The translations under genes were made by a program, and so were the position numbers. From Psychromonas ossibalaenae ATCC BAA-1528 (GTDB taxonomy: Bacteria; Pseudomonadota; Gammaproteobacteria; Enterobacterales; Psychromonadaceae), in assembly GCF_000381745.1 (NCBI RefSeq), contig NZ_KB906974.1, forward strand, positions 61,537 through 125,536: a DNA stretch of 64,000 nucleotides. Reading direction: 5' to 3'. Below are positions 1 through 64,000 of the stretch, one piece after another (positions within the stretch are counted from its first letter, which is position 1; each line of letters opens with the position of its first letter). The notes under the pieces were generated by a model, which saw nothing but the letters and a program-made list of their open reading frames with translations, was not told the DNA's origin and made no database searches.

Positions 1-95
1 TCTACCTCTACCTCTACCTCTACCTCTACCTCTACCTCTACCTCTACCTCTACCTCTACCTCTACCTCTACTTCAACCTCAACCTCTATCTCAGC
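1..95. repeat. TCTACC hexamer tandem repeat
   Basis: Eleven perfect TCTACC units occupy 1-66, followed by degenerate units to about 95. The tract starts at the window edge, so its true length is unknown. A six-base unit keeps the reading frame when copies are gained or lost. Confidence 0.95.
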
Positions 96-102
96 AAAGT
101 AA
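1..102 (+). CDS. Possible 3' end of a gene with a Ser-Thr repeat tail (partial)
   Basis: Read from base 1, the hexamer tract codes for alternating Ser-Thr, ends Ser-Ile-Ser-Ala-Lys and stops at TAA 100-102. Three of the four base changes in the degenerate part (ACC to ACT, and TCT to TCA twice) are synonymous in this frame, which hints at protein-level selection. The other two forward frames are also open through the tract, and the (Glu-Val)n frame on the reverse strand has no start codon in the window. The gene body, if there is one, lies to the left of the window. A low-complexity Ser/Thr tail would suit a linker or a surface protein. It could equally be a non-coding microsatellite. Confidence 0.3.
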   Translation, partial: STSTSTSTSTSTSTSTSTSTSTSTSTSTSISAK

Positions 103-684
103 GTAAAACCTGCCTCCTGTCATTTTTGTTTAATGCTGCTGTTTTTATTTCGGCCCAATTGTGACCCTGCTCGAATAAAAAATATCGGGAATGTAAATGA
201 TAAGTTTGCGAGCTGTAATGATAACCGCTTTATAACCTGTCTGGAATAATCTATACCCGTTATCATTCAAGATGCAAAAATCAGCAAGTCGTAAGGTGAA
301 CATATTCTAGGCGTGAAGGTGAAGATCTAATGGGTTAAATCGAGACTTCATAACAACGAAAATGATTGCCTTACGGCTTGCCCTGTGGGTCACCAGCTCG
401 AAAACCAATACTGCGTTGCAACATTTGATAAGGGCTAGCCATTGTCATCATGTTGTGCCTTGTCTTGGTGTCCGAGCTAGCGACTGATAAATGCATTTTG
501 ATTGGTAACGGGTATAAGTCCGTCCATTGAATGTAACAATTAACAAGCAGTTTTAACTCTTTTCATTGTGAACAGCAGTATTAATCGAATTCCACGGTGC
601 AGCGCAGGTTATTTCGGCCGAAGGGCAGGCGCTTAAATGGATTTTAAATAGTTATCTTCCACTTAGAACAAGGAACTAATAGAT
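103..684. other. Gene-free stretch left of phoD
   Basis: No credible gene is visible on either strand. The stretch contains the MITE-like element at 252-516 and presumably the phoD promoter. I looked for a Pho box resembling CTGTCAT repeats and found none convincing. Confidence 0.6.
252..516. mobile_element. MITE-like element, 265 bp, imperfect terminal inverted repeats
   Basis: The left end TATACCCGTTATCATTCAAG (252 onward) matches the reverse complement of the right end (516 backward) at 22 of 25 positions, and the outer 11 bases are identical. The interior has no open frame of note. Short non-coding repeats bounded by TATACC-type inverted repeats fit a non-autonomous element or a family of hairpin-forming intergenic repeats. 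I cannot see a clean target-site duplication. Confidence 0.6.
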
Positions 685-2520
685 ATGAGTAATAAATTTA
701 CACGTCGTGATTTTCTAAGAATGTCTGCTGCAGGTGTCGGAGCAGTGGTTGTTTCATCAGGTTTAGCTGGTTGTAATTCAAGCGACAGCAGTGCAGGTAT
801 TGAAAGCGGCGGTGACAGCGGCGGCAGCCAGGGAGAAGTTAGTCTAGATAAGCGCAAAGCTTCGTTTAATCACGGTGTAGCCAGCGGCGATCCGCTCAGT
901 GACAGGGTTATTTTATGGACTCGTGTTACGCCGCTGCTGCTTGACGGTGAAACGGTCGAAACAATTGCTGAGTTTGCCGTCAGCTGGGAAGTGGCAGAGG
1001 ACAGCGGTTTTAAAAATGTGATCCGCACCGGCTCGACTAATACCAGCTATGCAAGTGATTTTACCGTTAAAGTTGATGCGGTTGGCCTTGATGCCGGTGT
1101 TGATTATTACTTCCGCTTTATTTACAACGGCGTAGTGTCGGCTGCTGCTAAAACTCGTACTCTTCCGGAGGGAGATGTTGCACAGGCCAGATTTGCGGTA
1201 GTCAGCTGTGCTAACTATCACTGTGGTTATTTTAATGTCTATAAAGAGATTGCTAAAGAAGACGGCCTTGATGCGGTACTGCACTTGGGTGATTATATCT
1301 ATGAATATGGCGATGAACACTCCAATGTGGCGCTGTTTGAAAGCAAGTCCGGCGGTGCACAGCGTCTCACCGGTATTGGACCTAAAGGCGGCTGTATTAC
1401 ACTGGCTGATTACCGTAGCCGTTATGCGCTGCATCATCTAGAGCCGGAACTACAGGAAGCGCACCATAAGGTGCCTTTTATCACGGTATGGGATGACCAT
1501 GAACTGGCTAACGATGTGTATATGGATGGGGCCGAAGCACATAATCCAGATATACACGGCCCCTGGGAGCCTCGCCGTGCAGCCGCTTTACAGACTTATT
1601 TTGAATGGATGCCGATTCGCCCTGCTTCCTTCGGTGATAACGAAACGATCACCCGCCAGTTTAAGTACGGCAATTTAGTTGATCTGATGATGCTCGATAC
1701 CCGTATCGCAGGCCGTGAAGTGCCGCCTGATATGTTTAACTATATTGATTTCAGCAACGGTACACTGGATAAAGATAATTACCTGCAGGATGTTGCTCAG
1801 GAGCGCGGTATGTTAGGTGCCGAGCAGTTCCACTGGCTGTCCACTAAGCTGTATGAATCGACAGCCAAATGGCAGGTGATCGGTCAGCAGGTGCCGATGG
1901 CAAGACTGGAGATGCCGACTACGCCCTTTATGATGTGCTTTGGTGGTGCAGGTGCGCATACTCCGGCCATGATTGACGGACTTATTGATATTAAGAATCG
2001 TATGGCGGCTGGCGATCCGACCGTTAGCGATGCACAGAAAGCACAAGTCGCAGACGTTATTCCGTTCAGGTCTACCGCCTGGGATGGTTATAACAGTGAA
2101 CGTAATATGCTTCTGCAGAATGCTAAATATCATGGCGCGAATTTAATCGTGCTGGCTGGAGACACACATAATTTCTGGGCAAACCGTCTAACGCTTGATA
2201 ACGGTGAGTCTGTTGGTGTGGAGTTTGCTATCGGTTCGATCAGTTCATTTGGTCATGAAACCTACTTTAAACTTGAAGATGCCGATGCAGCAGAGATCGG
2301 TCCCCGCTTAGGTGCATTTGCCGATGATGTCGAATACTTTAACCTGTATCGCCGTGGTTTCATGCTGCTGAGTTTCACTCAGGCAGAAACCACGGCCGAG
2401 TTTAAGTATATTGATACGGCATTCAGCCGTGATTATAACAAGGTGGCAGGTCCGGTATTTAAAGTAGATGCTTCAGACTGTACTAAGGTGATTACGGTAT
2501 CGGATCCGAATCGGCTGTAA
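685..2520 (+). CDS. phoD: PhoD-like alkaline phosphatase/phosphodiesterase, Tat lipoprotein
   Basis: This is a PhoD-family metallophosphoesterase that should hydrolyse phosphate mono- or diesters outside the cytoplasmic membrane. The N-terminus has a twin-arginine motif (TRRDFLRM, residues 6-13), a hydrophobic stretch and a lipobox LAGC with Cys30, so export by Tat followed by lipidation is predicted. A Ser/Gly/Asp linker follows (about 31-50). Metal-binding motifs characteristic of the family are visible: HLGDYIYEYG, WDDHELANDVY and AGDTHNFW. The length of 611 residues is slightly long for the family because of the linker. It stands alone between a repeat element and a strong terminator, so it is probably monocistronic. 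The substrate could range from phosphodiesters to teichoic-type polymers and cannot be told from sequence alone. Confidence 0.9.
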   Translation: MSNKFTRRDFLRMSAAGVGAVVVSSGLAGCNSSDSSAGIESGGDSGGSQGEVSLDKRKASFNHGVASGDPLSDRVILWTRVTPLLLDGETVETIAEFAVSWEVAEDSGFKNVIRTGSTNTSYASDFTVKVDAVGLDAGVDYYFRFIYNGVVSAAAKTRTLPEGDVAQARFAVVSCANYHCGYFNVYKEIAKEDGLDAVLHLGDYIYEYGDEHSNVALFESKSGGAQRLTGIGPKGGCITLADYRSRYALHHLEPELQEAHHKVPFITVWDDHELANDVYMDGAEAHNPDIHGPWEPRRAAALQTYFEWMPIRPASFGDNETITRQFKYGNLVDLMMLDTRIAGREVPPDMFNYIDFSNGTLDKDNYLQDVAQERGMLGAEQFHWLSTKLYESTAKWQVIGQQVPMARLEMPTTPFMMCFGGAGAHTPAMIDGLIDIKNRMAAGDPTVSDAQKAQVADVIPFRSTAWDGYNSERNMLLQNAKYHGANLIVLAGDTHNFWANRLTLDNGESVGVEFAIGSISSFGHETYFKLEDADAAEIGPRLGAFADDVEYFNLYRRGFMLLSFTQAETTAEFKYIDTAFSRDYNKVAGPVFKVDASDCTKVITVSDPNRL

Positions 2521-2602
2521 CGCCTGCCTATCAATTACAAAAAATCTCTGTTTAGGTTTGATGTAAATGATTTTTCCAGTATAACCTATTGTTATTACTA
2601 CG

Positions 2603-2637
2603 AAATGGTTACTTGTTTTTTCAAGTAACCATTTTTT
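2603..2637 (+). terminator. Rho-independent terminator of phoD
   Basis: A perfect 13-bp stem (2603-2615 pairing with 2622-2634) has a six-base T-rich loop and ends in a run of T residues. It lies about 85 bases after the phoD stop codon. Confidence 0.9.
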
Positions 2638-2799
2638 GCTTTAAGTGGTGGAAACGTTGACATTATTTTAGTGAAGCGCTTTACGCTGTTACGAAATGTT
2701 ACGATATTGTTCTTTTGGATAAAGTAAATTGAAGCGCATAAACGAAAAATATAGAAGAGAAATTGGACTAAATTTATAAGCAGTATACAGGGAGAAATA

Positions 2800-3828
2800 A
2801 TGTTTTATTTAAACAGTTGTGCGTTTGCTCTTTACCACATATTAAAAGAGATAGATCCCGAGAATAAGGTATTAAATACCATAAAGTTAGAAGCGTTTTC
2901 AGGGGCGGAAGCTTGTTTTATCAGTGAGCAACGTGTTTTACCGGTGTTATATGCACTCTATGAGACCGGGTTTTATCATCGTTTTGAGTTGAAATTCTTA
3001 GCAACAGCCGCTGACAGTTATGTTGAACAGGGACGTTGTCTTTCTGTGATGGCCCGAGGGGATCTTGGTAGTGTTGCCCGCAGTTATATCTGTAATGCAC
3101 CAACTATGGGGCATTTTATTAAAAGGATGATTGCGGATATTACGTTCGGTAACCGGGCTCTGTCCTTTGATATTAAACACAGCAATGATTATGTTGAAAT
3201 CAGGCTTAGTTTTAATAATGAAGAGAAAAATTTTAATCACGGGCAGGGCTTGTTATTTTTTATTGCTTATCTTGCTCAGCTGTTCTTTGGAAGGCAGGTG
3301 AAGATTGATTCATTTTTCTGTACTGAAGATAAACTGGATCTTGCGACATACCGCTCGCATGTATCGGGCACTTTAACCTCTGCTGGAGAAAATTACATTC
3401 GTTTTAAAAAGGATGATTTTGATCTGCTTAATAAGCATCATAATGCTTATGTAGATGATGAATTAAAATCAATGGTCCAGACATTAAGACCCTGCGAGCC
3501 TGATTTTGATAATATTAAAGAAGATGTATTAAGTAAAATTAAAGAGTACTTTTTAGAAACCAACGACTATATTTCAGCGGATGCAATGGCCCGTCAGTTT
3601 AATATGAGTCAGTCTACCCTGTATAGGAAACTCGAAAATGTTCATACCTCTTATCGCGAACTGGTTGAATTGACTCGAAAAGAGCTAGCGCTGACATTAA
3701 TCAGAGAGAGTGCAGTTTCATTTGGAGAGATCAGCCATAAACTGGGATATTCTAATTTAACTGGTTTTAACCGAGCATTTAAGCGCTGGTTAGATATCAG
3801 CCCGACCGAATATAGACGTAATTTATAA
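2800..3828 (+). CDS. AraC-family transcriptional regulator
   Basis: A 342-residue regulator. The C-terminal 85 or so residues contain the double helix-turn-helix of the AraC/XylS family, including ADAMARQFNMSQSTLYRKL and a second helix pair ending in the typical FNRAFKRWLDISPTEYR signature. The N-terminal part (about 20-210) resembles the arabinose-binding-type domain of the OruR/ArgR-like AraC subgroup rather than a cupin. The start at 2800 has a good ribosome site (GGGAGAAATA). It is preceded by the phoD terminator and followed by a MITE-like repeat, so it is transcribed alone and its target is not evident from context. phoD is a possible but unproven target. Confidence 0.88.
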   Translation: MFYLNSCAFALYHILKEIDPENKVLNTIKLEAFSGAEACFISEQRVLPVLYALYETGFYHRFELKFLATAADSYVEQGRCLSVMARGDLGSVARSYICNAPTMGHFIKRMIADITFGNRALSFDIKHSNDYVEIRLSFNNEEKNFNHGQGLLFFIAYLAQLFFGRQVKIDSFFCTEDKLDLATYRSHVSGTLTSAGENYIRFKKDDFDLLNKHHNAYVDDELKSMVQTLRPCEPDFDNIKEDVLSKIKEYFLETNDYISADAMARQFNMSQSTLYRKLENVHTSYRELVELTRKELALTLIRESAVSFGEISHKLGYSNLTGFNRAFKRWLDISPTEYRRNL

Positions 3829-4229
3829 ATATGAAATTACTTTGTAGAAATAGCGCGGATGACAAAGGAAGACAGGTATGTCTTTTAACCCTTTTGAATC
3901 TGTGCTGCCTAACAAACTTCAAAATATCCAACAAAGCTCAACAAAACCGCTGCTGGAATAATTTATACTGCTCTGTCGTATAGAAGAGTCACTTGCGCTT
4001 GTCTAGGAAAGTTCTGCTTTTTCTGTTCTGTACGTATAATACCAATTCCATTAATTAAATGATCTATTTAGGCGTAGGAAAAATGGATGAAAGCAAGGCA
4101 TTGATTGCAGTAACTAGTTTTTCTAATTACAAAATCAAGAACGAAGCTAGCGTCCATTTTAACCAGCATAAATGAACAGAAAATTAGTGGATTTGGTATA
4201 AATATGTAATTTAATTTAGGAAGTCATTC
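3829..4229. other. Gene-free stretch containing a MITE-like repeat
   Basis: There are no genes here. The second half is the 4038-4200 repeat, and the first half has no recognisable structure. Confidence 0.6.
4038..4200. mobile_element. MITE-like element, 163 bp, terminal inverted repeats
   Basis: The left end ATACCAATTCCATTAATT (4039 onward) matches the reverse complement of the right end (ATACCAAATCCACTAATT, ending at 4199) at 16 of 18 positions. An inner inverted pair (AAAATGGA near 4079 and TCCATTTT near 4153) extends the hairpin potential. There is no open frame inside. Elements with ATACCAAATCCACTAATT-like ends are, to my knowledge, common between genes in marine gammaproteobacteria. 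The ends share only TATACC with the 252-516 element, so this is a different family or subfamily. Confidence 0.65.
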
Positions 4230-4472
4230 ATGGAAAAAAAAGACAATATGCCGCTTTGGGCATACTGGGCTCTATTGGGAATAAAAACACGTAATACAGC
4301 GCTGAAATTTTTAATCGGCTCTTTGGTTTTATCGGTAGTTATCACTATTTACGGAATAGTTATTAAGGATTACTCCCTGGCATCACTTTTCTTCGTACCC
4401 TTATGGTACTTCATATCCATTAAATGGGTTGATGTCTATTCGACCTGGACACCGCCTGAGAATTCAGAATAA
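4230..4472 (+). CDS. Small two-helix membrane protein of unknown function
   Basis: An 80-residue protein with two predicted membrane segments (about 25-47 and 51-70), a Lys-rich cytoplasmic start (MEKKDN) and an acidic tail. A good ribosome site (TTAGGAAG) lies 7-8 bases before the ATG. I do not recognise the family. The gene begins 29 bases after the right end of the MITE-like repeat, so its promoter may lie in or next to the repeat. Confidence 0.7.
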   Translation: MEKKDNMPLWAYWALLGIKTRNTALKFLIGSLVLSVVITIYGIVIKDYSLASLFFVPLWYFISIKWVDVYSTWTPPENSE

Positions 4473-4513
4473 GCAATGTCTCAGATTTTTTAGAAAAAGG
4501 ATTATTCGAGGGT

Positions 4514-4544
4514 CTTGTGTTTTTACTTTTTTGTGAAACACAAG
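4514..4544. repeat. Hairpin without a T tract
   Basis: A perfect 9-bp inverted repeat CTTGTGTTT/AAACACAAG lies between the small membrane protein and the binding-protein gene. No T run follows on either strand, so it is not a standard terminator. It may be a processing hairpin. Confidence 0.4.
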
Positions 4545-4765
4545 CCTGTCAGCTTAAACCCGTAACTGTTTCAAATAATTACCTGCACCGCTTTACTCAC
4601 CCCGCAAACAGCTATAGCCGTTAACTCTTCACCTTTTTCTTTACGTTTATAACCAGTTAGCTGCGGTTTACTAATTTCTACGCCTTAAATGATAACGGCT
4701 ATAAATTGGCAAAGTTCAGCTGAGTCAGCCATAGTTGTAGCAGGCTTGTTGTCTGGGGACTGTAA

Positions 4766-6478
4766 ATGGCTGCTTTTTCTATGCGTTTTATGGTTATTTT
4801 ATTGCTCACTATGCTGCCGGATGTCTTGGCACAGGCCTCTGCTTTGCAAAAAAAAACGGCGCAAAAGTGGACTGCACAGGAGTTTCAGCCTTCAACATTA
4901 AATCTCAGTGAACAAATGCAGGAGATGAGCTGGTTTATTGAAGCGTCAAAACCTTATCAAGGCATGCAGATCCGCGTTGTATCAGAACGAATTGCTACTC
5001 ATTGGTATGAAGCATCTGTCCTGGCAAAAGCCTTCTTTGAAATTACCGGTATTCACGTGGTGCATGAGTTAACCGGTGAAGATGATGTGATTAAAAAACT
5101 CTCTGCGCAGATTTTAACCGGTCAGAATATCTATGATGCCTATATTAATGACAGCGACCTTATCGGTACACACTTTAGATCCGGTGCGGTTGTTGCTCTC
5201 TCTGATTTTATAAAAGCTGAGGGGGCAGATGTTACCCTGCCTAGCTTAGATCTACAGGACTTTATCGGGCTTAAATTTACCACCGGCCCCGACGGCAAGC
5301 TTTATCAGCTGCCGGATCAACAGTTTGCCAACCTCTACTGGTATCGCCATGACTGGTTTAATCGTGCAGACTTTAAATCTGCTTTTAAATCGCTTTATGG
5401 TTATGAACTGGGCGTACCGCAGAACTGGCAGGCATATGAAGATATTGCCGCATTTTTCAGCGAAGATATTAAAGAGATAGACGGTCAGCGTATTTATGGT
5501 CATATGGATTATGCGAAAACGGATCCTTCTCTCGGCTGGCGAATGTCAGATGCGTGGTTTTCCATGGCCGGAGTTGGTGACCGGGGACTGCCTAATGGAC
5601 TTCCCGTTGATGAGTGGGGGATCAGAGTTGAGCAGTGCCGTCCGGTGGGAGCAAGTGTAAGGCGCGGCGGTGCGTTAAACAGCCCGGCTGCGGTTTATGC
5701 GGTTGATAAATTTAAACACTGGTTAACTCAATATGCGCCTGAACAGGCTTCTGAACTGAATTTTACTCAGGCAGGGCAATGGCCGGGAAAGGGCATTATT
5801 GCCCAGCAGATATTCTGGTATACCGCGTTTGTTGCAGATCTCACCAAACCTGGATTAGCGGTAATGAATAGCGACGGAACACCAAAATGGCGGGTCGCAC
5901 CTTCTCCGGTTGGTAAATACTGGCAGGGTGGTATGAAGTCGGGTTATCAGGATGCCGGGGCCTGGACGCTGCTTAAGAATACACCGCTGAAACGTCGCCA
6001 GGCCGCCTGGCTTTATGCGCAGTTTGTAGTATCTAAAACAGTCTCGTTAAAAAAAACCTTAGTCGGATTAACACCGATCCGCTTATCCGATATTGAGTCC
6101 GATGTGATGACAGAGCGTGCACCGTACCTGGGAGGATTAGTCGAATTTTACCGAAGTTATGGACGTGAAGTATGGACACCGACGGGAACTAATGTACCGG
6201 ATTATCCCGGGCTGGCTGATTACTGGTGGCAGTATATTTCGCAGATTATTGAGGGGAAGGTTTCCACGCAGACGGGACTGAATAATTTTGCCGCTGCTGT
6301 AGACAGACACTTAGCCAGACTTGGTGAGTCGGCCCCGGGCAGATGTGCGCCAATGTTGAACCCGCTTTCCGAAAAAGGTTTCTGGCTGAATAGAAGCGGT
6401 TCGCCTAAACCGGCTATAAATGAGCATCCGGCGGGTAAGACTCTGCCTTATCTGGAGGCTGTCGATGTCTGGAAATAG
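4766..6478 (+). CDS. Family 1 extracellular solute-binding protein (sugar/polyol type, orphan)
   Basis: A 570-residue periplasmic binding protein of the large class associated with carbohydrate or glycerol ABC importers (it resembles the roughly 570-580-residue GlpV-like proteins by length and C-terminal layout). The signal peptide is residues 1-24 (hydrophobic core, then Ala-rich cleavage near VLAQA). The body has the two-lobe family 1 pattern, including a central GTPKWRVAPSPVGKYW segment and a C-terminal GSPKPAINEHPAGKTLPY segment. A GGGG-containing ribosome site precedes the ATG at 4766, and Met at 4781 is a possible alternative start. No permease or ATPase gene is nearby. The next gene, another binding protein, overlaps its end by 14 bases. 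It may feed a distant transporter or a sensor. Confidence 0.82.
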   Translation: MAAFSMRFMVILLLTMLPDVLAQASALQKKTAQKWTAQEFQPSTLNLSEQMQEMSWFIEASKPYQGMQIRVVSERIATHWYEASVLAKAFFEITGIHVVHELTGEDDVIKKLSAQILTGQNIYDAYINDSDLIGTHFRSGAVVALSDFIKAEGADVTLPSLDLQDFIGLKFTTGPDGKLYQLPDQQFANLYWYRHDWFNRADFKSAFKSLYGYELGVPQNWQAYEDIAAFFSEDIKEIDGQRIYGHMDYAKTDPSLGWRMSDAWFSMAGVGDRGLPNGLPVDEWGIRVEQCRPVGASVRRGGALNSPAAVYAVDKFKHWLTQYAPEQASELNFTQAGQWPGKGIIAQQIFWYTAFVADLTKPGLAVMNSDGTPKWRVAPSPVGKYWQGGMKSGYQDAGAWTLLKNTPLKRRQAAWLYAQFVVSKTVSLKKTLVGLTPIRLSDIESDVMTERAPYLGGLVEFYRSYGREVWTPTGTNVPDYPGLADYWWQYISQIIEGKVSTQTGLNNFAAAVDRHLARLGESAPGRCAPMLNPLSEKGFWLNRSGSPKPAINEHPAGKTLPYLEAVDVWK

Positions 6479-7256
6479 TAAGAACAGTGATCATGTCAAT
6501 CTGCTTTCCAATCAGATAAATATTCGTCTGACATCTTCGTGTAAAGCTGCCGTGTGTATTTTTTTACTCTTACTGCCTGTGTTTACGCTCCGCGCTGAGC
6601 CGATTAATATATTAACTTACGAAGAGTCTCCCTATGCTCTGATGGTCGGCAAAACCCAGAAAGGTTTATTGGTGGATATGCTTGCTGAATTATTTTCCCG
6701 TACCAGTCTGCAGTATAAGCTGCGCTTTATCCCTCTGAAAAGAGCGATAATCACCGTCGAGCGCAAGTCCGGTTATTGTGTTTTACCTATTGTCCGCAGT
6801 CAGGAGCGTGAAGCGAATTTTCAGTGGATCAGTCCGATGCTGGTTTCCCGTTACGGTTTATACAGTCAGGAAAAACGTTCAATTCCACTGGTTACTTTAA
6901 ATGATGCTAGGCCTTATAAAATCGGCAGTTTCCTCGGCAGCGGTATTGGCGAATATTTAACGGATCTAGGGTTTGATGTCCAACTGACATCCCTGAGTGC
7001 TTTAAATCTTCAGAAATTAAAACGGGGACGATTTGAACTATGGGCGGAAGATCTGATAAGTGCACGGGAAATGATGCGTAAACAAGGCATTAAATTCGGC
7101 CGTCCGGAACTAGTTTTTTATACTTCTATCCGCGCCATGGCCTGCCATCGAACTATGCCGGTTGAGCAGTTAAAGGAACTGCACAGCGCGCTGCTTAGTA
7201 TGTACCAGGATGGATTTATGAAAGCGTTATACCTTGAATATGGTGTTGAGATGTAA
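6465..7256 (+). CDS. Family 3-like periplasmic solute-binding protein
   Basis: A 263-residue periplasmic binding protein of the amino-acid-type (SBP_bac_3) fold. I place the start at ATG 6465 because GGAGG sits six bases upstream and the product then begins with a short charged stretch, a hydrophobic core and a signal peptidase site near LRAEP. A longer frame opens at 6420. Typical features are ILTYEESPYALM at the mature start, a lobe-crossing segment after KRAIITVERK, and a C-terminal helix. It overlaps the upstream binding-protein gene by 14 bases, so the two are translationally coupled. There are no permease genes, and ligand and partner are unknown. Confidence 0.82.
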   Translation: MSGNSKNSDHVNLLSNQINIRLTSSCKAAVCIFLLLLPVFTLRAEPINILTYEESPYALMVGKTQKGLLVDMLAELFSRTSLQYKLRFIPLKRAIITVERKSGYCVLPIVRSQEREANFQWISPMLVSRYGLYSQEKRSIPLVTLNDARPYKIGSFLGSGIGEYLTDLGFDVQLTSLSALNLQKLKRGRFELWAEDLISAREMMRKQGIKFGRPELVFYTSIRAMACHRTMPVEQLKELHSALLSMYQDGFMKALYLEYGVEM

Positions 7257-7264
7257 GTAGATAA

Positions 7265-7299
7265 ATAAGTGGCTGTATCGACAGCCGCTTATATGTTTT
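7265..7299 (+). terminator. Terminator between binding-protein gene and norW
   Basis: A 12-bp stem with one G-U pair (7265-7276 with 7281-7292) and an ATCG loop is followed by ATGTTTTG. It sits between convergent genes and may act in both directions. Confidence 0.7.
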
Positions 7300-7327
7300 G
7301 GGGGGAGAAAAAACAGTTTATCCTGAC

Positions 7328-8479
7328 TCAGAGGACCGCAGGCAGTTGTCTAAGCAGAGGAAATGCCTGTTTCATATTATCTTGAGTGACCACAAAACCA
7401 ATCAGCTGGTTTTTATCGTCAAATGCTTTAGCTGTCATACCCTGAGCTGCCGCATCAATCTGCCAGCGGGCCCCTGCCTGCGTGGTATTGCCGCAAAGCT
7501 GAATCGGGTAGTGCGGTGTTTTTACTTTCACCAGCATAGCCGGCAGTTTTATTTCACTAGGCCGGCCAAGCAGGGTTTTTGCCAGTGCATTGGCGCTTAA
7601 TAATATCGGCTGTAGAAACGGCAGCAGTTTACCGTCTATTTCTGCACAGTCGCCAAGTGCGTAAACATCGCGGGCAGAGCTTTGAAGCTTAGAGTCAACG
7701 ATTATACCGCGACCACAGGTGATTCCAGCTTCACTGGCCAGACGGGTATTGGCTTTCAGCCCGGCGGCAGAAATAACACCGTCAACCTGAAAAGTACGGC
7801 CATTACTGAGTGTGACATTAATACTCTGCTCGTCTGATGTCTGCTCAAGTCTGCTGACCTGCGTGCCGAGGTTAATATCGACCCTTGAATTTCCTAAGCT
7901 CTGGTACAGCTGGGCTGCTATAAAATCAGGCAGCAGGGCTGCTAACAGGCTCTTTGCCGGATCGACCAGCACAACCTGTCTGCCGCTTCGGTTTAAATCC
8001 ATAGCAATTTCAGTACCAATCAGACCAGCTCCGATAACCAGCACCGATTCTGCAGTGGTGAGTTTCTCCTGAGCGGACTTATATTCAGACAAACTGTTTA
8101 AGGTGATTATCCTATCGGCAGCATCTCCCTCCGTCGGTGGTACAAAAGCGGATGCGCCCGTTGCTATAACCAGCTTGTCATAAGCGAATTGTTTATTATT
8201 AGCTGTTAAGGTTTTATTAAGCGTGTCGATTGAGTCGACCCTATGCCGGGTTAACAAAGTGATGTTGTATTCAGTGGCAAACTGTAATGCATTCATTCTG
8301 ACTAGATCAGCCGCTGTTTGTTTGTTAGAAAACACATGGCTTAGATCCGGTTTGCTGTACTCGTCACCTTCGCAGGCGGTGATCACTGTAATCGCCTGCT
8401 GTGTATTTTCTCTACGCAGCGTTTTCACCAGCTGGTAGGCGGCAAAGCCGCTGCCGATAATAATAATTGGTTTAATCAT
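7328..8479 (-). CDS. norW: NorW, NADH:flavorubredoxin reductase
   Basis: A 383-residue FAD-dependent reductase of the rubredoxin/ferredoxin reductase type that passes electrons from NADH to the rubredoxin domain of NorV for nitric oxide reduction in the cytoplasm. There is an N-terminal FAD motif [11 protein letters not shown], a central NAD motif [10 protein letters not shown] (about 145-154) and the second FAD motif [11 protein letters not shown]. Length matches E. coli NorW (about 377). Its ATG overlaps the norV stop in a TCAT arrangement (8476-8479), showing translational coupling. It belongs to the sigma54/NorR-controlled norVW operon. Confidence 0.95.
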
Positions 8480-9960
8480 GCTGCGCCAGCCTCGCTGTAT
8501 TTTTCAAATACCTCTTTGCCAAGATTACACTCTGGACATAAGAAATAGTCAGGAACTTCATCCCAGGGGGTACCCGGTGCTACATCCTGATTGGGCTCAC
8601 CCTCCGCAGGATTGTATACCCATTGACAAACTGTGCACTGCATAAGCTGCTCATCTGATGTTTGTTGGCTTACTGCTTGTACGGGCTGTTGTGCATTTTC
8701 CAGTATCACCGGCGTGGAAGCTTCATCGGCAGCCGGTTCAATATCTGTAACCGGATCCAGTTCATGTAGTGCCCATTGGTGTGCGATTACACGGCCATGT
8801 TCACGGCAGGCTAACAGAGCTTTACCATCCGGACGCCATTTGGCTTTTAAACTGATGCAGGTTTCAAAACCGGAATCAGTTAACCGTGAGTGGATGCGGT
8901 CCACTGCACCGCCGTTCCAGCCGTAGCTGCCGAATGCGCCGGCTTTTTTGTTTTTGAAGCGCAGACCGGTGATCTCTTCCAGCATAGCCGCTACTTTGGG
9001 CATCATGACATTATTCATGGTTGATGAACCGACTAGGATCCCTTTAGAGCGGAACACATTAGACAGGATTTCATTTTTATCATGGCGTGCAACATTAAAT
9101 ACTTTTACGCTGACGGCCGGGTCAACCTCGTGGATACCTTGCGCGACGGCATCAGCCATCATGCGGGTATTGTTAGACATGGTATCGTAAAAAATAGTGA
9201 TATGGTCTTCCTGATACTGATCAGCCCACTGCAGGTATTTTTCAATAATCTGTATCGGATTATCCCGCCAGACAACGCCGTGCGCAGTGGCAATCATATC
9301 TACCGGTAAATTAAAGCTGAGCACTTCTTTGATTTTTGCCGTCACTAACGGGCTGAACGGTGTCAGGATATTCGCGTAATAACGCAGGCACTGATCCATT
9401 AATTCATTTTGATCGACCTGGTCGTTGAACAAACGTTCATCACAATAGTGCTGTCCGAATGCATCGTTACTGAATAATACCGCATCACCGGTCAGATAGG
9501 TCATCATGCTGTCCGGCCAGTGCAGCATAGGAGTCTCAATGAAAATCAGCTGTTTGCCGTTACCAATATCCAGAGTGTCGCCGGTCTTAACGGTGATAAA
9601 GTTCCAGTCAGGCTGGTGATGATGGCCGACAATTGAGTCGATCGCATTTTCAGTACAGTAGACAGGGGTATTAGGAATTTTGTTAAGCAGGGCGCTTAGT
9701 GCACCGGCATGATCTTCTTCAGCGTGATTGATAACGATATAATCAATGTCACTGAGATTTATTTCCATTTCTAAATTTTGAACAAATTCATGACTGAATT
9801 TATGATCAACAGTATCAATCAATACTGTTTTTTCTTCGCGGATCAAATAACTGTTGTAACTGGTGCCTTTTTCCGTTTTGTACTCGGTGCCGTGAAAATC
9901 ACGTACTTCCCAGTCTCGTTGTCCGACCCAGTTAATGTTGTTTTTGATATGAATAGCCAT
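8476..9960 (-). CDS. norV: NorV, anaerobic nitric oxide reductase flavorubredoxin
   Basis: A 494-residue cytoplasmic flavodiiron protein that reduces NO to N2O. The diiron ligands are all present and fall at the same residue numbers as I recall for E. coli NorV: His79, Glu81, Asp83, His84, His147, Asp166 and His227. A flavodoxin domain follows (about 255-395), then a variable Ala/Pro/Glu/Gln linker, and a C-terminal rubredoxin domain with two Cys-x2-Cys pairs (CTVC and CPEC). It is the first gene of norVW, read from a sigma54 promoter at 10011-10027 under the divergent norR. Confidence 0.97.
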
Positions 9961-10010
9961 TGAGGTACCTTATAAATATTATTAATAAAAAAGAAAACAT
10001 ATTTATAGTA

Positions 10011-10027
10011 TTGCAACGGCTGTGCCA
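10011..10027 (-). promoter_or_regulatory. Sigma54 promoter of norVW
   Basis: On the minus strand the sequence reads TGGCACAGCCGTTGCAA, a perfect match to the -24/-12 consensus TGGCAC-N5-TTGC(A/T). It lies about 50 bases upstream of the norV start and downstream of three NorR boxes, as expected for an enhancer-dependent promoter. Confidence 0.93.
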
Positions 10028-10080
10028 GGTTTGTAATTGCTTGTATTTAAAAGGTTATGTTAGGATTCAATAAGATTCAC

Positions 10081-10093
10081 TGTCATAATGACA
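10081..10093. promoter_or_regulatory. NorR enhancer box 1
   Basis: TGTCATAATGACA, a palindrome fitting the NorR core GT-N7-AC. It is the box nearest the sigma54 promoter. Confidence 0.88.
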
Positions 10094-10105
10094 TGTTTGA
10101 TTTTG

Positions 10106-10118
10106 TGTCATAATGACA
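10106..10118. promoter_or_regulatory. NorR enhancer box 2
   Basis: TGTCATAATGACA, identical to box 1 and 25 bases away from it. Confidence 0.88.
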
Positions 10119-10124
10119 GTAAGA

Positions 10125-10137
10125 TGTCCGAATGACA
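10125..10137. promoter_or_regulatory. NorR enhancer box 3
   Basis: TGTCCGAATGACA, the same outer arms with a changed left half. It lies 19 bases from box 2 and just upstream of the norR ribosome site, so NorR binding here could also damp norR transcription. Confidence 0.85.
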
Positions 10138-10159
10138 TTGTATCAATAGGAAATTGTTT

Positions 10160-11704
10160 ATGTTTTATGATTCAAAGGATCTGACGGAACTGGCCTTAGA
10201 TTTAACCAATATAAGTTCAGAGCAGGACAGGTTTGAACGTTTATTAGCCACTATACGCAAGTTATTTAAATGTGATGCATCAGCTCTGCTGGCATTTAAA
10301 GGCGGCCAGTTTAGCCCCCTGGCAATTAACGGGCTGTCGCAGGATGTATTAGGCAGACGCTTTGCGCTGGATCAGCATCCGCGTATGGAAGCGATTGCCC
10401 GTGCAGGTGATATTGTTCGTTTTCCTGCTGACAGCAGTCTGCCGGATCCCTATGACGGACTGATCCCTAATCATACTGAAGAGCTGAAAGTACATGCCTG
10501 TATCGGCCTGCCGCTGCTGGCTGATCAGCAGCTGATTGGTGCCGTGACGATTGATGGTTTTGATCAGCATCAGTTTGATCAGTTCAGCGATGATCTGCTC
10601 CGCAAAGTTGCCGCTTTAGCTGCTGTAAGCCTTAATAATGCTATGCTGATGGAACAGCTTGAGAAACGCGGCGGCGATATCTCCCGCGTTGAACCTGTAT
10701 TGTCCCATACAAATTCTAATCCTGAAATTATCGGCAGATCTCTGCAGATAAAGCGTTTACAGTCACAAATAGAGGCTGTTGCTAATACAGAACTGACGGT
10801 GCTAGTGACCGGGGAAACCGGAGTAGGTAAAGAGCTGGTTGCCTCTGCCGTTCATAAATTGTCATTAAGATCCCAGGCTCCTTTGATTTATCTTAACTGT
10901 GCTGCACTGCCGGAGTCGGTTGCTGAAAGTGAACTGTTTGGTCATGTTAAAGGTGCCTTCACCGGTGCGGTCAGTAACCGCAGTGGTAAATTTGAGCTGG
11001 CAGATAAAGGTACTCTGTTTCTCGATGAGATAGGGGAATTATCTTTGTCTCTGCAGGCAAAACTGCTGCGTGTTTTGCAGTCCGGCGATCTGCAGCGGGT
11101 TGGTGATGATCGGCGCTTACAAGTTGATGTACGAATTATCGCCGCGACTAACAGGGATTTAAATAAGGAGGTCGTCGCCAATAATTTCCGTGCAGATCTG
11201 TATCATCGTTTAAGTGTTTTTCCGCTGCCGGTACCGCCGTTACGAGAACGTGATAATGATATCTTATTACTGGCGGGTTTCTTTATTGAACGCTGCCGTA
11301 CTAAGCTGGGATTAATGCACTTAAGTTTAGCGGAGCGGTGCCAAAGCAGGCTGCTTGATTATGCCTGGCCGGGTAATGTCCGGGAGCTTGAACATAGTAT
11401 TTATCGAGCTTCGATTCTTGCCAGAGCAGAAACGCGTGATATACATGTTATTATCCAGGATCATCATTTTGATATTAGCGGGGGCAATGCTGGTTCTGTT
11501 AATCAATTCAGTACAGGTGCCGCTCCTGATCAGAAAAAAACGTTGATTGAGCTGACGTTAAAGGATGCAACCGAACAGTTTCAACGCCGTTATATTAAAC
11601 AAGCATTACAACAGAATGAAAATAACTGGACTGCCGCGGCTAGAACGCTGTGTGTGGATGTTGGTAACCTGCATCGTTTAGCAAAACGGTTAGGCATGAA
11701 ATAA
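10160..11704 (+). CDS. norR: NorR, NO-sensing sigma54-dependent activator
   Basis: A 514-residue activator of norVW. An N-terminal GAF domain (about 15-170) binds the mononuclear iron that senses NO. The central AAA+ domain has Walker A GETGVGKE, the GAFTGA loop that contacts sigma54, and Walker B LFLDEIGE. The C-terminus carries a Fis-type helix-turn-helix ([21 protein letters not shown]). I prefer ATG 10160, with AGGA eight bases upstream, over a TTG two codons earlier. The gene is divergent from norVW and the three NorR boxes lie just upstream. Confidence 0.96.
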
Positions 11705-11736
11705 AAAATCCGGCAGCACAAGCTGTCGGATTTTTA
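11704..11736. terminator. Bidirectional terminator between norR and yiaY
   Basis: A 12-bp stem with one G-U pair (11706-11717 with 11722-11733) has an A run on the left and a T run on the right. It suits termination of both convergent genes. Confidence 0.88.
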
Positions 11737-11779
11737 TCATTAGCAGATGTTTGTTACCCGCCTAAACAGCGGGCTATTT

Positions 11780-12928
11780 TTACATTGCCTGACGGTAAAT
11801 TTCAGTAATTTCAGCATGAGTCGCTTGAATTGGATTTGTAAATCCACAAGCATCTTTTAACGCATTTTCAGAAAGAACATCAAAATCTTCTGCCTTAACA
11901 CCTAGATCTGTAAGACCTGCCGGGATACCAACATCAGTAGAAAGCTGTGCAATAGCTGCTAATGCTGCATCAGCACCTTCTTCATTTGACATGTTTTCTA
12001 CATTTACACCCATTGCTTTTGCTACATCTTTAAGACGGGCTGGAGCGACTTTTGCATTAAAACGCTGTACATGAGGTAATAATACCGCATTACAAACACC
12101 GTGCGGCAGGTCGTAGAAACCGCCTAACTGATGCGCCATTGCATGTACGTAACCAAGAGAAGCATTATTAAATGCCATACCGGCCATGAATTGTGCGTAT
12201 GCCATCTGTTCACGTGCTTCAATGCTCTGGCCGTCTTTAACAGCGGTGCGCAGGCTCTGCTGAATAATTTCGATTGCTTTAATTGCAACTGCGTCTGTGA
12301 TTGGAGTTGCCGCGATTGAAACATAAGCTTCAACAGCATGAGTTAATGCATCCATACCCGTTGCTGCTGTTAAAGAAGCTGGTTTAGCAAGCATAAGTTC
12401 AGGATCATTTACAGACATAAGCGGCGTTACGTTTTTATCCACAATTGCCATTTTGATATGACGTGCTTCGTCAGTAATAATACAAAAACGCGTCATTTCA
12501 GAAGCAGTACCAGCAGTAGTATTGATTGAAATTAGTGGTAATTGTGGTTTAGGTGACTGGTCAACACCTTCATAATCAGCAATTTCACCGCCGTTAGCTG
12601 CAACAAGCGCGATGCCTTTTGCACAATCATGCGGTGAACCGCCGCCAAGAGAGATGATAAAGTCACACTGGTTGTCTTTTAAAATCTGTAAACCAGCTTC
12701 TACGTTACCAATCGTTGGATTTGGCTGAGTACCGTCAAATACAACTGTTTTTACTTCACTTGCAGCTAATAAATCTGAAACTTGTTTAACCATACCGATA
12801 CTGCTTAAGATTTTATCGGTAACAATCAGGCCTTGTGTAAAACCTTGCGATTTAATACTCGCAACAGCATCACTCAAACAACCCGCACCCATTAAATTAA
12901 CAGTTGGCATAAAAAAAGCAGAACTCAT
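11780..12928 (-). CDS. yiaY: Iron-dependent alcohol dehydrogenase, YiaY type
   Basis: A 382-residue group III alcohol dehydrogenase very close to E. coli YiaY along its whole length, interconverting primary alcohols and aldehydes with NAD(H) in the cytoplasm. Visible family signatures are the nucleotide-binding [11 protein letters not shown] (about 96-106), [19 protein letters not shown], the iron-site motif [16 protein letters not shown], and [16 protein letters not shown] with the remaining metal histidines. AGAGG lies upstream of the ATG. It faces norR convergently across a shared terminator. A large untranslated or empty region lies upstream. A role in fermentative growth is inferred from the family only. 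Confidence 0.92.
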
Positions 12929-14323
12929 AAGTAACCTCTAGATTTGTTGTAAAAATATTTATGTATAGTTGATTAATTTGTTTATTAACGCCGCCACGGT
13001 GATCAAAAACATTCAAACATTCAGCTGACCAGATATAATTCTCAGTGATTCTGTTGAGTGCTTATATAGGGTACAGACCGTAAATAATTAAACTTCTGTT
13101 ATTATCAATAAGATTTATTCTAATCCGTTTCTAATTTACGGCTTTAAAAACACTTAACTATAAGTAGTTGAAATAAAGTGCTTTTAGTTTGACCAATCTA
13201 TATAGATAAGCAGATAAATGTTTGTTAAATGCTGACACCTTGTGGATTAATTAATTGAAATCAGTTTATTTACTAATCCATACAAAAAGTGTGAGCTATA
13301 GCTACAGAATAAAAATAACTGCGATTTTCAAAAAAAACGTTTACAAAATCTGTTGTCTTTATGTTTTTGTGACTGCTGGGGAAATCGTTGTTTTTGCTGA
13401 TTAAATTTTGATTGTCTGGGGGCTGTTCAGATTGAATTTGTTAATTGTAACCCCGTTTTATAATCTGTTTTTATGTTTGCCGGTGCTTAAAATTTACTGT
13501 GTCAATAAAGGCGCATAACAGATAAAGTAGTTTTGTCGCCCGTTTTTCTGTCTTTAAAGTGCTGCAAATACAAATACTTATACTTTAATGGAGAATATTG
13601 GTCGTGTGCAGAGTTAATTTAATCGTTACTGCCGGCTTATTAAAAGAGATCTGATTTAAGCTTGTTTCAAAAAGCTCATTTGTTTAAGTGTTGAACATTT
13701 GAAGGCTCGTTTAAATTGCGGAATTTTGATGTTGTTTATTTGATATTTCTATATCTATCTATTTGTGTAGAAAACTAAAATAACAGCAAATAAAAAAAAT
13801 TATTTTCTAACTTGTGCTTTAATGCAGTCTGAAATCAGGCATTTGAGCCTCTCATTTTGAGCTTTATCACACTTTTAAGTTTTCCTTTTCCGGCGTTTTT
13901 TAATCAGCTTTTGGATTTTTTAACAATTTGCTCACTTCCCCTTACCCTTTGTAACAAAGTTTGTTTTTCAATTTGTTAAGTCGTTGATCAGCAGGAGTAG
14001 GTAAATCTGCAGCTCTTGCTGGGCTGTTTGCAACAGCTGCAGAAGACTGGCCCGCAAGGGCATGTTTGATTTTTTACAGCTTAATTATTAATTATCACCT
14101 GCATTGCTTGTTTGTATTTAGCTGTAGATATTTCCCTGTGAAAAAGCTGAGTTATATTTAAGAACAAGAGCGGTCACTCTAACTTCCGTGTTATAAAAAT
14201 GATAAGTCTTTGCCTTTAATTTATAAATAGTTATGAATTTATCTTTGTTAGCATGCGCTCCCTAGGTGATCAATTGTGCATCACTGAGACATATGAGATA
14301 AATTGTAAGAAGGATTAATTGTA
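12929..14323. other. 1.4-kb AT-rich gene-free region between divergent genes
   Basis: No open frame with a ribosome site is visible on either strand. The stretch is markedly richer in A+T than its flanks and holds many poly-T runs. A short inverted repeat CTGTTTGCAACAG lies near 14020-14045, and AACGTTTACA lies near 13337, resembling half of the palindrome upstream of glgC. It must hold the promoters of yiaY and the CpdB-like gene. Regulatory RNA or a decayed gene is possible, but I cannot support either. Confidence 0.55.
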
Positions 14324-16387
14324 ATGGTAAACAAGTTAACAAAAGGCTTAGTGGCGTCCGCAGTACTGGCAGCTTTAGCCGGGTGTACTGCTAATGAAGA
14401 TAAAGCTGCATCTGCGCAGGTGACACTGCGAATTATGGAAACCACGGATCTACATAGCAATATTATGGATTACGACTATTACCAGTCGCGAACGGATCCG
14501 ACTATCGGCCTTGCCCGTACTGCCGGTCTGATCCATAAAGCCAGAGAAGAAGTCAGTAATATTGTACTGGTAGATAACGGTGATCTGCTCCAGGGTAGTC
14601 CGATGGGGGACTACATGGCTAAGAACGGCTTAAATGACGGGGATGTACATCCTGCTTATAAAGCGATGAATCGCCTCGATTATGATGTCGCTAATATCGG
14701 CAACCATGAATTTAATTATGGTTTAGATTACTTATATAAAGCCTTGAGCGGCGCTGATTTTCCTTATATCAATGCCAATGTTTACTGTGCAGCCGACGAC
14801 TGCTGGAATGACGTTAAAGACGGTGAAAACCTGTTTACCCCGTATTTAATCCAAGACAAAGTCGTGGTTGACAGTAATGGTAAGGAACACAGCATCAAAA
14901 TTGGTTATATCGGTTTTGTCCCGCCTCGGATCTTAACCTGGGATAAACGTCATCTTGAAGGGCGGGTGACGGCTAAAGGTATTGTAGAAACTGCTGAGAA
15001 GTTTATACCCGAGATGAAAGCTCAGGGCGCTGATGTGATTATTGCTATTCCGCATTCCGGTATCGGCTCGACAGAGAACCCGGGGGATCCCATGGCGCCT
15101 AATGCAACTTTTGCGCTGACTAATGTAGAGGGTATCGATGCAATCATGTTTGGTCATAGCCATTCAATTTTCCCGCATGCAAATTATGCCGATCTGCCTA
15201 ATACAGATGTGGAAAAAGGCTTGTTAAACGGTGTGGCTGCCGTTATGCCGGGCCGCTGGGGTGATAACTTAGGGGTAGTTGATCTTAAGCTTGAACTTAA
15301 AGGAAAAACCTGGACTGTCACTGACGGGCGCAGTGAGGCTCGTCCTATTTATGACGGCGCCGCGCAAAAGGAACTGGTGAGTGCAGATTCAGGCATTCAT
15401 AAGGCAGTAGAAAAGGAACATCAAGGTACATTAGATTTTGTGGATCAGCCTATCGGAGCATCCGCTTCCGAGATGTACAGCTTTTTAACACTTGTACAGG
15501 ACGATCCTACGATACAGATTGTTGCTGATGCGCAGATTGCGCATGTTAGTGCTAATTTACCACCTGAATTGAAAGGCATTCCGGTATTGTCCGCAGCCTC
15601 TCCTTTTAAAGCAGGCGGGCGTTTTTCAACAGAAGCAGATGCAACCCAGTATGTCCAGGTGGATGCTGGCGAACTAACCTTTAAAAATGCCGCGGATCTG
15701 TATTTATACCCGAATACAATGGCTGCTGTAAAAGTTACCGGTGTAGAGGTAAAAGACTGGTTAGAGTGCAGTGCTAATCAGTTTAATCAGATTGATCCTG
15801 ACTCTAGTGCACCTCAGCATCTAATTAACTGGAACGAGCACCGAACTTACAATTTTGATGTGATAGACGGGGTGACTTATAAAATCGATGTTACTCAGCC
15901 GAGTAAATTTGACGGTGACTGTGCGCTGGTTAATGCAGATGCCTCCCGCATTGTGGATTTAACCTATACAGATGCGGACGGTACCGTTGTCAGGGGCAGT
16001 GACTTAGATAACAAAGAGTTTATTATTGTTGCAAACAGCTACCGTGCTTTTTCAGGAAAGTTTTCCGGTACGGGCGCTGAATATGTTGCACTCGAGTTTC
16101 CCGATACCAACCGCGACGCATTAGCTGCTTATATTACAGCACAATCTAAGCCGAATAACAGCGGCGGTTATGACAGTATGGTTGACCCGCGTGCTGATTT
16201 TAACTGGGATTTTAAAAATATTGAGACAAAAACTAAACTTGATGTACGTTTTGAAACACAGAACAGTGCCAAAGCAGACAGTTTTATACAGAAAAATCAG
16301 TTACGTGAGATGATCAAACTTGATGAAACAAATGACCTTGGTTTTGCTGTTTACAAAATTGATTTAACAACATCACCCACTAAATAA
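14324..16387 (+). CDS. cpdB: CpdB-like 2',3'-cyclic-nucleotide phosphodiesterase/3'-nucleotidase, lipoprotein
   Basis: A 687-residue member of the 5'-nucleotidase/CpdB superfamily that releases phosphate and nucleosides from nucleotides outside the inner membrane. The N-terminal metallophosphatase domain shows TTDLHSN, DNGDLLQG, GNHEFNYG and GHSHSIFPH. The C-terminal substrate domain follows from about 380. The leader ends in a lipobox LAGC (Cys21), whereas E. coli CpdB is a soluble periplasmic protein, so this one is predicted to be membrane-anchored. A ribosome site AAGAAGGA precedes the ATG. A terminator follows directly, so it is probably a single-gene unit. Together with PhoD it suggests scavenging of phosphate from organic esters. 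Confidence 0.9.
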   Translation: MVNKLTKGLVASAVLAALAGCTANEDKAASAQVTLRIMETTDLHSNIMDYDYYQSRTDPTIGLARTAGLIHKAREEVSNIVLVDNGDLLQGSPMGDYMAKNGLNDGDVHPAYKAMNRLDYDVANIGNHEFNYGLDYLYKALSGADFPYINANVYCAADDCWNDVKDGENLFTPYLIQDKVVVDSNGKEHSIKIGYIGFVPPRILTWDKRHLEGRVTAKGIVETAEKFIPEMKAQGADVIIAIPHSGIGSTENPGDPMAPNATFALTNVEGIDAIMFGHSHSIFPHANYADLPNTDVEKGLLNGVAAVMPGRWGDNLGVVDLKLELKGKTWTVTDGRSEARPIYDGAAQKELVSADSGIHKAVEKEHQGTLDFVDQPIGASASEMYSFLTLVQDDPTIQIVADAQIAHVSANLPPELKGIPVLSAASPFKAGGRFSTEADATQYVQVDAGELTFKNAADLYLYPNTMAAVKVTGVEVKDWLECSANQFNQIDPDSSAPQHLINWNEHRTYNFDVIDGVTYKIDVTQPSKFDGDCALVNADASRIVDLTYTDADGTVVRGSDLDNKEFIIVANSYRAFSGKFSGTGAEYVALEFPDTNRDALAAYITAQSKPNNSGGYDSMVDPRADFNWDFKNIETKTKLDVRFETQNSAKADSFIQKNQLREMIKLDETNDLGFAVYKIDLTTSPTK

Positions 16388-16421
16388 ATGCATAAAAGAG
16401 ATTAACCACAGAGTAAACAAT

Positions 16422-16449
16422 AATCCGCTGCTGATTCAGCGGATTTTTT
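16422..16449 (+). terminator. Terminator of the cpdB-like gene
   Basis: A 9-bp perfect stem AATCCGCTG/CAGCGGATT with a six-base loop is followed by TTTTT. Confidence 0.9.
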
Positions 16450-16561
16450 GTTTATACAAAACTTATTGCGCTGGTGTTTTTGCTAAGATCTAAGGCGCTT
16501 AAAAAATAACGGCTAATCGGTTGTATAATTAGTGCACTGGGTGAAAAATAGTGAGTAATTT

Positions 16562-17335
16562 ATGAAGTTAGCCGTCTCTCTTAAATATATGCTTATAGCC
16601 GGATTAGTATTTTTTAGTGCCTATGGTACAGCTAAAGAGATGCGGGTTGTTTTTTCTGATGGTTATCTGCCGTTTTCCTGGCAGCAGGATAACCAGATTA
16701 AAGGTATATTAAAAGATTTATTAGATGAAATTCTAGTACAGCGTATGGGCATAAAAGTCAGTTATGAAATATGTCCTTGGGCCCGGTGCCAGATGATGGT
16801 AAAAGAAGGTCAGAGAGATGCTTTATTTACGGTTTCCAGTACCAAGAGAGACAGGTACAGCATGAAAACGGAGCTGCCGCTGTTTATCTCTGATTTTTTT
16901 ATTTATAGTGGTGCTAATAATAAAAATTTACCCCTGTTGCAAAGAGTTAAAAATTTAGAGTCATTATTAGCGTTAGAAAACTTGCGCTATGTTTATCTGC
17001 TTGGATCCGGCTGGCACGATCAGAACCTTGCGACTGCCCATCATGTTACTACGGTTTTATATCCAGCTAAGATTTTGGATCTTCTTAAATTCAATCGTGC
17101 GGATGTTTATATTGAGCAGGCGGTATCGATGAATTACCAGATAAAACGTTTAAATCTGAATCAGGGTATTATACAAATACCCGCGGTAATGGATCACACC
17201 AGCTGGCATTTGTATATTGGTAATAAGTCCGATTATATAAGCATACTGCCGCAGCTGGACCGCATGCTTGATAAAATGCAAAAAGAGGGGAGCCTGCAGA
17301 AACTACACGACAAAATATTTTCTAAATACCAGTAA
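16562..17335 (+). CDS. Family 3-like periplasmic solute-binding protein
   Basis: A 257-residue secreted protein with a signal peptide (about 1-24, cleavage near GTAKE) and the SBP_bac_3 layout: a mature start MRVVFSDGYLPFSW, a helix KGILKDLLDEIL, and the hinge-crossing segment YEICPWARCQMMVKEGQRDA. No permease or ATPase gene lies nearby. It belongs to a set of at least four such orphans in this window, perhaps acting as sensors' ligand carriers or serving distant transporters. The ligand is unknown. Confidence 0.8.
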   Translation: MKLAVSLKYMLIAGLVFFSAYGTAKEMRVVFSDGYLPFSWQQDNQIKGILKDLLDEILVQRMGIKVSYEICPWARCQMMVKEGQRDALFTVSSTKRDRYSMKTELPLFISDFFIYSGANNKNLPLLQRVKNLESLLALENLRYVYLLGSGWHDQNLATAHHVTTVLYPAKILDLLKFNRADVYIEQAVSMNYQIKRLNLNQGIIQIPAVMDHTSWHLYIGNKSDYISILPQLDRMLDKMQKEGSLQKLHDKIFSKYQ

Positions 17336-17440
17336 ATAAAAATCTTCGCAGTTTAATACATTAGGGCTTTTACAACTAATTTCCAATACACTAGTTAGAT
17401 ATAATCATTTTTTCCGAACACCTATAAAAGAGGCGTATTC

Positions 17441-18349
17441 ATGAATCAGCAGCAGACCCCTTTAAAAAAATGGGGAAGTGAACAAAAAACAGCCTGGTTA
17501 TCCAGACAGAAAAAGCACCGTTCTTACCAGGATAATGTAGTCAAGAGACTGAACGCTTTAACGAATAATTTTAACCTTATTCAGTATGGTCTGCTTGATT
17601 ATGCCCTTGATCAATATCCGCTTTATGCCGTTACAACACGGTGCTGGGATAACAGAAAACCGACTGTTCTGATCACCGGAGGTGTCCATGGTTATGAAAG
17701 CAGCGGTGTCCACGGTTCTATTGATTTTCTGGAAAAAAGAGCATTAGATTATGTCGAAAATTTTAATATTATTGTGGCGCCGTGTGTCAGTCCATGGGGA
17801 TATGAGACAATTAACCGCTGGAATCCGCAGGCTGTCGATCCCAACCGCTCTTTCTATGAAAACAGCCCGTCTCAAGAGGCCGCCTGTTTAATTAAATATA
17901 TTAAGTCACTTAATACAAAGATCACTGCGCATATCGATTTACATGAAACAACTGATACAGACAACACTGAATTTAGACCTGCATTAGCAGCTAGAGATGC
18001 GCTGCCGCATGATAACTGGGATATTCCTGATGGTTTCTATCTAGTTGGTGACAGTGAAAATCCAGCAGACGATTTTCAGCGTGCGATCATCCGGTCCGTA
18101 GAAAAGGTAACTCATATAGCACCGGCTGATGATAATGGTAAGATCATTGGAAAGTCTTTAGCACAGCACGGTGTGATCAACTATGCCTGTCATAAACTGG
18201 GGCTTTGTATCGGTTTCACTAACGGGGTTTACTCAACTACCACGGAGGTTTACCCTGACAGCCCTAAGGTCTGCGACCAGGATTGTGTTGATGCACAGAT
18301 AGCAGCAGTTAGCGGCGGGCTTGATTTTCTTATTTCGCAGCAGAACTGA
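17441..18349 (+). CDS. M14-family metallocarboxypeptidase-like hydrolase
   Basis: A 302-residue protein of the M14/succinylglutamate desuccinylase-aspartoacylase fold without a signal peptide, so cytoplasmic. Zinc-binding motif HGYES (HxxE, about 85-89), the substrate-binding Arg in DPNRSF, the third zinc ligand in HIDLHET, and a candidate catalytic Glu in TEVYPD are visible. It probably hydrolyses a peptide or an N-acyl amino acid. Ribosome site AAAGAGG precedes the ATG. It lies between two binding-protein genes of the same strand with gaps of about 105 and 140 bases, so a loose peptide or amino-acid uptake theme is possible but not shown. Confidence 0.8.
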   Translation: MNQQQTPLKKWGSEQKTAWLSRQKKHRSYQDNVVKRLNALTNNFNLIQYGLLDYALDQYPLYAVTTRCWDNRKPTVLITGGVHGYESSGVHGSIDFLEKRALDYVENFNIIVAPCVSPWGYETINRWNPQAVDPNRSFYENSPSQEAACLIKYIKSLNTKITAHIDLHETTDTDNTEFRPALAARDALPHDNWDIPDGFYLVGDSENPADDFQRAIIRSVEKVTHIAPADDNGKIIGKSLAQHGVINYACHKLGLCIGFTNGVYSTTTEVYPDSPKVCDQDCVDAQIAAVSGGLDFLISQQN

Positions 18350-18489
18350 GGTTGACAGCAGCTGCTGAGTGTCGCTTAATTTATTGGCCCTGACTCGAGA
18401 GACTGTTCAGGTGTTATTTATATGGATGTATAAAAGCTATATTTAAAGGGAGTTAAATATTAACTTATTTGTTAAAAGTGCAATGGTAT

Positions 18490-19329
18490 ATGAGTCATAG
18501 ATATTCGTTTAGGACTCATCTTGTGTTTGTTCTTAAAGGGAGTTTAAGTCACCTCTGCTGTTTATTTCTGTTGTTTGCGGCTGGATCTGCCTGCGCCCAA
18601 GATAAGGCTTTGCCCCATAAAAAGGGCAAGAATGCAAAGTCCTTAGTGGTTGCTAGTGATCAATGGCCGCCGTTTCGTATGATTGACGCACAGGGAAATT
18701 TTTCTGGTTTTGATATCGACATACTAGAGGCGGTTGCAAAACTCACTGCTGTTGAGTTTAAGGTCAAACGCTACCCCTGGACACGTGCACTAAAAACAAT
18801 GAGTATTGGCGGGGTTGATATGATGACCGGCCTGGCATATACCAAAGAGAGAGCGTTATATATCAATTATGTGGATTTTCCGTATTACAGCTGCTCACCT
18901 GCTTTTTATATGCAGAAACATTTACATAGTGATATTAAACAGTATCGCGATCTTTATCAGTATAAAGTCGGATATGTATTAGAGTCTGCTTATTTCGAGC
19001 CGTTTAATTCCGACCCTAAGATCGTACGTCATGGTGTGGTAACTGAAACCCAACTGTTAAAAATGGCGGCTAGAGGGAGACTGGATGTCTTTATCGGTAC
19101 TGACTGTCAGGTTGATTATGAGATAACAAAAAGAGGTTTGTGGTCTAAGTTAAAAAAAGCCAGTTTCAGTCCTGCCGGAAAAGTAGATCTTTTTCTCGGA
19201 GTATCGCGGCGCAACAGTTCTAAAGAACTGCTTAATATGCTGCAGGTGGCTTTAATTGAACTGCAGGAATCCGGCCAGCTGAAGCAGATTGCCGCAAGGT
19301 ATTTTTCTCCTGAAGCGCAAAACAATTAA
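18490..19329 (+). CDS. Family 3 periplasmic solute-binding protein
   Basis: A protein of about 279 residues with an N-terminal hydrophobic signal (core HLCCLFLLFAAGSACA) and a clear SBP_bac_3 domain: SLVVASDQWPPFRMIDAQGN, GFDIDILEAVAKL, KRYPWTRALKTMSIGGVDMM and a C-terminal QIAARYF. The start is uncertain. ATG 18490 has a weak ribosome site, and TTG 18469 is an alternative that follows a GGGAG at 18448-18453 at a longer distance. No transporter partners are present. The neighbouring chemoreceptor gene may or may not use it. Confidence 0.8.
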   Translation: MSHRYSFRTHLVFVLKGSLSHLCCLFLLFAAGSACAQDKALPHKKGKNAKSLVVASDQWPPFRMIDAQGNFSGFDIDILEAVAKLTAVEFKVKRYPWTRALKTMSIGGVDMMTGLAYTKERALYINYVDFPYYSCSPAFYMQKHLHSDIKQYRDLYQYKVGYVLESAYFEPFNSDPKIVRHGVVTETQLLKMAARGRLDVFIGTDCQVDYEITKRGLWSKLKKASFSPAGKVDLFLGVSRRNSSKELLNMLQVALIELQESGQLKQIAARYFSPEAQNN

Positions 19330-19357
19330 CGTCGCTTTTATTGTTTATATATTCCCG

Positions 19358-19374
19358 TTAGATCTTCACCTTCA
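19358..19374. repeat. Fragment matching the 252-516 repeat element
   Basis: TTAGATCTTCACCTTCA here is the exact reverse complement of 314-330 inside the first MITE-like element, and 21 of 22 bases match when the four to five bases on its left are included. It may be a relic of that repeat family, although a match of this length is not far above chance for a window of this size. Confidence 0.35.
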
Positions 19375-19516
19375 TTCTTAAAAACTACTCCTCTCTATTT
19401 ACTTATTTTTACATTCATAATGCTTATGGGGGTATAAGCAATTTGCCTAATTTTTAAAAGGTGCATATTCTCTTGGTAGCGTGTCTGTTAATCAGCGCCA
19501 GTATCAGGAGGATGCA

Positions 19517-21634
19517 ATGAGAAAATTATCCGTCAGTACTAAATTACTGTGGATCACTTCCGGTCTTTTTTTGGCGACAATCAGTATATTATCTGTCAGC
19601 TTATGGTGGGCATTGAGCAGTAAAAATGCACAGATAAGTGCAGAGGTTAAACAGGCGATTAATGAAGAGGCGATTGCTAAATTAGAAGCAAAAGCAGATC
19701 AATACGGGCAGATGATCGGCGGCTTTATCAATGAAGCATACCGCATTCCTTATTCGTTTGCCGGTACCGTCGAGCAGCTGTCCGGCACCGAACTGTTAAG
19801 CCGTGAAACAGTTGAAGCGAGTGTCGGCGCTGTTTTAAAGAAAAACAAGCAGTTATCTTCTATGTATGCACAGTTTGAAGCAGACGGCTTTGATGATGAT
19901 GATGCACTGTATCTTTCGGACAGCAGCCATAGTGTACCGGGAGCCGGCAGTTTAGAGCTGTACTTTCTGCGTAACAGTGACGGCACTATTGAACAGGAGC
20001 AGGTTGATGATGCCGATGAAAAATATCTGGCCGGCGTTAATGAATTCGGTATCCGAAAATCGGAGTGGTATTTGTGTGCCAGAGATAAGAAAATGCCGTG
20101 TTTAATGGAGCCTTACCTGGATGAGGTTACGCCGGGTAATAAGATTCTTATGACTTCATTAACGGTACCGGTAATGAAAAACGGCAAATTTTCCGGCTTG
20201 ATCGGTGTGGATATTAATTTACCGATATTTCAGAAGTTAATAAAAGAGCTGTCAGATAACCTTTATCAGGGACAGGCTAAGGTTACTTTACTGAGCAGTA
20301 AAGGTTTAATTGTTGCTTCAAGTCATTATGACAAAATTTCCCGCCCGCTGAAAGAAGCTATCAGTGCTGATTTTGCTTCTACGCTGCTGGCACTGCATAA
20401 AAATAAGGGACATTTTGAAAATGCACAGCAGATAGCCGTATCGCATGCGATTGATATTCCTTTAGCAGGCAGCCGCTGGTCATTAGTGATTCAAATTCCT
20501 AAAGATGTCGCCTTTAAACGCTCCATAGAGGTCAATGCTGATATGCATTCAATGGCACAGTCATTAGGCAGTCTGCAGTTGACTTTAGGTGTACTGGTTT
20601 CTGTTATTGCGGTGTTTAGTATCTGGATAGTTATCCGCAGTATTATTTCGCCCTTGAAAATGATCCAGAACAGGGTGGAAAATCTGAGCAGCAGTGAGGG
20701 GGATTTGACTCAGACAATTGAGGTTGAATCCCATGCCGAGTTGATTGCGCTAGGCAGCGGTTTTAACGCATTTATTACTAAGCTTAAATTATTAATTGTG
20801 GAGCTAAAAGAGCTTACCGGACAAACTCAGCAGGAAAGTTTATCGGTTGCGCAGATCGCTGAAAATATCCGCGATAATGTTAATCACCAGTATAAAGACA
20901 TAGAAAGTGTCGTTACCGCAGTTAATCAGATGAGCGCTACCGCATTAGAAGTTGCTAAAGCCTCAGAGCAGACGGCGGCTGAAACGGATTCAATGAGCCG
21001 CAATGTAAAAACAAGTGAGCAGGGCTTAGAGATGGCGATGCAGTATGTGACCACCATGTCGGAAGAGTCAGTACAGGCAAAAGAAGCCGTCGGTAAAGTA
21101 TCTGAGAGCAGTGATAATATCAGCAGTATTGTTGAAGTGATCCGCTCTATTGCAGAGCAGACTAACCTGTTAGCTTTAAATGCCGCCATAGAGGCCGCTC
21201 GTGCCGGGGAACAGGGAAGAGGCTTTGCAGTGGTGGCAGATGAAGTTAGATCGCTTGCTTCAAGAACTCAAAGTTCAACTGATGATATCACTAAACTTAT
21301 AAATTCACTGCAGATTGATGTCAGCAGCGCATCGGATGTGATTGAACAGGGAACTGAAAAGGCGCAGCTTGCTGTCATTAAAACCCAGGAGTCACTTGCA
21401 TCACTCAATGAAATGGTTGGACAGATTGGTGAAGTTTCTGATCAGGTTACACATATTGCAACGGCCGCGGAGCAGCAGAGTGCAGTAACAGAAGAGGTAA
21501 ATAACAATATTACCGGAATATCCGATTCAGCTTCTGAGCTGGCATCATTGTCAGATCAGGCTCTGCACAGCAGTAATACTCTGGCCGAATTAGTTAAATC
21601 CCAGGATGAGCATCTGGGCCGATTGAAAACTTAA
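19517..21634 (+). CDS. Methyl-accepting chemotaxis protein with periplasmic Cache domain
   Basis: A 705-residue inner-membrane chemoreceptor. The start at ATG 19517 is set by AGGAGG five bases upstream. A GTG at 19481 in the same frame lacks such a site. Transmembrane helix 1 is at about 10-33, a dCache-like sensor domain with a GLIGVDINLPIF segment fills about 40-340, helix 2 (LGVLVSVIAVFSIWIVI) is followed by a HAMP domain, and the long signalling coiled coil contains the conserved hairpin tip around EQTNLLALNAAIEAARAGEQ. There is no C-terminal CheR-docking pentapeptide of the NWETF type. It signals to CheA/CheW encoded elsewhere. The ligand is unknown. Confidence 0.93.
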   Translation: MRKLSVSTKLLWITSGLFLATISILSVSLWWALSSKNAQISAEVKQAINEEAIAKLEAKADQYGQMIGGFINEAYRIPYSFAGTVEQLSGTELLSRETVEASVGAVLKKNKQLSSMYAQFEADGFDDDDALYLSDSSHSVPGAGSLELYFLRNSDGTIEQEQVDDADEKYLAGVNEFGIRKSEWYLCARDKKMPCLMEPYLDEVTPGNKILMTSLTVPVMKNGKFSGLIGVDINLPIFQKLIKELSDNLYQGQAKVTLLSSKGLIVASSHYDKISRPLKEAISADFASTLLALHKNKGHFENAQQIAVSHAIDIPLAGSRWSLVIQIPKDVAFKRSIEVNADMHSMAQSLGSLQLTLGVLVSVIAVFSIWIVIRSIISPLKMIQNRVENLSSSEGDLTQTIEVESHAELIALGSGFNAFITKLKLLIVELKELTGQTQQESLSVAQIAENIRDNVNHQYKDIESVVTAVNQMSATALEVAKASEQTAAETDSMSRNVKTSEQGLEMAMQYVTTMSEESVQAKEAVGKVSESSDNISSIVEVIRSIAEQTNLLALNAAIEAARAGEQGRGFAVVADEVRSLASRTQSSTDDITKLINSLQIDVSSASDVIEQGTEKAQLAVIKTQESLASLNEMVGQIGEVSDQVTHIATAAEQQSAVTEEVNNNITGISDSASELASLSDQALHSSNTLAELVKSQDEHLGRLKT

Positions 21635-21786
21635 AGCATAAGATTTTTAATGATCTCGACAGGGCTGTATGCCTGCTTAAAATGCGCGCTTCTGCCCGGC
21701 GCTTCGATTAACTGTAATTGTTGATTGTATATTGTTGTTAAACTATTTAAGATCAGATCAATTTACTTTATTGAAAGGTTCAATCA

Positions 21787-22386
21787 ATGATCCCGGAATT
21801 ATATTTCATTTACGACTCCCACTGTCCGTGGAGTTACGCAAGTTTACCACTGGTTAATGCACTTGAGAAAGCCTACCCGGAAATGATCATTCATGTCTGG
21901 CATTGTGCACATTATGACGGCAGCGACAGCGCGGGTTATAAGCAGATGGATGATGCTGCGCATCAAAGTACGGTGAAATTTGGTCAGGAACATATCCGTT
22001 TTGTTGATAGTCCTAAAAATTCAACCATGACGGCTAATTTGATGGCCTGGCTGCAGAATAAACAGCCGCAGAAAACCTTAGCGGTATTAAATGCACTGCA
22101 GAAAGCGCATTTTATTGACGGTAATGTTTTCGGCTGCAAGCATGACTTTAATGCACTGATTGAGCAGTTTAAACTGTCACCTCCGAACAAAGTTTTTAGA
22201 GACGAGTTAAGCGATGAAGCTTTATATACTCAGTCTGATATTCAAGAGCTCCGCGAGTTTATCGGAACAAATGCATTTCCCGTTCTGTTATTAGCTGCGG
22301 ATGATAACGCGACACTATTGAATCATTCTTTATATCTAGCTGATCCTGACGCCATTGTTGAAGCTGTAAAACGAGAATTAAAATAA
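21787..22386 (+). CDS. DsbA-family (FrnE-like) thioredoxin-fold protein
   Basis: A 199-residue cytoplasmic protein (no signal peptide) with a DsbA-like fold. The active-site position reads CPWS (residues 13-16), keeping only the first cysteine of the CxxC pair, so it is more likely a 2-hydroxychromene-2-carboxylate isomerase/FrnE-type or glutathione-using enzyme than a disulfide oxidase. The cis-Pro region appears as NAFPVLLL. GAAAGG lies upstream of the ATG. The gene ends in a strong terminator shared with the convergent VOC gene. The substrate is unknown. Confidence 0.78.
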   Translation: MIPELYFIYDSHCPWSYASLPLVNALEKAYPEMIIHVWHCAHYDGSDSAGYKQMDDAAHQSTVKFGQEHIRFVDSPKNSTMTANLMAWLQNKQPQKTLAVLNALQKAHFIDGNVFGCKHDFNALIEQFKLSPPNKVFRDELSDEALYTQSDIQELREFIGTNAFPVLLLAADDNATLLNHSLYLADPDAIVEAVKRELK

Positions 22387-22421
22387 CTGCTTTACTTGAC
22401 CGATGCTAACCAGATAATTTT

Positions 22422-22456
22422 AAATACCGCGCTTCTAACAGCGCGGTATTTTTTTA
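22422..22456. terminator. Bidirectional terminator
   Basis: A perfect 11-bp stem AAATACCGCGC/GCGCGGTATTT with an 8-base loop is followed by a T run. It lies between convergent genes. Confidence 0.9.
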
Positions 22457-22465
22457 TAAGCTGAA

Positions 22466-22885
22466 TTAAATATTTAGGTTTCTCTGCGCGGTCAGATCGC
22501 TAAAATACTGTACAAACTCTACCTCGTTACCATCGGGATCGATAAAATATATATTCTGACGGAAAGGGTGCTCCGGTCCGCGTATTCTTGGTTTAAACCC
22601 CGCATTCTGCAGGCGGTGGGTAAGGCCTTCAATATCACCGACTTCAAAGGCAAAATGTGCGATACCGACCTGATGGCCGGTTAATTTTCGACTCTCCTGC
22701 TCACCGTTGTCATTTAATGTTAGATATAAATTGTGATCCCCAAAGTGAACCCAGTTCCTCGGTTTGCCGTACCATTCGGACTCACCGCCGTCACGAATTA
22801 TCCATTCAGGAAAAGCCGCCTGATAAAATGCAAGGCTGATTTGAATATCTTTAACTACCAGGTTGAGGTGCTCTAATCTAATCAT
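22466..22885 (-). CDS. VOC (glyoxalase/dioxygenase superfamily) protein
   Basis: A 139-residue single-subunit VOC fold protein with the two beta-alpha-beta-beta-beta units: LEHLNLVVKDIQISLAFYQ at the start and IAHFAFEVGDIEGLTHRL in the second half. Candidate metal ligands are His5 in the first unit, a histidine in GIAHFAF, and Glu in DGNEVEFVQYF near the C-terminus. It could be a lyase, a dioxygenase or a resistance-type binding protein. Family membership does not fix the substrate. It is a single gene with GAGGAATAA before the ATG. Confidence 0.82.
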   Translation of the reverse strand: MIRLEHLNLVVKDIQISLAFYQAAFPEWIIRDGGESEWYGKPRNWVHFGDHNLYLTLNDNGEQESRKLTGHQVGIAHFAFEVGDIEGLTHRLQNAGFKPRIRGPEHPFRQNIYFIDPDGNEVEFVQYFSDLTAQRNLNI

Positions 22886-23149
22886 AATTTATTCCTCTTT
22901 ATTCACTGCTATTTTAGTGCATATCGATTATTTATTCACTGTCATGTGCACCTGCCTGCGCAGTTTTTTTCTCTTAGGAATCAGGCTCCATCAGCCTGTT
23001 TTCTGATTTAGCAGTTATCAGCAGCCAGTATTAACGATTAGAAGGAGCTCGATGCCGCGTTGATAATATTTCAGCAAAAAATAACCGGATTTATTAAAAT
23101 CAGGTTAAACTGCACCTTCCCTATAAGTTAATAACCAGTTATTCCTATT

Positions 23150-24883
23150 ATGTATACTCTTCGCCCATATCAGCAAGACAGTGTTAAAGCGACCATTCAT
23201 TATTTCCGTAAAAATTCAACACCTGCTGTGCTTGCGCTCTCTACCGGGGCGGGAAAAAGTCTGATTATTGCCGAACTGGCACGTCTGGCAAAAGGCAGAG
23301 TGCTGGTGCTGGCACATGTTAAAGAGCTGGTGGAACAGAATCACAGTAAGTATGAAAGTTACGGTCTGCAGGCGTCTATTTTTTCTGCCGGACTGGGCCG
23401 TAAAGAAACCGGGCAGCAGGTGGTATTTGCATCGGTGCAGTCTATTGTCAACAGCCTGGAGCAGTTCAGCGAACAGTTTTCTCTGCTGGTTATTGATGAA
23501 TGCCACCGCGTACCGCAGGATGAAAACAGCGCCTATCAAAGGGTGATTAAACATCTGCAGGAAACCAATGGCGATATTAAAATACTGGGACTTACTGCGA
23601 CACCATACCGCCTCGGACTTGGCTGGATTTATCAATATCATACCCGTGGCCAGGTGCGCAGCTTAGAAAAGCGTTTTTTCCGTGACTGCATATTCGATCT
23701 GCCGATCCGTTTTCTTCTCGATGAAAAATTTCTGACGCGTCCTAAGGTAATGGATATGGCGGTTATGGGTTATGATTTTTCTAGTCTTAAACCCTCAGCC
23801 TCCGGACATTATCAGGAAGCGCAGCTCGACAGCGTGGTCAAAAAATCAGGACGTGTGACCCCGCTGATTATCAAGCAGGTGATAGAGGCTGCTAAAGACC
23901 GCCTCGGCGTGATGATTTTTGCTTCGACGGTTAATCATGCGCAGGAGATTATGGGTTATCTGGCAGCTGAAAATGCGGCTCTGGTAATTGGTGATACGCC
24001 GCTTGATGAGCGTGACCGGATTATTAACGGCTTTAAAGAGCAGAAAATAAAATATCTGGTTAATGTATCGGTACTAACCACAGGGTTTGATGCGCCGCAT
24101 GTGGATCTCATTGCTATTCTACGGCCGACGGCGTCTATCAGTTTATATCAGCAGATTGTCGGGCGCGGCCTGCGTTTGTTTCCCGCTAAAAAAGACTGTC
24201 TGGTGATGGAGTTTGCCGGTAACTGCTATGACTTGTATCAGCCGGAAGTCGGCGAGGCGAAGCCTGACAGTGACAGTGAAATTGTCAGCATTCCTTGTCC
24301 AGCCTGCCGCTTTAATAATAACTTCTGGGGGAAGCTGGATCCGGCCGGATTTGTGTTAGAGCATTACGGCAGGCAGTGTCAGGGTTACAGTGAAAATGAC
24401 CACGGTGAGCGGACAGTCTGTGGTTACCGTTTTCGTGCAAAATTCTGTGAACTGTGCGGTGCTGACAATGATATTGCCGCACGGCGCTGTCATGACTGCG
24501 ACCATGTGCTGGTGGATCCTGACAAGAAACTGCGTGAAGCAATGAAACTTAAAGATGCGCTTATTATGAGATGCGTTGATTTAAGGTTAGAAGCAGGTAA
24601 AAACAAGTTTGGAAAACCGCAGCTTAAGGTCACTTATATCAGTGATCAAGACGCTGAAATAAATGAATTCTGGCAGCTGTCGACAAAAGCGCATAAATCA
24701 GAATTTTTAAATAAGTTTATCCGTGCACATCTGATTGACCGTCATCGGCCGTTCACCGATACCGCGCCTTCAAAGATTGTTAATAATGAACATAGACTGC
24801 GCCCGCCGCAGGTTGTGATTGCCAGAAAGAGCGGCCGTTTCTGGACGATTCGCGATAAGCTGTTTGATCTTGACCAGTATTAG
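23150..24883 (+). CDS. radD: RadD (YejH) DNA repair helicase-like ATPase
   Basis: A 577-residue SF2 ATPase that resembles E. coli RadD from end to end. RadD acts in the cytoplasm in double-strand break repair and interacts with SSB and RecA-dependent recombination. Walker A is STGAGKS (about 29-35), Walker B is the DECH box (VIDECHR), motif III-like GLTATPYR follows, and motif VI is QQIVGRGLRL. The C-terminal third contains a cysteine-rich zinc-finger-like section (CPAC, CGYRF, CELCG, CHDC), typical of RadD. There is no strong ribosome site before the ATG, but the start MYTLRPYQQ aligns with the family start. Confidence 0.93.
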   Translation: MYTLRPYQQDSVKATIHYFRKNSTPAVLALSTGAGKSLIIAELARLAKGRVLVLAHVKELVEQNHSKYESYGLQASIFSAGLGRKETGQQVVFASVQSIVNSLEQFSEQFSLLVIDECHRVPQDENSAYQRVIKHLQETNGDIKILGLTATPYRLGLGWIYQYHTRGQVRSLEKRFFRDCIFDLPIRFLLDEKFLTRPKVMDMAVMGYDFSSLKPSASGHYQEAQLDSVVKKSGRVTPLIIKQVIEAAKDRLGVMIFASTVNHAQEIMGYLAAENAALVIGDTPLDERDRIINGFKEQKIKYLVNVSVLTTGFDAPHVDLIAILRPTASISLYQQIVGRGLRLFPAKKDCLVMEFAGNCYDLYQPEVGEAKPDSDSEIVSIPCPACRFNNNFWGKLDPAGFVLEHYGRQCQGYSENDHGERTVCGYRFRAKFCELCGADNDIAARRCHDCDHVLVDPDKKLREAMKLKDALIMRCVDLRLEAGKNKFGKPQLKVTYISDQDAEINEFWQLSTKAHKSEFLNKFIRAHLIDRHRPFTDTAPSKIVNNEHRLRPPQVVIARKSGRFWTIRDKLFDLDQY

Positions 24884-24923
24884 AAGGGTTAACAGCCAGC
24901 TGCTTAAGCCGCTGACTCGATAT

Positions 24924-25532
24924 TTAAAAAGCGATGCGGGCGGCAACGGCTAATAGAGCTATGCCGGTCACTTTTTCTACTATATGTACATTATTGCGCA
25001 GCTTAGTCAGTATCGCAGACTGAGATAAAATAAGTGCTATCAGGCAGTACCAGAGAGTATCTATACCGCTGACGGTAGCGACCATGACGGCATTCTGCTG
25101 CCAGCCGGCCTGTGCATCAACAAACTGACTGAATAGAGCCAGAAAAAATATCGCCAGCTTGGGATTAAGAAAAGCGATCAGCAGACCTTCACGAAAACTC
25201 TGCTTTTTTGTTACTTTTGTTTCCTGCGTGATCATTTCAGCCATTGATGATCTGGACATTAATGCTTTGTAAGCCAGCCACAGTAGTAAAATCACACCTG
25301 CGTATTTAATCAAATTAAACAGCCAGGGTGTCGATTCAATGATGATAGCCAGTCCGATTACAGTTAATAATGCATATATAGCCACACCAAGACCATGAGC
25401 AATGCTGGTTAGAAAACCGTTTAAGCGGCCTCCGGAAACCGTGTGCTTTAATACTATAATCAGGCTGGGTCCGGGAGTCATGGCTCCCATTAAACAAATC
25501 GCAGCCAGGGAAATCCATGCGCTCAATTCCAT
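24924..25532 (-). CDS. LysE/RhtB-family exporter
   Basis: A 202-residue inner-membrane protein with about six hydrophobic segments and the family signature GAMTPGPSLIIVLKHTVSGG near the N-terminus (about 16-35). Members export amino acids such as lysine, threonine or homoserine lactone. The substrate is not decided by sequence. It lies 74 bases downstream of a LysR gene on the same strand, an arrangement in which the regulator often controls the exporter. AGGAGAATAAA precedes the ATG. Confidence 0.9.
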   Translation of the reverse strand: MELSAWISLAAICLMGAMTPGPSLIIVLKHTVSGGRLNGFLTSIAHGLGVAIYALLTVIGLAIIIESTPWLFNLIKYAGVILLLWLAYKALMSRSSMAEMITQETKVTKKQSFREGLLIAFLNPKLAIFFLALFSQFVDAQAGWQQNAVMVATVSGIDTLWYCLIALILSQSAILTKLRNNVHIVEKVTGIALLAVAARIAF

Positions 25533-25606
25533 TTTATTCTCCTATTGAATCTTCGAGTAATGCGCTTATATTAACTGACTCGGAGTATGAGTAAAAATAT
25601 TTATTT

Positions 25607-26542
25607 CTACTTGTTGGTATGAAGTAATTTCATACCTTGGTTGATCGTTCTTTCCAGGTGTCCTTTGAGGTGCGGATAACATAACTCTCTAAACCATTTA
25701 TGTTCGGCATTATGATGGTGTTTAGCGTGCCACAGCAGGTAATACTGCTGCGCTTTAATATCAACAGGTAAAGCCCTGATCTGCAGATCATAACGCTGCG
25801 CAAAATCTGCTGCTATATGCAGAGGTGTGGTCAGCATCGTATCTGTCTTCAGCAGTAGTTCAACGGCTGACTGGAAAAAAGGCACACTGGCAAATATTTT
25901 CCTGGATCGGCCGACAGCGGCGAGTGCTTTGTCGACCGGGCTGTCTTTGTCACCACCTCCGCTGATTAATATATGCCGGGCATGACAGTAGTCGTCAATT
26001 GAAAGTTGATCCGCACATTGTGGATGAGAAGAGCGAAACACCGCAACCAGCTGATCTTCTGCCATCATCTTGCCATGTACATTCGCAGGTATTGACTGGG
26101 CAATGGTTGATACTAGATCCAGCTGGTATTCCGATAATGCAGCTAATTGATCTTTCTGCCATAACTGGTATTGGATGCCTGCATGTGGAGCATGACGTTC
26201 AAGATTATGACAAATTGCAGGAAGAACGGCTTGTGCAACATAATCGCTGGATGCAAAACTAAACTTCCGACAACAGTTTGTGAGGTCCATGGTATTCGGC
26301 AGGTAGAGCTTATCAAGCTCCTGCAGCAGTGCGGGCAGCTGCTGCATCAGCTCTTCCCCTTTTCGGGTAAGCACAAAATTACTGCCTTCGCGGATAACAA
26401 TCTGATCATGAAATGCATGACGAATTTGATGCAGCGTTTTACTCATTGCTGACTGAGTCACGTTTAAATTTTTCGCACTTTGAGTAAGATTGCGTGTCTG
26501 TAGAATTGAAATCAGAGCAGGCAGTAACTTGTAGTTATTCAA
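25607..26542 (-). CDS. LysR-family transcriptional regulator
   Basis: A 311-residue LysR-type regulator: winged helix-turn-helix at residues 5-65 (RNLTQSAKNLNVTQSAMSKTL) and a periplasmic-binding-like effector domain from about 90. It is upstream of the LysE-type exporter gene on the same strand and divergent from the SDR gene, so either may be its target. The effector is unknown. Confidence 0.9.
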   Translation of the reverse strand: MNNYKLLPALISILQTRNLTQSAKNLNVTQSAMSKTLHQIRHAFHDQIVIREGSNFVLTRKGEELMQQLPALLQELDKLYLPNTMDLTNCCRKFSFASSDYVAQAVLPAICHNLERHAPHAGIQYQLWQKDQLAALSEYQLDLVSTIAQSIPANVHGKMMAEDQLVAVFRSSHPQCADQLSIDDYCHARHILISGGGDKDSPVDKALAAVGRSRKIFASVPFFQSAVELLLKTDTMLTTPLHIAADFAQRYDLQIRALPVDIKAQQYYLLWHAKHHHNAEHKWFRELCYPHLKGHLERTINQGMKLLHTNK

Positions 26543-26703
26543 TAGAATAGACCGTAGTAGATTAACAGGCTGTTATTTTAACCTAATGCGCTTAGATGTT
26601 AATAAATTAAACTTTTATGATAATAAAGCATAGGTTAGATCTCAGTGCCGGCTCTCGTGAATCTATAAAATGCACTGAAGTTAATATTAATTAAAGGATT
26701 TTT

Positions 26704-27369
26704 ATGATTGTAATTACAGGTGCCAGCAGCGGGCTCGGTGCTGCGCTGGCAAATTTGTATCATCTTGACGGGCAGAAACTGCTGCTCAGCGGTCGTAATC
26801 AGACGCGTCTTAAGCGGGTTGCTGAAAAAATGTCTGACCGTGTGCTGGTGCAGCAGGCCGATCTCTGCAGTCCGGAGCAATGCGGTGCTTTACTGGACTC
26901 TCTTGAGCAGGTACCGGATACTGTCATTCACTGTGCGGGCAGCGGTTATTTTGGACCTATTGAAGAGCAGGATCCACAGGCTGTTAATAATCTGATACAC
27001 AATAATATTAGTTCTACGATTTTCTTATTACGTGAATTAGTCAGACGCTATCGGGATCATAAAGTAAAAGTGGTGATTGTTATGTCGACAGCCGCACTTG
27101 CAGGGAAGGCCGGAGAGTCCACCTACTGTGCGGTTAAATGGGCCGTGCGGGGCTTAGTTGAATCCGTTCGTTTAGAGCTCAAAGGCCGGCCCATGAAACT
27201 GATTGCGGTATATCCCGGCGGAATGGCAACCGATTTCTGGCAGACCAGCGGCAAAGAGCTGGATACTTCTGAATTTATGAGCGCAGATGAAGCCGCCGCT
27301 ATGCTTAAACAGGCACTGATCAGTACTGAACACGGTTTTGTGTCTGACATTACCATTAACCGCAGCTAG
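26704..27369 (+). CDS. Short-chain dehydrogenase/reductase
   Basis: A 221-residue classical-like SDR with the nucleotide-binding motif GASSGLG (5-11), an NAG-equivalent region HCAGSGYFG, and the catalytic YCAVK (Tyr-x3-Lys, about 141-145) preceded by a Ser in MSTAAL. It is cytoplasmic and likely NADP-dependent, and the substrate is unknown. A ribosome site AAAGGA lies before the ATG. It is divergent from the LysR gene and followed by two hairpins. Confidence 0.88.
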   Translation: MIVITGASSGLGAALANLYHLDGQKLLLSGRNQTRLKRVAEKMSDRVLVQQADLCSPEQCGALLDSLEQVPDTVIHCAGSGYFGPIEEQDPQAVNNLIHNNISSTIFLLRELVRRYRDHKVKVVIVMSTAALAGKAGESTYCAVKWAVRGLVESVRLELKGRPMKLIAVYPGGMATDFWQTSGKELDTSEFMSADEAAAMLKQALISTEHGFVSDITINRS

Positions 27370-27394
27370 CTCCTTACTGCTCCGGGAGCTGTTT
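27368..27394 (+). terminator. Terminator of the SDR gene
   Basis: The hairpin AGCTCC/GGAGCT is followed by GTTTT. A second perfect inverted repeat, GGCAGTAA/TTACTGCC, lies at 27397-27416. Confidence 0.6.
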
Positions 27395-27416
27395 TCGGCA
27401 GTAATTTATTACTGCC

Positions 27417-27673
27417 TGCGCTGCTTTCTATGTTTTTTTATCAATCACAGTACAGGTATCCTGTCTGCAGGTTTTTAATTAATAAGTCATTGATCTAAAC
27501 CTCCAATTTTCAAATATTCACGGCAGTGATAGAGATATTATTCTGACCTTCTACTATGCTCGTAGTAACTTTGTCCGCAAGGCGTCTTAGGACATTGTGC
27601 TGTATCTATTACACGATAATCATCGAGACACCTTTCAGCAGCATGCACTCAATAAAACGTATTGGAGTGAATA
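27417..27673. other. Intergenic region upstream of the hybrid kinase
   Basis: This is part of a gap of about 300 bases. TGTCC-N13-GGACA (about 27572-27594) is the only symmetric element I noticed. No gene is visible. Confidence 0.4.
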
Positions 27674-30600
27674 GTGAATAGAACTTTTCGAGATTTTAAA
27701 AGCAGTATTCTACTACTTGCTCTATTCGTGCTATTTTTTTCATCCGTCACCGTTTCAGGTGAAGAACAGCCACCGCTGCCGAACCCGCTAGAGTTATTTA
27801 CCTCAGATGAGCGTCTCTGGCTTTCTGAACATCCTAAGATTCAGATTGCGATAAATGACTCCTGGCCGCCGATGGATTATGTGGATCAAAACGGTCAGCC
27901 TCGAGGTATCGGAGTCAGATTTATCAATGCACTTAACAAACGTCTGGATGATCGTCTGCAGATCGTTTCCGGGCCTTGGAAGCAGGTTTATGAGGCGGTT
28001 AAGAATAAAGAAATTGATGCGGTTATGGATTTCACACCAAAACCTGACCGAGAGCCATATTTCAACATTACTGAAGCTTATATAGATGTTCCTCACGCGA
28101 TATTTGCCCGTAGTGATTATCCCTATTTGAATGGGCTTAATAAGTTAAACGGAAAAAAGGTCGGGCTGGAACGAGGTTTCCACGCCGTTAAGTTTTTTCG
28201 TGACAGTTACCCGGGTATTGAGCTTACTGAGTATAACTCAACCAGTGATGCGCTTGATGCGGTTTCTAAAGGTGATGTAGATGCTTATATCGGTAATCGC
28301 GCTGTGGCTATGTATATCATCGAAAATGAACTATTGAGCAATGTTCGTCAGCATGCAAAGATAAACGAAACTTCATCTGTTAATGCTATTGCCGTCCGCA
28401 AGGACTGGCCGATATTGAAAGATATCCTCAATAAAGCGCTGCAGAATATTTCTAAAAAAGAGAGAACAGAAGTTTTAGATCTGCGAGGGCTTTCTGAGTC
28501 TTCCCAATCCAGTGTGATGCTAACCAGAAGTGAACGAAAGTGGCTTGAAGAGCACCCGGTTATTAATGTCCATAATGAGAAAGACTGGGCGCCCTTTAAT
28601 TATTTTGACTATGACACACCTCGCGGCCTTTCAATTGATTATATGAATCTGTTAGCCGAGAAGCTGGATATAAAGGTTAGCTATCGTACAGGCCCAAGCT
28701 GGAGTGAGTTTCTAGGGCTGATAAAGAATAAGAATCTTGATGTGATGCTCAATATAGTAAAAACTCAGGAGCGTCAGAAGTATCTGCTGTTTACCCAGCC
28801 GTATATGAAAAATCCCAATGTAATTATCAGCCGCAATGATAACCCCTTTGATAATATAGATGATCTGCAGGGACGTATTGTTGCGTTTCCCAAAGGCTTT
28901 TTTTATGAAGAGCTGCTTACCCGCGATTATCCACAGATAAAACGACTCGCGGTAGAAGATTCTTTAGCATCATTAAAGGCGGTAGCTCTGGGGGATGCTG
29001 ATGCAGCCTTAGGCGAAGATGCGGTGGTTCGTTTCTTAATGAGCAAGAATTTATTGTCTAATCTGTATATCTCCGGCGAAGCTGATATTGGTAATCCCGA
29101 TGTGGTTAACTTAAGGCTCGGTGTGCGTGATGACTGGCCTATGCTTCACTCTATACTTTCTAAGGCAATGTCTCAGGTCACGCAGGAAGAGATGACAGTT
29201 ATTCAGCAGCGCTGGTTGAGTGAACTGCTGACTTCCGCGACTAAGAGTGCTAGCACGCAGGAGGCTTTAGGGGAGTCAGTGAAGAATCTGCTGCTGTCTA
29301 TTTTTATTATTATTATGGTTATTCTGTCGGCACTGGCGCTGCTCAAACTGTCTGGACACAGTATCAGCGATCGCATTTTTGCACGGCGTAACTTATCTAT
29401 ACTGGTAGCGGTACTGGTGACTGCATTTCTGTCAATTGTTATTATTGCTGCACTTAATGCGCTGGACCGTATGGACAGACAGCTGCGGGAGGAGCTGGGG
29501 GAAACGCTGCTGACCGTTAACAACTCCATAAAACAGTCAATTGAACTTTGGGTGGATAGTCACTCCAGCGAGGCATACCGCATTGTTGATGATCAGCGTG
29601 TGCTGCCGCTGGTAAAAGGGCTGCTGGCTCTGCCTTTGAACACTGAGGTTCTGCAGCGTAGCGAGGAGTTAAGAAAATTTCGTAAACTCTATGGTCAGGA
29701 GAATAAAAGAAAAGCTGCAGTCGGTTTCTTTATTATTTCTCCTGACGGCAATAACCTGGCCTCTGAACGCGATAGTAATCTCGGGGAATATAATTTGATT
29801 ATGGCGCAGCGTCCAGATCTGGCTGAACGGGTATTTAAGGGGGATAGTTTATTTATTCCTCCTGTCTTTTCCGATGTGCCTCTAAAGGATGCTACCGGGC
29901 GTATTGTTGTTGATGCACCCACCATGTTTTTTGCTGCTCCGCTGCGCGATTTATCAGGAAATGTTATTGCGGTGCTGGCATTGCGTTTTGATCCCGTTGA
30001 ATATTTTTCTCGTATTGCCAGTGCCGGAAGAGTGGGTGAAAGCGGCGAGACCTATGTTTTTGATCGTCAAGCCCGGCTTATCAGCAAGCTGCGTTTTGCT
30101 GAACGGCTTTTGTCAATTAGCGATCTTTATCGCGACGGCTCGCAGCTGCTGAGCTTACGTATTCGCGATCCCGGTGGAAATTTATCCGAGGGTTACCGTC
30201 CGCAGAGCAGCCGTTCAGACTGGCCTTTGACCCTGGCTGTTGAACAGGCTCACAGCGGCCGTCATGGTATTAATACGTCGGGTTATAATAACTATCTTGG
30301 GGAGCCAGTCATGGGGGCGTGGAGCTGGTCCGAAGAAGTCGGCATCGGACTGGTCACTGAAATTGATCTCGAAGAATCTCTGCAGTCTTATCACAGTATG
30401 AAAGTTCTGGTGCTGGGAGCACTTGGAGGCATTACTTTTATCGCACTGCTGCTGACTGCTGTAACGGTATGGCTTGGTGAAAAAGCCAGGAGCAGTCTGA
30501 CCGTTCTGGTACAGGAGCGTACCGATAAACTGCGCAAAGTGGTACAGGCTGTGGAGCAGAGTCCGCTGTGTGTGATAATCACCGATATAAACGGAACCAT

Positions 30601-33600
30601 CGAACATGTTAACCCCACATTCACCCGTGTTACTGAGTATGAGCCTGGTGAAGTTATAGGTAAAAATCCTAGTATTCTTAAAAGCGGTGAGACCCCGTCA
30701 GAACAGTATGCAGATATATGGAAGACCGTTCTTGCCGGCAGTGTCTGGCGCGGCGAGCTTCTTAACCGCAAGAAGAGCGGCGAGCTCTACTGGGGCTCAA
30801 TATCCATCGCCCCGGTTACGGATGAAGCGGGCAAAGTTACCCACTTTGTCGCGATGACTGAAGATATTACTCAGGCTAAAAAAGTGAAACTGGCCTTGAA
30901 GGAGGTTCAGGAGCGTAATGAGCTGATTCTTGACTCCGCAGGAGAGGGAATTTTCGGTCTGGATACAGCGGGCCGGGTAACATTTAATAACTGTGCTGCT
31001 GCCGACATGCTGGGTTACGGCATTAAGGAGCTTATTGGCGTTTCCATGCATGAGGCTGTTCATTATGCCTACAGCGACGGAAGTTATTACGACGAAGCTG
31101 ACAGCCCGATGAGTGCAGTACTGCATGATGGTGCTGTACATCAGATAGATAATGAGGTGTTATGGCGGAAAGACGGTTTGTTTTTCTCTGTAGAATACAC
31201 AGCCACTCCGATCAGCCATGACGGCGATATTGTCGGTGCAGTGGTGGTATTTCGTGATATTAGTACCAGGCTGCTTGCAGAGGCACAGGTCAATGCAAGC
31301 ATGGAACGTTTTAGAGTTTTGTTTGAACAGGCGGCGGATGCTTATCTTATTATTGACGGGGAAAACTGTGTGGATTGTAATCAGGCTGCCGTTGATCTGC
31401 TGGGTTTTAGTAATAAAGAAGAACTGCTCGGCCGTACACCGGCTCAGTTTTCTCCAGAATTTCAACCGGACGGCAGCCGCTCGAAGAACAAGGGCGCCGA
31501 GTTGATTTTCACTGCATATACTCATGGAGGAGTCCATTTTGATTGGATCCTCTGCAAGAAAGACGGCACGGAGTTTCCAGTAGAAATAACACTGACACCG
31601 ATTGAACTGAATGAAAAACCTGTACTGCTGGCTGCCTGGCACGATCTTACCGAAAGGTACGAGTCGGAAGAGGAAATTAAACGCATCAATTTCCTTAGTG
31701 ATCTTGCCCTTGAGCTGACTCACAGCGGCTACTGGCATATTGACTATAATGAAGCGGATTATTATTACCAGTCAGAGCGGGCTGCTGAAATTCTCGGCGA
31801 AACAGTCAGAGAGGATGGCCGTTATCATCTTCAGGATCAATGGTTTGCACGTATGATAGAGGCTGATGCACAAACCGCCGCCAAGACACAGGAACGTTAT
31901 CTGAGGGTGACGGAAGGTAAATACAGCAGTTTTGATTCGGTTTTTGCCTACCGGCGTCCCGTTGACGGCAATATTGTCTGGATTCATTCAGCCGGTAAAA
32001 TAGTTCATGATGAATGCGGCAATATTCGCTATATGTATGGTGCCCACCAGGATATTACCGAGCAGAAGCTGTCGCAGGCGGCGCTCGCCAGTGAGCGGGA
32101 GCAACTTCAGGCAATTCTTGATTCTAGTCCGGTAGGCGTAAGTATCAGTATTGATTCCATTCTTAAACTAACTAATCCGCGTTTTTCTGAACTTTTCTGT
32201 CTCGGCAGCGGGGCCGATATGATGGATGCTTATGTTGAACAAAAAGATAAAGAAAACATGCTGGCTGTTATGCACAACCAGGGAACTGTTAATAACTATG
32301 AACTGCAGGCCTATGGTGCGGATCAAAAAGCGCGCGATTTTATGGTTACTTATCAGCCGATAGATTATCAGGGAGAGCAGGGCTATCTGGGCTGGCAGGT
32401 TGATATTACGGATCTCAAAGCCGTTCAGAATGAATTGACCCAGGCAAAAGCACAAGCAGAGGAAGCCACTAAGGCTAAATCGGATTTTCTGGCGAATATG
32501 TCCCATGAGATCCGCACACCGATGAATGCCATTATCGGGATGTCGCATTTGGCACTGCAGACTGATCTGAGTGTAAAACAGCGTAACTATATTGAAAAAG
32601 TGCACCTTTCCGGAGAGGCACTGCTTGGCATTATTAATGATATTCTTGACTTTTCAAAAATTGAAGCCGGCAAACTGGATATTGAAAACATTGATTTTCG
32701 TCTTGAAGAGGTGTTTAACAATATCGCCAATCTGGTGGGACTGAAGACGGAAGAGAAGGGCATAGAGTTTATGTTCAGCTTGTCGCCGGATGCGCCCAGT
32801 GCACTGATCGGCGATCCGCTGCGTCTAGGGCAGATTTTAACCAATCTAAGTAACAATGCGGTGAAGTTCACTGATTCTGGCGGTGAAATTGTCATTGCTA
32901 TTGATGCCCTTGAGCAGGATGCGGAGCAGGTTAAATTACACTTCTCAGTGCGTGACAGTGGTATCGGTATGACACCGGAGCAGCAGTCTAAACTCTTCCA
33001 GTCATTCAGCCAGGCTGACAGTTCGACCACAAGAAAATACGGTGGTACTGGTTTGGGTCTGGCTATCTGTAAAAATCTTACCCAGCTTATGCACGGAGAT
33101 ATCTGGGTTGACAGTGAAAGAGGCCGCGGCAGTACCTTTCACTTCACCGTACAGCTGGGTAAGCAGCAGGGAGTGGAAACGGTAGATTGTTCTGTGGAAA
33201 CTGAGCTGGATTCATTGCGCGTGTTAATCGTTGATGACAATGCATCAGCGCGGGAAATTTTAAGTTCGATGCTGAGTAGTTTCAGTCTGCGTGCGGATCA
33301 GGCTGGTGCCGGTGACAGGGCGATTACTCTGCTGGAAGAGGCTGACCATAGTGATCCTTACCAGCTGGTATTAATGGACTGGAAGATGCCGCATATGGAC
33401 GGCGTTGAAACCACCCGTGCCATTCAGTCAAATTCTAAACTGAGTAAAATACCGCCGGTCATTATGGTGACGGCTTATGGTCACGAAGGCGCATCGCGGG
33501 CAACTGAAGGTGTCAGCCTAGCTGGTTTCCTCAGCAAGCCGGTTACACCGTCCACCCTCTATGATGCAATTATGGCGGCGATGGGGCATGAGGTAAGCGG

Positions 33601-34891
33601 CGAGAAACGCAGCAGCAATCGTCAGGAAGAGCTGAATAATGATATTGCGCGGCTGCACGGTGCTAAAATACTGCTGGTGGAAGACAATGAGATCAATCAG
33701 GAGCTGGCGTTAGATTTACTCACCAGCAACGGGATTGTTGCGCAGGTTGCTAATAATGGACTGCAGGCGCTTGAGCTGCTGGAAAGGGACATCTTTGACG
33801 GGGTTCTGATGGATTGTCAGATGCCGGTGATGGACGGCTATCAGGCGACCCGTAAGATTCGCCTTAAAAAATGCTTCACAGGTCTGCCGATATTAGCGAT
33901 GACTGCAAATGCTATGGCCGGAGATCGGGATAAAGTGCTTGAAGCGGGCATGAATGATCACATTGCCAAGCCTATTAATGTTACTGATATGTTCCGGATT
34001 ATGGCGAAATGGATCACACCTGCGGTGCCTGGTGTTGAAGCTGCGGTTGGCGTGGTTAGGCAGGAAAAAACGGTTGAGATCCCCGAACTGGACGGTATTA
34101 ATACCGAAGCTGGTTTGGCCCGTACGCTGAATAACAGTAAACTTTATAGTAAGCTGCTGCGTAAAACTGCGTTAAATTACAGCCGTTTTGCAGACGAGTT
34201 TAACAGGGCTGCTGAATCCGCTGACTGGGCACTAGCGCAGCGCCTGGCGCATAGTTTGAAAGGTGTTGCCGGTAATATCGGAGCCGAGTCACTGCAGGCG
34301 GCATGCGCAGTTCTGGAGGCACAGGCCAAAGATAAACAAGTTGGCGAGACTGAACGTCGAATGATGGAAACGCAGCTGCAGCGGATTATTGTTTCACTTG
34401 CATCTCTGCCCGAGGACGCTGCAGAGATGGCCGTACAGGAGGTAGACATCGAAGCTGTTAATGAAGTGCTGACAACAATGGCGCGGCAGCTTGAAGACTA
34501 TGATACAGCCGCACAGGATACATTAGATAATAACCGTGCGCTGTTCTCAGGGGGGGAGCTGAACTCGCTGGGTAAAGATATAGAGAAGGCGCTAGCTGAA
34601 TATAACTTTGAACAGGCGCAGGCAGTGGTGGTTAAGATGCAGGATGCAGTGTCACAGGCTGCAAGTGCTGATAAGCAGCAGTTAGCCGGGCTGCTGCGGC
34701 ATTTTGCCGAGCTGCTGATGAATAATAATGCCAGCGCACTTGATGTGATTGAAAGTGAGGGCGCATTTATTGATGCTTCAGGATATTCCGCTGAACTTAA
34801 AAAAATTCACCGTGCGCTAAATGAATATGATTTTGAGCTGGCGATGGTTAGTCTTAAACAAATTGCCGCGCAAGCTGGTATTGTTCTATGA
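27674..34891 (+). CDS. Giant hybrid sensor histidine kinase (2 SBP, Cache, 5 PAS, 2 REC, Hpt)
   Basis: A 2405-residue inner-membrane sensor read from GTG 27674, with GGAG six bases upstream. Order of domains: signal/anchor (12-30); two SBP_bac_3 domains (about 53-266 and 294-516); two membrane helices (540-560 and 574-594); a Cache-like periplasmic domain; a membrane helix (909-934); five PAS domains (about 953-1069, 1081-1197, 1210-1326, 1341-1463, 1475-1581); HisKA with phospho-His1611 in SHEIRTPMN; HATPase (about 1713-1831); receivers with Asp1902 and Asp2047; Hpt with His2193 in AHSLKG. The paired binding domains recall BvgS/EvgS. The HD-GYP gene starts 35 bases downstream and is the likely phosphorelay partner. 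Confidence 0.93.
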
Positions 34892-34926
34892 ATGTGCTGT
34901 GTCTGGTGCATTGACAGGGGAAAGTA

Positions 34927-35949
34927 ATGAATATTAATAAGCAGACCGTTCTGGTTGTGGATGACACTCCTGAGAATATTGACGTGCTGGTTGGTATTTT
35001 AAAGCAGGATTATCACGTTAAGGCCGCCATTAACGGTCTAATGGCTTTGAAGATCGTACATGCCAGCCCTCCGGATATTATCCTGCTGGATATTATGATG
35101 CCGGGTATTGACGGCTATGAGGTTTGCCGGCGCCTTAAGGCAGATCACACAACCAGGCATATACCGGTCATTTTTGTTACCGCTAAAATCGCTCTAGAAG
35201 ATGAGATTACGGGGCTGAATCTAGGGGCGATAGATTACATTTCCAAACCGATAAACCCTCCCCTGGTACAAGCACGAGTAAGAACTCATCTGGCATTGTA
35301 TGACCAGAACCGGGCGCTGGATAAAAAGGTCTTTGAGCAGACGTTAGAACTGCACCAGACACGGCTGCAGATTATTCAGCGTTTAGGGCGTGCAGCTGAG
35401 TATAAAGATGACAACACCGGACTGCACGTTATCCGTATGAGTGAATATTCGCGTATTCTCGGCCTAGCCGCCGGCATGAATGAGACTGAAGCCGTCATGT
35501 TAATGAACGCAGCGCCGATGCATGATATAGGAAAGATTGGTATACCGGACGGTATTCTTAAAAAGCCCGGTAAACTTGATCATGAGGAATTTGAAATAAT
35601 GAAAAGCCACTGTGCTATCGGCGAACAGATTATTGGTGATGATAAATCTGAGCTGCTGCAGATGGCTAAGATACTTACTCTCACTCATCATGAAAAATGG
35701 GACGGCAGCGGATATCCAAATCAGCTTAAAGGTGAAGAAATTCCGCGTATCGGGCGTATCGTAGCGATAACTGATGTTTTTGATGCATTAACCTCAGAAA
35801 GACCCTATAAACAGGCCTGGTCCGTTGAGGACGCGGTGGAACAGTTACAGAAAGATGCCGGTGGACATTTTGACCCGCAGCTGGTTGTACTGTTTATTGA
35901 AGAGCTGCCTAAGATATTAGAAATTAAAGAAAAATATGACGATAATTGA
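34927..35949 (+). CDS. Response regulator with HD-GYP cyclic-di-GMP phosphodiesterase output
   Basis: A 340-residue cytoplasmic protein. The receiver domain (about 5-125) has phospho-acceptor Asp55 in LLDIMMPGIDG and the acidic pair near residue 12. The HD-GYP domain (about 145-335) keeps the catalytic HDIGKIGIP (His199-Asp200), THHEKWDG (His254-His255) and an intact GSGYP motif (260-264), so it should be an active phosphodiesterase rather than a degenerate binder. GGGGAAA precedes the ATG. It follows the hybrid kinase by 35 bases in one operon, so phosphotransfer from that kinase's Hpt is likely. Confidence 0.94.
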   Translation: MNINKQTVLVVDDTPENIDVLVGILKQDYHVKAAINGLMALKIVHASPPDIILLDIMMPGIDGYEVCRRLKADHTTRHIPVIFVTAKIALEDEITGLNLGAIDYISKPINPPLVQARVRTHLALYDQNRALDKKVFEQTLELHQTRLQIIQRLGRAAEYKDDNTGLHVIRMSEYSRILGLAAGMNETEAVMLMNAAPMHDIGKIGIPDGILKKPGKLDHEEFEIMKSHCAIGEQIIGDDKSELLQMAKILTLTHHEKWDGSGYPNQLKGEEIPRIGRIVAITDVFDALTSERPYKQAWSVEDAVEQLQKDAGGHFDPQLVVLFIEELPKILEIKEKYDDN

Positions 35950-36238
35950 TTTTTATCCCTCTTTATATACTGATCTTAAGATCACCTCGTCAGGATGTTT
36001 AGTTAAGGAGCTGCGAAAGCGGGTGCAGGCGAATGTATTAGGTGTGCTTTCGCATGCTAAAGTACAGAGGTTTATGCGGTGCCAGAAAATTACACACAGT
36101 TAAAGGGGGTTAATAAACAATGCTTAAGTGAAGGAGGCTGAAAGGGCGGGGGTTCTTACGATAACCTCTCCCATAGCGGCTGGTTAAGTTATCAGCAGAT
36201 CGCCCCCGCAGGAGCGATCTGATTTATTTTAAACGCTG
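35950..36238. other. Intergenic region with hairpins between convergent genes
   Basis: A perfect 9-bp inverted repeat TGCGAAAGC/GCTTTCGCA lies at 36012-36020 and 36046-36054. A second hairpin, CAGATCGC/GCGATCTG at 36196-36203 and 36214-36221, is followed by ATTTATTTT and may terminate the HD-GYP transcript. Confidence 0.5.
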
Positions 36239-37510
36239 TTAATTCTGACTTTTAGCCAGTGCTTCAAGCATCTTGTTAGTGACCAGGGTAATTCCTTTTT
36301 CAGAAACCCGGAAGCCGTTGGCAATATCCTGCTCTTGATCGTAACCGATTACTAAGTCTGCCGGGATACGACAGTTACTGTCTACAATGACGCGGCGCAG
36401 TTTACAACGTTCTCCGACATGACTGCCGTGCAGCAGTACCGATTCTTCAATAAGGCTGTTAGAGTGAGTGTGAACACTGGAATATAACAGAGACTTGCGA
36501 ATTGTTGAGCCGGAAATAATACAGCCGCCGGAGACTGTTGAGTCAAGTGCCATGCCGCGGCGTTCGTCATTATCGAAAATAAATTTAGCCGGCGGAAGCT
36601 GTTCCTGATAGGTCCAGATCGGCCAGGATTTATCATATAAATCCAGCTGTGGCTCCGGCTCTACCAGCTCCATATTTGCTTCCCAGAATGAATCCAGAGT
36701 ACCTACATCTCGCCAGTAAGGCTGATTGTTACTGTCCGGATCTTTGAAAGCAAAAGCAAAAACATTGTGATCTTCAATAATTGACGGGATGATATCGTTT
36801 CCGAAATCGCGGCTGGAATCTGCGTTTGCACAGTCTTTTTCTAGCTGTTCGAATAAAAAGTCACTGCTGAAAACATAATTGCCCATTGAAGCTAAACATT
36901 GACCCGGCTTACCTGGAATTTCATTCGGCTCGGCGGGTTTTTCATCAAATGCGACAACTTTATTGTCGGTATTAACTGTCATCACACCAAAACTGCCGGC
37001 CGCTTCTTCAGTGTCTACCTCAAGGCAGCATACGGTCATATCGGCATTGTTTTCTACATGCTGCGCCAGCAGTACACCGTAATCCATGCGGTATACATGG
37101 TCGCCGGACAGTACCAGTATATATTTAGGACGTTCTGCTTTAATAATATCTAAATTCTGATATACAGCGTCTGCAGTACCCACGTACCAGTCATCACCAC
37201 TACGTTGTGATGCCGGTAATACATCAACAAATTCAGCGATATTGGCTTTGAAATGTCCCCAGCCTCGGTTGATATGTCTAATTAATGAGTGGGATTTGTA
37301 CTGAGTTGCAATGCCGACTCGATGAATTCCCGAGTTGATACAGTTTGATAAAGGAAAGTCGATAATGCGGAATTTACCGCCAAAATATACTGCAGGTTTC
37401 GCACGCCAGTCGGTCAATTCAAATAAACGGCTTCCTCGGCCACCGGCTAAAACTAATGCATAAGTATCTTTGGTAAGGTTACTAATATATCTATCTTTAT
37501 TGTGCCCCAT
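36239..37510 (-). CDS. glgC: Glucose-1-phosphate adenylyltransferase
   Basis: A 423-residue ADP-glucose pyrophosphorylase that makes ADP-glucose from ATP and glucose-1-phosphate, the committed step of bacterial glycogen synthesis. The N-terminal nucleotidyltransferase domain shows [19 protein letters not shown] and [11 protein letters not shown] (allosteric and substrate loops), the catalytic [13 protein letters not shown], and the sugar-phosphate region FDEKPAEP. The C-terminal left-handed beta-helix begins at about residue 300. The length is close to the E. coli enzyme (431). No other glg gene is adjacent. A perfect GTAAACGTTTAC palindrome lies 127 bases upstream of the start, suggesting control by a LacI-family regulator. 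Confidence 0.96.
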
Positions 37511-37636
37511 AAACGAATCTCCAAGTAGTTTAAATTTTATTGTCCGCCAACGTTAGTATTACAGCTGATATCCAGGCTGCTGAGCAGGTGCTGTTTTGTC
37601 ATTTATAATTTTATGACTTCGGATGAAGCTAACGTT

Positions 37637-37648
37637 GTAAACGTTTAC
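37637..37648. promoter_or_regulatory. LacI-family-type operator palindrome upstream of glgC
   Basis: GTAAACGTTTAC is a perfect 12-bp palindrome inside TTGTAAACGTTTACTT, with the central CG typical of operators bound by LacI/GalR-family repressors. No such regulator is encoded in the window. Confidence 0.6.
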
Positions 37649-38025
37649 TTTTGTACCACTGAACAAAGTCTGATTCAATGCAATGACCACATAGGATATT
37701 TTTGATGGTTTTATTTGAGAGCAAGTTCATAAATACATTATTTATTTTGTTTACAAGTGTTTAATAATTAAGCACCGCAAAAGAGAGGGCTGCTTAGACA
37801 AAAGCTTTAATGACGATAAAAACAGCATTGTGAGTGACTATTCTTTGCTGTTGGCGGGGGAATAATCAGAAACTTCAGCTCGAGTTTTTATTTCTCTGGC
37901 TGTTTCAGCCTGGTTATTTTTGCAAGCAGGCACTGATAATGCCGTTATCGTGTTAAATCGTGCAAAAATACCGCAGCTGTTATTTTCAAACTATAATTGA
38001 AACATAATCCATACAATTATATACA

Positions 38026-38037
38026 TGACAGTTGTCA
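38026..38037. promoter_or_regulatory. Possible operator upstream of the efflux operon
   Basis: TGACAGTTGTCA has five-base arms with a two-base centre and lies 95 bases before the membrane-fusion gene. The evidence is symmetry only. Confidence 0.3.
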
Positions 38038-38131
38038 GTGAGCGCCGTATTATCTGCTTTGCACTTAAATGGGTACAATCGGTCGAGTTTAGGCCTAGAT
38101 TACAGACTCTCGCCTTTAAACGGATAATATT

Positions 38132-39277
38132 ATGAAGAAACGCTGGATTGCAGCCGTTATTATAACGGTCGTTACGTTAGGTACTGTTTATTACTTCAAC
38201 GCTCCTCAGAAAGAGGTTTTGTTTTTACCCCTAATCAAAGCTGAAACAGCTACCATAGAAAAGCAGGCTGTTGCCGTCGGACAGATAGTGCCGGCTCATT
38301 CCGTGCAGATTAAATCACAGATAGAAGGTATTGTCGGTGAAATTTATCACGGCGTAGGTGAGCAGGTAAAAGCCGGTACTGCGCTGATTAAAATTCGTCC
38401 TAATCCTACACCGCAGCGTTTAACGCAGGCGATCACGGAATTAATGTCGAGTAAGGCACAGCTTCAGTCTTCTCAGCAAAAACTCTCTAATTTAGAGCGC
38501 CTGGTCCGTGATGACGTTATTCCATCCAACTATGGGGAATATATTCAGGCAAAAGCGAATGTCAGCCAGAATAATGCCGATCTGCAGCAGAAACAGCAGA
38601 ATTTAGATCTGATCCGCAGCGGGGAATCATCAGTGGGATCATCAAAGCTGACATCAACCATTACCGCGCCGATAACCGGTACAGTGTTAAGTTTGAATGT
38701 TGAAGTGGGTGAACCTATTATCTCAACTGAATCAAGTCAGTCAGCAACACAAATGATGTCCCTGGCGGATATGAGCGACATGATTTTTAAAGGCAGTGTC
38801 AGTGAGCATGATGCTGCCCAGCTGCAGGCCGGCATGCCGGTTACTATGATACTTGCGCCGTATCCGGAAATAGAGATGACAGGCATATTAAGTAAAGTCG
38901 CAGTGCAGTCTGAAAAACTTAATTTACAGCAGAACTCTTCATCCTCTAGCGAACAGCGCAGCTTTGATAATGGTTTTCAGGTGGAAGTGAATAAAATCCA
39001 GTTTCCGGCAGATCTGATTATGCGTTCTGGTTTTTCAGCTACTGCACAAATTACCCTGAAAAAAGCAGCACAGGTCACAACAATTCCAGAGCGTGCTCTG
39101 CAGTTTTCAGATAACCAGCCCGAAGTACTGCTTCCTGATGACTCGGAGCAGGGGTTTCACACCGTTCCGGTAAAATTAGGGCTGTCTGACGGAATCAATG
39201 TAGAAGTTATTTCCGGCCTGGAACAGGGGCAGGAGATTGTTGACAGCAGTATGATGGGAGCGCTTCCCGATGCCTAA
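38132..39277 (+). CDS. Periplasmic adaptor (HlyD/MacA-like) of an ABC export system
   Basis: A 381-residue membrane-fusion protein anchored by an N-terminal helix (about 5-22). It has the split lipoyl half-motifs (KSQIEGIVGEIYHGVGEQVKAG and later TAPITGTVLSLNVEVGEP), an alpha-helical hairpin between them (about 95-165), a beta-barrel domain, and a C-terminal membrane-proximal domain. It would bridge the inner-membrane ABC unit and the TolC-type channel. It is the first of five genes. Its end overlaps the next start by eight bases. Confidence 0.9.
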   Translation: MKKRWIAAVIITVVTLGTVYYFNAPQKEVLFLPLIKAETATIEKQAVAVGQIVPAHSVQIKSQIEGIVGEIYHGVGEQVKAGTALIKIRPNPTPQRLTQAITELMSSKAQLQSSQQKLSNLERLVRDDVIPSNYGEYIQAKANVSQNNADLQQKQQNLDLIRSGESSVGSSKLTSTITAPITGTVLSLNVEVGEPIISTESSQSATQMMSLADMSDMIFKGSVSEHDAAQLQAGMPVTMILAPYPEIEMTGILSKVAVQSEKLNLQQNSSSSSEQRSFDNGFQVEVNKIQFPADLIMRSGFSATAQITLKKAAQVTTIPERALQFSDNQPEVLLPDDSEQGFHTVPVKLGLSDGINVEVISGLEQGQEIVDSSMMGALPDA

Positions 39278-40580
39278 TTTATTCTTTTCACAATACCGTT
39301 TAATGGTCAGAGTTATCTCACGGCGCACACTTGTATTTCTGCCGGCCGCGCTGTTAACTCTAGCACCGTCGGTTTATGCGCTCACTATCGAACAGGCATG
39401 GCAGGCGGCTAAGATTTTTGATCCTGAATATCAGAAAGCACAGACTAATACCCGTATCAGTGAAACAGAGATTCGTTCAAGCCGCAGTGGTTTACTGCCG
39501 GGCCTGAGTGCAGGTGCAACCTCCAGCTGGAATGATAATGGTGATAACAGCAATGGTTATTCACTTAGTTTAAATCAAACCCTATGGGATAGTTCCAAAT
39601 GGGCGGGGTTAGATGCATCACAGGCATCCTTTGTCAGTGCACAGCTGACAGAGCAGCAGGCACATAACAACCTTGCTCAAAAATTGATCACCGCTTACCT
39701 TGATTTAGCTAAAGCGCATGGTGATCTGCGTCTGGCGCAGCAGAAGCTTGATGAAGGACAGAAAATGCTTCGTATTACCGAGCAGCGTTACGCAGCAGGT
39801 GTATTGATGGTGACAGATGTTGAAGATATGCGAGCCAACCATGTTGACGAACAGGCGCTTATTCTGCAGAAACGATCAGAAATCGATACGCTGCAGGCTG
39901 CTTTGACGGCTTTAATCAACCAGGTGCCGGATGATATTGACGAGATCAGCACAACCGAGCTGAAACAGCCGCTGCTGCAGGTCAACAGCGAAGAAGAGTG
40001 GCTGGAACTTGCCCGCAGCAGCAGTCCGGAACTGCTGGCCGCTCAGCAGAGCTTAAAAGCCAGCCGCTTTCAATACCAGCAGGCTAAAGCCGGGTATTAT
40101 CCTAGTGTACAGGGATCCATAAACTACAGCGATGATGACCGGCGTGCCAATGATGATTTAAGTGCCGGACTTACCTTGACCGTTCCACTGGATCTTAATG
40201 GTGCAACTCGTGCTAGTGTTGACCGTTCCAGCCTGCTGGTTTATCAGGCCAAGCAGGACGTTCGTATCGTAGAAATAAATATTAAGCAGACTATCGACAG
40301 CCGCTATAGTCAGGTGCTCCTGGACTGGCAGCGGGTGGAAATGGCGCAGCAGCAGGTTAAATCCCGAGAAAGGGCATTAAAAAGTAAAAAGAGAGTTTAC
40401 AATGCCGGACTTGCAGACGTAACCGATATTATTTCTGCCCATAATAACCTGTTCAGTAGTAAAAATATTCTCCAGGCACTGCTTTATCAATACTGGCAGG
40501 ACCGGGTATCGCTGCTTAAAGCCGCCGGACAGTTAAATGACAATACTGTTGAGCAGATTTCCAGAGCGCTTCAATCATGA
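39270..40580 (+). CDS. TolC-family outer membrane efflux channel
   Basis: A 436-residue outer-membrane protein with a signal peptide (about 1-38, cleavage after VYA) and the duplicated helical OEP repeat (two units, about 45-225 and 240-430), including the conserved AKAGYYPSVQGSINY strand. It is likely a trimeric channel for the ABC exporter encoded around it. It overlaps the adaptor gene by eight bases and the permease gene by four (ATGA), so the operon is tightly coupled. Confidence 0.9.
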   Translation: MPNLFFSQYRLMVRVISRRTLVFLPAALLTLAPSVYALTIEQAWQAAKIFDPEYQKAQTNTRISETEIRSSRSGLLPGLSAGATSSWNDNGDNSNGYSLSLNQTLWDSSKWAGLDASQASFVSAQLTEQQAHNNLAQKLITAYLDLAKAHGDLRLAQQKLDEGQKMLRITEQRYAAGVLMVTDVEDMRANHVDEQALILQKRSEIDTLQAALTALINQVPDDIDEISTTELKQPLLQVNSEEEWLELARSSSPELLAAQQSLKASRFQYQQAKAGYYPSVQGSINYSDDDRRANDDLSAGLTLTVPLDLNGATRASVDRSSLLVYQAKQDVRIVEINIKQTIDSRYSQVLLDWQRVEMAQQQVKSRERALKSKKRVYNAGLADVTDIISAHNNLFSSKNILQALLYQYWQDRVSLLKAAGQLNDNTVEQISRALQS

Positions 40581-41794
40581 TACCTATGTTACAGCAGATT
40601 GTGCAGATGCTTTTTGCTCATCGTCTGCGCAGTCTGCTGGCCATTACAGCAGTTGTATGGGGAATTGTTTCAGTATTAGTCCTGATGGCATTAGGTGAAG
40701 GTTTTTATCAGATCAATGCCAGGCAGTTTTCATTATTAATGAGTGATACCCAGCTTGCTCTTCCGGAAGTAACCAGTAAACCCTGGAAGGGACGGCCTGC
40801 CCGCCGGGAGATTTCTTTCACTGAGCCTGAATTTCGTTTATTAGAAAAACAGTCCGCGATAAAAGCGGTGTCGGTCTTATACCAGAAATGGGATGCGTCG
40901 GTGACAGATATAACCGGGCATACGCTGCCCGGTTATATTCGCGGTGTAGACAATCATTATATTGATATGCGTAAAATAAAACTGGCTGCCGGCTCGCGAA
41001 ATATTAGTCGTCATGATATCAACAGACACAGCCGTATTACCGTTATCGGCTGGCAGCTGGCGCAGCAGGGCGGTTTGTCTATCGGTGACAAGCTGCGGGT
41101 TAACGGTATTCCTTTTATTATAACGGGCATTACCCGGCAGAGTGAAGGCGGCATGTCCATGGGACGTGAAGATAATCAAGTGCTTATTCCCAGCAGCACG
41201 TTTACGGATCTGTGGAGCGATAAACCTGTGCAGGTGATGGTTACACCGGCCCCCGGCATTTCAGGCGTGGTGCTGCGTAAAAATTTATTGTCGTTTTTTG
41301 CCAGTCAAAAACACTTTGATCCTAGCGATAAACGTGCAATGTGGCTTCCTGATTTTAGCCAGGATGTTAAATTTTTTACCACTCTACTGCGCGGCATACA
41401 GTTATTTCTTGGTGCAAGCGGTGCGATGACATTAGCGGTCGGCGCATTAGGTGTTGCTAATATTATGTTTTTATCGGTAACTGAGCGAACCAGGGAAATT
41501 GGTGTGCGCCTGGCGATTGGTGCGACGCCGACTAATATCCTGGTGCAGTTTCTGCTCGAAGGGGGAATGCTGGTATCGATCGGAACGGTCATAGGCGTCG
41601 CTGTTTCTTATGTTTTAATCCTGCTGATGAATCAGATGGGCCTGCCTGACTGGCTCGGCACTCCGGTGATCAGTGTTGATGCGGTGTTAATGGCGCTCTC
41701 TGTGACCGTGGTTCTGGCATTGCTGGCTTCATTTTTTCCGGCACGCCGAGCTGCAAACCTGATCCCCGTTACAGCATTAAGTGCGAGGGCCTAA
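40577..41794 (+). CDS. MacB-like ABC transporter permease (1)
   Basis: A 405-residue inner-membrane permease with one N-terminal helix (about 18-40), a periplasmic MacB_PCD domain (about 45-240) and three C-terminal FtsX-type helices (about 275-400) including the conserved RTREIGVRLAIGAT segment. Its ATG overlaps the TolC-gene stop by four bases. Unlike MacB it carries no fused ATPase; the ATPase is a separate gene at the operon end. Confidence 0.92.
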   Translation: MIPMLQQIVQMLFAHRLRSLLAITAVVWGIVSVLVLMALGEGFYQINARQFSLLMSDTQLALPEVTSKPWKGRPARREISFTEPEFRLLEKQSAIKAVSVLYQKWDASVTDITGHTLPGYIRGVDNHYIDMRKIKLAAGSRNISRHDINRHSRITVIGWQLAQQGGLSIGDKLRVNGIPFIITGITRQSEGGMSMGREDNQVLIPSSTFTDLWSDKPVQVMVTPAPGISGVVLRKNLLSFFASQKHFDPSDKRAMWLPDFSQDVKFFTTLLRGIQLFLGASGAMTLAVGALGVANIMFLSVTERTREIGVRLAIGATPTNILVQFLLEGGMLVSIGTVIGVAVSYVLILLMNQMGLPDWLGTPVISVDAVLMALSVTVVLALLASFFPARRAANLIPVTALSARA

Positions 41795-41795
41795 C

Positions 41796-43076
41796 ATGAT
41801 TGCATTTCGTCAGATTATACAGGAGATGGCGGCTGAAAAGCTGCACCTTGGACTGACCATTTTAGCGATTGCCTGGGCGACCGTTTCTATTGCTTCTATG
41901 CTTGCGGTTGGAGAGGGATTACGGCAAGGGCTTATTCGTACCACCAGTAACGGTAACGGGGATCTAATTATTTTAACGGGTGGCTTTGCAACGCTGGATT
42001 ACGGTAATTTTTCTAAAGGTAAACAGTTAAACCTGAAACCTGACGATGTTGATGTATTGCGGGCTTTACCTTCGCTGGCGCAAGTAGAACCAAGTGCTGT
42101 GTGGGCCTCTTCTGTCACTTTTAAGGACAACGGCACCTGGCAGCAGCCGCTGGCTGTTTATCCGCAGTATAAAGAGTTGACCGGTCTGCAGGTTACCGCC
42201 GGCGGGCGCTGGTTTAATCCTTTAGATATTAAAGAGCAGCGTAAAGTTATTGTGATCGGTAGAAATGCCGCAGTCAGTTTATTTAATGAAGATGATGATT
42301 ATGACTGGGATAATACTCCTGATCTTGAAGCTTCGCCCATCGGCAGGCAGGTTAAAGTCGGTGAAGAAAAATTTACAGTTATCGGTATATTAAAAAACAA
42401 CCCGTCTAATATAGAAAACGGCACCCCGATTGATTACGCGGTGTTTGTGCCTTTTACAACCTGGCAGCGCTTTCATGTAAATCCTTCATTAGGGGCAATA
42501 AACATTAAACCGGCACCCGGGGCTGATCGTGAAAAAGCGGCAGCAACGGCGCGCCAGGTTATTGCCCGAAAATATGGCGCCACTACTGAAGATATGCAGC
42601 TGGTGCAGGCTCAGGATATGCTTTTAAGGCAGAAAACGATGCGTCAGTTTTTAATTGCTCTGCAGAGCTTTCTGGGCATTATTGGTCTGGTAACCTTAGC
42701 TGTTGCCGGTATTGGAATCGCTAATGTTATGTATGCCACAGTAAAACGTGCAACGCGTGATATCGGTATTAGAATGGCTGTTGGAGCAAAGCCGGGCGCT
42801 ATTAAACTGCATTATCTTATTCAGGCGTTTATTACGATTTCCATTGGCGGGGCGATCGGTCTGACGTTAACTTATGCGCTGGTGCAGCTGCTGCAGAATA
42901 TTCCAATTCAGGGAAGCGGGTTTTACGATTATCTCGGACAGCCGACGCCGGAACTGTCATTTTCCATTGTCAGTGTCGTTATCTTTGCATTAAGTGTTAT
43001 CGGTATTGCCGCTGCCTGGTTTCCTGCGAACCATGCAGCCGGTATTACCCCCTTAGAAGCATTACAAAGTGAATAA
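41796..43076 (+). CDS. MacB-like ABC transporter permease (2)
   Basis: A 426-residue permease of the same topology as its upstream neighbour: N-terminal helix, large periplasmic domain (about 45-275) and three C-terminal helices with RATRDIGIRMAVGAK. The ATG at 41796 has GAGGG six bases upstream and begins one base after the previous stop codon. A GTG at 41781 in the same frame is less likely. The two permeases differ enough to suggest a heterodimeric exporter. Confidence 0.92.
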   Translation: MIAFRQIIQEMAAEKLHLGLTILAIAWATVSIASMLAVGEGLRQGLIRTTSNGNGDLIILTGGFATLDYGNFSKGKQLNLKPDDVDVLRALPSLAQVEPSAVWASSVTFKDNGTWQQPLAVYPQYKELTGLQVTAGGRWFNPLDIKEQRKVIVIGRNAAVSLFNEDDDYDWDNTPDLEASPIGRQVKVGEEKFTVIGILKNNPSNIENGTPIDYAVFVPFTTWQRFHVNPSLGAINIKPAPGADREKAAATARQVIARKYGATTEDMQLVQAQDMLLRQKTMRQFLIALQSFLGIIGLVTLAVAGIGIANVMYATVKRATRDIGIRMAVGAKPGAIKLHYLIQAFITISIGGAIGLTLTYALVQLLQNIPIQGSGFYDYLGQPTPELSFSIVSVVIFALSVIGIAAAWFPANHAAGITPLEALQSE

Positions 43077-43096
43077 TTTTTTATTAGAGGAAGAGC

Positions 43097-43816
43097 ATGC
43101 CGTTAGTTAAACTTGAAGGTGTCACTAAGCACTACGAAAGTGGTGATGAAAGCGTCTATGCGCTGGATGATGTCAGTCTTATTATTTATAAAGGTGAGTT
43201 CTTATCAATTCTCGGCCCTTCGGGCTCCGGCAAGTCTACTCTGATGAATGTTTTAGGCTGCTTAGATAAACCTACATCGGGTTTCTATCAGTTAGATGAT
43301 CACGATGTATCAACACTCAGCTGTAATCAACTGGCTGCAATTCGTAATAATAAAATTGGTTTTATTTTCCAGAGTTTTAATTTACTGGAATATGCAACTG
43401 CATTGGAAAATGTAATGCTGCCGCTGGTCTATGCCGGGGTTAATATTAAAAAGCGTCGGGCTAAAGCAGCAGAGCTGCTGAAACGGGTTGGATTAGAAGA
43501 TCGTATGAGTCATAAACCTAATGAACTTTCCGGCGGACAGAAACAGCGTGTTGCCATTGCTCGTGCACTGGTTAATGATCCGCAGATTATCCTGGCCGAT
43601 GAGCCGACCGGCGCGCTGGATTCAAAATCAGGTGCTGAGATTGAAGCGCTGTTCAGCGAGCTGCATCATGAAGGGCGTACACTAATTGTGGTAACTCATG
43701 ATATTTCTCTGGCTCGCCGCACCAAACGTATTATTAATATTAAAGACGGGAAAGTCGTAGAAGATGAAATACTGGATCGTTCATCGGCAATTTATAGGAG
43801 AAGAGAAGGGGATTAA
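43097..43816 (+). CDS. ABC transporter ATPase (MacB/LolD type)
   Basis: A 239-residue ATP-binding subunit with Walker [10 protein letters not shown] (about 40-48), a Q-loop in [21 protein letters not shown], signature LSGGQKQR, Walker [12 protein letters not shown] and the switch His in VVTHD. The sequence belongs to the MacB/LolD/FtsE-like class that drives mechanotransmission export. It is the last gene of the five-gene operon, with an AGAGGAAGAG ribosome site. Confidence 0.94.
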
Positions 43817-43861
43817 AGGATAAAGCGTTTGATAATCAGCTTATTGACCTTTCTTGGGGGC

Positions 43862-43891
43862 AGGGCCTGTCTGTTATAGAAAACAGGCCCT
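43862..43891. repeat. Inverted repeat after the efflux operon
   Basis: A perfect 9-bp stem AGGGCCTGT/ACAGGCCCT with a 12-base loop lies between convergent genes. No T run is adjacent, so its role as a terminator is uncertain. Confidence 0.5.
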
Positions 43892-43929
43892 ATGTTAACG
43901 AGTTCAAAATTACTGTCGATCACCCGCTA

Positions 43930-44367
43930 TTATTCTTTAAGATAAACAATTAATAAGTCTGAAACGGCTGTTTTTACGAATTTACTCACTGAAGTTGTTA
44001 TATTACTCCAGAGATCATGATGGTGTCCGCAAACCAGCAGATCCACATCCTTATTTATAATTGTTGTGTGCAGTTTGTCGTTCAAATCACCCATTACCAC
44101 CCAGGTGTTGGTGACCGGGTAATCAACCTGATCGGCTAACTCCTGCAGCTCTTGAGTAAGTCGTTCGACCTCCTGTACATTATCATCATGTACTATCAGC
44201 TTACCCGTTTTCGGCTGGCGTAATGCTATGTTGCTTACATACTTAACATCAACAAAAATAAATGAAAGCGTACAATTAGCATCTTTAGCTAACGAGACAC
44301 CTTTATCGATCACTTCCTTACTGGATTTAGATAAATCAACAGCAACTAATATATGTTTATAGCTCAT
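43930..44367 (-). CDS. uspA: UspA-type universal stress protein (copy 1)
   Basis: A 145-residue cytoplasmic universal stress protein. It begins at ATG 44367, because GGAGG lies just upstream and MSYKHILVAVDLSKSS is the usual N-terminus; a longer TTG reading is unlikely. The C-terminal part, CGHHHDLWSN followed by DLLIVYL, resembles E. coli UspA rather than the ATP-binding UspF/G class. It is a close paralogue of the gene at 52037-52477, which flanks the other side of the stress gene set. A shared upstream block with a sigmaS-like -10 lies about 250 bases from the start. Confidence 0.92.
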   Translation of the reverse strand: MSYKHILVAVDLSKSSKEVIDKGVSLAKDANCTLSFIFVDVKYVSNIALRQPKTGKLIVHDDNVQEVERLTQELQELADQVDYPVTNTWVVMGDLNDKLHTTIINKDVDLLVCGHHHDLWSNITTSVSKFVKTAVSDLLIVYLKE

Positions 44368-44791
44368 GTAATCCTCCAAATTTGATCTCTCATTGTTAAT
44401 CGCAATACATAAAACAGGTAAACAATCTATAGGTTAACCTTAAGGTTGTTATCAGTCTGCTTCCGGTATTTATTATTTATAACTGGCTGCACTGCTGAAA
44501 TTTTTTAAAGCTTTGCAGACTTTTATGAAATAAAAATAACCGCTTAATAAACCTCATAGTTAATTAGTATTAATGTATTTTATGCAGTGTAAAAACACAT
44601 TATTAATGTGTTTAGTCTAAGTTTAGCAGCACTATTGTATTTTTCATTTACTTACGAGTTTTTATTGCCGTCTTTATACATTATGCAAAATACCCATAGC
44701 AGTTATTTCGATTTGAGTAAGTAAGAACCTTTGTTCCTACTGGAGGCTGAAAACCCCTCTCTTTGTGTTGCTGAGCATTCATTTAGAATAA
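44368..44791. other. Upstream region of uspA copy 1
   Basis: No gene is visible. The stretch holds the conserved usp element at 44602-44658 and an imperfect hairpin (GTAAGAAC/GTTCCTAC, 44721-44740) beyond the small membrane gene. Confidence 0.5.
44602..44658 (-). promoter_or_regulatory. Conserved usp upstream element with sigmaS-like -10 (copy 1)
   Basis: 57 bases align without gaps to the block at 52688-52744 upstream of the other usp gene (44 of 57 identical by hand count). On the minus strand it contains TAAATGAAAAAT and then TGCTAAACTTA, which fits the sigmaS extended -10 KCTAYACTTAA at 9 of 11 positions (44617-44627). Confidence 0.6.
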
Positions 44792-44956
44792 TTAAACCTC
44801 ATTGATAAAAGGCGGCTGCAGCAGCGTACCTGCTGTTTGTCTTTGTGAATCTGTCTGGCTAGAGACTGTCCATGCATAAAAACTCAGTGCAATGAACAAT
44901 ATAATGCAGGCAAATAGTGACATTACCAGTATACGAATTTTCAGTTTAGATCTCAT
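44792..44956 (-). CDS. Small single-pass membrane protein (54 aa)
   Basis: A short gene starting at ATG 44956, with a strong AGGAGG eight bases upstream, and ending at TAA 44792. The product begins MRSKLKIRI, has one hydrophobic helix (about residues 9-30), and a polar Gln/Thr-rich tail ending PPFINEV, so it is a likely inner-membrane protein with its tail in the periplasm. It lies 38 bases downstream of the HtrA protease gene on the same strand, in the hsp20-degQ transcription unit. A helper or regulator of the protease is conceivable but unsupported. I do not recognise the family. Confidence 0.65.
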   Translation of the reverse strand: MRSKLKIRILVMSLFACIILFIALSFYAWTVSSQTDSQRQTAGTLLQPPFINEV

Positions 44957-44993
44957 GACTGCCGCCTCCTAAAACTCTCCCTGCCTGACAGCG

Positions 44994-46361
44994 TTAGCGG
45001 ATAATAACAAACAATGAGCGTCCGCCGCGTTTAATCTGCAGAACCAGCAGTTTATCTTTCATCCCGACCGCCTGATTCAAGGACTGTAAGTTGTAAACCT
45101 GCTGTCTATTGGCCGCCGTGACAATATCACCCACTTTAAGGCCGTTATATGCTGCAGGTGAATTGTCATTTAAAGCAGTAACCACTACCCCGCGGTTATT
45201 ACGGGTATTTTCAAATTCGACACCTTCAAGCAGGGGATTAAAGCGCTGCTCGTTGAGGGTGATCATTTGAGGATCGCCGATTTTTACGATCAGCTGTTTT
45301 TCATCGCCGTCCCGAAGCAGTGTTAATTTAACCTTGTCTCCGATATTTTTAATTCCGATACTGCTGCGCAGCTGTCCGGCTGAGCGGATAATTTTTTTAT
45401 CCGCTTTTAAGATAATATCTCCGGGAAGAATGCCGGATTTATCAGCCGGTGAATCTTTAACTACGTCGGTGACCAGTACACCGAGCTGGCCGTTTTTCAA
45501 ATTGAATGCCTGATGCAGATCCGGGGTAATATTATGAATACTGATACCAAGTTGTCCGCGTTGAACCTCGCCGTTAGCAATTATCTGCTCCATACTGGCT
45601 TTTGCCATATTAGCCGGAATTGCAAAACCAATACCGATATTACCGCCTGAGGGGGCGATAATTGCGGTATTGATACCAACCAGCTGCCCGGCTAAATTAA
45701 CCAGTGCACCGCCTGAATTACCCGGGTTAATTGACGCATCGGTCTGAATAAAATTTTCATATCCCTCAATACCTAAACCGCTTCGCCCGAGCGCACTCAC
45801 CACACCTGTGGTGACGGTTTGCCCTAAACCAAAAGGATTACCGATAGCGACCACGAAATCACCCACTTCAAGCTGATTTGAGTCTGCTAGCTGTACTTGT
45901 GTGAGGTTATCTGCATCAACCTGCAGGATGGCAATATCTAAGTCCGGATCGACCCCGACTAATGATGCGTTATAATTGCGGCCGTCAGTCAAAGATACCT
46001 TTATTTCCTGCGAATTTTTTATGACGTGATAATTGGTCATAACAATACCGTCCGATGCATTAACAATGACACCTGATCCGGCACTCTGCTGGCGTTTCTT
46101 TGGTCTAGACTGCTGCTGTCTAGGCTGATCCGGAATATTGAAAAAATGTCTGAAAAACGGATCGTTTAACAGCGGATTGATATTCTGCCTGTGTGTTGAG
46201 TATGTGGATATATTAACAACTGCCGGGTTAATTACTTTGAGCATCGGCGCGAGAGACGGGTAAGGTTTTCCGTCCACATCCCTATAAGGAATGGCGGCTG
46301 AAGAGAGTTGAGAAAAGAGTATTAATACACTCGCAATAATTACTGCGGATAATTTATTCAT
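44994..46361 (-). CDS. degQ: DegQ/HtrA periplasmic serine protease
   Basis: A 455-residue secreted protease-chaperone for misfolded envelope proteins. The signal peptide is about 1-22 (cleavage after SSAA). The trypsin-like domain has the full catalytic triad His112 (TNYHVI), Asp142 (DLDIAIL) and Ser215 (GNSGGA), with a Gln/Arg/Lys-rich LA-loop (about 78-93). Two PDZ domains follow (about 262-350 and 375-450). The total length is that of DegQ (455). It lies downstream of the IbpA-type gene on the same strand. Since this appears in a stress gene set rather than beside degS, it may be an extra paralogue. Confidence 0.93.
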   Translation of the reverse strand: MNKLSAVIIASVLILFSQLSSAAIPYRDVDGKPYPSLAPMLKVINPAVVNISTYSTHRQNINPLLNDPFFRHFFNIPDQPRQQQSRPKKRQQSAGSGVIVNASDGIVMTNYHVIKNSQEIKVSLTDGRNYNASLVGVDPDLDIAILQVDADNLTQVQLADSNQLEVGDFVVAIGNPFGLGQTVTTGVVSALGRSGLGIEGYENFIQTDASINPGNSGGALVNLAGQLVGINTAIIAPSGGNIGIGFAIPANMAKASMEQIIANGEVQRGQLGISIHNITPDLHQAFNLKNGQLGVLVTDVVKDSPADKSGILPGDIILKADKKIIRSAGQLRSSIGIKNIGDKVKLTLLRDGDEKQLIVKIGDPQMITLNEQRFNPLLEGVEFENTRNNRGVVVTALNDNSPAAYNGLKVGDIVTAANRQQVYNLQSLNQAVGMKDKLLVLQIKRGGRSLFVIIR

Positions 46362-46401
46362 TTAGATGCCTCCAGTGAATGTGAATAAAATATTGTTGTC
46401 A

Positions 46402-46437
46402 TTAATAAAACGGCCGTGGCAGTGCTGCTGCCGCGGA
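46402..46437 (-). terminator. Hairpin/partial terminator between hsp20 and degQ
   Basis: On the minus strand the stem CCGCGGCAG/CTGCCACGG (46436-46414, one G-U pair) is followed by CCGTTTTATT. Because only 91 bases separate the two genes, it may attenuate rather than end transcription and let the chaperone exceed the protease. Confidence 0.6.
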
Positions 46438-46452
46438 CCTATGTTAAAACAG

Positions 46453-46902
46453 TTAATCTGATTTGTGCTCAATAACGTTTGACCGATCATTGATGCTGAT
46501 AGATTTAGGTTTCATTGCTTCCGGTATCTCTTTAGTTAAACCGATAGTAAGTAAACCGCAGCTGAGATCTGCACCTGTTACTTCTACATAATCAGCAAGG
46601 CTAAATTTTCGTTCGAAGGCGCGGTGGGCAATACCCTGATGAAGATAGCAGCGCTCCTCATCCTGCGCTTTTTTACCACGAACAGTGAGTACACCTTGTT
46701 CCACACTGATATCAAGATCCTCGCGAGTAAATCCCGCTAAGGCTAATTGAATGCTGTAGCGCTGGTTATCAATTGCCTCAATATTATAAGGTGGAAAGCC
46801 TGCCGTAACGGTATCAGCACTTAATGCGTTGTCTAAAAGGTCGGCAAAACGGTCAAAGCCGATACTGTTGCGATATAGAGGGGTAAAATCAATTGCTTTC
46901 AT
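46453..46902 (-). CDS. ibpA: IbpA-type small heat shock protein (Hsp20)
   Basis: A 149-residue cytoplasmic holdase. The N-terminus FTPLYRNSIGFDRFADLLDN and FPPYNIEAID match the IbpA/IbpB class. The alpha-crystallin domain (about 38-125) ends with the conserved GLLTIGL, and IPEAMKPKSISIN forms the C-terminal extension, with an IxI-like ISI motif (about 136-138) for oligomerisation. AGGATAAGAAC precedes the ATG. It is the first gene of an hsp20-degQ-small membrane protein unit. No sigma32 promoter of good quality is visible upstream, but a 9-bp direct repeat is. Confidence 0.93.
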   Translation of the reverse strand: MKAIDFTPLYRNSIGFDRFADLLDNALSADTVTAGFPPYNIEAIDNQRYSIQLALAGFTREDLDISVEQGVLTVRGKKAQDEERCYLHQGIAHRAFERKFSLADYVEVTGADLSCGLLTIGLTKEIPEAMKPKSISINDRSNVIEHKSD

Positions 46903-47206
46903 GTTCTTATCCTCCGTTAGAAGCAGTAAAAAAATAAATACAACATCTGTCGCTGCACCACTCTTAGAGCCGCTGCACCGACATTAATATTACTAAGGCC
47001 GGTATGAAAAAACACAAGTATGAAACATAAAGTTTGATTTATTTTTGATTCCTGTTGTTTTGTGCACTCAGGCTGGTGCTTATTTTTCTAAAACCTATTA
47101 CTAACTGCCTGTATTTTAGATAACTATTGGCACATACTTAATCAGTTAAAGGTTGTGTCGGTAGCTTTTTTGACTAACGTTAATTCTCTACAGGAAATCC
47201 TAGACA
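46903..47206. other. Divergent promoter region of hsp20 and the antiporter
   Basis: The 304 bases contain the direct repeat CGCTGCACC at 46951-46959 and 46971-46979 (20-base spacing, two helical turns) on the hsp20 side. CACATACTTAA at 47131-47141 on the antiporter side is a weak sigmaS-like -10. Confidence 0.45.
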
Positions 47207-49213
47207 GTGAATTATTCAGGCTCTGAAATATTAATCGCGATACTGGTTTTTCTGTCAGCGGCTGTGATCAGCAAAGCGGCTGCAGTGCGTCTGCGTATCC
47301 CTTTTCCAATTGTGCTGATGCTGGCTGGGCTTGTACTGCACAGTTCACAGGAAGTACTGGCATTACCGCTTAACGCATTAACTTCAGAAGAATTCTTTCA
47401 CGATATTATCCTTATGCTCCTCCTTCCAACCATAGTCTTTGAAACGGCTTACAATATGGACATCAGCAAACTGTCTGCTAACCGTCTGGCAATATTTGTA
47501 CTAGCGGTGCCGGGCGTATTAATTTCTACCTTAGTTGTGGCTGCATTAGTCTATCTGTTTACCCCGCTTAACTGGCAGTTCGCTCTGCTTCTGGGGGCCG
47601 TTTTGAGTGCTACGGATCCCAGCGCGGTTATCTCGGTGTTTCGTCAGCTTGGGGCGCCTAAAGATCTGATTATGCTGATTGAAGGTGAAAGTTTGTTCAA
47701 CGATGCTACGGCCATTACGCTGACGAAGATACTGGTGCTCAGTTTTGCCGCTGCACAGGGATTCCTGCCGATGCTCTACAACGGCAGCAGTCTTTTTTTA
47801 ATAAGCCTGTGCGGAGGGAGCTTATGCGGCTGGATACTCGCGCGTCTGCTGCTGCAGCTGTTCAATAAAATACCGGACGACCCTTTCCTGGAAATCAGTC
47901 TCAGCCTGTTGTTAGCATTCGGCAGTTACCTGTTTGCAGAAAAGCTTCTAGATGCCAGCGGTATAATTGCAGTAACGGTGGCGGGCATCACTCTGGCAAC
48001 CCGGTCGCCGCTCCCAATTTCACGAAAGTCGCAGCAGTATCTGAATCATTTATGGTCTTACCTCTCGTTTATGGCCATGGCCTGCATCTTTCTGATGGTG
48101 GGTTTATGGATGGATTTGACGCTGCTGTGGCAGAATGCTGGAGTATCACTGATTGTTCTGGGGGCATTGTGGTTGTCTCGTGCATTGACTGCATATGCTC
48201 TACTTCCGCAGATAGGGCGCCTGCAGCATCAGGCTAAAGTTGTGTGCATTGAATACCGGCATATTGTCTTTGTCGGCGGCATGCGTGGTGCGGTAACTAT
48301 GGCGCTGGCAATGGGCCTGGTGACACTGACCGAAGATCAAACGATTCTGTCAGTGACGGTCAATGTGGTGTTTTTAACGACTCTGCTTCAAGGACTGTTA
48401 ATTTCACCCTTGGTTTCCTATTTAGGTTTAAAAGCACGAGATGTAAATGACAGTATTGCCTGTACGGAACTCACCTTGTCGGCTCTGCGCCATAGCCGCA
48501 AAGTGCTGCAGCCTCTATTTAACTCTACGTTTGCTAACACCGGTGCACCGCAGGAATTTTCCATTAAACTGACGCTGCTGATCGAATCGCAGGAGAAGCA
48601 GCTTAAGCACTGGGTCAGCACGGAAGTCGGTCCGGTTGGTTTATGGCACCGACTTATGCTGCGCTGTGCCAGTATCGAAATAGGTCATCTGTATCGATTA
48701 TTTGATCAGGGACTGATCAGAACGGTTGTTTTTGAAGCACTGAAAAACTCATTAGATGAGCAGATGGAGGCGGTTCGTCATCAATATCAAAGACCAGCAT
48801 TTGCTCAGCTTCCTGGACAGCTTTCCGGCTTCTACCAGAGGAGAAAATCCAAGCTGACTGCTGCGACGCAAACACAGATAGAGCTTGAATATGAGATGGC
48901 CTGGGCCAGGTTATTCAGCTGTAATACCGTGCTCGATGCATTAAAAACATGGAGTGAGGAAGAAAATATTCCAGCGCCTGTCGTAGCAGGAGTCGCTAAA
49001 ATATGGCAGGGCTGGCTGATGAGTTGTGAAGCAAAAATTGCACTGATAGAAGAGAAGCATCCGGTGATATCAGCTGGAGTGCAGCGCAGGCTGTTAAAAA
49101 ATTACCTGATGACTGCACAATCCGAGTATTTGCAGCAGTACGTACAGCAGTATTTGATCACAGAGGCGGATGCGGAGCATATCAAGGCTTTGCTGAAATC
49201 ATTGCAAACTTGA
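47207..49213 (+). CDS. CPA1-family Na+(K+)/H+ antiporter with long C-terminal domain
   Basis: A 668-residue inner-membrane antiporter with about 12 helices in residues 5-410. The CPA1/NhaP signatures are visible: the ion-site ATDPSAVISVF, EGESLFNDATAI, and GGMRGAVTMALAMGL. A soluble C-terminal region of about 250 residues is helical with no recognised nucleotide-binding (RCK) domain, and is probably regulatory. It reads from GTG 47207 with AGGA upstream. It is divergent from the hsp20 gene and precedes the Clp gene by 157 bases. Probable role: pH, sodium or volume homeostasis under stress. Confidence 0.9.
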   Translation: MNYSGSEILIAILVFLSAAVISKAAAVRLRIPFPIVLMLAGLVLHSSQEVLALPLNALTSEEFFHDIILMLLLPTIVFETAYNMDISKLSANRLAIFVLAVPGVLISTLVVAALVYLFTPLNWQFALLLGAVLSATDPSAVISVFRQLGAPKDLIMLIEGESLFNDATAITLTKILVLSFAAAQGFLPMLYNGSSLFLISLCGGSLCGWILARLLLQLFNKIPDDPFLEISLSLLLAFGSYLFAEKLLDASGIIAVTVAGITLATRSPLPISRKSQQYLNHLWSYLSFMAMACIFLMVGLWMDLTLLWQNAGVSLIVLGALWLSRALTAYALLPQIGRLQHQAKVVCIEYRHIVFVGGMRGAVTMALAMGLVTLTEDQTILSVTVNVVFLTTLLQGLLISPLVSYLGLKARDVNDSIACTELTLSALRHSRKVLQPLFNSTFANTGAPQEFSIKLTLLIESQEKQLKHWVSTEVGPVGLWHRLMLRCASIEIGHLYRLFDQGLIRTVVFEALKNSLDEQMEAVRHQYQRPAFAQLPGQLSGFYQRRKSKLTAATQTQIELEYEMAWARLFSCNTVLDALKTWSEEENIPAPVVAGVAKIWQGWLMSCEAKIALIEEKHPVISAGVQRRLLKNYLMTAQSEYLQQYVQQYLITEADAEHIKALLKSLQT

Positions 49214-49307
49214 TTTTATATGATGAAAAACATAATGCTCAACAGGGTAACTAACACAATAATAATGCAAGGAATTTTTAGGAAACTACACTTAGGTCAG
49301 TAGTATG

Positions 49308-49327
49308 AACTGTTTACGCAAACAGTT
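49308..49327. promoter_or_regulatory. Palindrome upstream of the Clp ATPase gene
   Basis: AACTGTTTACGCAAACAGTT has perfect 8-base arms and a four-base centre, and lies 44 bases before the start codon. It is a good candidate operator for a dimeric regulator. It does not resemble the CtsR operator of Gram-positive clpC genes. Confidence 0.55.
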
Positions 49328-49370
49328 GTTTAGCGCTGAGAATGAAAGTAGATACATATAGGAGTAGACA

Positions 49371-51860
49371 ATGACTGACTTAGTTACCCCTGCCGGTTCG
49401 GGGGCAATGCTTCATAATTATGTGCAGAAAAGTACCCAGAGGGTGATTAACTGTCTGGAGATGGCGTTTGCTGAGTTAGCCAGTCTGCAGCAGAACGTAC
49501 TTACTGCAGACTTTCTGCTGCTGGCGCTGCTTTCTCAGCCGGACAGTGAAGCGCGTAAAGTACTGCAGGAACTGCTCCCAGATACAGAGGAGTCTGTTAA
49601 GCGTATTATCGGGCAGGTTCGCCAGCAGTATCGTAATGTTTCAGCAACACAAGCGCAGCAGATAGTTGCATCCCGGGAAATTCCTGAAGTATTCCGCATT
49701 GCCTATGGTGAAGCAAAGAACCTGGGTGATGATTATATCGGTACCGGCACGCTGCTGATTGCGCTTTTTGATAAGGAAGCCGGGCCTGCGGCGGTTCTGC
49801 TGGAAAATGAAGGCATGACAGCGGATGCCGCGCGTCAGACCCTTAAACGCATCCGGGCAGGGCGTACGCTCAACAGCCAGGACGGTGAAAGCAAGCAGGA
49901 TGTGCTGCAGATCTATACCAAAGATCTGACCGAAATGGCGCGTAACGGTGAACTGGATCCGGTTATCGGGCGTGACGATGAAATTGCTCTGATCATCCAG
50001 ACACTTTCCCGCCGTAAAAAAAACAATCCAGTGTTGATCGGCGAACCAGGTGTCGGCAAAACAGTGATCGTGGAAGGGCTGGCGCAGAGGATTGTAGCCG
50101 CCGATGTGCCCGATACGCAGCTTAACAAACGCCTGCTTGCTTTGGATATGGGAGAACTGGTTGCCGGTGCCGCCATGCGCGGCGAGTTTGAAGAGCGTTT
50201 AAAGTCGGTACGTGATGCGGTTATCCAGGCCGGCGGCAAAGTCATTTTGTTTATTGATGAACTGCATACTGTTGTTGGTGCAGGAGCAGGTTCCGGCGGG
50301 CTTGATGCGCCCAGCCTGCTTAAGGCCGCCTTAGCTCAGGGAAGTCTGCAGGTTATCGGAGCGGATACGCTGGATGAATATCGAAAATATGTAGAGGTAG
50401 ATAAAGCACTGGAGCGGCGTTTTCATCCGGTGCTGGTGAGAGAGCCGAGTATTGAAAACACGGTTGAGATATTAAAAGGTATTGCTCCGCGTTATGAAAA
50501 ACATCATAACATTCATTATTCGCCGAATGCTTTTGAAGCGGCTACGCGTTTAGCTGAACGTTATATTACTGACAGACGTTTACCAGACAAAGCGGTGGAT
50601 CTGCTTGATGAAGCCGGATCCCGTAAACACTTAAGTATCACTGCTATTCCACAGAATCTACGCGATTGTGAGCGCAGGCATCAGAGGCTGCTGCGGGATA
50701 AAACCGACGCTTTTAATGAACAGAATTTTGAGCAGGCCGCGCAGCACCAGATGGAAATACTTCAAGTTGAAGAACAGCTTAAAAGTGTACGCAGCAGCTG
50801 GCAGCTGGGACGCTCTAAAGAAGATGATATAGTAAGTGAAGATGATATTGCTGAAGTTGTAGCACGCTGGACGGGCATTCCTGTTGCTCGTATGGTGGAG
50901 TCCGAGTCAGATAAACTGGCTAGAATGGAGGAAAAACTGCACAAACGCATTGTCGGACAGGAGGATGCGGTGCGTACGGTGGCGGATGCTATCCGCAGAA
51001 ACCGTTCCGGTATTACTTCAAGCCAGCGTCCCATTGGATCGTTCCTTTTTCTAGGTCCTACCGGAGTCGGAAAAACTGAGCTGGCGCGTGCTTTGGCGGC
51101 TTTTCTTCTTGACGATGAGTCAAGAATTGTCCGTTTAGATATGTCGGAGTATATGGAGCGCCATGAAGTTTCCAAAATGATTGGTGCGCCTCCAGGATAT
51201 ATTGGTTATGGTGAAGGAGGGCAGTTAACCGAGCGTGTTCGTCATAATCCTTATACTGTGGTGCTGCTTGATGAAATGGAAAAAGCCCATCCCGATGTGT
51301 TTAATATGCTTCTGCAGATTCTCGAAGACGGGCAGCTTACGGATGCTCTTGGTCGTACCGTGTCATTTCGTAATACCGTGCTGATAGGTACTTCTAACCT
51401 TGGGACTGACACGCTGCAGCCCGATAAACGGCGTATCGGTTTTGTGCACTCGGAAATGCCCAATTATAAAGAAGCGCAGCAGCTGGTGATGCACGAAGTT
51501 AAAAAGTTCTTTAAGCCTGAATTTCTTAACCGTCTTGATGATATTATTGTGTTTCACTATCTGGAAAAAAACCATGTTCATCAGATAGCTGAGATGTTCG
51601 TCACGGAGCTGGTGGAGAGAATGCTGCTCAAAGATATAAAGCTTGAAGTGGATAAAGCGGTTATTAATAAACTGTCACAGGACGGCTTTGATCCCATCTA
51701 CGGTGCTAGACCTTTACGCCGGGAAGTGGAGCGTCAGATTGAAAACCCGCTGGCAATGAAAATAGTAAAAGGTTTATGCCCGGATAACAGCCGCGTGCAG
51801 GTCAAGGTTAAAAACAAAGAGGTTGTCTTTAAAATTAGTGCTGTTGACGGGGGACTTTAG
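49371..51860 (+). CDS. ClpC-type AAA+ unfoldase (Clp/Hsp100)
   Basis: An 829-residue Hsp100 ATPase. The Clp_N domain repeats occupy about 13-160. The first AAA+ domain has Walker A GEPGVGKT (224-231) and Walker B LFIDE (293-297). A short coiled-coil middle domain (about 425-475, as in ClpC and about half the ClpB length) follows. The second AAA+ domain has GPTGVGKT (562-569) and VVLLDE (630-635). Residues 689-691 are IGF, at the position of the ClpP-docking loop, so it should feed ClpP rather than act only as a disaggregase. ClpC-type proteins are unusual in gammaproteobacteria, where ClpA and ClpB dominate. A ribosome site AGGAG lies at 49360-49364. No clpP or adaptor gene is nearby. Confidence 0.9.
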
Positions 51861-51883
51861 AGATTTTGAAATATTTTTTATGA

Positions 51884-51921
51884 TTTTTACTGACCAGCGC
51901 CAGCTCTTGTTAGTAAAAATG
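51884..51921. repeat. Hairpin after the Clp ATPase gene
   Basis: ATTTTTACTGAC pairs with GTTAGTAAAAAT (one G-U) around a 14-base loop. There is no T run beyond the stem, but the A/T-rich arms may still aid termination between these convergent genes. Confidence 0.4.
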
Positions 51922-52036
51922 AAAGCCCGTTCTGGCTAGGTTAAACTCAGAAAACAGATACTGCTCACGGGGCGGTAATAAACGCCAGGTTAACATTAAA
52001 GCTGCTGTCAAAACCGCCCGTAACCCGTTGACTGTA

Positions 52037-52477
52037 TTAGTCTTCTTTATCAAGGTAAACAATAAGCAGATCGCTGACTGCGGTCTTGATAAATTTTTTC
52101 ACTGACGTTGTCATATTGCTCCAGAAATCATGATGGTGTCCGCAAACTAAAAGATCTATATCCAGCCCTTTAATTGCCGTATGCAGTTTCTGATTTAAAT
52201 CTCCCATTACCACCACAGTCTCTGCGACTGGGTAATCACAGCGGTCTGCCAGTGCTTGAAGCTGTTGGTGCAGCTCATGTTTTTCTTTTTCATTATTCAT
52301 CGCGGCTAATTTTTCAACTTTCGGCTGAGCCAGTGCGATACTGCTGACAAAACTAACATCCACAAAAATAAATGACAGTTTAGCATCTGCATCTTTGGCC
52401 AATTCAACAGCTTTATTGATCACTTTCTCACTGGATTTAGATAAATCAACAGCGACTAATATATGTTTATAGCTCAT
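52037..52477 (-). CDS. uspA: UspA-type universal stress protein (copy 2)
   Basis: A 146-residue paralogue of the protein at 43930-44367, sharing MSYKHILVAVDLSKSS at the start and CGHHHD-WSN-TTSV-KF near the end, and lying on the same strand about 8 kb away. As in copy 1, a conserved block with a sigmaS-like -10 lies upstream (about 226 bases). The pair brackets the hsp20-degQ-antiporter-Clp genes. Recent duplication or recruitment to a common regulon would both explain this. A GGAGGAATACC ribosome site precedes the ATG. Confidence 0.92.
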   Translation of the reverse strand: MSYKHILVAVDLSKSSEKVINKAVELAKDADAKLSFIFVDVSFVSSIALAQPKVEKLAAMNNEKEKHELHQQLQALADRCDYPVAETVVVMGDLNQKLHTAIKGLDIDLLVCGHHHDFWSNMTTSVKKFIKTAVSDLLIVYLDKED

Positions 52478-53161
52478 GGTATTCCTCCCTATTTTATCTC
52501 TTGTTTTAACAGCAGATACATAAAAAAATTCACCTGACGGCCGCTGTTTTCCAGCTTGTTATTATTCACCACTGTTTATTCGGCCCTGCATCAATTGATG
52601 CGTTTGATTTGGTGAAAGCAAAATAACGAAAGCCTAAAATCTATTGTCTGCCAGTAATAATTTAATTTATGCGCCCCACAACAGATCATTAATCTGCTTA
52701 CTATAAGTCTAGCACCAGTAGTAGATTTTTCATTTACCTATGACTTATTAATAGTCGATGTGAGTGCTTATTATCACTTTGTTAAGCGGCTCATTTTGTT
52801 GGGTGAAAAAATCATCAACGAACAACGTTGAGAAGAACGCCTGGTTGCTTTTTGTACTGGCAGGATGGGTTAAAATTATTACGCCTATAACTTAATAGAT
52901 GCATTACTGCCTATAGAGGGGTGTTTTTGTGTCTTTCTTGATGTTGATTGTGATATTTATGTCAATGACTCCTGAGAAAGTGGCTTTGATTACATAAAAA
53001 CATACCTCTTTAAGTGTAAATAAAGGATTAAAGGGCTTTTATTTTTATCTCTGCTCAGGTTTAATAAGCCTACTTATTTAGGAGTATAAATAAGCCCAAT
53101 GGAAATGATGTGCTCAGTTAAAGCATGTCGTAAATAAACACGGATTTTAAGGATATATGTT
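52478..53161. other. Divergent region between uspA copy 2 and the fimbrial operon
   Basis: 684 bases without a gene. It contains the conserved usp element and presumably the fimbrial promoter. I see no invertible-switch inverted repeats around the fimbrial start. Confidence 0.5.
52688..52744 (-). promoter_or_regulatory. Conserved usp upstream element with sigmaS-like -10 (copy 2)
   Basis: Partner of 44602-44658. On the minus strand it reads TAAATGAAAAAT, then TGCTAGACTTAT, matching KCTAYACTTAA at 9 of 11 positions (52703-52713). Confidence 0.6.
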
Positions 53162-53629
53162 ATGAAAAAGTTATTAGTTGCCACTGCTTTAGTTACCACT
53201 ATGTTTTCTGCCGGCGCACTTGCGGCGACAGGAGACCAGATAACTAAATCAATTCAAGTAACAGCAACTGTACCGTCATCAACATTTTCAGTTGAGCCTA
53301 CGGCTGGTCAATGGCCAACTCAGGTTGAACTGAATTACGATGTGAATGTTGGTTTTGATTCGTGGAATACAACGCTTAAATCCGTTTCAGGTGATGGGGT
53401 AAACGCATCTTTGATGGGTACACCTATGCTGGTAAGCGGTCAGCACAGTATTCCATTAATCGTTACCGTAGGCACTCAGGTGCTTGACAATACACCCAGG
53501 AAAGTTGCCGATGACGCGGCTGTTCACGGGATTGCGTTAAGTGTTACTACCGACAATAGTGGTTATGCCACGTTTGAGGCGGGTAACTACTCGGGCACAG
53601 TACAGCTGGTATTTGAAGACAATATTTAA
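53162..53629 (+). CDS. CS1-type fimbrial major subunit (pilin)
   Basis: A 155-residue secreted protein with a signal peptide (1-21, cleavage ALA-ATG) and a beta-rich mature part without cysteines, beginning near DQITKSIQVTATVPSSTFSV, as in the alpha-fimbrial pilins of the CFA/I-CS1 family (CooA-like). These use donor-strand exchange on an alternate chaperone-usher pathway. AAGGA lies nine bases before the ATG. It is followed by a strong hairpin and then the chaperone, usher and tip genes, the standard order for this family. Confidence 0.85.
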   Translation: MKKLLVATALVTTMFSAGALAATGDQITKSIQVTATVPSSTFSVEPTAGQWPTQVELNYDVNVGFDSWNTTLKSVSGDGVNASLMGTPMLVSGQHSIPLIVTVGTQVLDNTPRKVADDAAVHGIALSVTTDNSGYATFEAGNYSGTVQLVFEDNI

Positions 53630-53640
53630 TCTTTTCACCC

Positions 53641-53675
53641 ATACCTGCATGGCTTACGTCATGCAGGTATTTTTA
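53641..53675 (+). terminator. Intra-operon terminator/attenuator after the pilin gene
   Basis: A perfect 11-bp stem ATACCTGCATG/CATGCAGGTAT (53641-53651 with 53660-53670) and an 8-base loop are followed by TTTTT. Partial termination here would make pilin more abundant than chaperone and usher. Confidence 0.9.
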
Positions 53676-53713
53676 CTTTGTATCCCCTGAATAAAAATAA
53701 TTAAGAGGTTTTG

Positions 53714-54484
53714 ATGTTTAACAAAATACTTCCCTTTACTCTTGCGCTGTTTTTTACTGCGGGCGCTGCGGCATCAGTAAAAACGGTTACGGTACCGCAG
53801 GAGATGACCGTACTTACCTCTGATAATTCCAGTTCAGTGCTGAAAATTAGAAGTGCTGATAAAACAGAACCCACATATATTAAAGCTTCGGTATTTGAAG
53901 TTGACGAGAGCAGTATCGGAACCGGTAAAGAGATACTGACCCCGGTTGAAGGCGAGTTGAAAAAGAACGGCTTGGTCGTGCAGCCTGAAAAATTTGCCAT
54001 GGCACCCGGCGGCTCTTCCACGGTAAGACTTATTTATACGGGCAAGGAAGCACGCCAGGATCGTTATTTTAAGATCCGCTTTCAGCCGGTATTAAAATAC
54101 GATCTTATAGGTGAAGCGGAAAAAGATGAGGCTCTGGATGCCAATCTTTTCTTTTCTATTACCTCAACGGGTTTTGCCGTAGTGCCGAAAAAACAACCCG
54201 AGTACGCACATACAGTCAGCAGTGCTGATTTTACGACCGATATAACGAATGTTGGTGACAGTTTGATGCTGCTGCAGGACTGCACTGTCTGCGTTGACAG
54301 CGCCTGTATTTCAGAAACTGAAAAACGTCTGACACCGGGACGCACTATTAGCCTTGCAGGTGAACCAGAGGTAGTAGCAGACTTTAAGAAAGAAAATGGC
54401 AAAGCGCCTTCCGGACGCTGGCAGTGTGATCTTATCACGCCGAATGGTGAGGATAAGATGCAGGTTCTTCAAGGCAAGTGGTAG
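53714..54484 (+). CDS. Alternate-pathway fimbrial chaperone (CooB-like)
   Basis: A 256-residue periplasmic chaperone with a signal peptide (about 1-19, cleavage AGAAA) and an immunoglobulin-like N-terminal domain. It carries residues for pilin C-terminus anchoring and donor-strand complementation (the strand FAMAPGGSSTVRLIYTGKE corresponds to the G1 region). ATG 53714 follows AAGAGG at a five-base spacing, and a TTG one codon earlier is less likely. It belongs to the alternate chaperone family used with CS1-type pilins, not the FimC/PapD class. It overlaps no gene and is in one operon with the usher. Confidence 0.87.
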   Translation: MFNKILPFTLALFFTAGAAASVKTVTVPQEMTVLTSDNSSSVLKIRSADKTEPTYIKASVFEVDESSIGTGKEILTPVEGELKKNGLVVQPEKFAMAPGGSSTVRLIYTGKEARQDRYFKIRFQPVLKYDLIGEAEKDEALDANLFFSITSTGFAVVPKKQPEYAHTVSSADFTTDITNVGDSLMLLQDCTVCVDSACISETEKRLTPGRTISLAGEPEVVADFKKENGKAPSGRWQCDLITPNGEDKMQVLQGKW

Positions 54485-54530
54485 AAATGTCATGTTATTT
54501 TCTTATAAACATAACCAGGGAGTGGTTAAG

Positions 54531-56999
54531 ATGTTTAAATTTTTCAACGCAGGCGGCGTGTTTCTGCTGCTTTGCAGCGGGCCGGTTTCGGCAACCTTAG
54601 TTTCAGATGCTGAATCCAAATTCAGCTCTGGCGTCCCGGAGGGGTTTGAGGGACTGCTGGAGGTCAATTCTCAGCCTATTAACCTAAATTATCGCGGTAA
54701 AGTGATCCACGATGGTTTTTTGCGCAAAGAGCAGGGAGCCGATTATTTTGAATCGTTATCGAGTCAGCAGGTTCGCTTAGATCAGAGGATAAAATGTTCG
54801 CAGAATGCGTTTATCTACACTTTATTAAACTGTGCCGATCAGGAATATGATATTGAAGTGACTCTTAGTGAGATATATAAAGGTGATGAACACTATATTT
54901 CGCTTACCCCTAGTTATACTTTTGTGAAACTGGTTAACCAGCGTTTTGACATTAAAGATGCTGACAGTGCCGCTGGTTTTCCAAGCAGCCAGCGTGAATA
55001 TATTGCTGACAGTTCAGTTGACAGTGTCAGCGGTGCGCTGGGGTATCATGCTAATGTCTCCTACGATGAACAATCAGAAAAAACGCGCAGCACAGTATCA
55101 GTAAACAGCCTGGTTTCTTACCAGGCGTTATTATTTGAATTTTCACCTACTTTCGAAGCGCAGACCGGCAGCATAAAAACAGACTCCCTGACAGGCTCCT
55201 ATTCTGAACAAGACTCTCGTTATACTCTTGGTTTTCGCGGACGCCATAATGCGCGGTTAACTTCTTCTACGGTGAATTTAGCACCAAATAAATCAGTGAT
55301 CGGTTTCTGGTATACTCAGACCGACGATTTACTGCGTTCCTCGGAGCAGGGGACGGGTGAACCGCTTTATACTTTCATGCCCTCTGCAGGAATGGTTGAA
55401 ATATATCGTGGTGAGCGTCTGCTTTATGTGAACCGCCATCCGGGCGGTCCGGTTGAAATCGCCACGTCAGACTTTCCAATTGGTTCATATAACGTCAGAA
55501 TAGTTAGGAAACCACAGGGAACAAAAGCGCTGGAGCCGATTGTTGTACAGCTGCACAACAGCAAAGCGACCAACAAATTTTCTTATATGCTCGGGCTGAG
55601 TCAAGATGAAGATCTGGGGGGCTATATATCGCTAAAAGAAAGTAATGGTGAATATGATGTTCCTTATTTAGGTTTGGCTTACCAGAGCCCGGTTATTCAG
55701 GTTATTGACGGTAGTATGTCCTGGTATAATGTTGATACGGTGAACTACGTTTCGGCAGGTCTTGATATCATCCGTCTATCCCCCTTTACTTTTAATGTTG
55801 ATACACAAATTTCCGAGCTGGGAGACTGGGGCATTGGTTTTAACGGCGCTTATCGACATACTCTTTTTGATCATGATGCATCATTATCATGGTCGCTGCA
55901 GACTGAAGAAAAGCGTGGTCTAGCGAAGGATGTTGCCAATATAAGTGCATTTTATTATCCGCAGGCGCAGTTTGTTGACTCGATCAGTTTGAATCTGACC
56001 GGGCGTCAGTATAAGTATGAAAATAATTACACTGATGAAAATACCTACTCAGAAATGTCTGTTTATCTTAAGAAGGATCTCAAGAGCCTTGTTAAACTCC
56101 CGGTGGATCTTGGTCTGTCCTTCTCTCAGAACTCTGAGGGTGATCTGACGACGATGCTGACAGCCTCTTTCTCCTTTGATTCACTATATGATGCAGACGT
56201 TACAGGCTCTTATTACCGTAATGGCGATAACAGTAATGCAGCTGAGGTTGGGATTTCAAAACGCTTTGAAGATTCGGCTGTCCGTCAGATCGGCGGCAGC
56301 GTGGGCGGCGGTGAGGATTATATCAACAGCTCAGTATTTACGGATCTGGATTTCCAGTACAGTGATATTCATCTAGGCCTGCAGAACACCATGGTCAGCG
56401 GTGACGGTTCCAGCAGTAACGGTTACGGATCGATGCGCGGCGGTGTGTACTTTTCCGGGGATCAGTGGGCACTGGGTAAGTCCGGTATTCAATCCGGTAT
56501 TATTGTTGATGTAGACGGCAGTGACGATGTTGCTGCTGGTACCGGCGTGTACGCCAGTATCAGTAATGCAGACAGTGTCGAGCTGCGGGGCGGTTCGCAG
56601 GTGATAGCGGTTAATCCTTACAGCGAAACGGATGTCCTGCTGACAACTATCGGCGCAGTTGCAGATGTTTACGAGATTAACTCGGTGAATTACCGTGGTA
56701 ACTTTGCTTATCATGAACTGCAGCTGCGGGAAACGGTTGCCATTGCCGGCATGGTGTCTACTGCAACTATTCAAGATGAGTATGTTAGGGTGAAAAATCA
56801 TGAGTCTTCGCTGAATATTGCGCTTGAAAAGGGACGCGAAGAGAAGAGTGCTTTTTTCCAGCTGACCGTGTCTAAGCAGCATCCGACGCTGGCGATATAT
56901 GACGGTGAGGAACTGTTATGTACAAAAAATTTATCGGAGCAGCTGGACAAGGCTAAAAACGGTTTCTTGTACGTAGGAGACATTAGTTGTGAAAGTTAA
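54531..56999 (+). CDS. Fimbrial usher, CS1/CooC type
   Basis: An 822-residue outer-membrane usher with a signal peptide (1-19) and an N-terminal periplasmic domain with a cysteine pair (CSQNAFIYTLLNC). A 24-strand-type beta barrel and plug region follow, typified by YRGERLLYVNRHPGGPVEIAT and FPIGSYNVRIVRKPQG, and a C-terminal domain ends in a disulfide-like CTK…DISCES. I choose ATG 54531, with GGGAG eight bases upstream and a proper signal peptide. A reading from 54396 or 54492 would add an implausible leader overlapping the chaperone gene. The usher assembles and secretes the pilus. Confidence 0.9.
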   Translation: MFKFFNAGGVFLLLCSGPVSATLVSDAESKFSSGVPEGFEGLLEVNSQPINLNYRGKVIHDGFLRKEQGADYFESLSSQQVRLDQRIKCSQNAFIYTLLNCADQEYDIEVTLSEIYKGDEHYISLTPSYTFVKLVNQRFDIKDADSAAGFPSSQREYIADSSVDSVSGALGYHANVSYDEQSEKTRSTVSVNSLVSYQALLFEFSPTFEAQTGSIKTDSLTGSYSEQDSRYTLGFRGRHNARLTSSTVNLAPNKSVIGFWYTQTDDLLRSSEQGTGEPLYTFMPSAGMVEIYRGERLLYVNRHPGGPVEIATSDFPIGSYNVRIVRKPQGTKALEPIVVQLHNSKATNKFSYMLGLSQDEDLGGYISLKESNGEYDVPYLGLAYQSPVIQVIDGSMSWYNVDTVNYVSAGLDIIRLSPFTFNVDTQISELGDWGIGFNGAYRHTLFDHDASLSWSLQTEEKRGLAKDVANISAFYYPQAQFVDSISLNLTGRQYKYENNYTDENTYSEMSVYLKKDLKSLVKLPVDLGLSFSQNSEGDLTTMLTASFSFDSLYDADVTGSYYRNGDNSNAAEVGISKRFEDSAVRQIGGSVGGGEDYINSSVFTDLDFQYSDIHLGLQNTMVSGDGSSSNGYGSMRGGVYFSGDQWALGKSGIQSGIIVDVDGSDDVAAGTGVYASISNADSVELRGGSQVIAVNPYSETDVLLTTIGAVADVYEINSVNYRGNFAYHELQLRETVAIAGMVSTATIQDEYVRVKNHESSLNIALEKGREEKSAFFQLTVSKQHPTLAIYDGEELLCTKNLSEQLDKAKNGFLYVGDISCES

Positions 57000-58116
57000 A
57001 AGGCATATTCAGTGCAGTAAACTTACTGCGCTGTTATTTTTCAGTATTTATCTCCTTTATCATATTAGTCAACCGGCATCCGCTGCAATTTTCATGTCAG
57101 GTATTAAGCTGGCTTACCACCCAGGCAGTCTCGGGCATACTTTTGAAAGAGTTTCTGGAGTAAATAAAGCAGTAGGCTGCCCAGATCCAGATCCAAAGGC
57201 AGTGCCTTTTAAGATTAGAAAGGGTTTAGAAAAAAATATGTTAGGCCAGGCTAATAAAGGAAACAAATTCGGAATATGGAAATTCGGTGGCGCTGAGGTT
57301 ATTACTTTGTCTAATGTGCGTGGAGGGGAGATGGATCTGGAAATAAGTTTTCTCGGCGCAGAAATGTATGACTCAGGAAACAGGTCGGAACTTTTTGCGG
57401 ACAACGTTTACATCGGAGATAGCTGTGCAAAACAGGATAAAGGAGGCATGAATAAGAATCGCTTTGGCTATCGTCACTGGCCTATTACGGGGCCTTTTAC
57501 CTTCGCTGCTACTCTTGGCAAAGGGCAGATGTACTTTAGAGTTGAATTTGCTGCTGAAATAATTAATATGAATGGTTATCAGTCGGGAAGTTACACATTA
57601 GCCGCTCCGCATACGTTTAGTCTCAATACTATTTCATATGGTTATTCAACTGTAATTGGTAACCAAACTGAGCTTCCTTTTCAACTTATGGATTTGAGTA
57701 TTGATGCGATACTCCAGTTTGATGTGTATTTTCCCTACGATGCAGTGAATCTAGAAGCGCAGGGGGATGATGAATTTCGCGGTGAACTGCCTTTTTATGT
57801 CGAAACCAATGAAGATTTTATGATATCCATCGGCGACTGCGGCAGTTACGGGGAAAATGCATTAACTGGAAACTGTTATATGGACAATGATCAGAAAGTT
57901 GAACTGGAAACCAGTGTCCGCTTTCTGCATCAGCCGCTGCAGTCACACCTGCAGTACGGCGTAAACAGTTTATTCAGCCGAGATGACTTTGTGTCTGGCG
58001 GTGAGTCTGCCCGCCATCAGGCTGCTGTCGATTTTAAACTGCTTAATACCGAACAGGCTAAACCGGGAAGCATGCTTATGAATACCATCAGTTTAGTATT
58101 TGAACCGCTTTTTTAA
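56989..58116 (+). CDS. Fimbrial tip/minor subunit (CooD-like)
   Basis: A 375-residue secreted protein whose GTG start overlaps the usher gene by 11 bases, with TAGGAGA upstream. Signal peptide about 1-33 (ending PASAAI). The mature N-terminal half is a putative adhesin domain with Cys pairs, and the C-terminal part (from about 240) has a pilin-like beta strand pattern with conserved residues near SLVFEPLF. The position last in a pilin-chaperone-usher-tip operon supports a tip adhesin, and the receptor is unknown. The family differs greatly in the adhesin half, so the name rests on context as much as sequence. Confidence 0.8.
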   Translation: MKVKRHIQCSKLTALLFFSIYLLYHISQPASAAIFMSGIKLAYHPGSLGHTFERVSGVNKAVGCPDPDPKAVPFKIRKGLEKNMLGQANKGNKFGIWKFGGAEVITLSNVRGGEMDLEISFLGAEMYDSGNRSELFADNVYIGDSCAKQDKGGMNKNRFGYRHWPITGPFTFAATLGKGQMYFRVEFAAEIINMNGYQSGSYTLAAPHTFSLNTISYGYSTVIGNQTELPFQLMDLSIDAILQFDVYFPYDAVNLEAQGDDEFRGELPFYVETNEDFMISIGDCGSYGENALTGNCYMDNDQKVELETSVRFLHQPLQSHLQYGVNSLFSRDDFVSGGESARHQAAVDFKLLNTEQAKPGSMLMNTISLVFEPLF

Positions 58117-58132
58117 TTATATTCTTTAATAA

Positions 58133-58177
58133 CGCCCCTGATAAAGTGACTTCGGCTGGTGTGCAGAGTCAGGGGCG
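58133..58177. repeat. Hairpin after the fimbrial operon
   Basis: A perfect 9-bp inverted repeat CGCCCCTGA/TCAGGGGCG (58133-58141 with 58169-58177) has a long loop. It lies between convergent genes with no T run. Confidence 0.45.
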
Positions 58178-58204
58178 GTTACGCATAAGCAAATGAAACG
58201 GCTG

Positions 58205-59050
58205 TTAATCCGCCGCGGATAATAGATCTTTACACTGTTTAGGTTTCACTTTGACAGCTGTTTTCCTGTTACTGCTGCTTTTCGGTTTAGGTTGAGATTT
58301 CCACCAGGAGATTTCATTACAGCCGCTTCCCTGTGCAGGCACCTTTTGATTTCGGCATAGCTTACTGTCTTTGGGGCAGGTTAACCTGACATGCATATGG
58401 AAGGTATGTCCCCACCAGGGGCGGACTTTGCTAAGCCAGCTGTCATCCTGCCAGCTCATTTGACAAAGCTGCTGCTTAATAATCGGATTAACAAAAATAC
58501 GTGCCACGCGTTTATCGGCTGCTGCCAGTTGTATCATAGCTGCATGTTCATTTCGCCAGTTTGAACTTACCGTAAAGCTGCCGGGATCGGTCAGATCTAA
58601 AGCTTGAGGAGTTTCCAGCTGCTGCGGTGGTAATGATCCGCCAGTTTGTTGAAACCATACATCTACATCTAAGCCTATCTGATGGCTTGCGTGTCCGGAA
58701 ATAAAGCGTCCTCCCCGCGGCATGGACATATCTGCAATCAGCAGATCATGACCACTGCTTGATTTAATGTCAGCAGCGAACTCTGTAATAAATTCAATAA
58801 GATCGGGATGACCGTAATAACGATGGCGTGATGCTCTGATCACCTGAAATCCTTCTCCCTGCAGCGGCAGTGCCTGTGCGCCGGATAGACAGCCGTTATT
58901 ATAGAAGCCGATAGCTTCTGGCGGGTGGGGATAAGGGCTGTTAAATTCGTGCCAGGATGCGGCGGGAATTTCTGTGATACCTAGTATCATCAGCATTACA
59001 GATTTAAGCAGTAAGGTTGATATTGAAGTTTTCTGTTTTGCTCTGCACAT
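58205..59050 (-). CDS. mepA: Penicillin-insensitive murein endopeptidase
   Basis: A 281-residue periplasmic LAS-family metallopeptidase that cuts D-Ala-mDAP cross-links in peptidoglycan. The signal peptide is about 1-30. Motifs include the N-terminal GFYNNGCLSGA, the zinc-binding SGHASHQIGLDVDVW (His and Asp ligands), and the C-terminal WWGHTFHMHVRLTCP with two further histidines. A Lys/Ser-rich tail follows. The length is close to E. coli MepA (274). It is a single gene, convergent with the fimbrial operon and divergent from the next binding-protein gene. Confidence 0.94.
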   Translation of the reverse strand: MCRAKQKTSISTLLLKSVMLMILGITEIPAASWHEFNSPYPHPPEAIGFYNNGCLSGAQALPLQGEGFQVIRASRHRYYGHPDLIEFITEFAADIKSSSGHDLLIADMSMPRGGRFISGHASHQIGLDVDVWFQQTGGSLPPQQLETPQALDLTDPGSFTVSSNWRNEHAAMIQLAAADKRVARIFVNPIIKQQLCQMSWQDDSWLSKVRPWWGHTFHMHVRLTCPKDSKLCRNQKVPAQGSGCNEISWWKSQPKPKSSSNRKTAVKVKPKQCKDLLSAAD

Positions 59051-59201
59051 ATCTTATAACCACCTTCGCTTCGTGTTAACAGTGTTTGTAATTATAGTTA
59101 TTAACTTATAGCGCGCTTATAGAATAGCGGCTATTGAACTTTTAAATTACACTTATACCATTGCGCATAATTAAACGGCCTGACATTACGAAAGGAATAC
59201 A

Positions 59202-59945
59202 ATGTATAAATCTATAATTGTATTGATGTTTTTCCTGTTTTTTAGCTTTATACCTATAAGTAATATGAAAGCTGAAGAGCAGTTCCATGACGTGCTGGTT
59301 AATGTAGAAATCAGCGAGTGGCTGCCTTATGCGTATCAGGAAAACGGCGAGTTCAAAGGCTTTGCTTATCAGATTGCCAAGGATGTTTTTGCCAGAGCGG
59401 ACATTGCTTATGAGTTTCGTATTAAGCCCTGGGCAAGGGTTTATGATTTGGGCTTAAAAAAGAAAAATTACATGATATGTGGTGTCGGTAGAACCCCGAA
59501 AAGAGAAAAACTGTTTAACTGGGTTGGTCCGGTAGCTAAAAACATTGACATCTATTTTTATAAATTAAAAAGCAGCCCGATAGAAATTAATAATCTTGAA
59601 CAGGTTAGGAAATATGTGGTAGGTGTAGAAAGGGATGCATATACACACGATTTTATGGTGATCAATGGTTTTGATAAAGCAGGTTATCACCATGTAAGTA
59701 AAACCGACCAGCTGCTTAAAATGCTCCTGGCAGGCAGGTTTGAGTTGTTTCTTCTAGAGGAGCAGAGAGTATTAAAAGAAGCGGAAAAACTCAGCCTGGA
59801 TCCTGAGCTGTTTGAGAAAGTCTATTTTGCATTTAATGTCACAGACTATATGGCATTTAGTAAAATGACTTCTCCAGCCTTAGCAGATAAGGTGCGCAAG
59901 GCTTATCAGGAACTGCATGATGAAGGGAAAATCAGACTTCATTAA
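59202..59945 (+). CDS. Family 3-like periplasmic solute-binding protein
   Basis: A 247-residue orphan binding protein. It has a signal peptide (about 1-24, cleavage near MKAEEQ), then the SBP_bac_3 pattern VNVEISEWLPYAYQENGEF, FAYQIAKDVFARA, FRIKPWARVYDLGLKKK and the second lobe with TDQLLKMLLAGRFELFLLEE. The ribosome site GAAAGGAATAC precedes the ATG. It stands alone between divergent mepA and a convergent LysR gene, with no transporter genes. The pattern matches the other orphans in this window. Confidence 0.8.
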   Translation: MYKSIIVLMFFLFFSFIPISNMKAEEQFHDVLVNVEISEWLPYAYQENGEFKGFAYQIAKDVFARADIAYEFRIKPWARVYDLGLKKKNYMICGVGRTPKREKLFNWVGPVAKNIDIYFYKLKSSPIEINNLEQVRKYVVGVERDAYTHDFMVINGFDKAGYHHVSKTDQLLKMLLAGRFELFLLEEQRVLKEAEKLSLDPELFEKVYFAFNVTDYMAFSKMTSPALADKVRKAYQELHDEGKIRLH

Positions 59946-59987
59946 ATAAAAGCACAACCTGAGGTTTAAATACAAATATAATATATA

Positions 59988-60908
59988 TTAGCTGCCTGGT
60001 TTTAACCATGGCCGGCCGGCTAAGCGCTCTTTTAACAGCTGCAGAAACTGTGCTGTTCTAGCTGAACGGGAACGTGCGTCCGTGCCCAGTAATGCAACAA
60101 TATCTGCGCCGGGAAGCTCATATTCAGGCAGTACACGCTGCAGTTGTCCGCTGTTTAATGCCGCCTGCACATCCCATTCGGAACGCATAATAATACCGTG
60201 TCCGGCTAACGCCCAGTCTTTCACCACGCGGCCTTCGTTACTTGCTAGTGTCGGATTGATACGAATAGATACCTGCTCGCCGGAGCTGCAGTGAGTGAAA
60301 CGCCACAGGGTGACATCTTCACTGTTTTCGCGCAGGGCAATACAGGTATGATCGCGTAAGGCTTTTGGTGATCTCGGATTACCTTTACGCTGCAGATAAT
60401 CAGGAGAGGCACATAAAAAACGCCGATTGGGAGCCAGTATGGCTAACTTGAGTGACGAGTCGCGCAGCTCGCCGATATAAATGATGATGTCCCACTGATG
60501 ACTGTCTGCCCAGCTGGGATTATCAGACAATTCAAGTTCAACGGTTAGATTCTGGTGACTGCGCTGAAATTCGCCCACTAATGGGGCGATATAATCGTTA
60601 CCAAAACCAAGCGGCGCAAGTACTTTCAGCTTACCGCTTACCTGTGATTTTTTATTGTTAATCAGCTCCTGGAGCTGATCCATTTCACTAATAATCAGCT
60701 TCGCTTTGTCCAGCAGAAGTAAACCTTCTTCAGTCAGTGTGATGCCTCTTGCTCGGCGCTGTACTAGTTTTACCTGCAGCTTTGCTTCAATCGCCTGCAG
60801 CCGTTGAGTTACCGTCGGCGGGGTGACATTCAAGTTTCTGGCCGCCGTGGTCAGAGAGGGGTGAGTGGCAATAACATAAAAAAAACGCAGATCTTCACTG
60901 GTTAGCAT
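59988..60908 (-). CDS. LysR-family transcriptional regulator
   Basis: A 306-residue LysR-type regulator with the N-terminal helix-turn-helix (SLTTAARNLNVTPPTVTQRLQ, about 15-35) and an effector-binding domain from about 90. It is divergent from the D-threonine aldolase-like and cyclodeaminase-like genes, its probable targets. AAGCACAATGTGCTT (60966-60980) in the shared gap is a likely operator. Confidence 0.9.
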   Translation of the reverse strand: MLTSEDLRFFYVIATHPSLTTAARNLNVTPPTVTQRLQAIEAKLQVKLVQRRARGITLTEEGLLLLDKAKLIISEMDQLQELINNKKSQVSGKLKVLAPLGFGNDYIAPLVGEFQRSHQNLTVELELSDNPSWADSHQWDIIIYIGELRDSSLKLAILAPNRRFLCASPDYLQRKGNPRSPKALRDHTCIALRENSEDVTLWRFTHCSSGEQVSIRINPTLASNEGRVVKDWALAGHGIIMRSEWDVQAALNSGQLQRVLPEYELPGADIVALLGTDARSRSARTAQFLQLLKERLAGRPWLKPGS

Positions 60909-60965
60909 TAGGTCAAATCCTAATATAGTAGTTAGTTATACTTAATTCTATTCTAAACCTTAATC

Positions 60966-60980
60966 AAGCACAATGTGCTT
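60966..60980. promoter_or_regulatory. Possible LysR-type operator
   Basis: AAGCACAATGTGCTT has six-base arms around AAT, midway between the divergent LysR and aldolase-like genes. The evidence is symmetry and position. Confidence 0.45.
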
Positions 60981-61034
60981 ACTCCCGGATAGATACCGGC
61001 ATTGAATTATTAGTTTGATTAGGAATCACTGATT

Positions 61035-62165
61035 ATGTCCATTGAGCAGCGTTTACAAAGTATAGATACCCCGTTTTTATTAATTGATAAGCCCAAATTT
61101 GAGGCTAATATTGCAGCCTTAAGGTCAAGACTGGAGCCGTTTAAGGTACAGCTGCGTCCGCATCTAAAAACCATAAAATCAATTGAGGGTGCAAGGCATG
61201 TACTGCACAATTTTGATTCTCCAGCGGTTGTTTCAACGGTGCGGGAAGCTGAAGTATTTGCACAGGCAGGTTATAAAAACTTAACCTACGCGGTTGGTAT
61301 TACAGCGCAGAAACTGCCTCGTATTTTAGCCTTGTTAAATCAGGGGGTTGATATCAGTATTCTGCTGGACAGTACTGCGCAGGCGCAGGCTGTTGCTGAA
61401 TTTTGTCTGGCATCTAACTGCAGCATTCCCACTTTTCTGGAAATTGACTGTGACGGTCATCGCGGCGGCATAAAAGCATCCGATCCCCTGTTGATTGAAA
61501 TAGGTAATATCCTGCATCAAGGCGGCGTGGAGTTGCGTGGCGTATTAACCCATGCAGGGGAGTCCTATGAATGCGGTAATAAACAGGCATTAATAGCAGC
61601 TGCTGAGGGTGAGAGAGCCGCTGCGGTTGAGGCCGCCGTTAATTTAACCCGGCAGGGACTGCCTTGCCCGGTGGTAAGCGTGGGTTCAACACCTACTGCA
61701 CACTCTGCTGAAAATCTGGACGGTGTGACTGAAGTACGGGCCGGGGTTTATACCTTCTTTGATCTGGTCATGGCGGGCATAGGTGTGTGCAGTGCAGAGG
61801 ATATTGCTTTGTCTGTGGTAACCAGCGTGATTGGCTATAATCCACAAAAAAACTGGCTGTTTATTGATGCCGGCTGGATGGCGCTTTCGCAGGACAGGGG
61901 CACGAGAACACAGGAAATTGATCGTGGTTACGGCCTGGTATGTGATATTAACGGGCGCATTATTCCTGGTTTACAGGTAAGCGGTGCTAATCAGGAACAC
62001 GGCATTATCACAGTTAGTGGTGAGCGTGATTTGAGCGAGATAGCGCTAGACACACAGCTGCGTATTCTGCCTAATCATGCCTGTGCGACTGCGGCTATGC
62101 ACAGCGGTTATTATGTGGCAGATGCGAATGAGCTGGATTACTGGCACAGAATACAAGGGTGGTAA
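61035..62165 (+). CDS. D-threonine aldolase/D-serine (hydroxyaspartate) dehydratase-like PLP enzyme
   Basis: A 376-residue fold-type III PLP enzyme (alanine racemase-like N-terminal domain). The PLP lysine is probably Lys45 in RPHLKTIKS (usual motif PHxKTHK). The C-terminal metal-binding pair His348-x-Cys350 in PNHACATAAMH is characteristic of eukaryotic-type D-serine dehydratase, D-threonine aldolase and D-threo-3-hydroxyaspartate dehydratase. All act on D-amino acids with beta-hydroxyl groups and cannot be separated by motifs alone. AGGA lies upstream of the ATG. It is co-transcribed with an ornithine cyclodeaminase-family gene, and a LysR gene lies divergently upstream. Confidence 0.85.
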   Translation: MSIEQRLQSIDTPFLLIDKPKFEANIAALRSRLEPFKVQLRPHLKTIKSIEGARHVLHNFDSPAVVSTVREAEVFAQAGYKNLTYAVGITAQKLPRILALLNQGVDISILLDSTAQAQAVAEFCLASNCSIPTFLEIDCDGHRGGIKASDPLLIEIGNILHQGGVELRGVLTHAGESYECGNKQALIAAAEGERAAAVEAAVNLTRQGLPCPVVSVGSTPTAHSAENLDGVTEVRAGVYTFFDLVMAGIGVCSAEDIALSVVTSVIGYNPQKNWLFIDAGWMALSQDRGTRTQEIDRGYGLVCDINGRIIPGLQVSGANQEHGIITVSGERDLSEIALDTQLRILPNHACATAAMHSGYYVADANELDYWHRIQGW

Positions 62166-62167
62166 CA

Positions 62168-63112
62168 ATGAAATATATTAGCGAAACTTTATCAAGCAGA
62201 CTGATTAGTCATGAGCTGGCATTTAATGCTGTGTCAGCCGCTTTTATCGCCGCCAGTGAACAGGCGGCGTTATTTCCCGTGGTGATCGCACAGGGGCATG
62301 CACCGGGTAGTATATTCTCATTGAAATCGGCAAATACCGTTGAACTTACGGGCTGGAAAGCCGGCAGTTACTGGCCGGGCAACGTTGAAAAGAATATACC
62401 TTGTCATGCTTCAACTATATTCCTGCTTAATCCGGAAACGGGCTATTTAGATGCGGTGATTGAGGGCAGTGCGGTTAATGCATATCGAACGGCTGCTGCC
62501 GACGCAGTTGCTGTTTCAAAGTTAGCAAGAGAAGATGCGCAGTGTCTGGTTATTTTCGGGACTGGGCATCAGGCATTTTATGAATGTCTGGCCGTATCTA
62601 AAGTGCGTAATATAAAAACAATTTTAGTGGTAGGGCGGGATCAAAATAAAGCACAGATACTGGCCGATAAATTAAATGAACAGGGATTATCCGCCCATAA
62701 CTGCGATGCACAAAGTGCCTGCCGACGCGCGGATATTATCGTAACCGCAACAACAGCGACAAGCCCGCTATTTGCTGCAGAGTGGATAAAGCCGGGGACA
62801 CATATTTCAGCGATGGGGGCAGATACAAATGGTAAACAGGAGCTGCCGGCCGAACTGCTGGAGAGCGCTAAATTATACTGTGATTTTACCACCCAGTCGC
62901 GGGTCATCGGTGAATTTCAGCACCTTGGTCAAAAGTTACTGCATCAGCCTCAGATGATCGGGCATGTTCTTAACGGTAAAGCTGCCGGGCGAGTTAATAA
63001 CAGTGAAATTACGGTGTTTGACAGCTCAGGTATTGCTGTGCAGGACCTGTTTATAGGTCGACATCTGTTAACGGCCGCTGTTGAAGCGGGATTTAACATT
63101 ACTGCCGGCTGA
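62168..63112 (+). CDS. Ornithine cyclodeaminase/mu-crystallin-family reductase
   Basis: A 314-residue NAD(P)-dependent enzyme with the Rossmann motif FGTGHQAFYECLAVSK (about 121-136) and the following VVGRD. The family includes ornithine cyclodeaminase, alanine dehydrogenase, Delta1-pyrroline-2-carboxylate reductase and iminosuccinate reductase. It starts at ATG 62168 with AGGGTGG upstream, two bases after the preceding stop codon; a GTG at 62159 is less likely. Translational coupling to the aldolase-like gene suggests both handle the same imino or amino acid intermediate. The specific reaction is not decided by sequence. Confidence 0.85.
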   Translation: MKYISETLSSRLISHELAFNAVSAAFIAASEQAALFPVVIAQGHAPGSIFSLKSANTVELTGWKAGSYWPGNVEKNIPCHASTIFLLNPETGYLDAVIEGSAVNAYRTAAADAVAVSKLAREDAQCLVIFGTGHQAFYECLAVSKVRNIKTILVVGRDQNKAQILADKLNEQGLSAHNCDAQSACRRADIIVTATTATSPLFAAEWIKPGTHISAMGADTNGKQELPAELLESAKLYCDFTTQSRVIGEFQHLGQKLLHQPQMIGHVLNGKAAGRVNNSEITVFDSSGIAVQDLFIGRHLLTAAVEAGFNITAG

Positions 63113-63157
63113 ATATTATTTATCAGCAGTTAAAGTGCCTTGCTGTCTGTTTCAGAA

Positions 63158-63316
63158 TCAGACGGCAAGCGCTTTAACTACCTGGTCTAACCCTTCAATA
63201 AACATCTGTGTACCAATCACCGCCAAAATCAACCCCATCATACGCGAGATAACATTAAGCACACTTGGGCCTAATGCTTTAACCAACTTCTCGCCGAATA
63301 CAAACAGTACATTTGT
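63158..63316 (-). pseudogene. marC: Truncated MarC-family gene (C-terminal remnant)
   Basis: On the minus strand about 53 codons, ending at TGA 63158-63160, encode LFVFGEKLVKALGPSVLNVI followed by SRMMGLILAVIGTQMFIEGL, the last membrane helices of MarC-family proteins. Upstream the similarity stops near 63316 and no start codon or earlier portion (normally about 150 more residues) is present. A deletion or rearrangement endpoint therefore lies near 63316-63320. Confidence 0.7.
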
Positions 63317-63669
63317 CCGTGATATAGAATGGGAGCTGGCTCCTCTGATTTTGACTCAAGATTATAAAAGGAAGTTGCTATGCATGACTGTCGAAGTTTG
63401 TTTAATTACCGTTTATGTCTTAAAAGTCGATAAACACTGGGATCAATTCGTCACAATCGCAGATAAGTTAAGTAATGATAATGAAAATCCATAATAAAGA
63501 ACTATATTATAATAAACAATGAACTATGAGGGGAAGAAGGCTGGCTGATGCTTCTATTTTTAATGAATTACAGCAGTCCGAGTATTACTTTTATTCAGTT
63601 TTTACTTACCTTGCTAAGCGGCTCTGCTTACCACAAAAATAGCAATATTTTGAATGGGATGTTTATGTT
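63317..63669. other. Rearranged gene-free stretch before the pilin gene
   Basis: No intact gene is visible. Open frames here are short, lack ribosome sites and show no family resemblance. The sequence abuts the marC breakpoint on one side and the type IV pilin promoter on the other. Confidence 0.45.
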
Positions 63670-64000
63670 ATGAAAGATAAAGGTTTTAGCTTAATCGAAC
63701 TGCTTATCGTGATTGCCATTATCGGTGTGCTTGTTGGTGTGGCATTTCCGAGTTATCAATCCCATATTCAAAAGGGTAATCGCGTGGCAGCGCAGCTTGC
63801 TTTAACGCAAATAGCACAGGAATTTGAACGTGAAAGTGCGCGTCAGGGAGATTATCCGACAGGCTCTGCTGCTGCGGCGACTATCGCCGCTGTTGATAGC
63901 CCTGATAGTTATACTTTTACACCAACAATCAGTACAGGTGACACTTTTGAGATTACTGCTGCGCCTGTCACCGGCAGTATTAGCGAAAATGATGAGTGCG
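63670..64000 (+). CDS. Type IV pilin / prepilin (PilE-like), cut by window end
   Basis: The 5' part (110 codons) of a prepilin. The leader MKDKG is followed by the cleavage site and N-methyl-phenylalanine segment FSLIELLIVIAIIGVLVGVA, with Glu at position +5 and the helix continuing to QSHIQKGNRVAAQLALTQ. The rest looks like a PilE/minor pilin globular domain (QGDYPTGSAAAATIA). It is processed by PilD and assembled by a type IV pilus or type II secretion-like machine encoded elsewhere. GGGA lies before the ATG. The 3' end is outside the window. Confidence 0.92.
   Translation, partial: MKDKGFSLIELLIVIAIIGVLVGVAFPSYQSHIQKGNRVAAQLALTQIAQEFERESARQGDYPTGSAAAATIAAVDSPDSYTFTPTISTGDTFEITAAPVTGSISENDEC

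Follow-up and report, generated by a model that had tools for sequence, protein, structure and literature searches.

Do the stress genes that lie between two uspA copies in Psychromonas ossibalaenae ATCC BAA-1528 form a heat-resistance island of the type of the transmissible locus of stress tolerance (tLST), or a neighbourhood of another kind? An earlier reading of the sequence alone had listed seven ORFs at positions 43930–52477 of the window (the whole 64,000-nucleotide stretch of DNA that was analysed) and compared them with tLST. The seven ORFs are real and occupy this span, and function-matched proteostasis genes are indeed clustered here, with families assigned by profile search. On balance, we take the locus to be a chromosomal stress-protection neighbourhood, in which two divergent units (hsp20–degQ-B on one side, cpa1 and clpC on the other) lie between duplicated uspA genes, with a recurring core, DegQ-B and ClpC, and an exchangeable cytosolic chaperone beside DegQ-B (Hsp20, CbpA–CbpM or GroES–GroEL–Hsp20).

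Gene content of the locus

The features are the following.

43930–44379, minus strand: uspA copy 1, UspA-type (PF00582, 50 bits); likely ATG start at 44367
43933–44664, no strand: left arm of the uspA direct repeat, gene and upstream region in two blocks (self-alignment)
44792–44956, minus strand: orphan ORF of 54 codons that follows degQ, with a single hydrophobic stretch as judged by eye
44994–46361, minus strand: degQ-B, accessory Do-family periplasmic protease/chaperone (TIGR02037, 470 bits, cut-off 416)
46453–46902, minus strand: hsp20, IbpA-type (PF00011, 65 bits), first gene of the hsp20–degQ-B unit
47207–49213, plus strand: cpa1, CPA1-type cation/proton antiporter (PF00999, 193 bits) with a C-terminal extension of about 260 residues
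49172–49208, plus strand: 3' end of cpa1, of which G023 retains a relic (37-base BLAST match)
49371–51860, plus strand: clpC, ClpC-type Hsp100 with a double AAA (profile, BLAST, tree and alignment; best solved matches are ClpC)
50163–50192, plus strand: D1 pore loop 1 of clpC, residues 265–274, where Met replaces Tyr/Phe
51423–51452, plus strand: ClpP-docking loop of clpC, residues 685–694 (alignment)
52037–52477, minus strand: uspA copy 2 (PF00582, 66 bits), 71% identical to copy 1
52043–52750, no strand: right arm of the uspA direct repeat (self-alignment)

The 54-residue ORF exists as described, but it is a doubtful gene: it has no family in profile searches, no tblastn match at 1e-3 was found in the examined stretches of other genomes, and it may not be a gene at all.

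The protease is a member of the Do (DegP/DegQ) family, with a TIGR02037 score above the cut-off, two PDZ stretches and the motifs of His112, Asp142 and Ser216, which we take to be the catalytic triad. A housekeeping-type degQ is found elsewhere in the genome (G000:C35), and degQ-B is a second, accessory copy. The DegQ phylogeny that the sequence-only reading had called for separates the two: DegQ-B forms a clade apart from the housekeeping paralogue (100/100). It occurs in 12 of 394 genomes of the order. In the phage collection, DegQ matches 19 records, all below 60%, the best two being proteins annotated as protease Do in Salmonella records. The Hsp20 is the sole copy found in the genome at E ≤ 1e-6, and the Hsp20s that are linked to DegQ-B in different genomes do not form a single clade.

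The antiporter is of the CPA1 rather than the CPA2 type (TIGR00831 187 bits versus 28 bits for the CPA2 model, both below their cut-offs), and among solved structures its relatives are NHE, SOS1 and other Na+/H+ exchangers. Relatives that share the C-terminal extension are found in one genome at 39% (G254) and in eight genomes of the class at 28–35%. No possible source with more than 39% identity was found in 394 genomes of the order or 369 of the class at E ≤ 1e-60, and the 112 matching plasmid records are all below 60%, none of them spanning 80% of the antiporter.

The set probably works under stress in the following way. IbpA would hold denatured cytosolic proteins, ClpC would pass damaged proteins to ClpP for destruction, DegQ-B would clear or refold damaged envelope proteins, and the antiporter may restore cytoplasmic pH and ions after shock.

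The ClpC-type Hsp100

The Hsp100 contains two AAA modules whose Walker A/B sets and arginine fingers are intact. Its M-domain interval is 94 residues long, as in the Bacillota ClpC rows of the alignment, versus 155 in the ClpB of the same organism. The comparison of Clp phylogenies, also suggested by the sequence-only reading, places the protein and its relatives in a clade of their own (100/100) beside the group of ClpC and ClpK (89/87), in a tree where the ClpA, ClpL and ClpV branches are long and which includes two ClpK rows and no ClpG row. Members of this accessory group are rare and gammaproteobacterial: 11 sequences were found, and among 99 genomes the gene is present in five, all of the window's genus (its own genome and 4 of 23 congeners).

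Two loops characterise the group. The aromatic position of D1 pore loop 1 is Met in all 11 members; in 80 sampled loci it is Tyr in 57, Phe in 19 and Met in four, these four being members of the clpC group and the 76 others having Tyr or Phe. The ClpP loop, [IV]GF, is kept in 11 of 11 members and reads IGF in the window's protein; this motif is treated as ClpP docking in PMC5540906. The Hsp100 probably degrades its substrates rather than refolding them, as judged from its sequence, since it is not a ClpK or ClpG and has kept the ClpP-docking loop. More tentatively, we propose it as the type of a hitherto undescribed subfamily in Gammaproteobacteria, ClpC-like and ClpP-docking, which has lost the aromatic grip of D1 (Tyr/Phe to Met), may translocate mainly with D2, coexists with ClpA in one cell and is, in some lineages, wired to an accessory periplasmic protease via a swappable chaperone slot (IbpA, CbpA–CbpM, GroESL). 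With its Met in pore loop 1 of D1, the group offers a natural experiment on what the D1 ring does in two-ring unfoldases.

Outside the genus, none of six clpC loci has an adjoining DegQ protease. Other neighbours were seen: an M48 peptidase directly 3' of clpC in one locus (L007) and a weak Hsp20-like protein directly before it in another (L008), which are suggestive and were not counted; and a protein matching only the PDZ part of DegQ about 3.5 kb from clpC in G734. An aminoacyl-tRNA editing gene was linked with ClpC in two cases only (G001 and L010).

Recurrence, gene loss and origin

Is the neighbourhood more than a coincidence? The co-occurrence in relatives that the sequence-only reading had proposed to look for is found in part: the full seven-gene set is present in none of the 23 other genomes of the genus, but pairings of degQ-B with clpC and with a chaperone recur. 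In two congeners, G006 and G021, a cbpA–cbpM–degQB unit is divergent from clpC with other flanks (domains were checked on the G021 genes); these genomes are close sisters in the species tree, so that the arrangement counts as one event. This tree is based on rpoB and does not resolve the base of the genus; G001 and G013 are absent from it, no rpoB having been obtained, and G025 was dropped before building. The hsp20–degQ-B pair is found outside the window's own genome in G013, a congener with groES–groEL–hsp20–degQB, and in G024, which belongs to another family. Since CbpA–CbpM can take the place of Hsp20 next to this protease, the identity of the partner seems to matter less than the presence of a cytosolic holder. 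In the remaining 7 of 11 other genomes with DegQ-B (G001, G022 and five of genus g89), the protease has neither a chaperone nor clpC as neighbour. In one of these seven, G268, another Hsp20 lies about 1.5 kb from degQ-B, with one gene between. Such cases count against the neighbourhood reading, as do the lack of the full set in every congener, the six clpC loci outside the genus and the scatter of the DegQ-B-linked Hsp20s over more than one clade. Within the genus, clpC and degQ-B occur together in 4 of 24 genomes (clpC in five, degQ-B in six; hypergeometric p 0.006, or 0.02 without the window, kinship not being accounted for).

It may be that unrelated stress genes merely stand side by side here, only hsp20–degQ being an operon. 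The whole set is confined to this genome within the genus, in G001 clpC is on one contig and degQ-B on another, each among non-stress genes, and in nine of nine stretches of 8–17 kb around antiporter homologues elsewhere there is no match to hsp20, degQ, clp or usp nearby; nor did the sigma-32 scan find a common promoter. We nevertheless hold such a chance neighbourhood to be rather unlikely, since degQ-B is again divergent from clpC in G006/G021 with other flanks, and hsp20–degQ-B is found again in another family.

Joint regulation, which belongs to the reading that we prefer, is putative: the searches for shared control elements yielded nothing at the cluster, and this counts against that reading. 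The sigma-32 scan used a hand-weighted consensus on 25 upstream regions with 300 shuffles each. Three of the 25 scored at p ≤ 0.01: the organism's own clpB (<1/300), groES of G013 (0.010) and the ibpA of one congener (L129, 0.007). The cluster's hsp20, clpC, cpa1 and both uspA gave p values of 0.29–0.98, and cbpA of G006 and G021 gave 0.16 and 0.79. This crude scan is weak, because three of four congener ibpA regions (one of them shortened) and the own ClpA and ClpV failed too. No CtsR operator was found at ≤3 mismatches, and CIRCE only with 5 mismatches. The search for RNA thermometers (Rfam) gave one match, far under the gathering score, in 43500–53000, and none at the gathering score in seven loci. 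As for a conserved motif upstream of clpC, only the pairs formed by the window's genome with G023 and by G006 with G021 align (by eye).

G023, the closest relative, is missing 4.5 kb here and has kept clpC, uspA copy 1 (in the same place, 88%) and copy 2 (90%), with flanks as in the window (ABC export genes). It retains a relic of the 3' end of the antiporter gene (E 3.6e-4), which is in frame (local score 44, versus at most 29 in 200 shuffles), which shows that G023 has lost genes. If the "assembled island" of the sequence-only reading is understood as a recent import, it is not supported: the closest relative shows loss, the composition is not atypical and there is no near plasmid match. Import judged by composition was considered and rejected, since degQ, hsp20, cpa1 and clpC deviate from the mean GC of the window by no more than about 1.2 s.d. 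The uspA genes are AT-rich (0.38–0.39). In 54 of 56 sliding windows, the tetranucleotide distance is larger than that of the cluster. No transposase or integrase was recognised among flanking ORFs of at least 150 aa (read by eye).

Direct repeats at the borders, of which the sequence-only reading had seen none, do exist: the two uspA genes and their upstream DNA align in two blocks (43933–44414 with 52043–52525, 71.9%; 44566–44664 with 52653–52750, 74.7%). A tandem duplication of uspA may have created an interval that collects genes, the repeats marking a place where cargo is gained and lost. Besides the repeats of 72–75%, the 4.5 kb present or absent between sisters that both keep clpC would fit, as would the left breakpoint in G023 (44669), five bases past the end of the left arm (44664). 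The right breakpoint, however, is inside cpa1, far from any repeat, and clpC is also present in G006 and G021 without a uspA match within the 19.9 kb read; we regard this explanation as quite unlikely.

Comparison with known systems

The tLST of Enterobacter asburiae pCAV1043-51 also has an Hsp20 and an Hsp100 alongside a Deg-type protease and a cation/proton antiporter. One could imagine that the locus is a diverged or independently assembled tLST conferring heat resistance by disaggregation, given these shared broad functions and the identities of 42–43% to ClpK, 38% to DegP-GI (a Do-family member being present here) and 32% to the two tLST Hsp20s (blastp only). We consider this very improbable. 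When 12 tLST proteins were searched against the whole window (tblastn, 1e-3), only ClpK and DegP-GI matched, the others giving chance-level pieces at E 10; tblastn misses both Hsp20s that blastp detects, so weak homologues can escape. Eight of the 12, including KefB, have no counterpart here. The Hsp100 scores 709 and 701 bits with the ClpK and ClpG models (cut-off 1900), falls in a clade separate from the two ClpK rows and has the IGF loop that both rows lack. There is no near plasmid match, and in the closest relative genes have been lost at this place. The claim that the set covers the same four functions is not supported: the Hsp100 has a ClpP motif, while ClpG and ClpL are without it according to PMC11006417. 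The core order dna-hsp20-clpG, given in PMC8290217, is not found: here the antiporter gene separates hsp20 from clpC, which is encoded on the other strand.

The locus is not a tLST: its Hsp100 is of another class, its Hsp20 is a single, IbpA-type protein, its antiporter is CPA1 and not KefB, YfdX, HdeD, Trx, PsiE and HtpX are absent, and the genes form two divergent units. What survives of the heat-resistance reading is that proteostasis genes cluster and that parts of the cluster recur. This draws a line between two lookalikes. One is the mobile heat-resistance island, which rescues aggregates; the other is the chromosomal neighbourhood in which a ClpP-type unfoldase is paired with an envelope protease.

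Among NCBIfam equivalog models, the Hsp20 and the protease match those of E. coli IbpA and DegQ best, but the scores are below the cut-offs (144/212 and 441/756 bits; the DegP model, at 411 bits, is also below its own), and DegQ-B, unlike E. coli DegQ, supplements a housekeeping DegQ. The cbpA–cbpM operon is not at the window's locus, but in G006/G021 it sits where hsp20 is here, upstream of degQ-B; to our knowledge, its junction with degQ is not an E. coli arrangement.

Compared with Bacillota ClpC (B. subtilis ClpC/MecB, S. aureus ClpC), the window's Hsp100 is 46–49% identical and apparently outside their clade, has Met in D1 pore loop 1 and one extra residue before IGF, and its gene lacks a detectable CtsR site. 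It is like them in length, short M-domain interval, two intact Walker A/B sets and ClpP loop, and solved ClpC structures can be aligned to its residues 21–824.

Layout of the cluster and its counterpart in the closest relative

The locus is a genuine, loosely conserved proteostasis neighbourhood, whose distinctive parts are an accessory DegQ paralogue, DegQ-B, and a member of a distinct ClpC-like group. The seven ORFs listed in the sequence-only reading are all confirmed at their coordinates, and so are the families of six of them; the 54-residue ORF, which had been called a membrane protein, is an orphan, with no homologue in the compared stretches of other genomes. Within the cluster, two units diverge: hsp20-degQ(-orphan ORF) runs leftwards, cpa1 and clpC rightwards. 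Each end of the cluster is occupied by one leftward uspA. In window coordinates:

39270-43816, MacAB-like export set, named by eye: a TolC-like, two permease and one ATPase gene
43930-52477, the cluster: uspA1 (-), orphan ORF (-), degQ-B (-), hsp20 (-), cpa1, a CPA1-type antiporter gene (+), clpC, a ClpC-type Hsp100 gene (+), uspA2 (-)
53162-58116, after uspA2, fimbrial chaperone-usher set, named by eye from translations: subunit, chaperone, usher, tip-like protein

The composition of the cluster is not atypical compared to that of the window. The borders had been described as free of direct repeats; in fact, the two uspA genes and their upstream DNA are direct repeats (72-75% identity).

Scans for promoters and regulatory sites at the cluster gave no positive evidence for one regulon, which is only absence of evidence since the sigma-32 scan, a crude one, failed to detect 3 of 4 other ibpA regions.

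The sister of the window's genome in the rpoB tree (G023, 96/84) has the same locus, with ABC export genes, uspA1, clpC and uspA2. The MacAB-like set is conserved there together with uspA1 (87-90%); the fimbrial set does not align with the stretch that follows uspA2. G023 lacks 44670-49171 and has instead about 155 bases with no significant match to the missing stretch. The left breakpoint is 5 bases past the left uspA repeat arm, and homology restarts within the final codons of cpa1 (G023, ADHIKVLLKSLQ; window, AEHIKALLKSLQ), in an alignment that scores 44, compared to a maximum of 29 in 200 single-base shuffles. These codons belong to cpa1, since the antiporter homologue of genome G254 aligns up to residue 666 of 668. 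From their retention, the common ancestor of the two genomes most likely had the antiporter, which was then lost in G023. We infer that hsp20 and degQ-B were also present in this ancestor, because one deletion is the simplest account. In the rpoB tree (which does not include G001 and G013), clpC is found only outside a 16-genome clade, a distribution that fits old presence and loss, and equally a single gain.

Paralogues and the ClpC-like group

The comparison of the Clp and DegQ members with core paralogues, proposed in the sequence-only reading, sets both proteins apart. A housekeeping-type DegQ is encoded elsewhere in the same genome (G000:C35), and the window's DegQ forms with 11 others a clade, which we named DegQ-B, separate from 18 housekeeping-type rows (100/100, 30-row tree). 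DegQ-B occurs in 12 of 394 genomes of the order (E<=1e-140). Six of these carriers are among the 24 genomes of the genus (own, G001, G006, G013, G021, G022), five belong to genus g89, and G024 comes from another family. The window's Hsp20 is IbpA-type and the sole Hsp20 of its genome at E<=1e-6, in a search which within the genus took in G001-G015 and left out G016-G023. Besides ClpC, the genome encodes three large Hsp100s, named ClpA, ClpB and ClpV from their length, start of sequence and tree position.

A search of 99 genomes found clpC in five, all of the genus (own, G023 96%, G001 86%, G021 80%, G006 80%), and a search of 369 genomes of the class found it in three (E<=1e-250; own, G588 71%, G734 68%). 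The best 80 matches include at least four further gammaproteobacterial loci at 67-74%, the next locus being at 49%, so that the group counts at least 11 sequences. Eight of 11, included in a tree, form a single clade on a long stem (100/100), separate from Bacillota ClpC, ClpK and the genome's own ClpA, ClpB and ClpV; long branches make the precise position of this clade uncertain. The other three, L008 (whose sequence is cut off by a contig end), G588 and G734, were assigned only by their motifs and an identity of 68-71%.

Each of the eight aligned members has two intact Walker A/B pairs and intact arginine fingers. In D1 pore loop 1, all 11 members have Met at a position that is Tyr or Phe in others, the sole other non-aromatic residue in a 30-row alignment being the Ile of the genome's own ClpV. 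The best 80 loci give 57 Tyr, 19 Phe and 4 Met, the latter all from the group, counting the first matching motif per locus, which could come from another Hsp100 there. The ClpP loop is IGF in 11 of 11 members (VGF in G588), preceded by one extra residue. As described in PMC5540906, pore-loop tyrosines in both rings of ClpA, ClpB and Hsp104 matter for substrate processing, and the IGL/F motif, which ClpB and Hsp104 lack, serves ClpP binding. From its IGF loop, the window ClpC is predicted to feed ClpP, rather than to be a stand-alone disaggregase.

Recurrence of the neighbourhood

Regarding the co-occurrence of the seven genes in relatives, the full set is found in the window alone among 24 genus genomes, since the antiporter is absent from all four other clpC carriers of the genus; what recurs is degQ-B facing clpC in G006 and G021, and hsp20-degQ-B in G013 and G024. 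In G006 and G021, cbpA-cbpM-degQ-B leftwards and clpC rightwards lie within about 6 kb, between flanks that differ from the window's (by eye, one flank carries peptidase, oxidoreductase and LysR genes, and the opposite flank YceI and cytochrome b561). The domains of cbpA and of the CbpM-like gene were checked in G021; Pfam assigns the latter to MerR_2. In G013 (51% complete, 5.2 kb contig), hsp20-degQ-B is linked to a groES-groEL copy, and an IS1595-type transposase ORF lies past degQ-B (L166, on G013:C48, 64-561 and 2269-4804); this is possibly a mobile chaperonin-protease set. In G001, degQ-B and clpC are on separate contigs, each amid unrelated genes. G022 and the five g89 genomes have DegQ-B without chaperone or clpC neighbours; among these, G268 has another Hsp20 about 1.5 kb off.

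Altogether, clpC (5 carriers) and degQ-B (6 carriers) co-occur in 4 of the 24 genus genomes (p 0.006, or 0.021 when the window is left out; with a completeness of at least 90% required, 0.012 and 0.046, respectively; no correction for kinship). Outside the genus, none of six loci has an hsp20 or DegQ-protease match near clpC.

Other neighbours of clpC were noted. In a gammaproteobacterial MAG, clpC is followed after about 10 bases by an M48 peptidase that carries TPR repeats (L007, 2975-4540), another instance of ClpC adjoining an envelope-type protease. In L008, clpC is directly preceded by a protein (5148-5765) that by eye looks secreted and whose weak Hsp20 match falls just short of the Pfam cut-off. 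In G734 (L247, 618-1172), a protein about 3.5 kb from clpC matches the PDZ part of DegQ only (30% over 100 residues). An aminoacyl-tRNA editing domain gene is near clpC in two genera (L094, 3275-3754; L010, 13723-14358).

Judging from listings, with most subscription journals outside their scope, we found no description of this gammaproteobacterial ClpC-like group or of a DegQ-B/chaperone/ClpC pairing.

Comparison with the transmissible locus of stress tolerance

The cluster had been likened to the transmissible locus of stress tolerance (tLST). When 12 tLST proteins (from an Enterobacter plasmid, DegP-GI being taken from an Acinetobacter plasmid) were compared to the whole window, only ClpK (42%) and DegP-GI (38%) gave matches, and KefB none; in blastp, the window's Hsp20 is also paired with the two tLST Hsp20s, at 32% identity. 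KefB is a CPA2 protein; the antiporter of the window has the scores of a CPA1 protein, and NHE, SOS1 and other Na+/H+ exchangers are its relatives of solved structure. According to PMC8290217, whose main text mentions neither Psychromonas nor ClpC nor DegQ, the tLST has the core dna-hsp20-clpG and mobile elements generally flank it. The cluster is not a member of the heat-resistance islands, and for the Hsp100 the likeness probably does not extend to the mechanism either.
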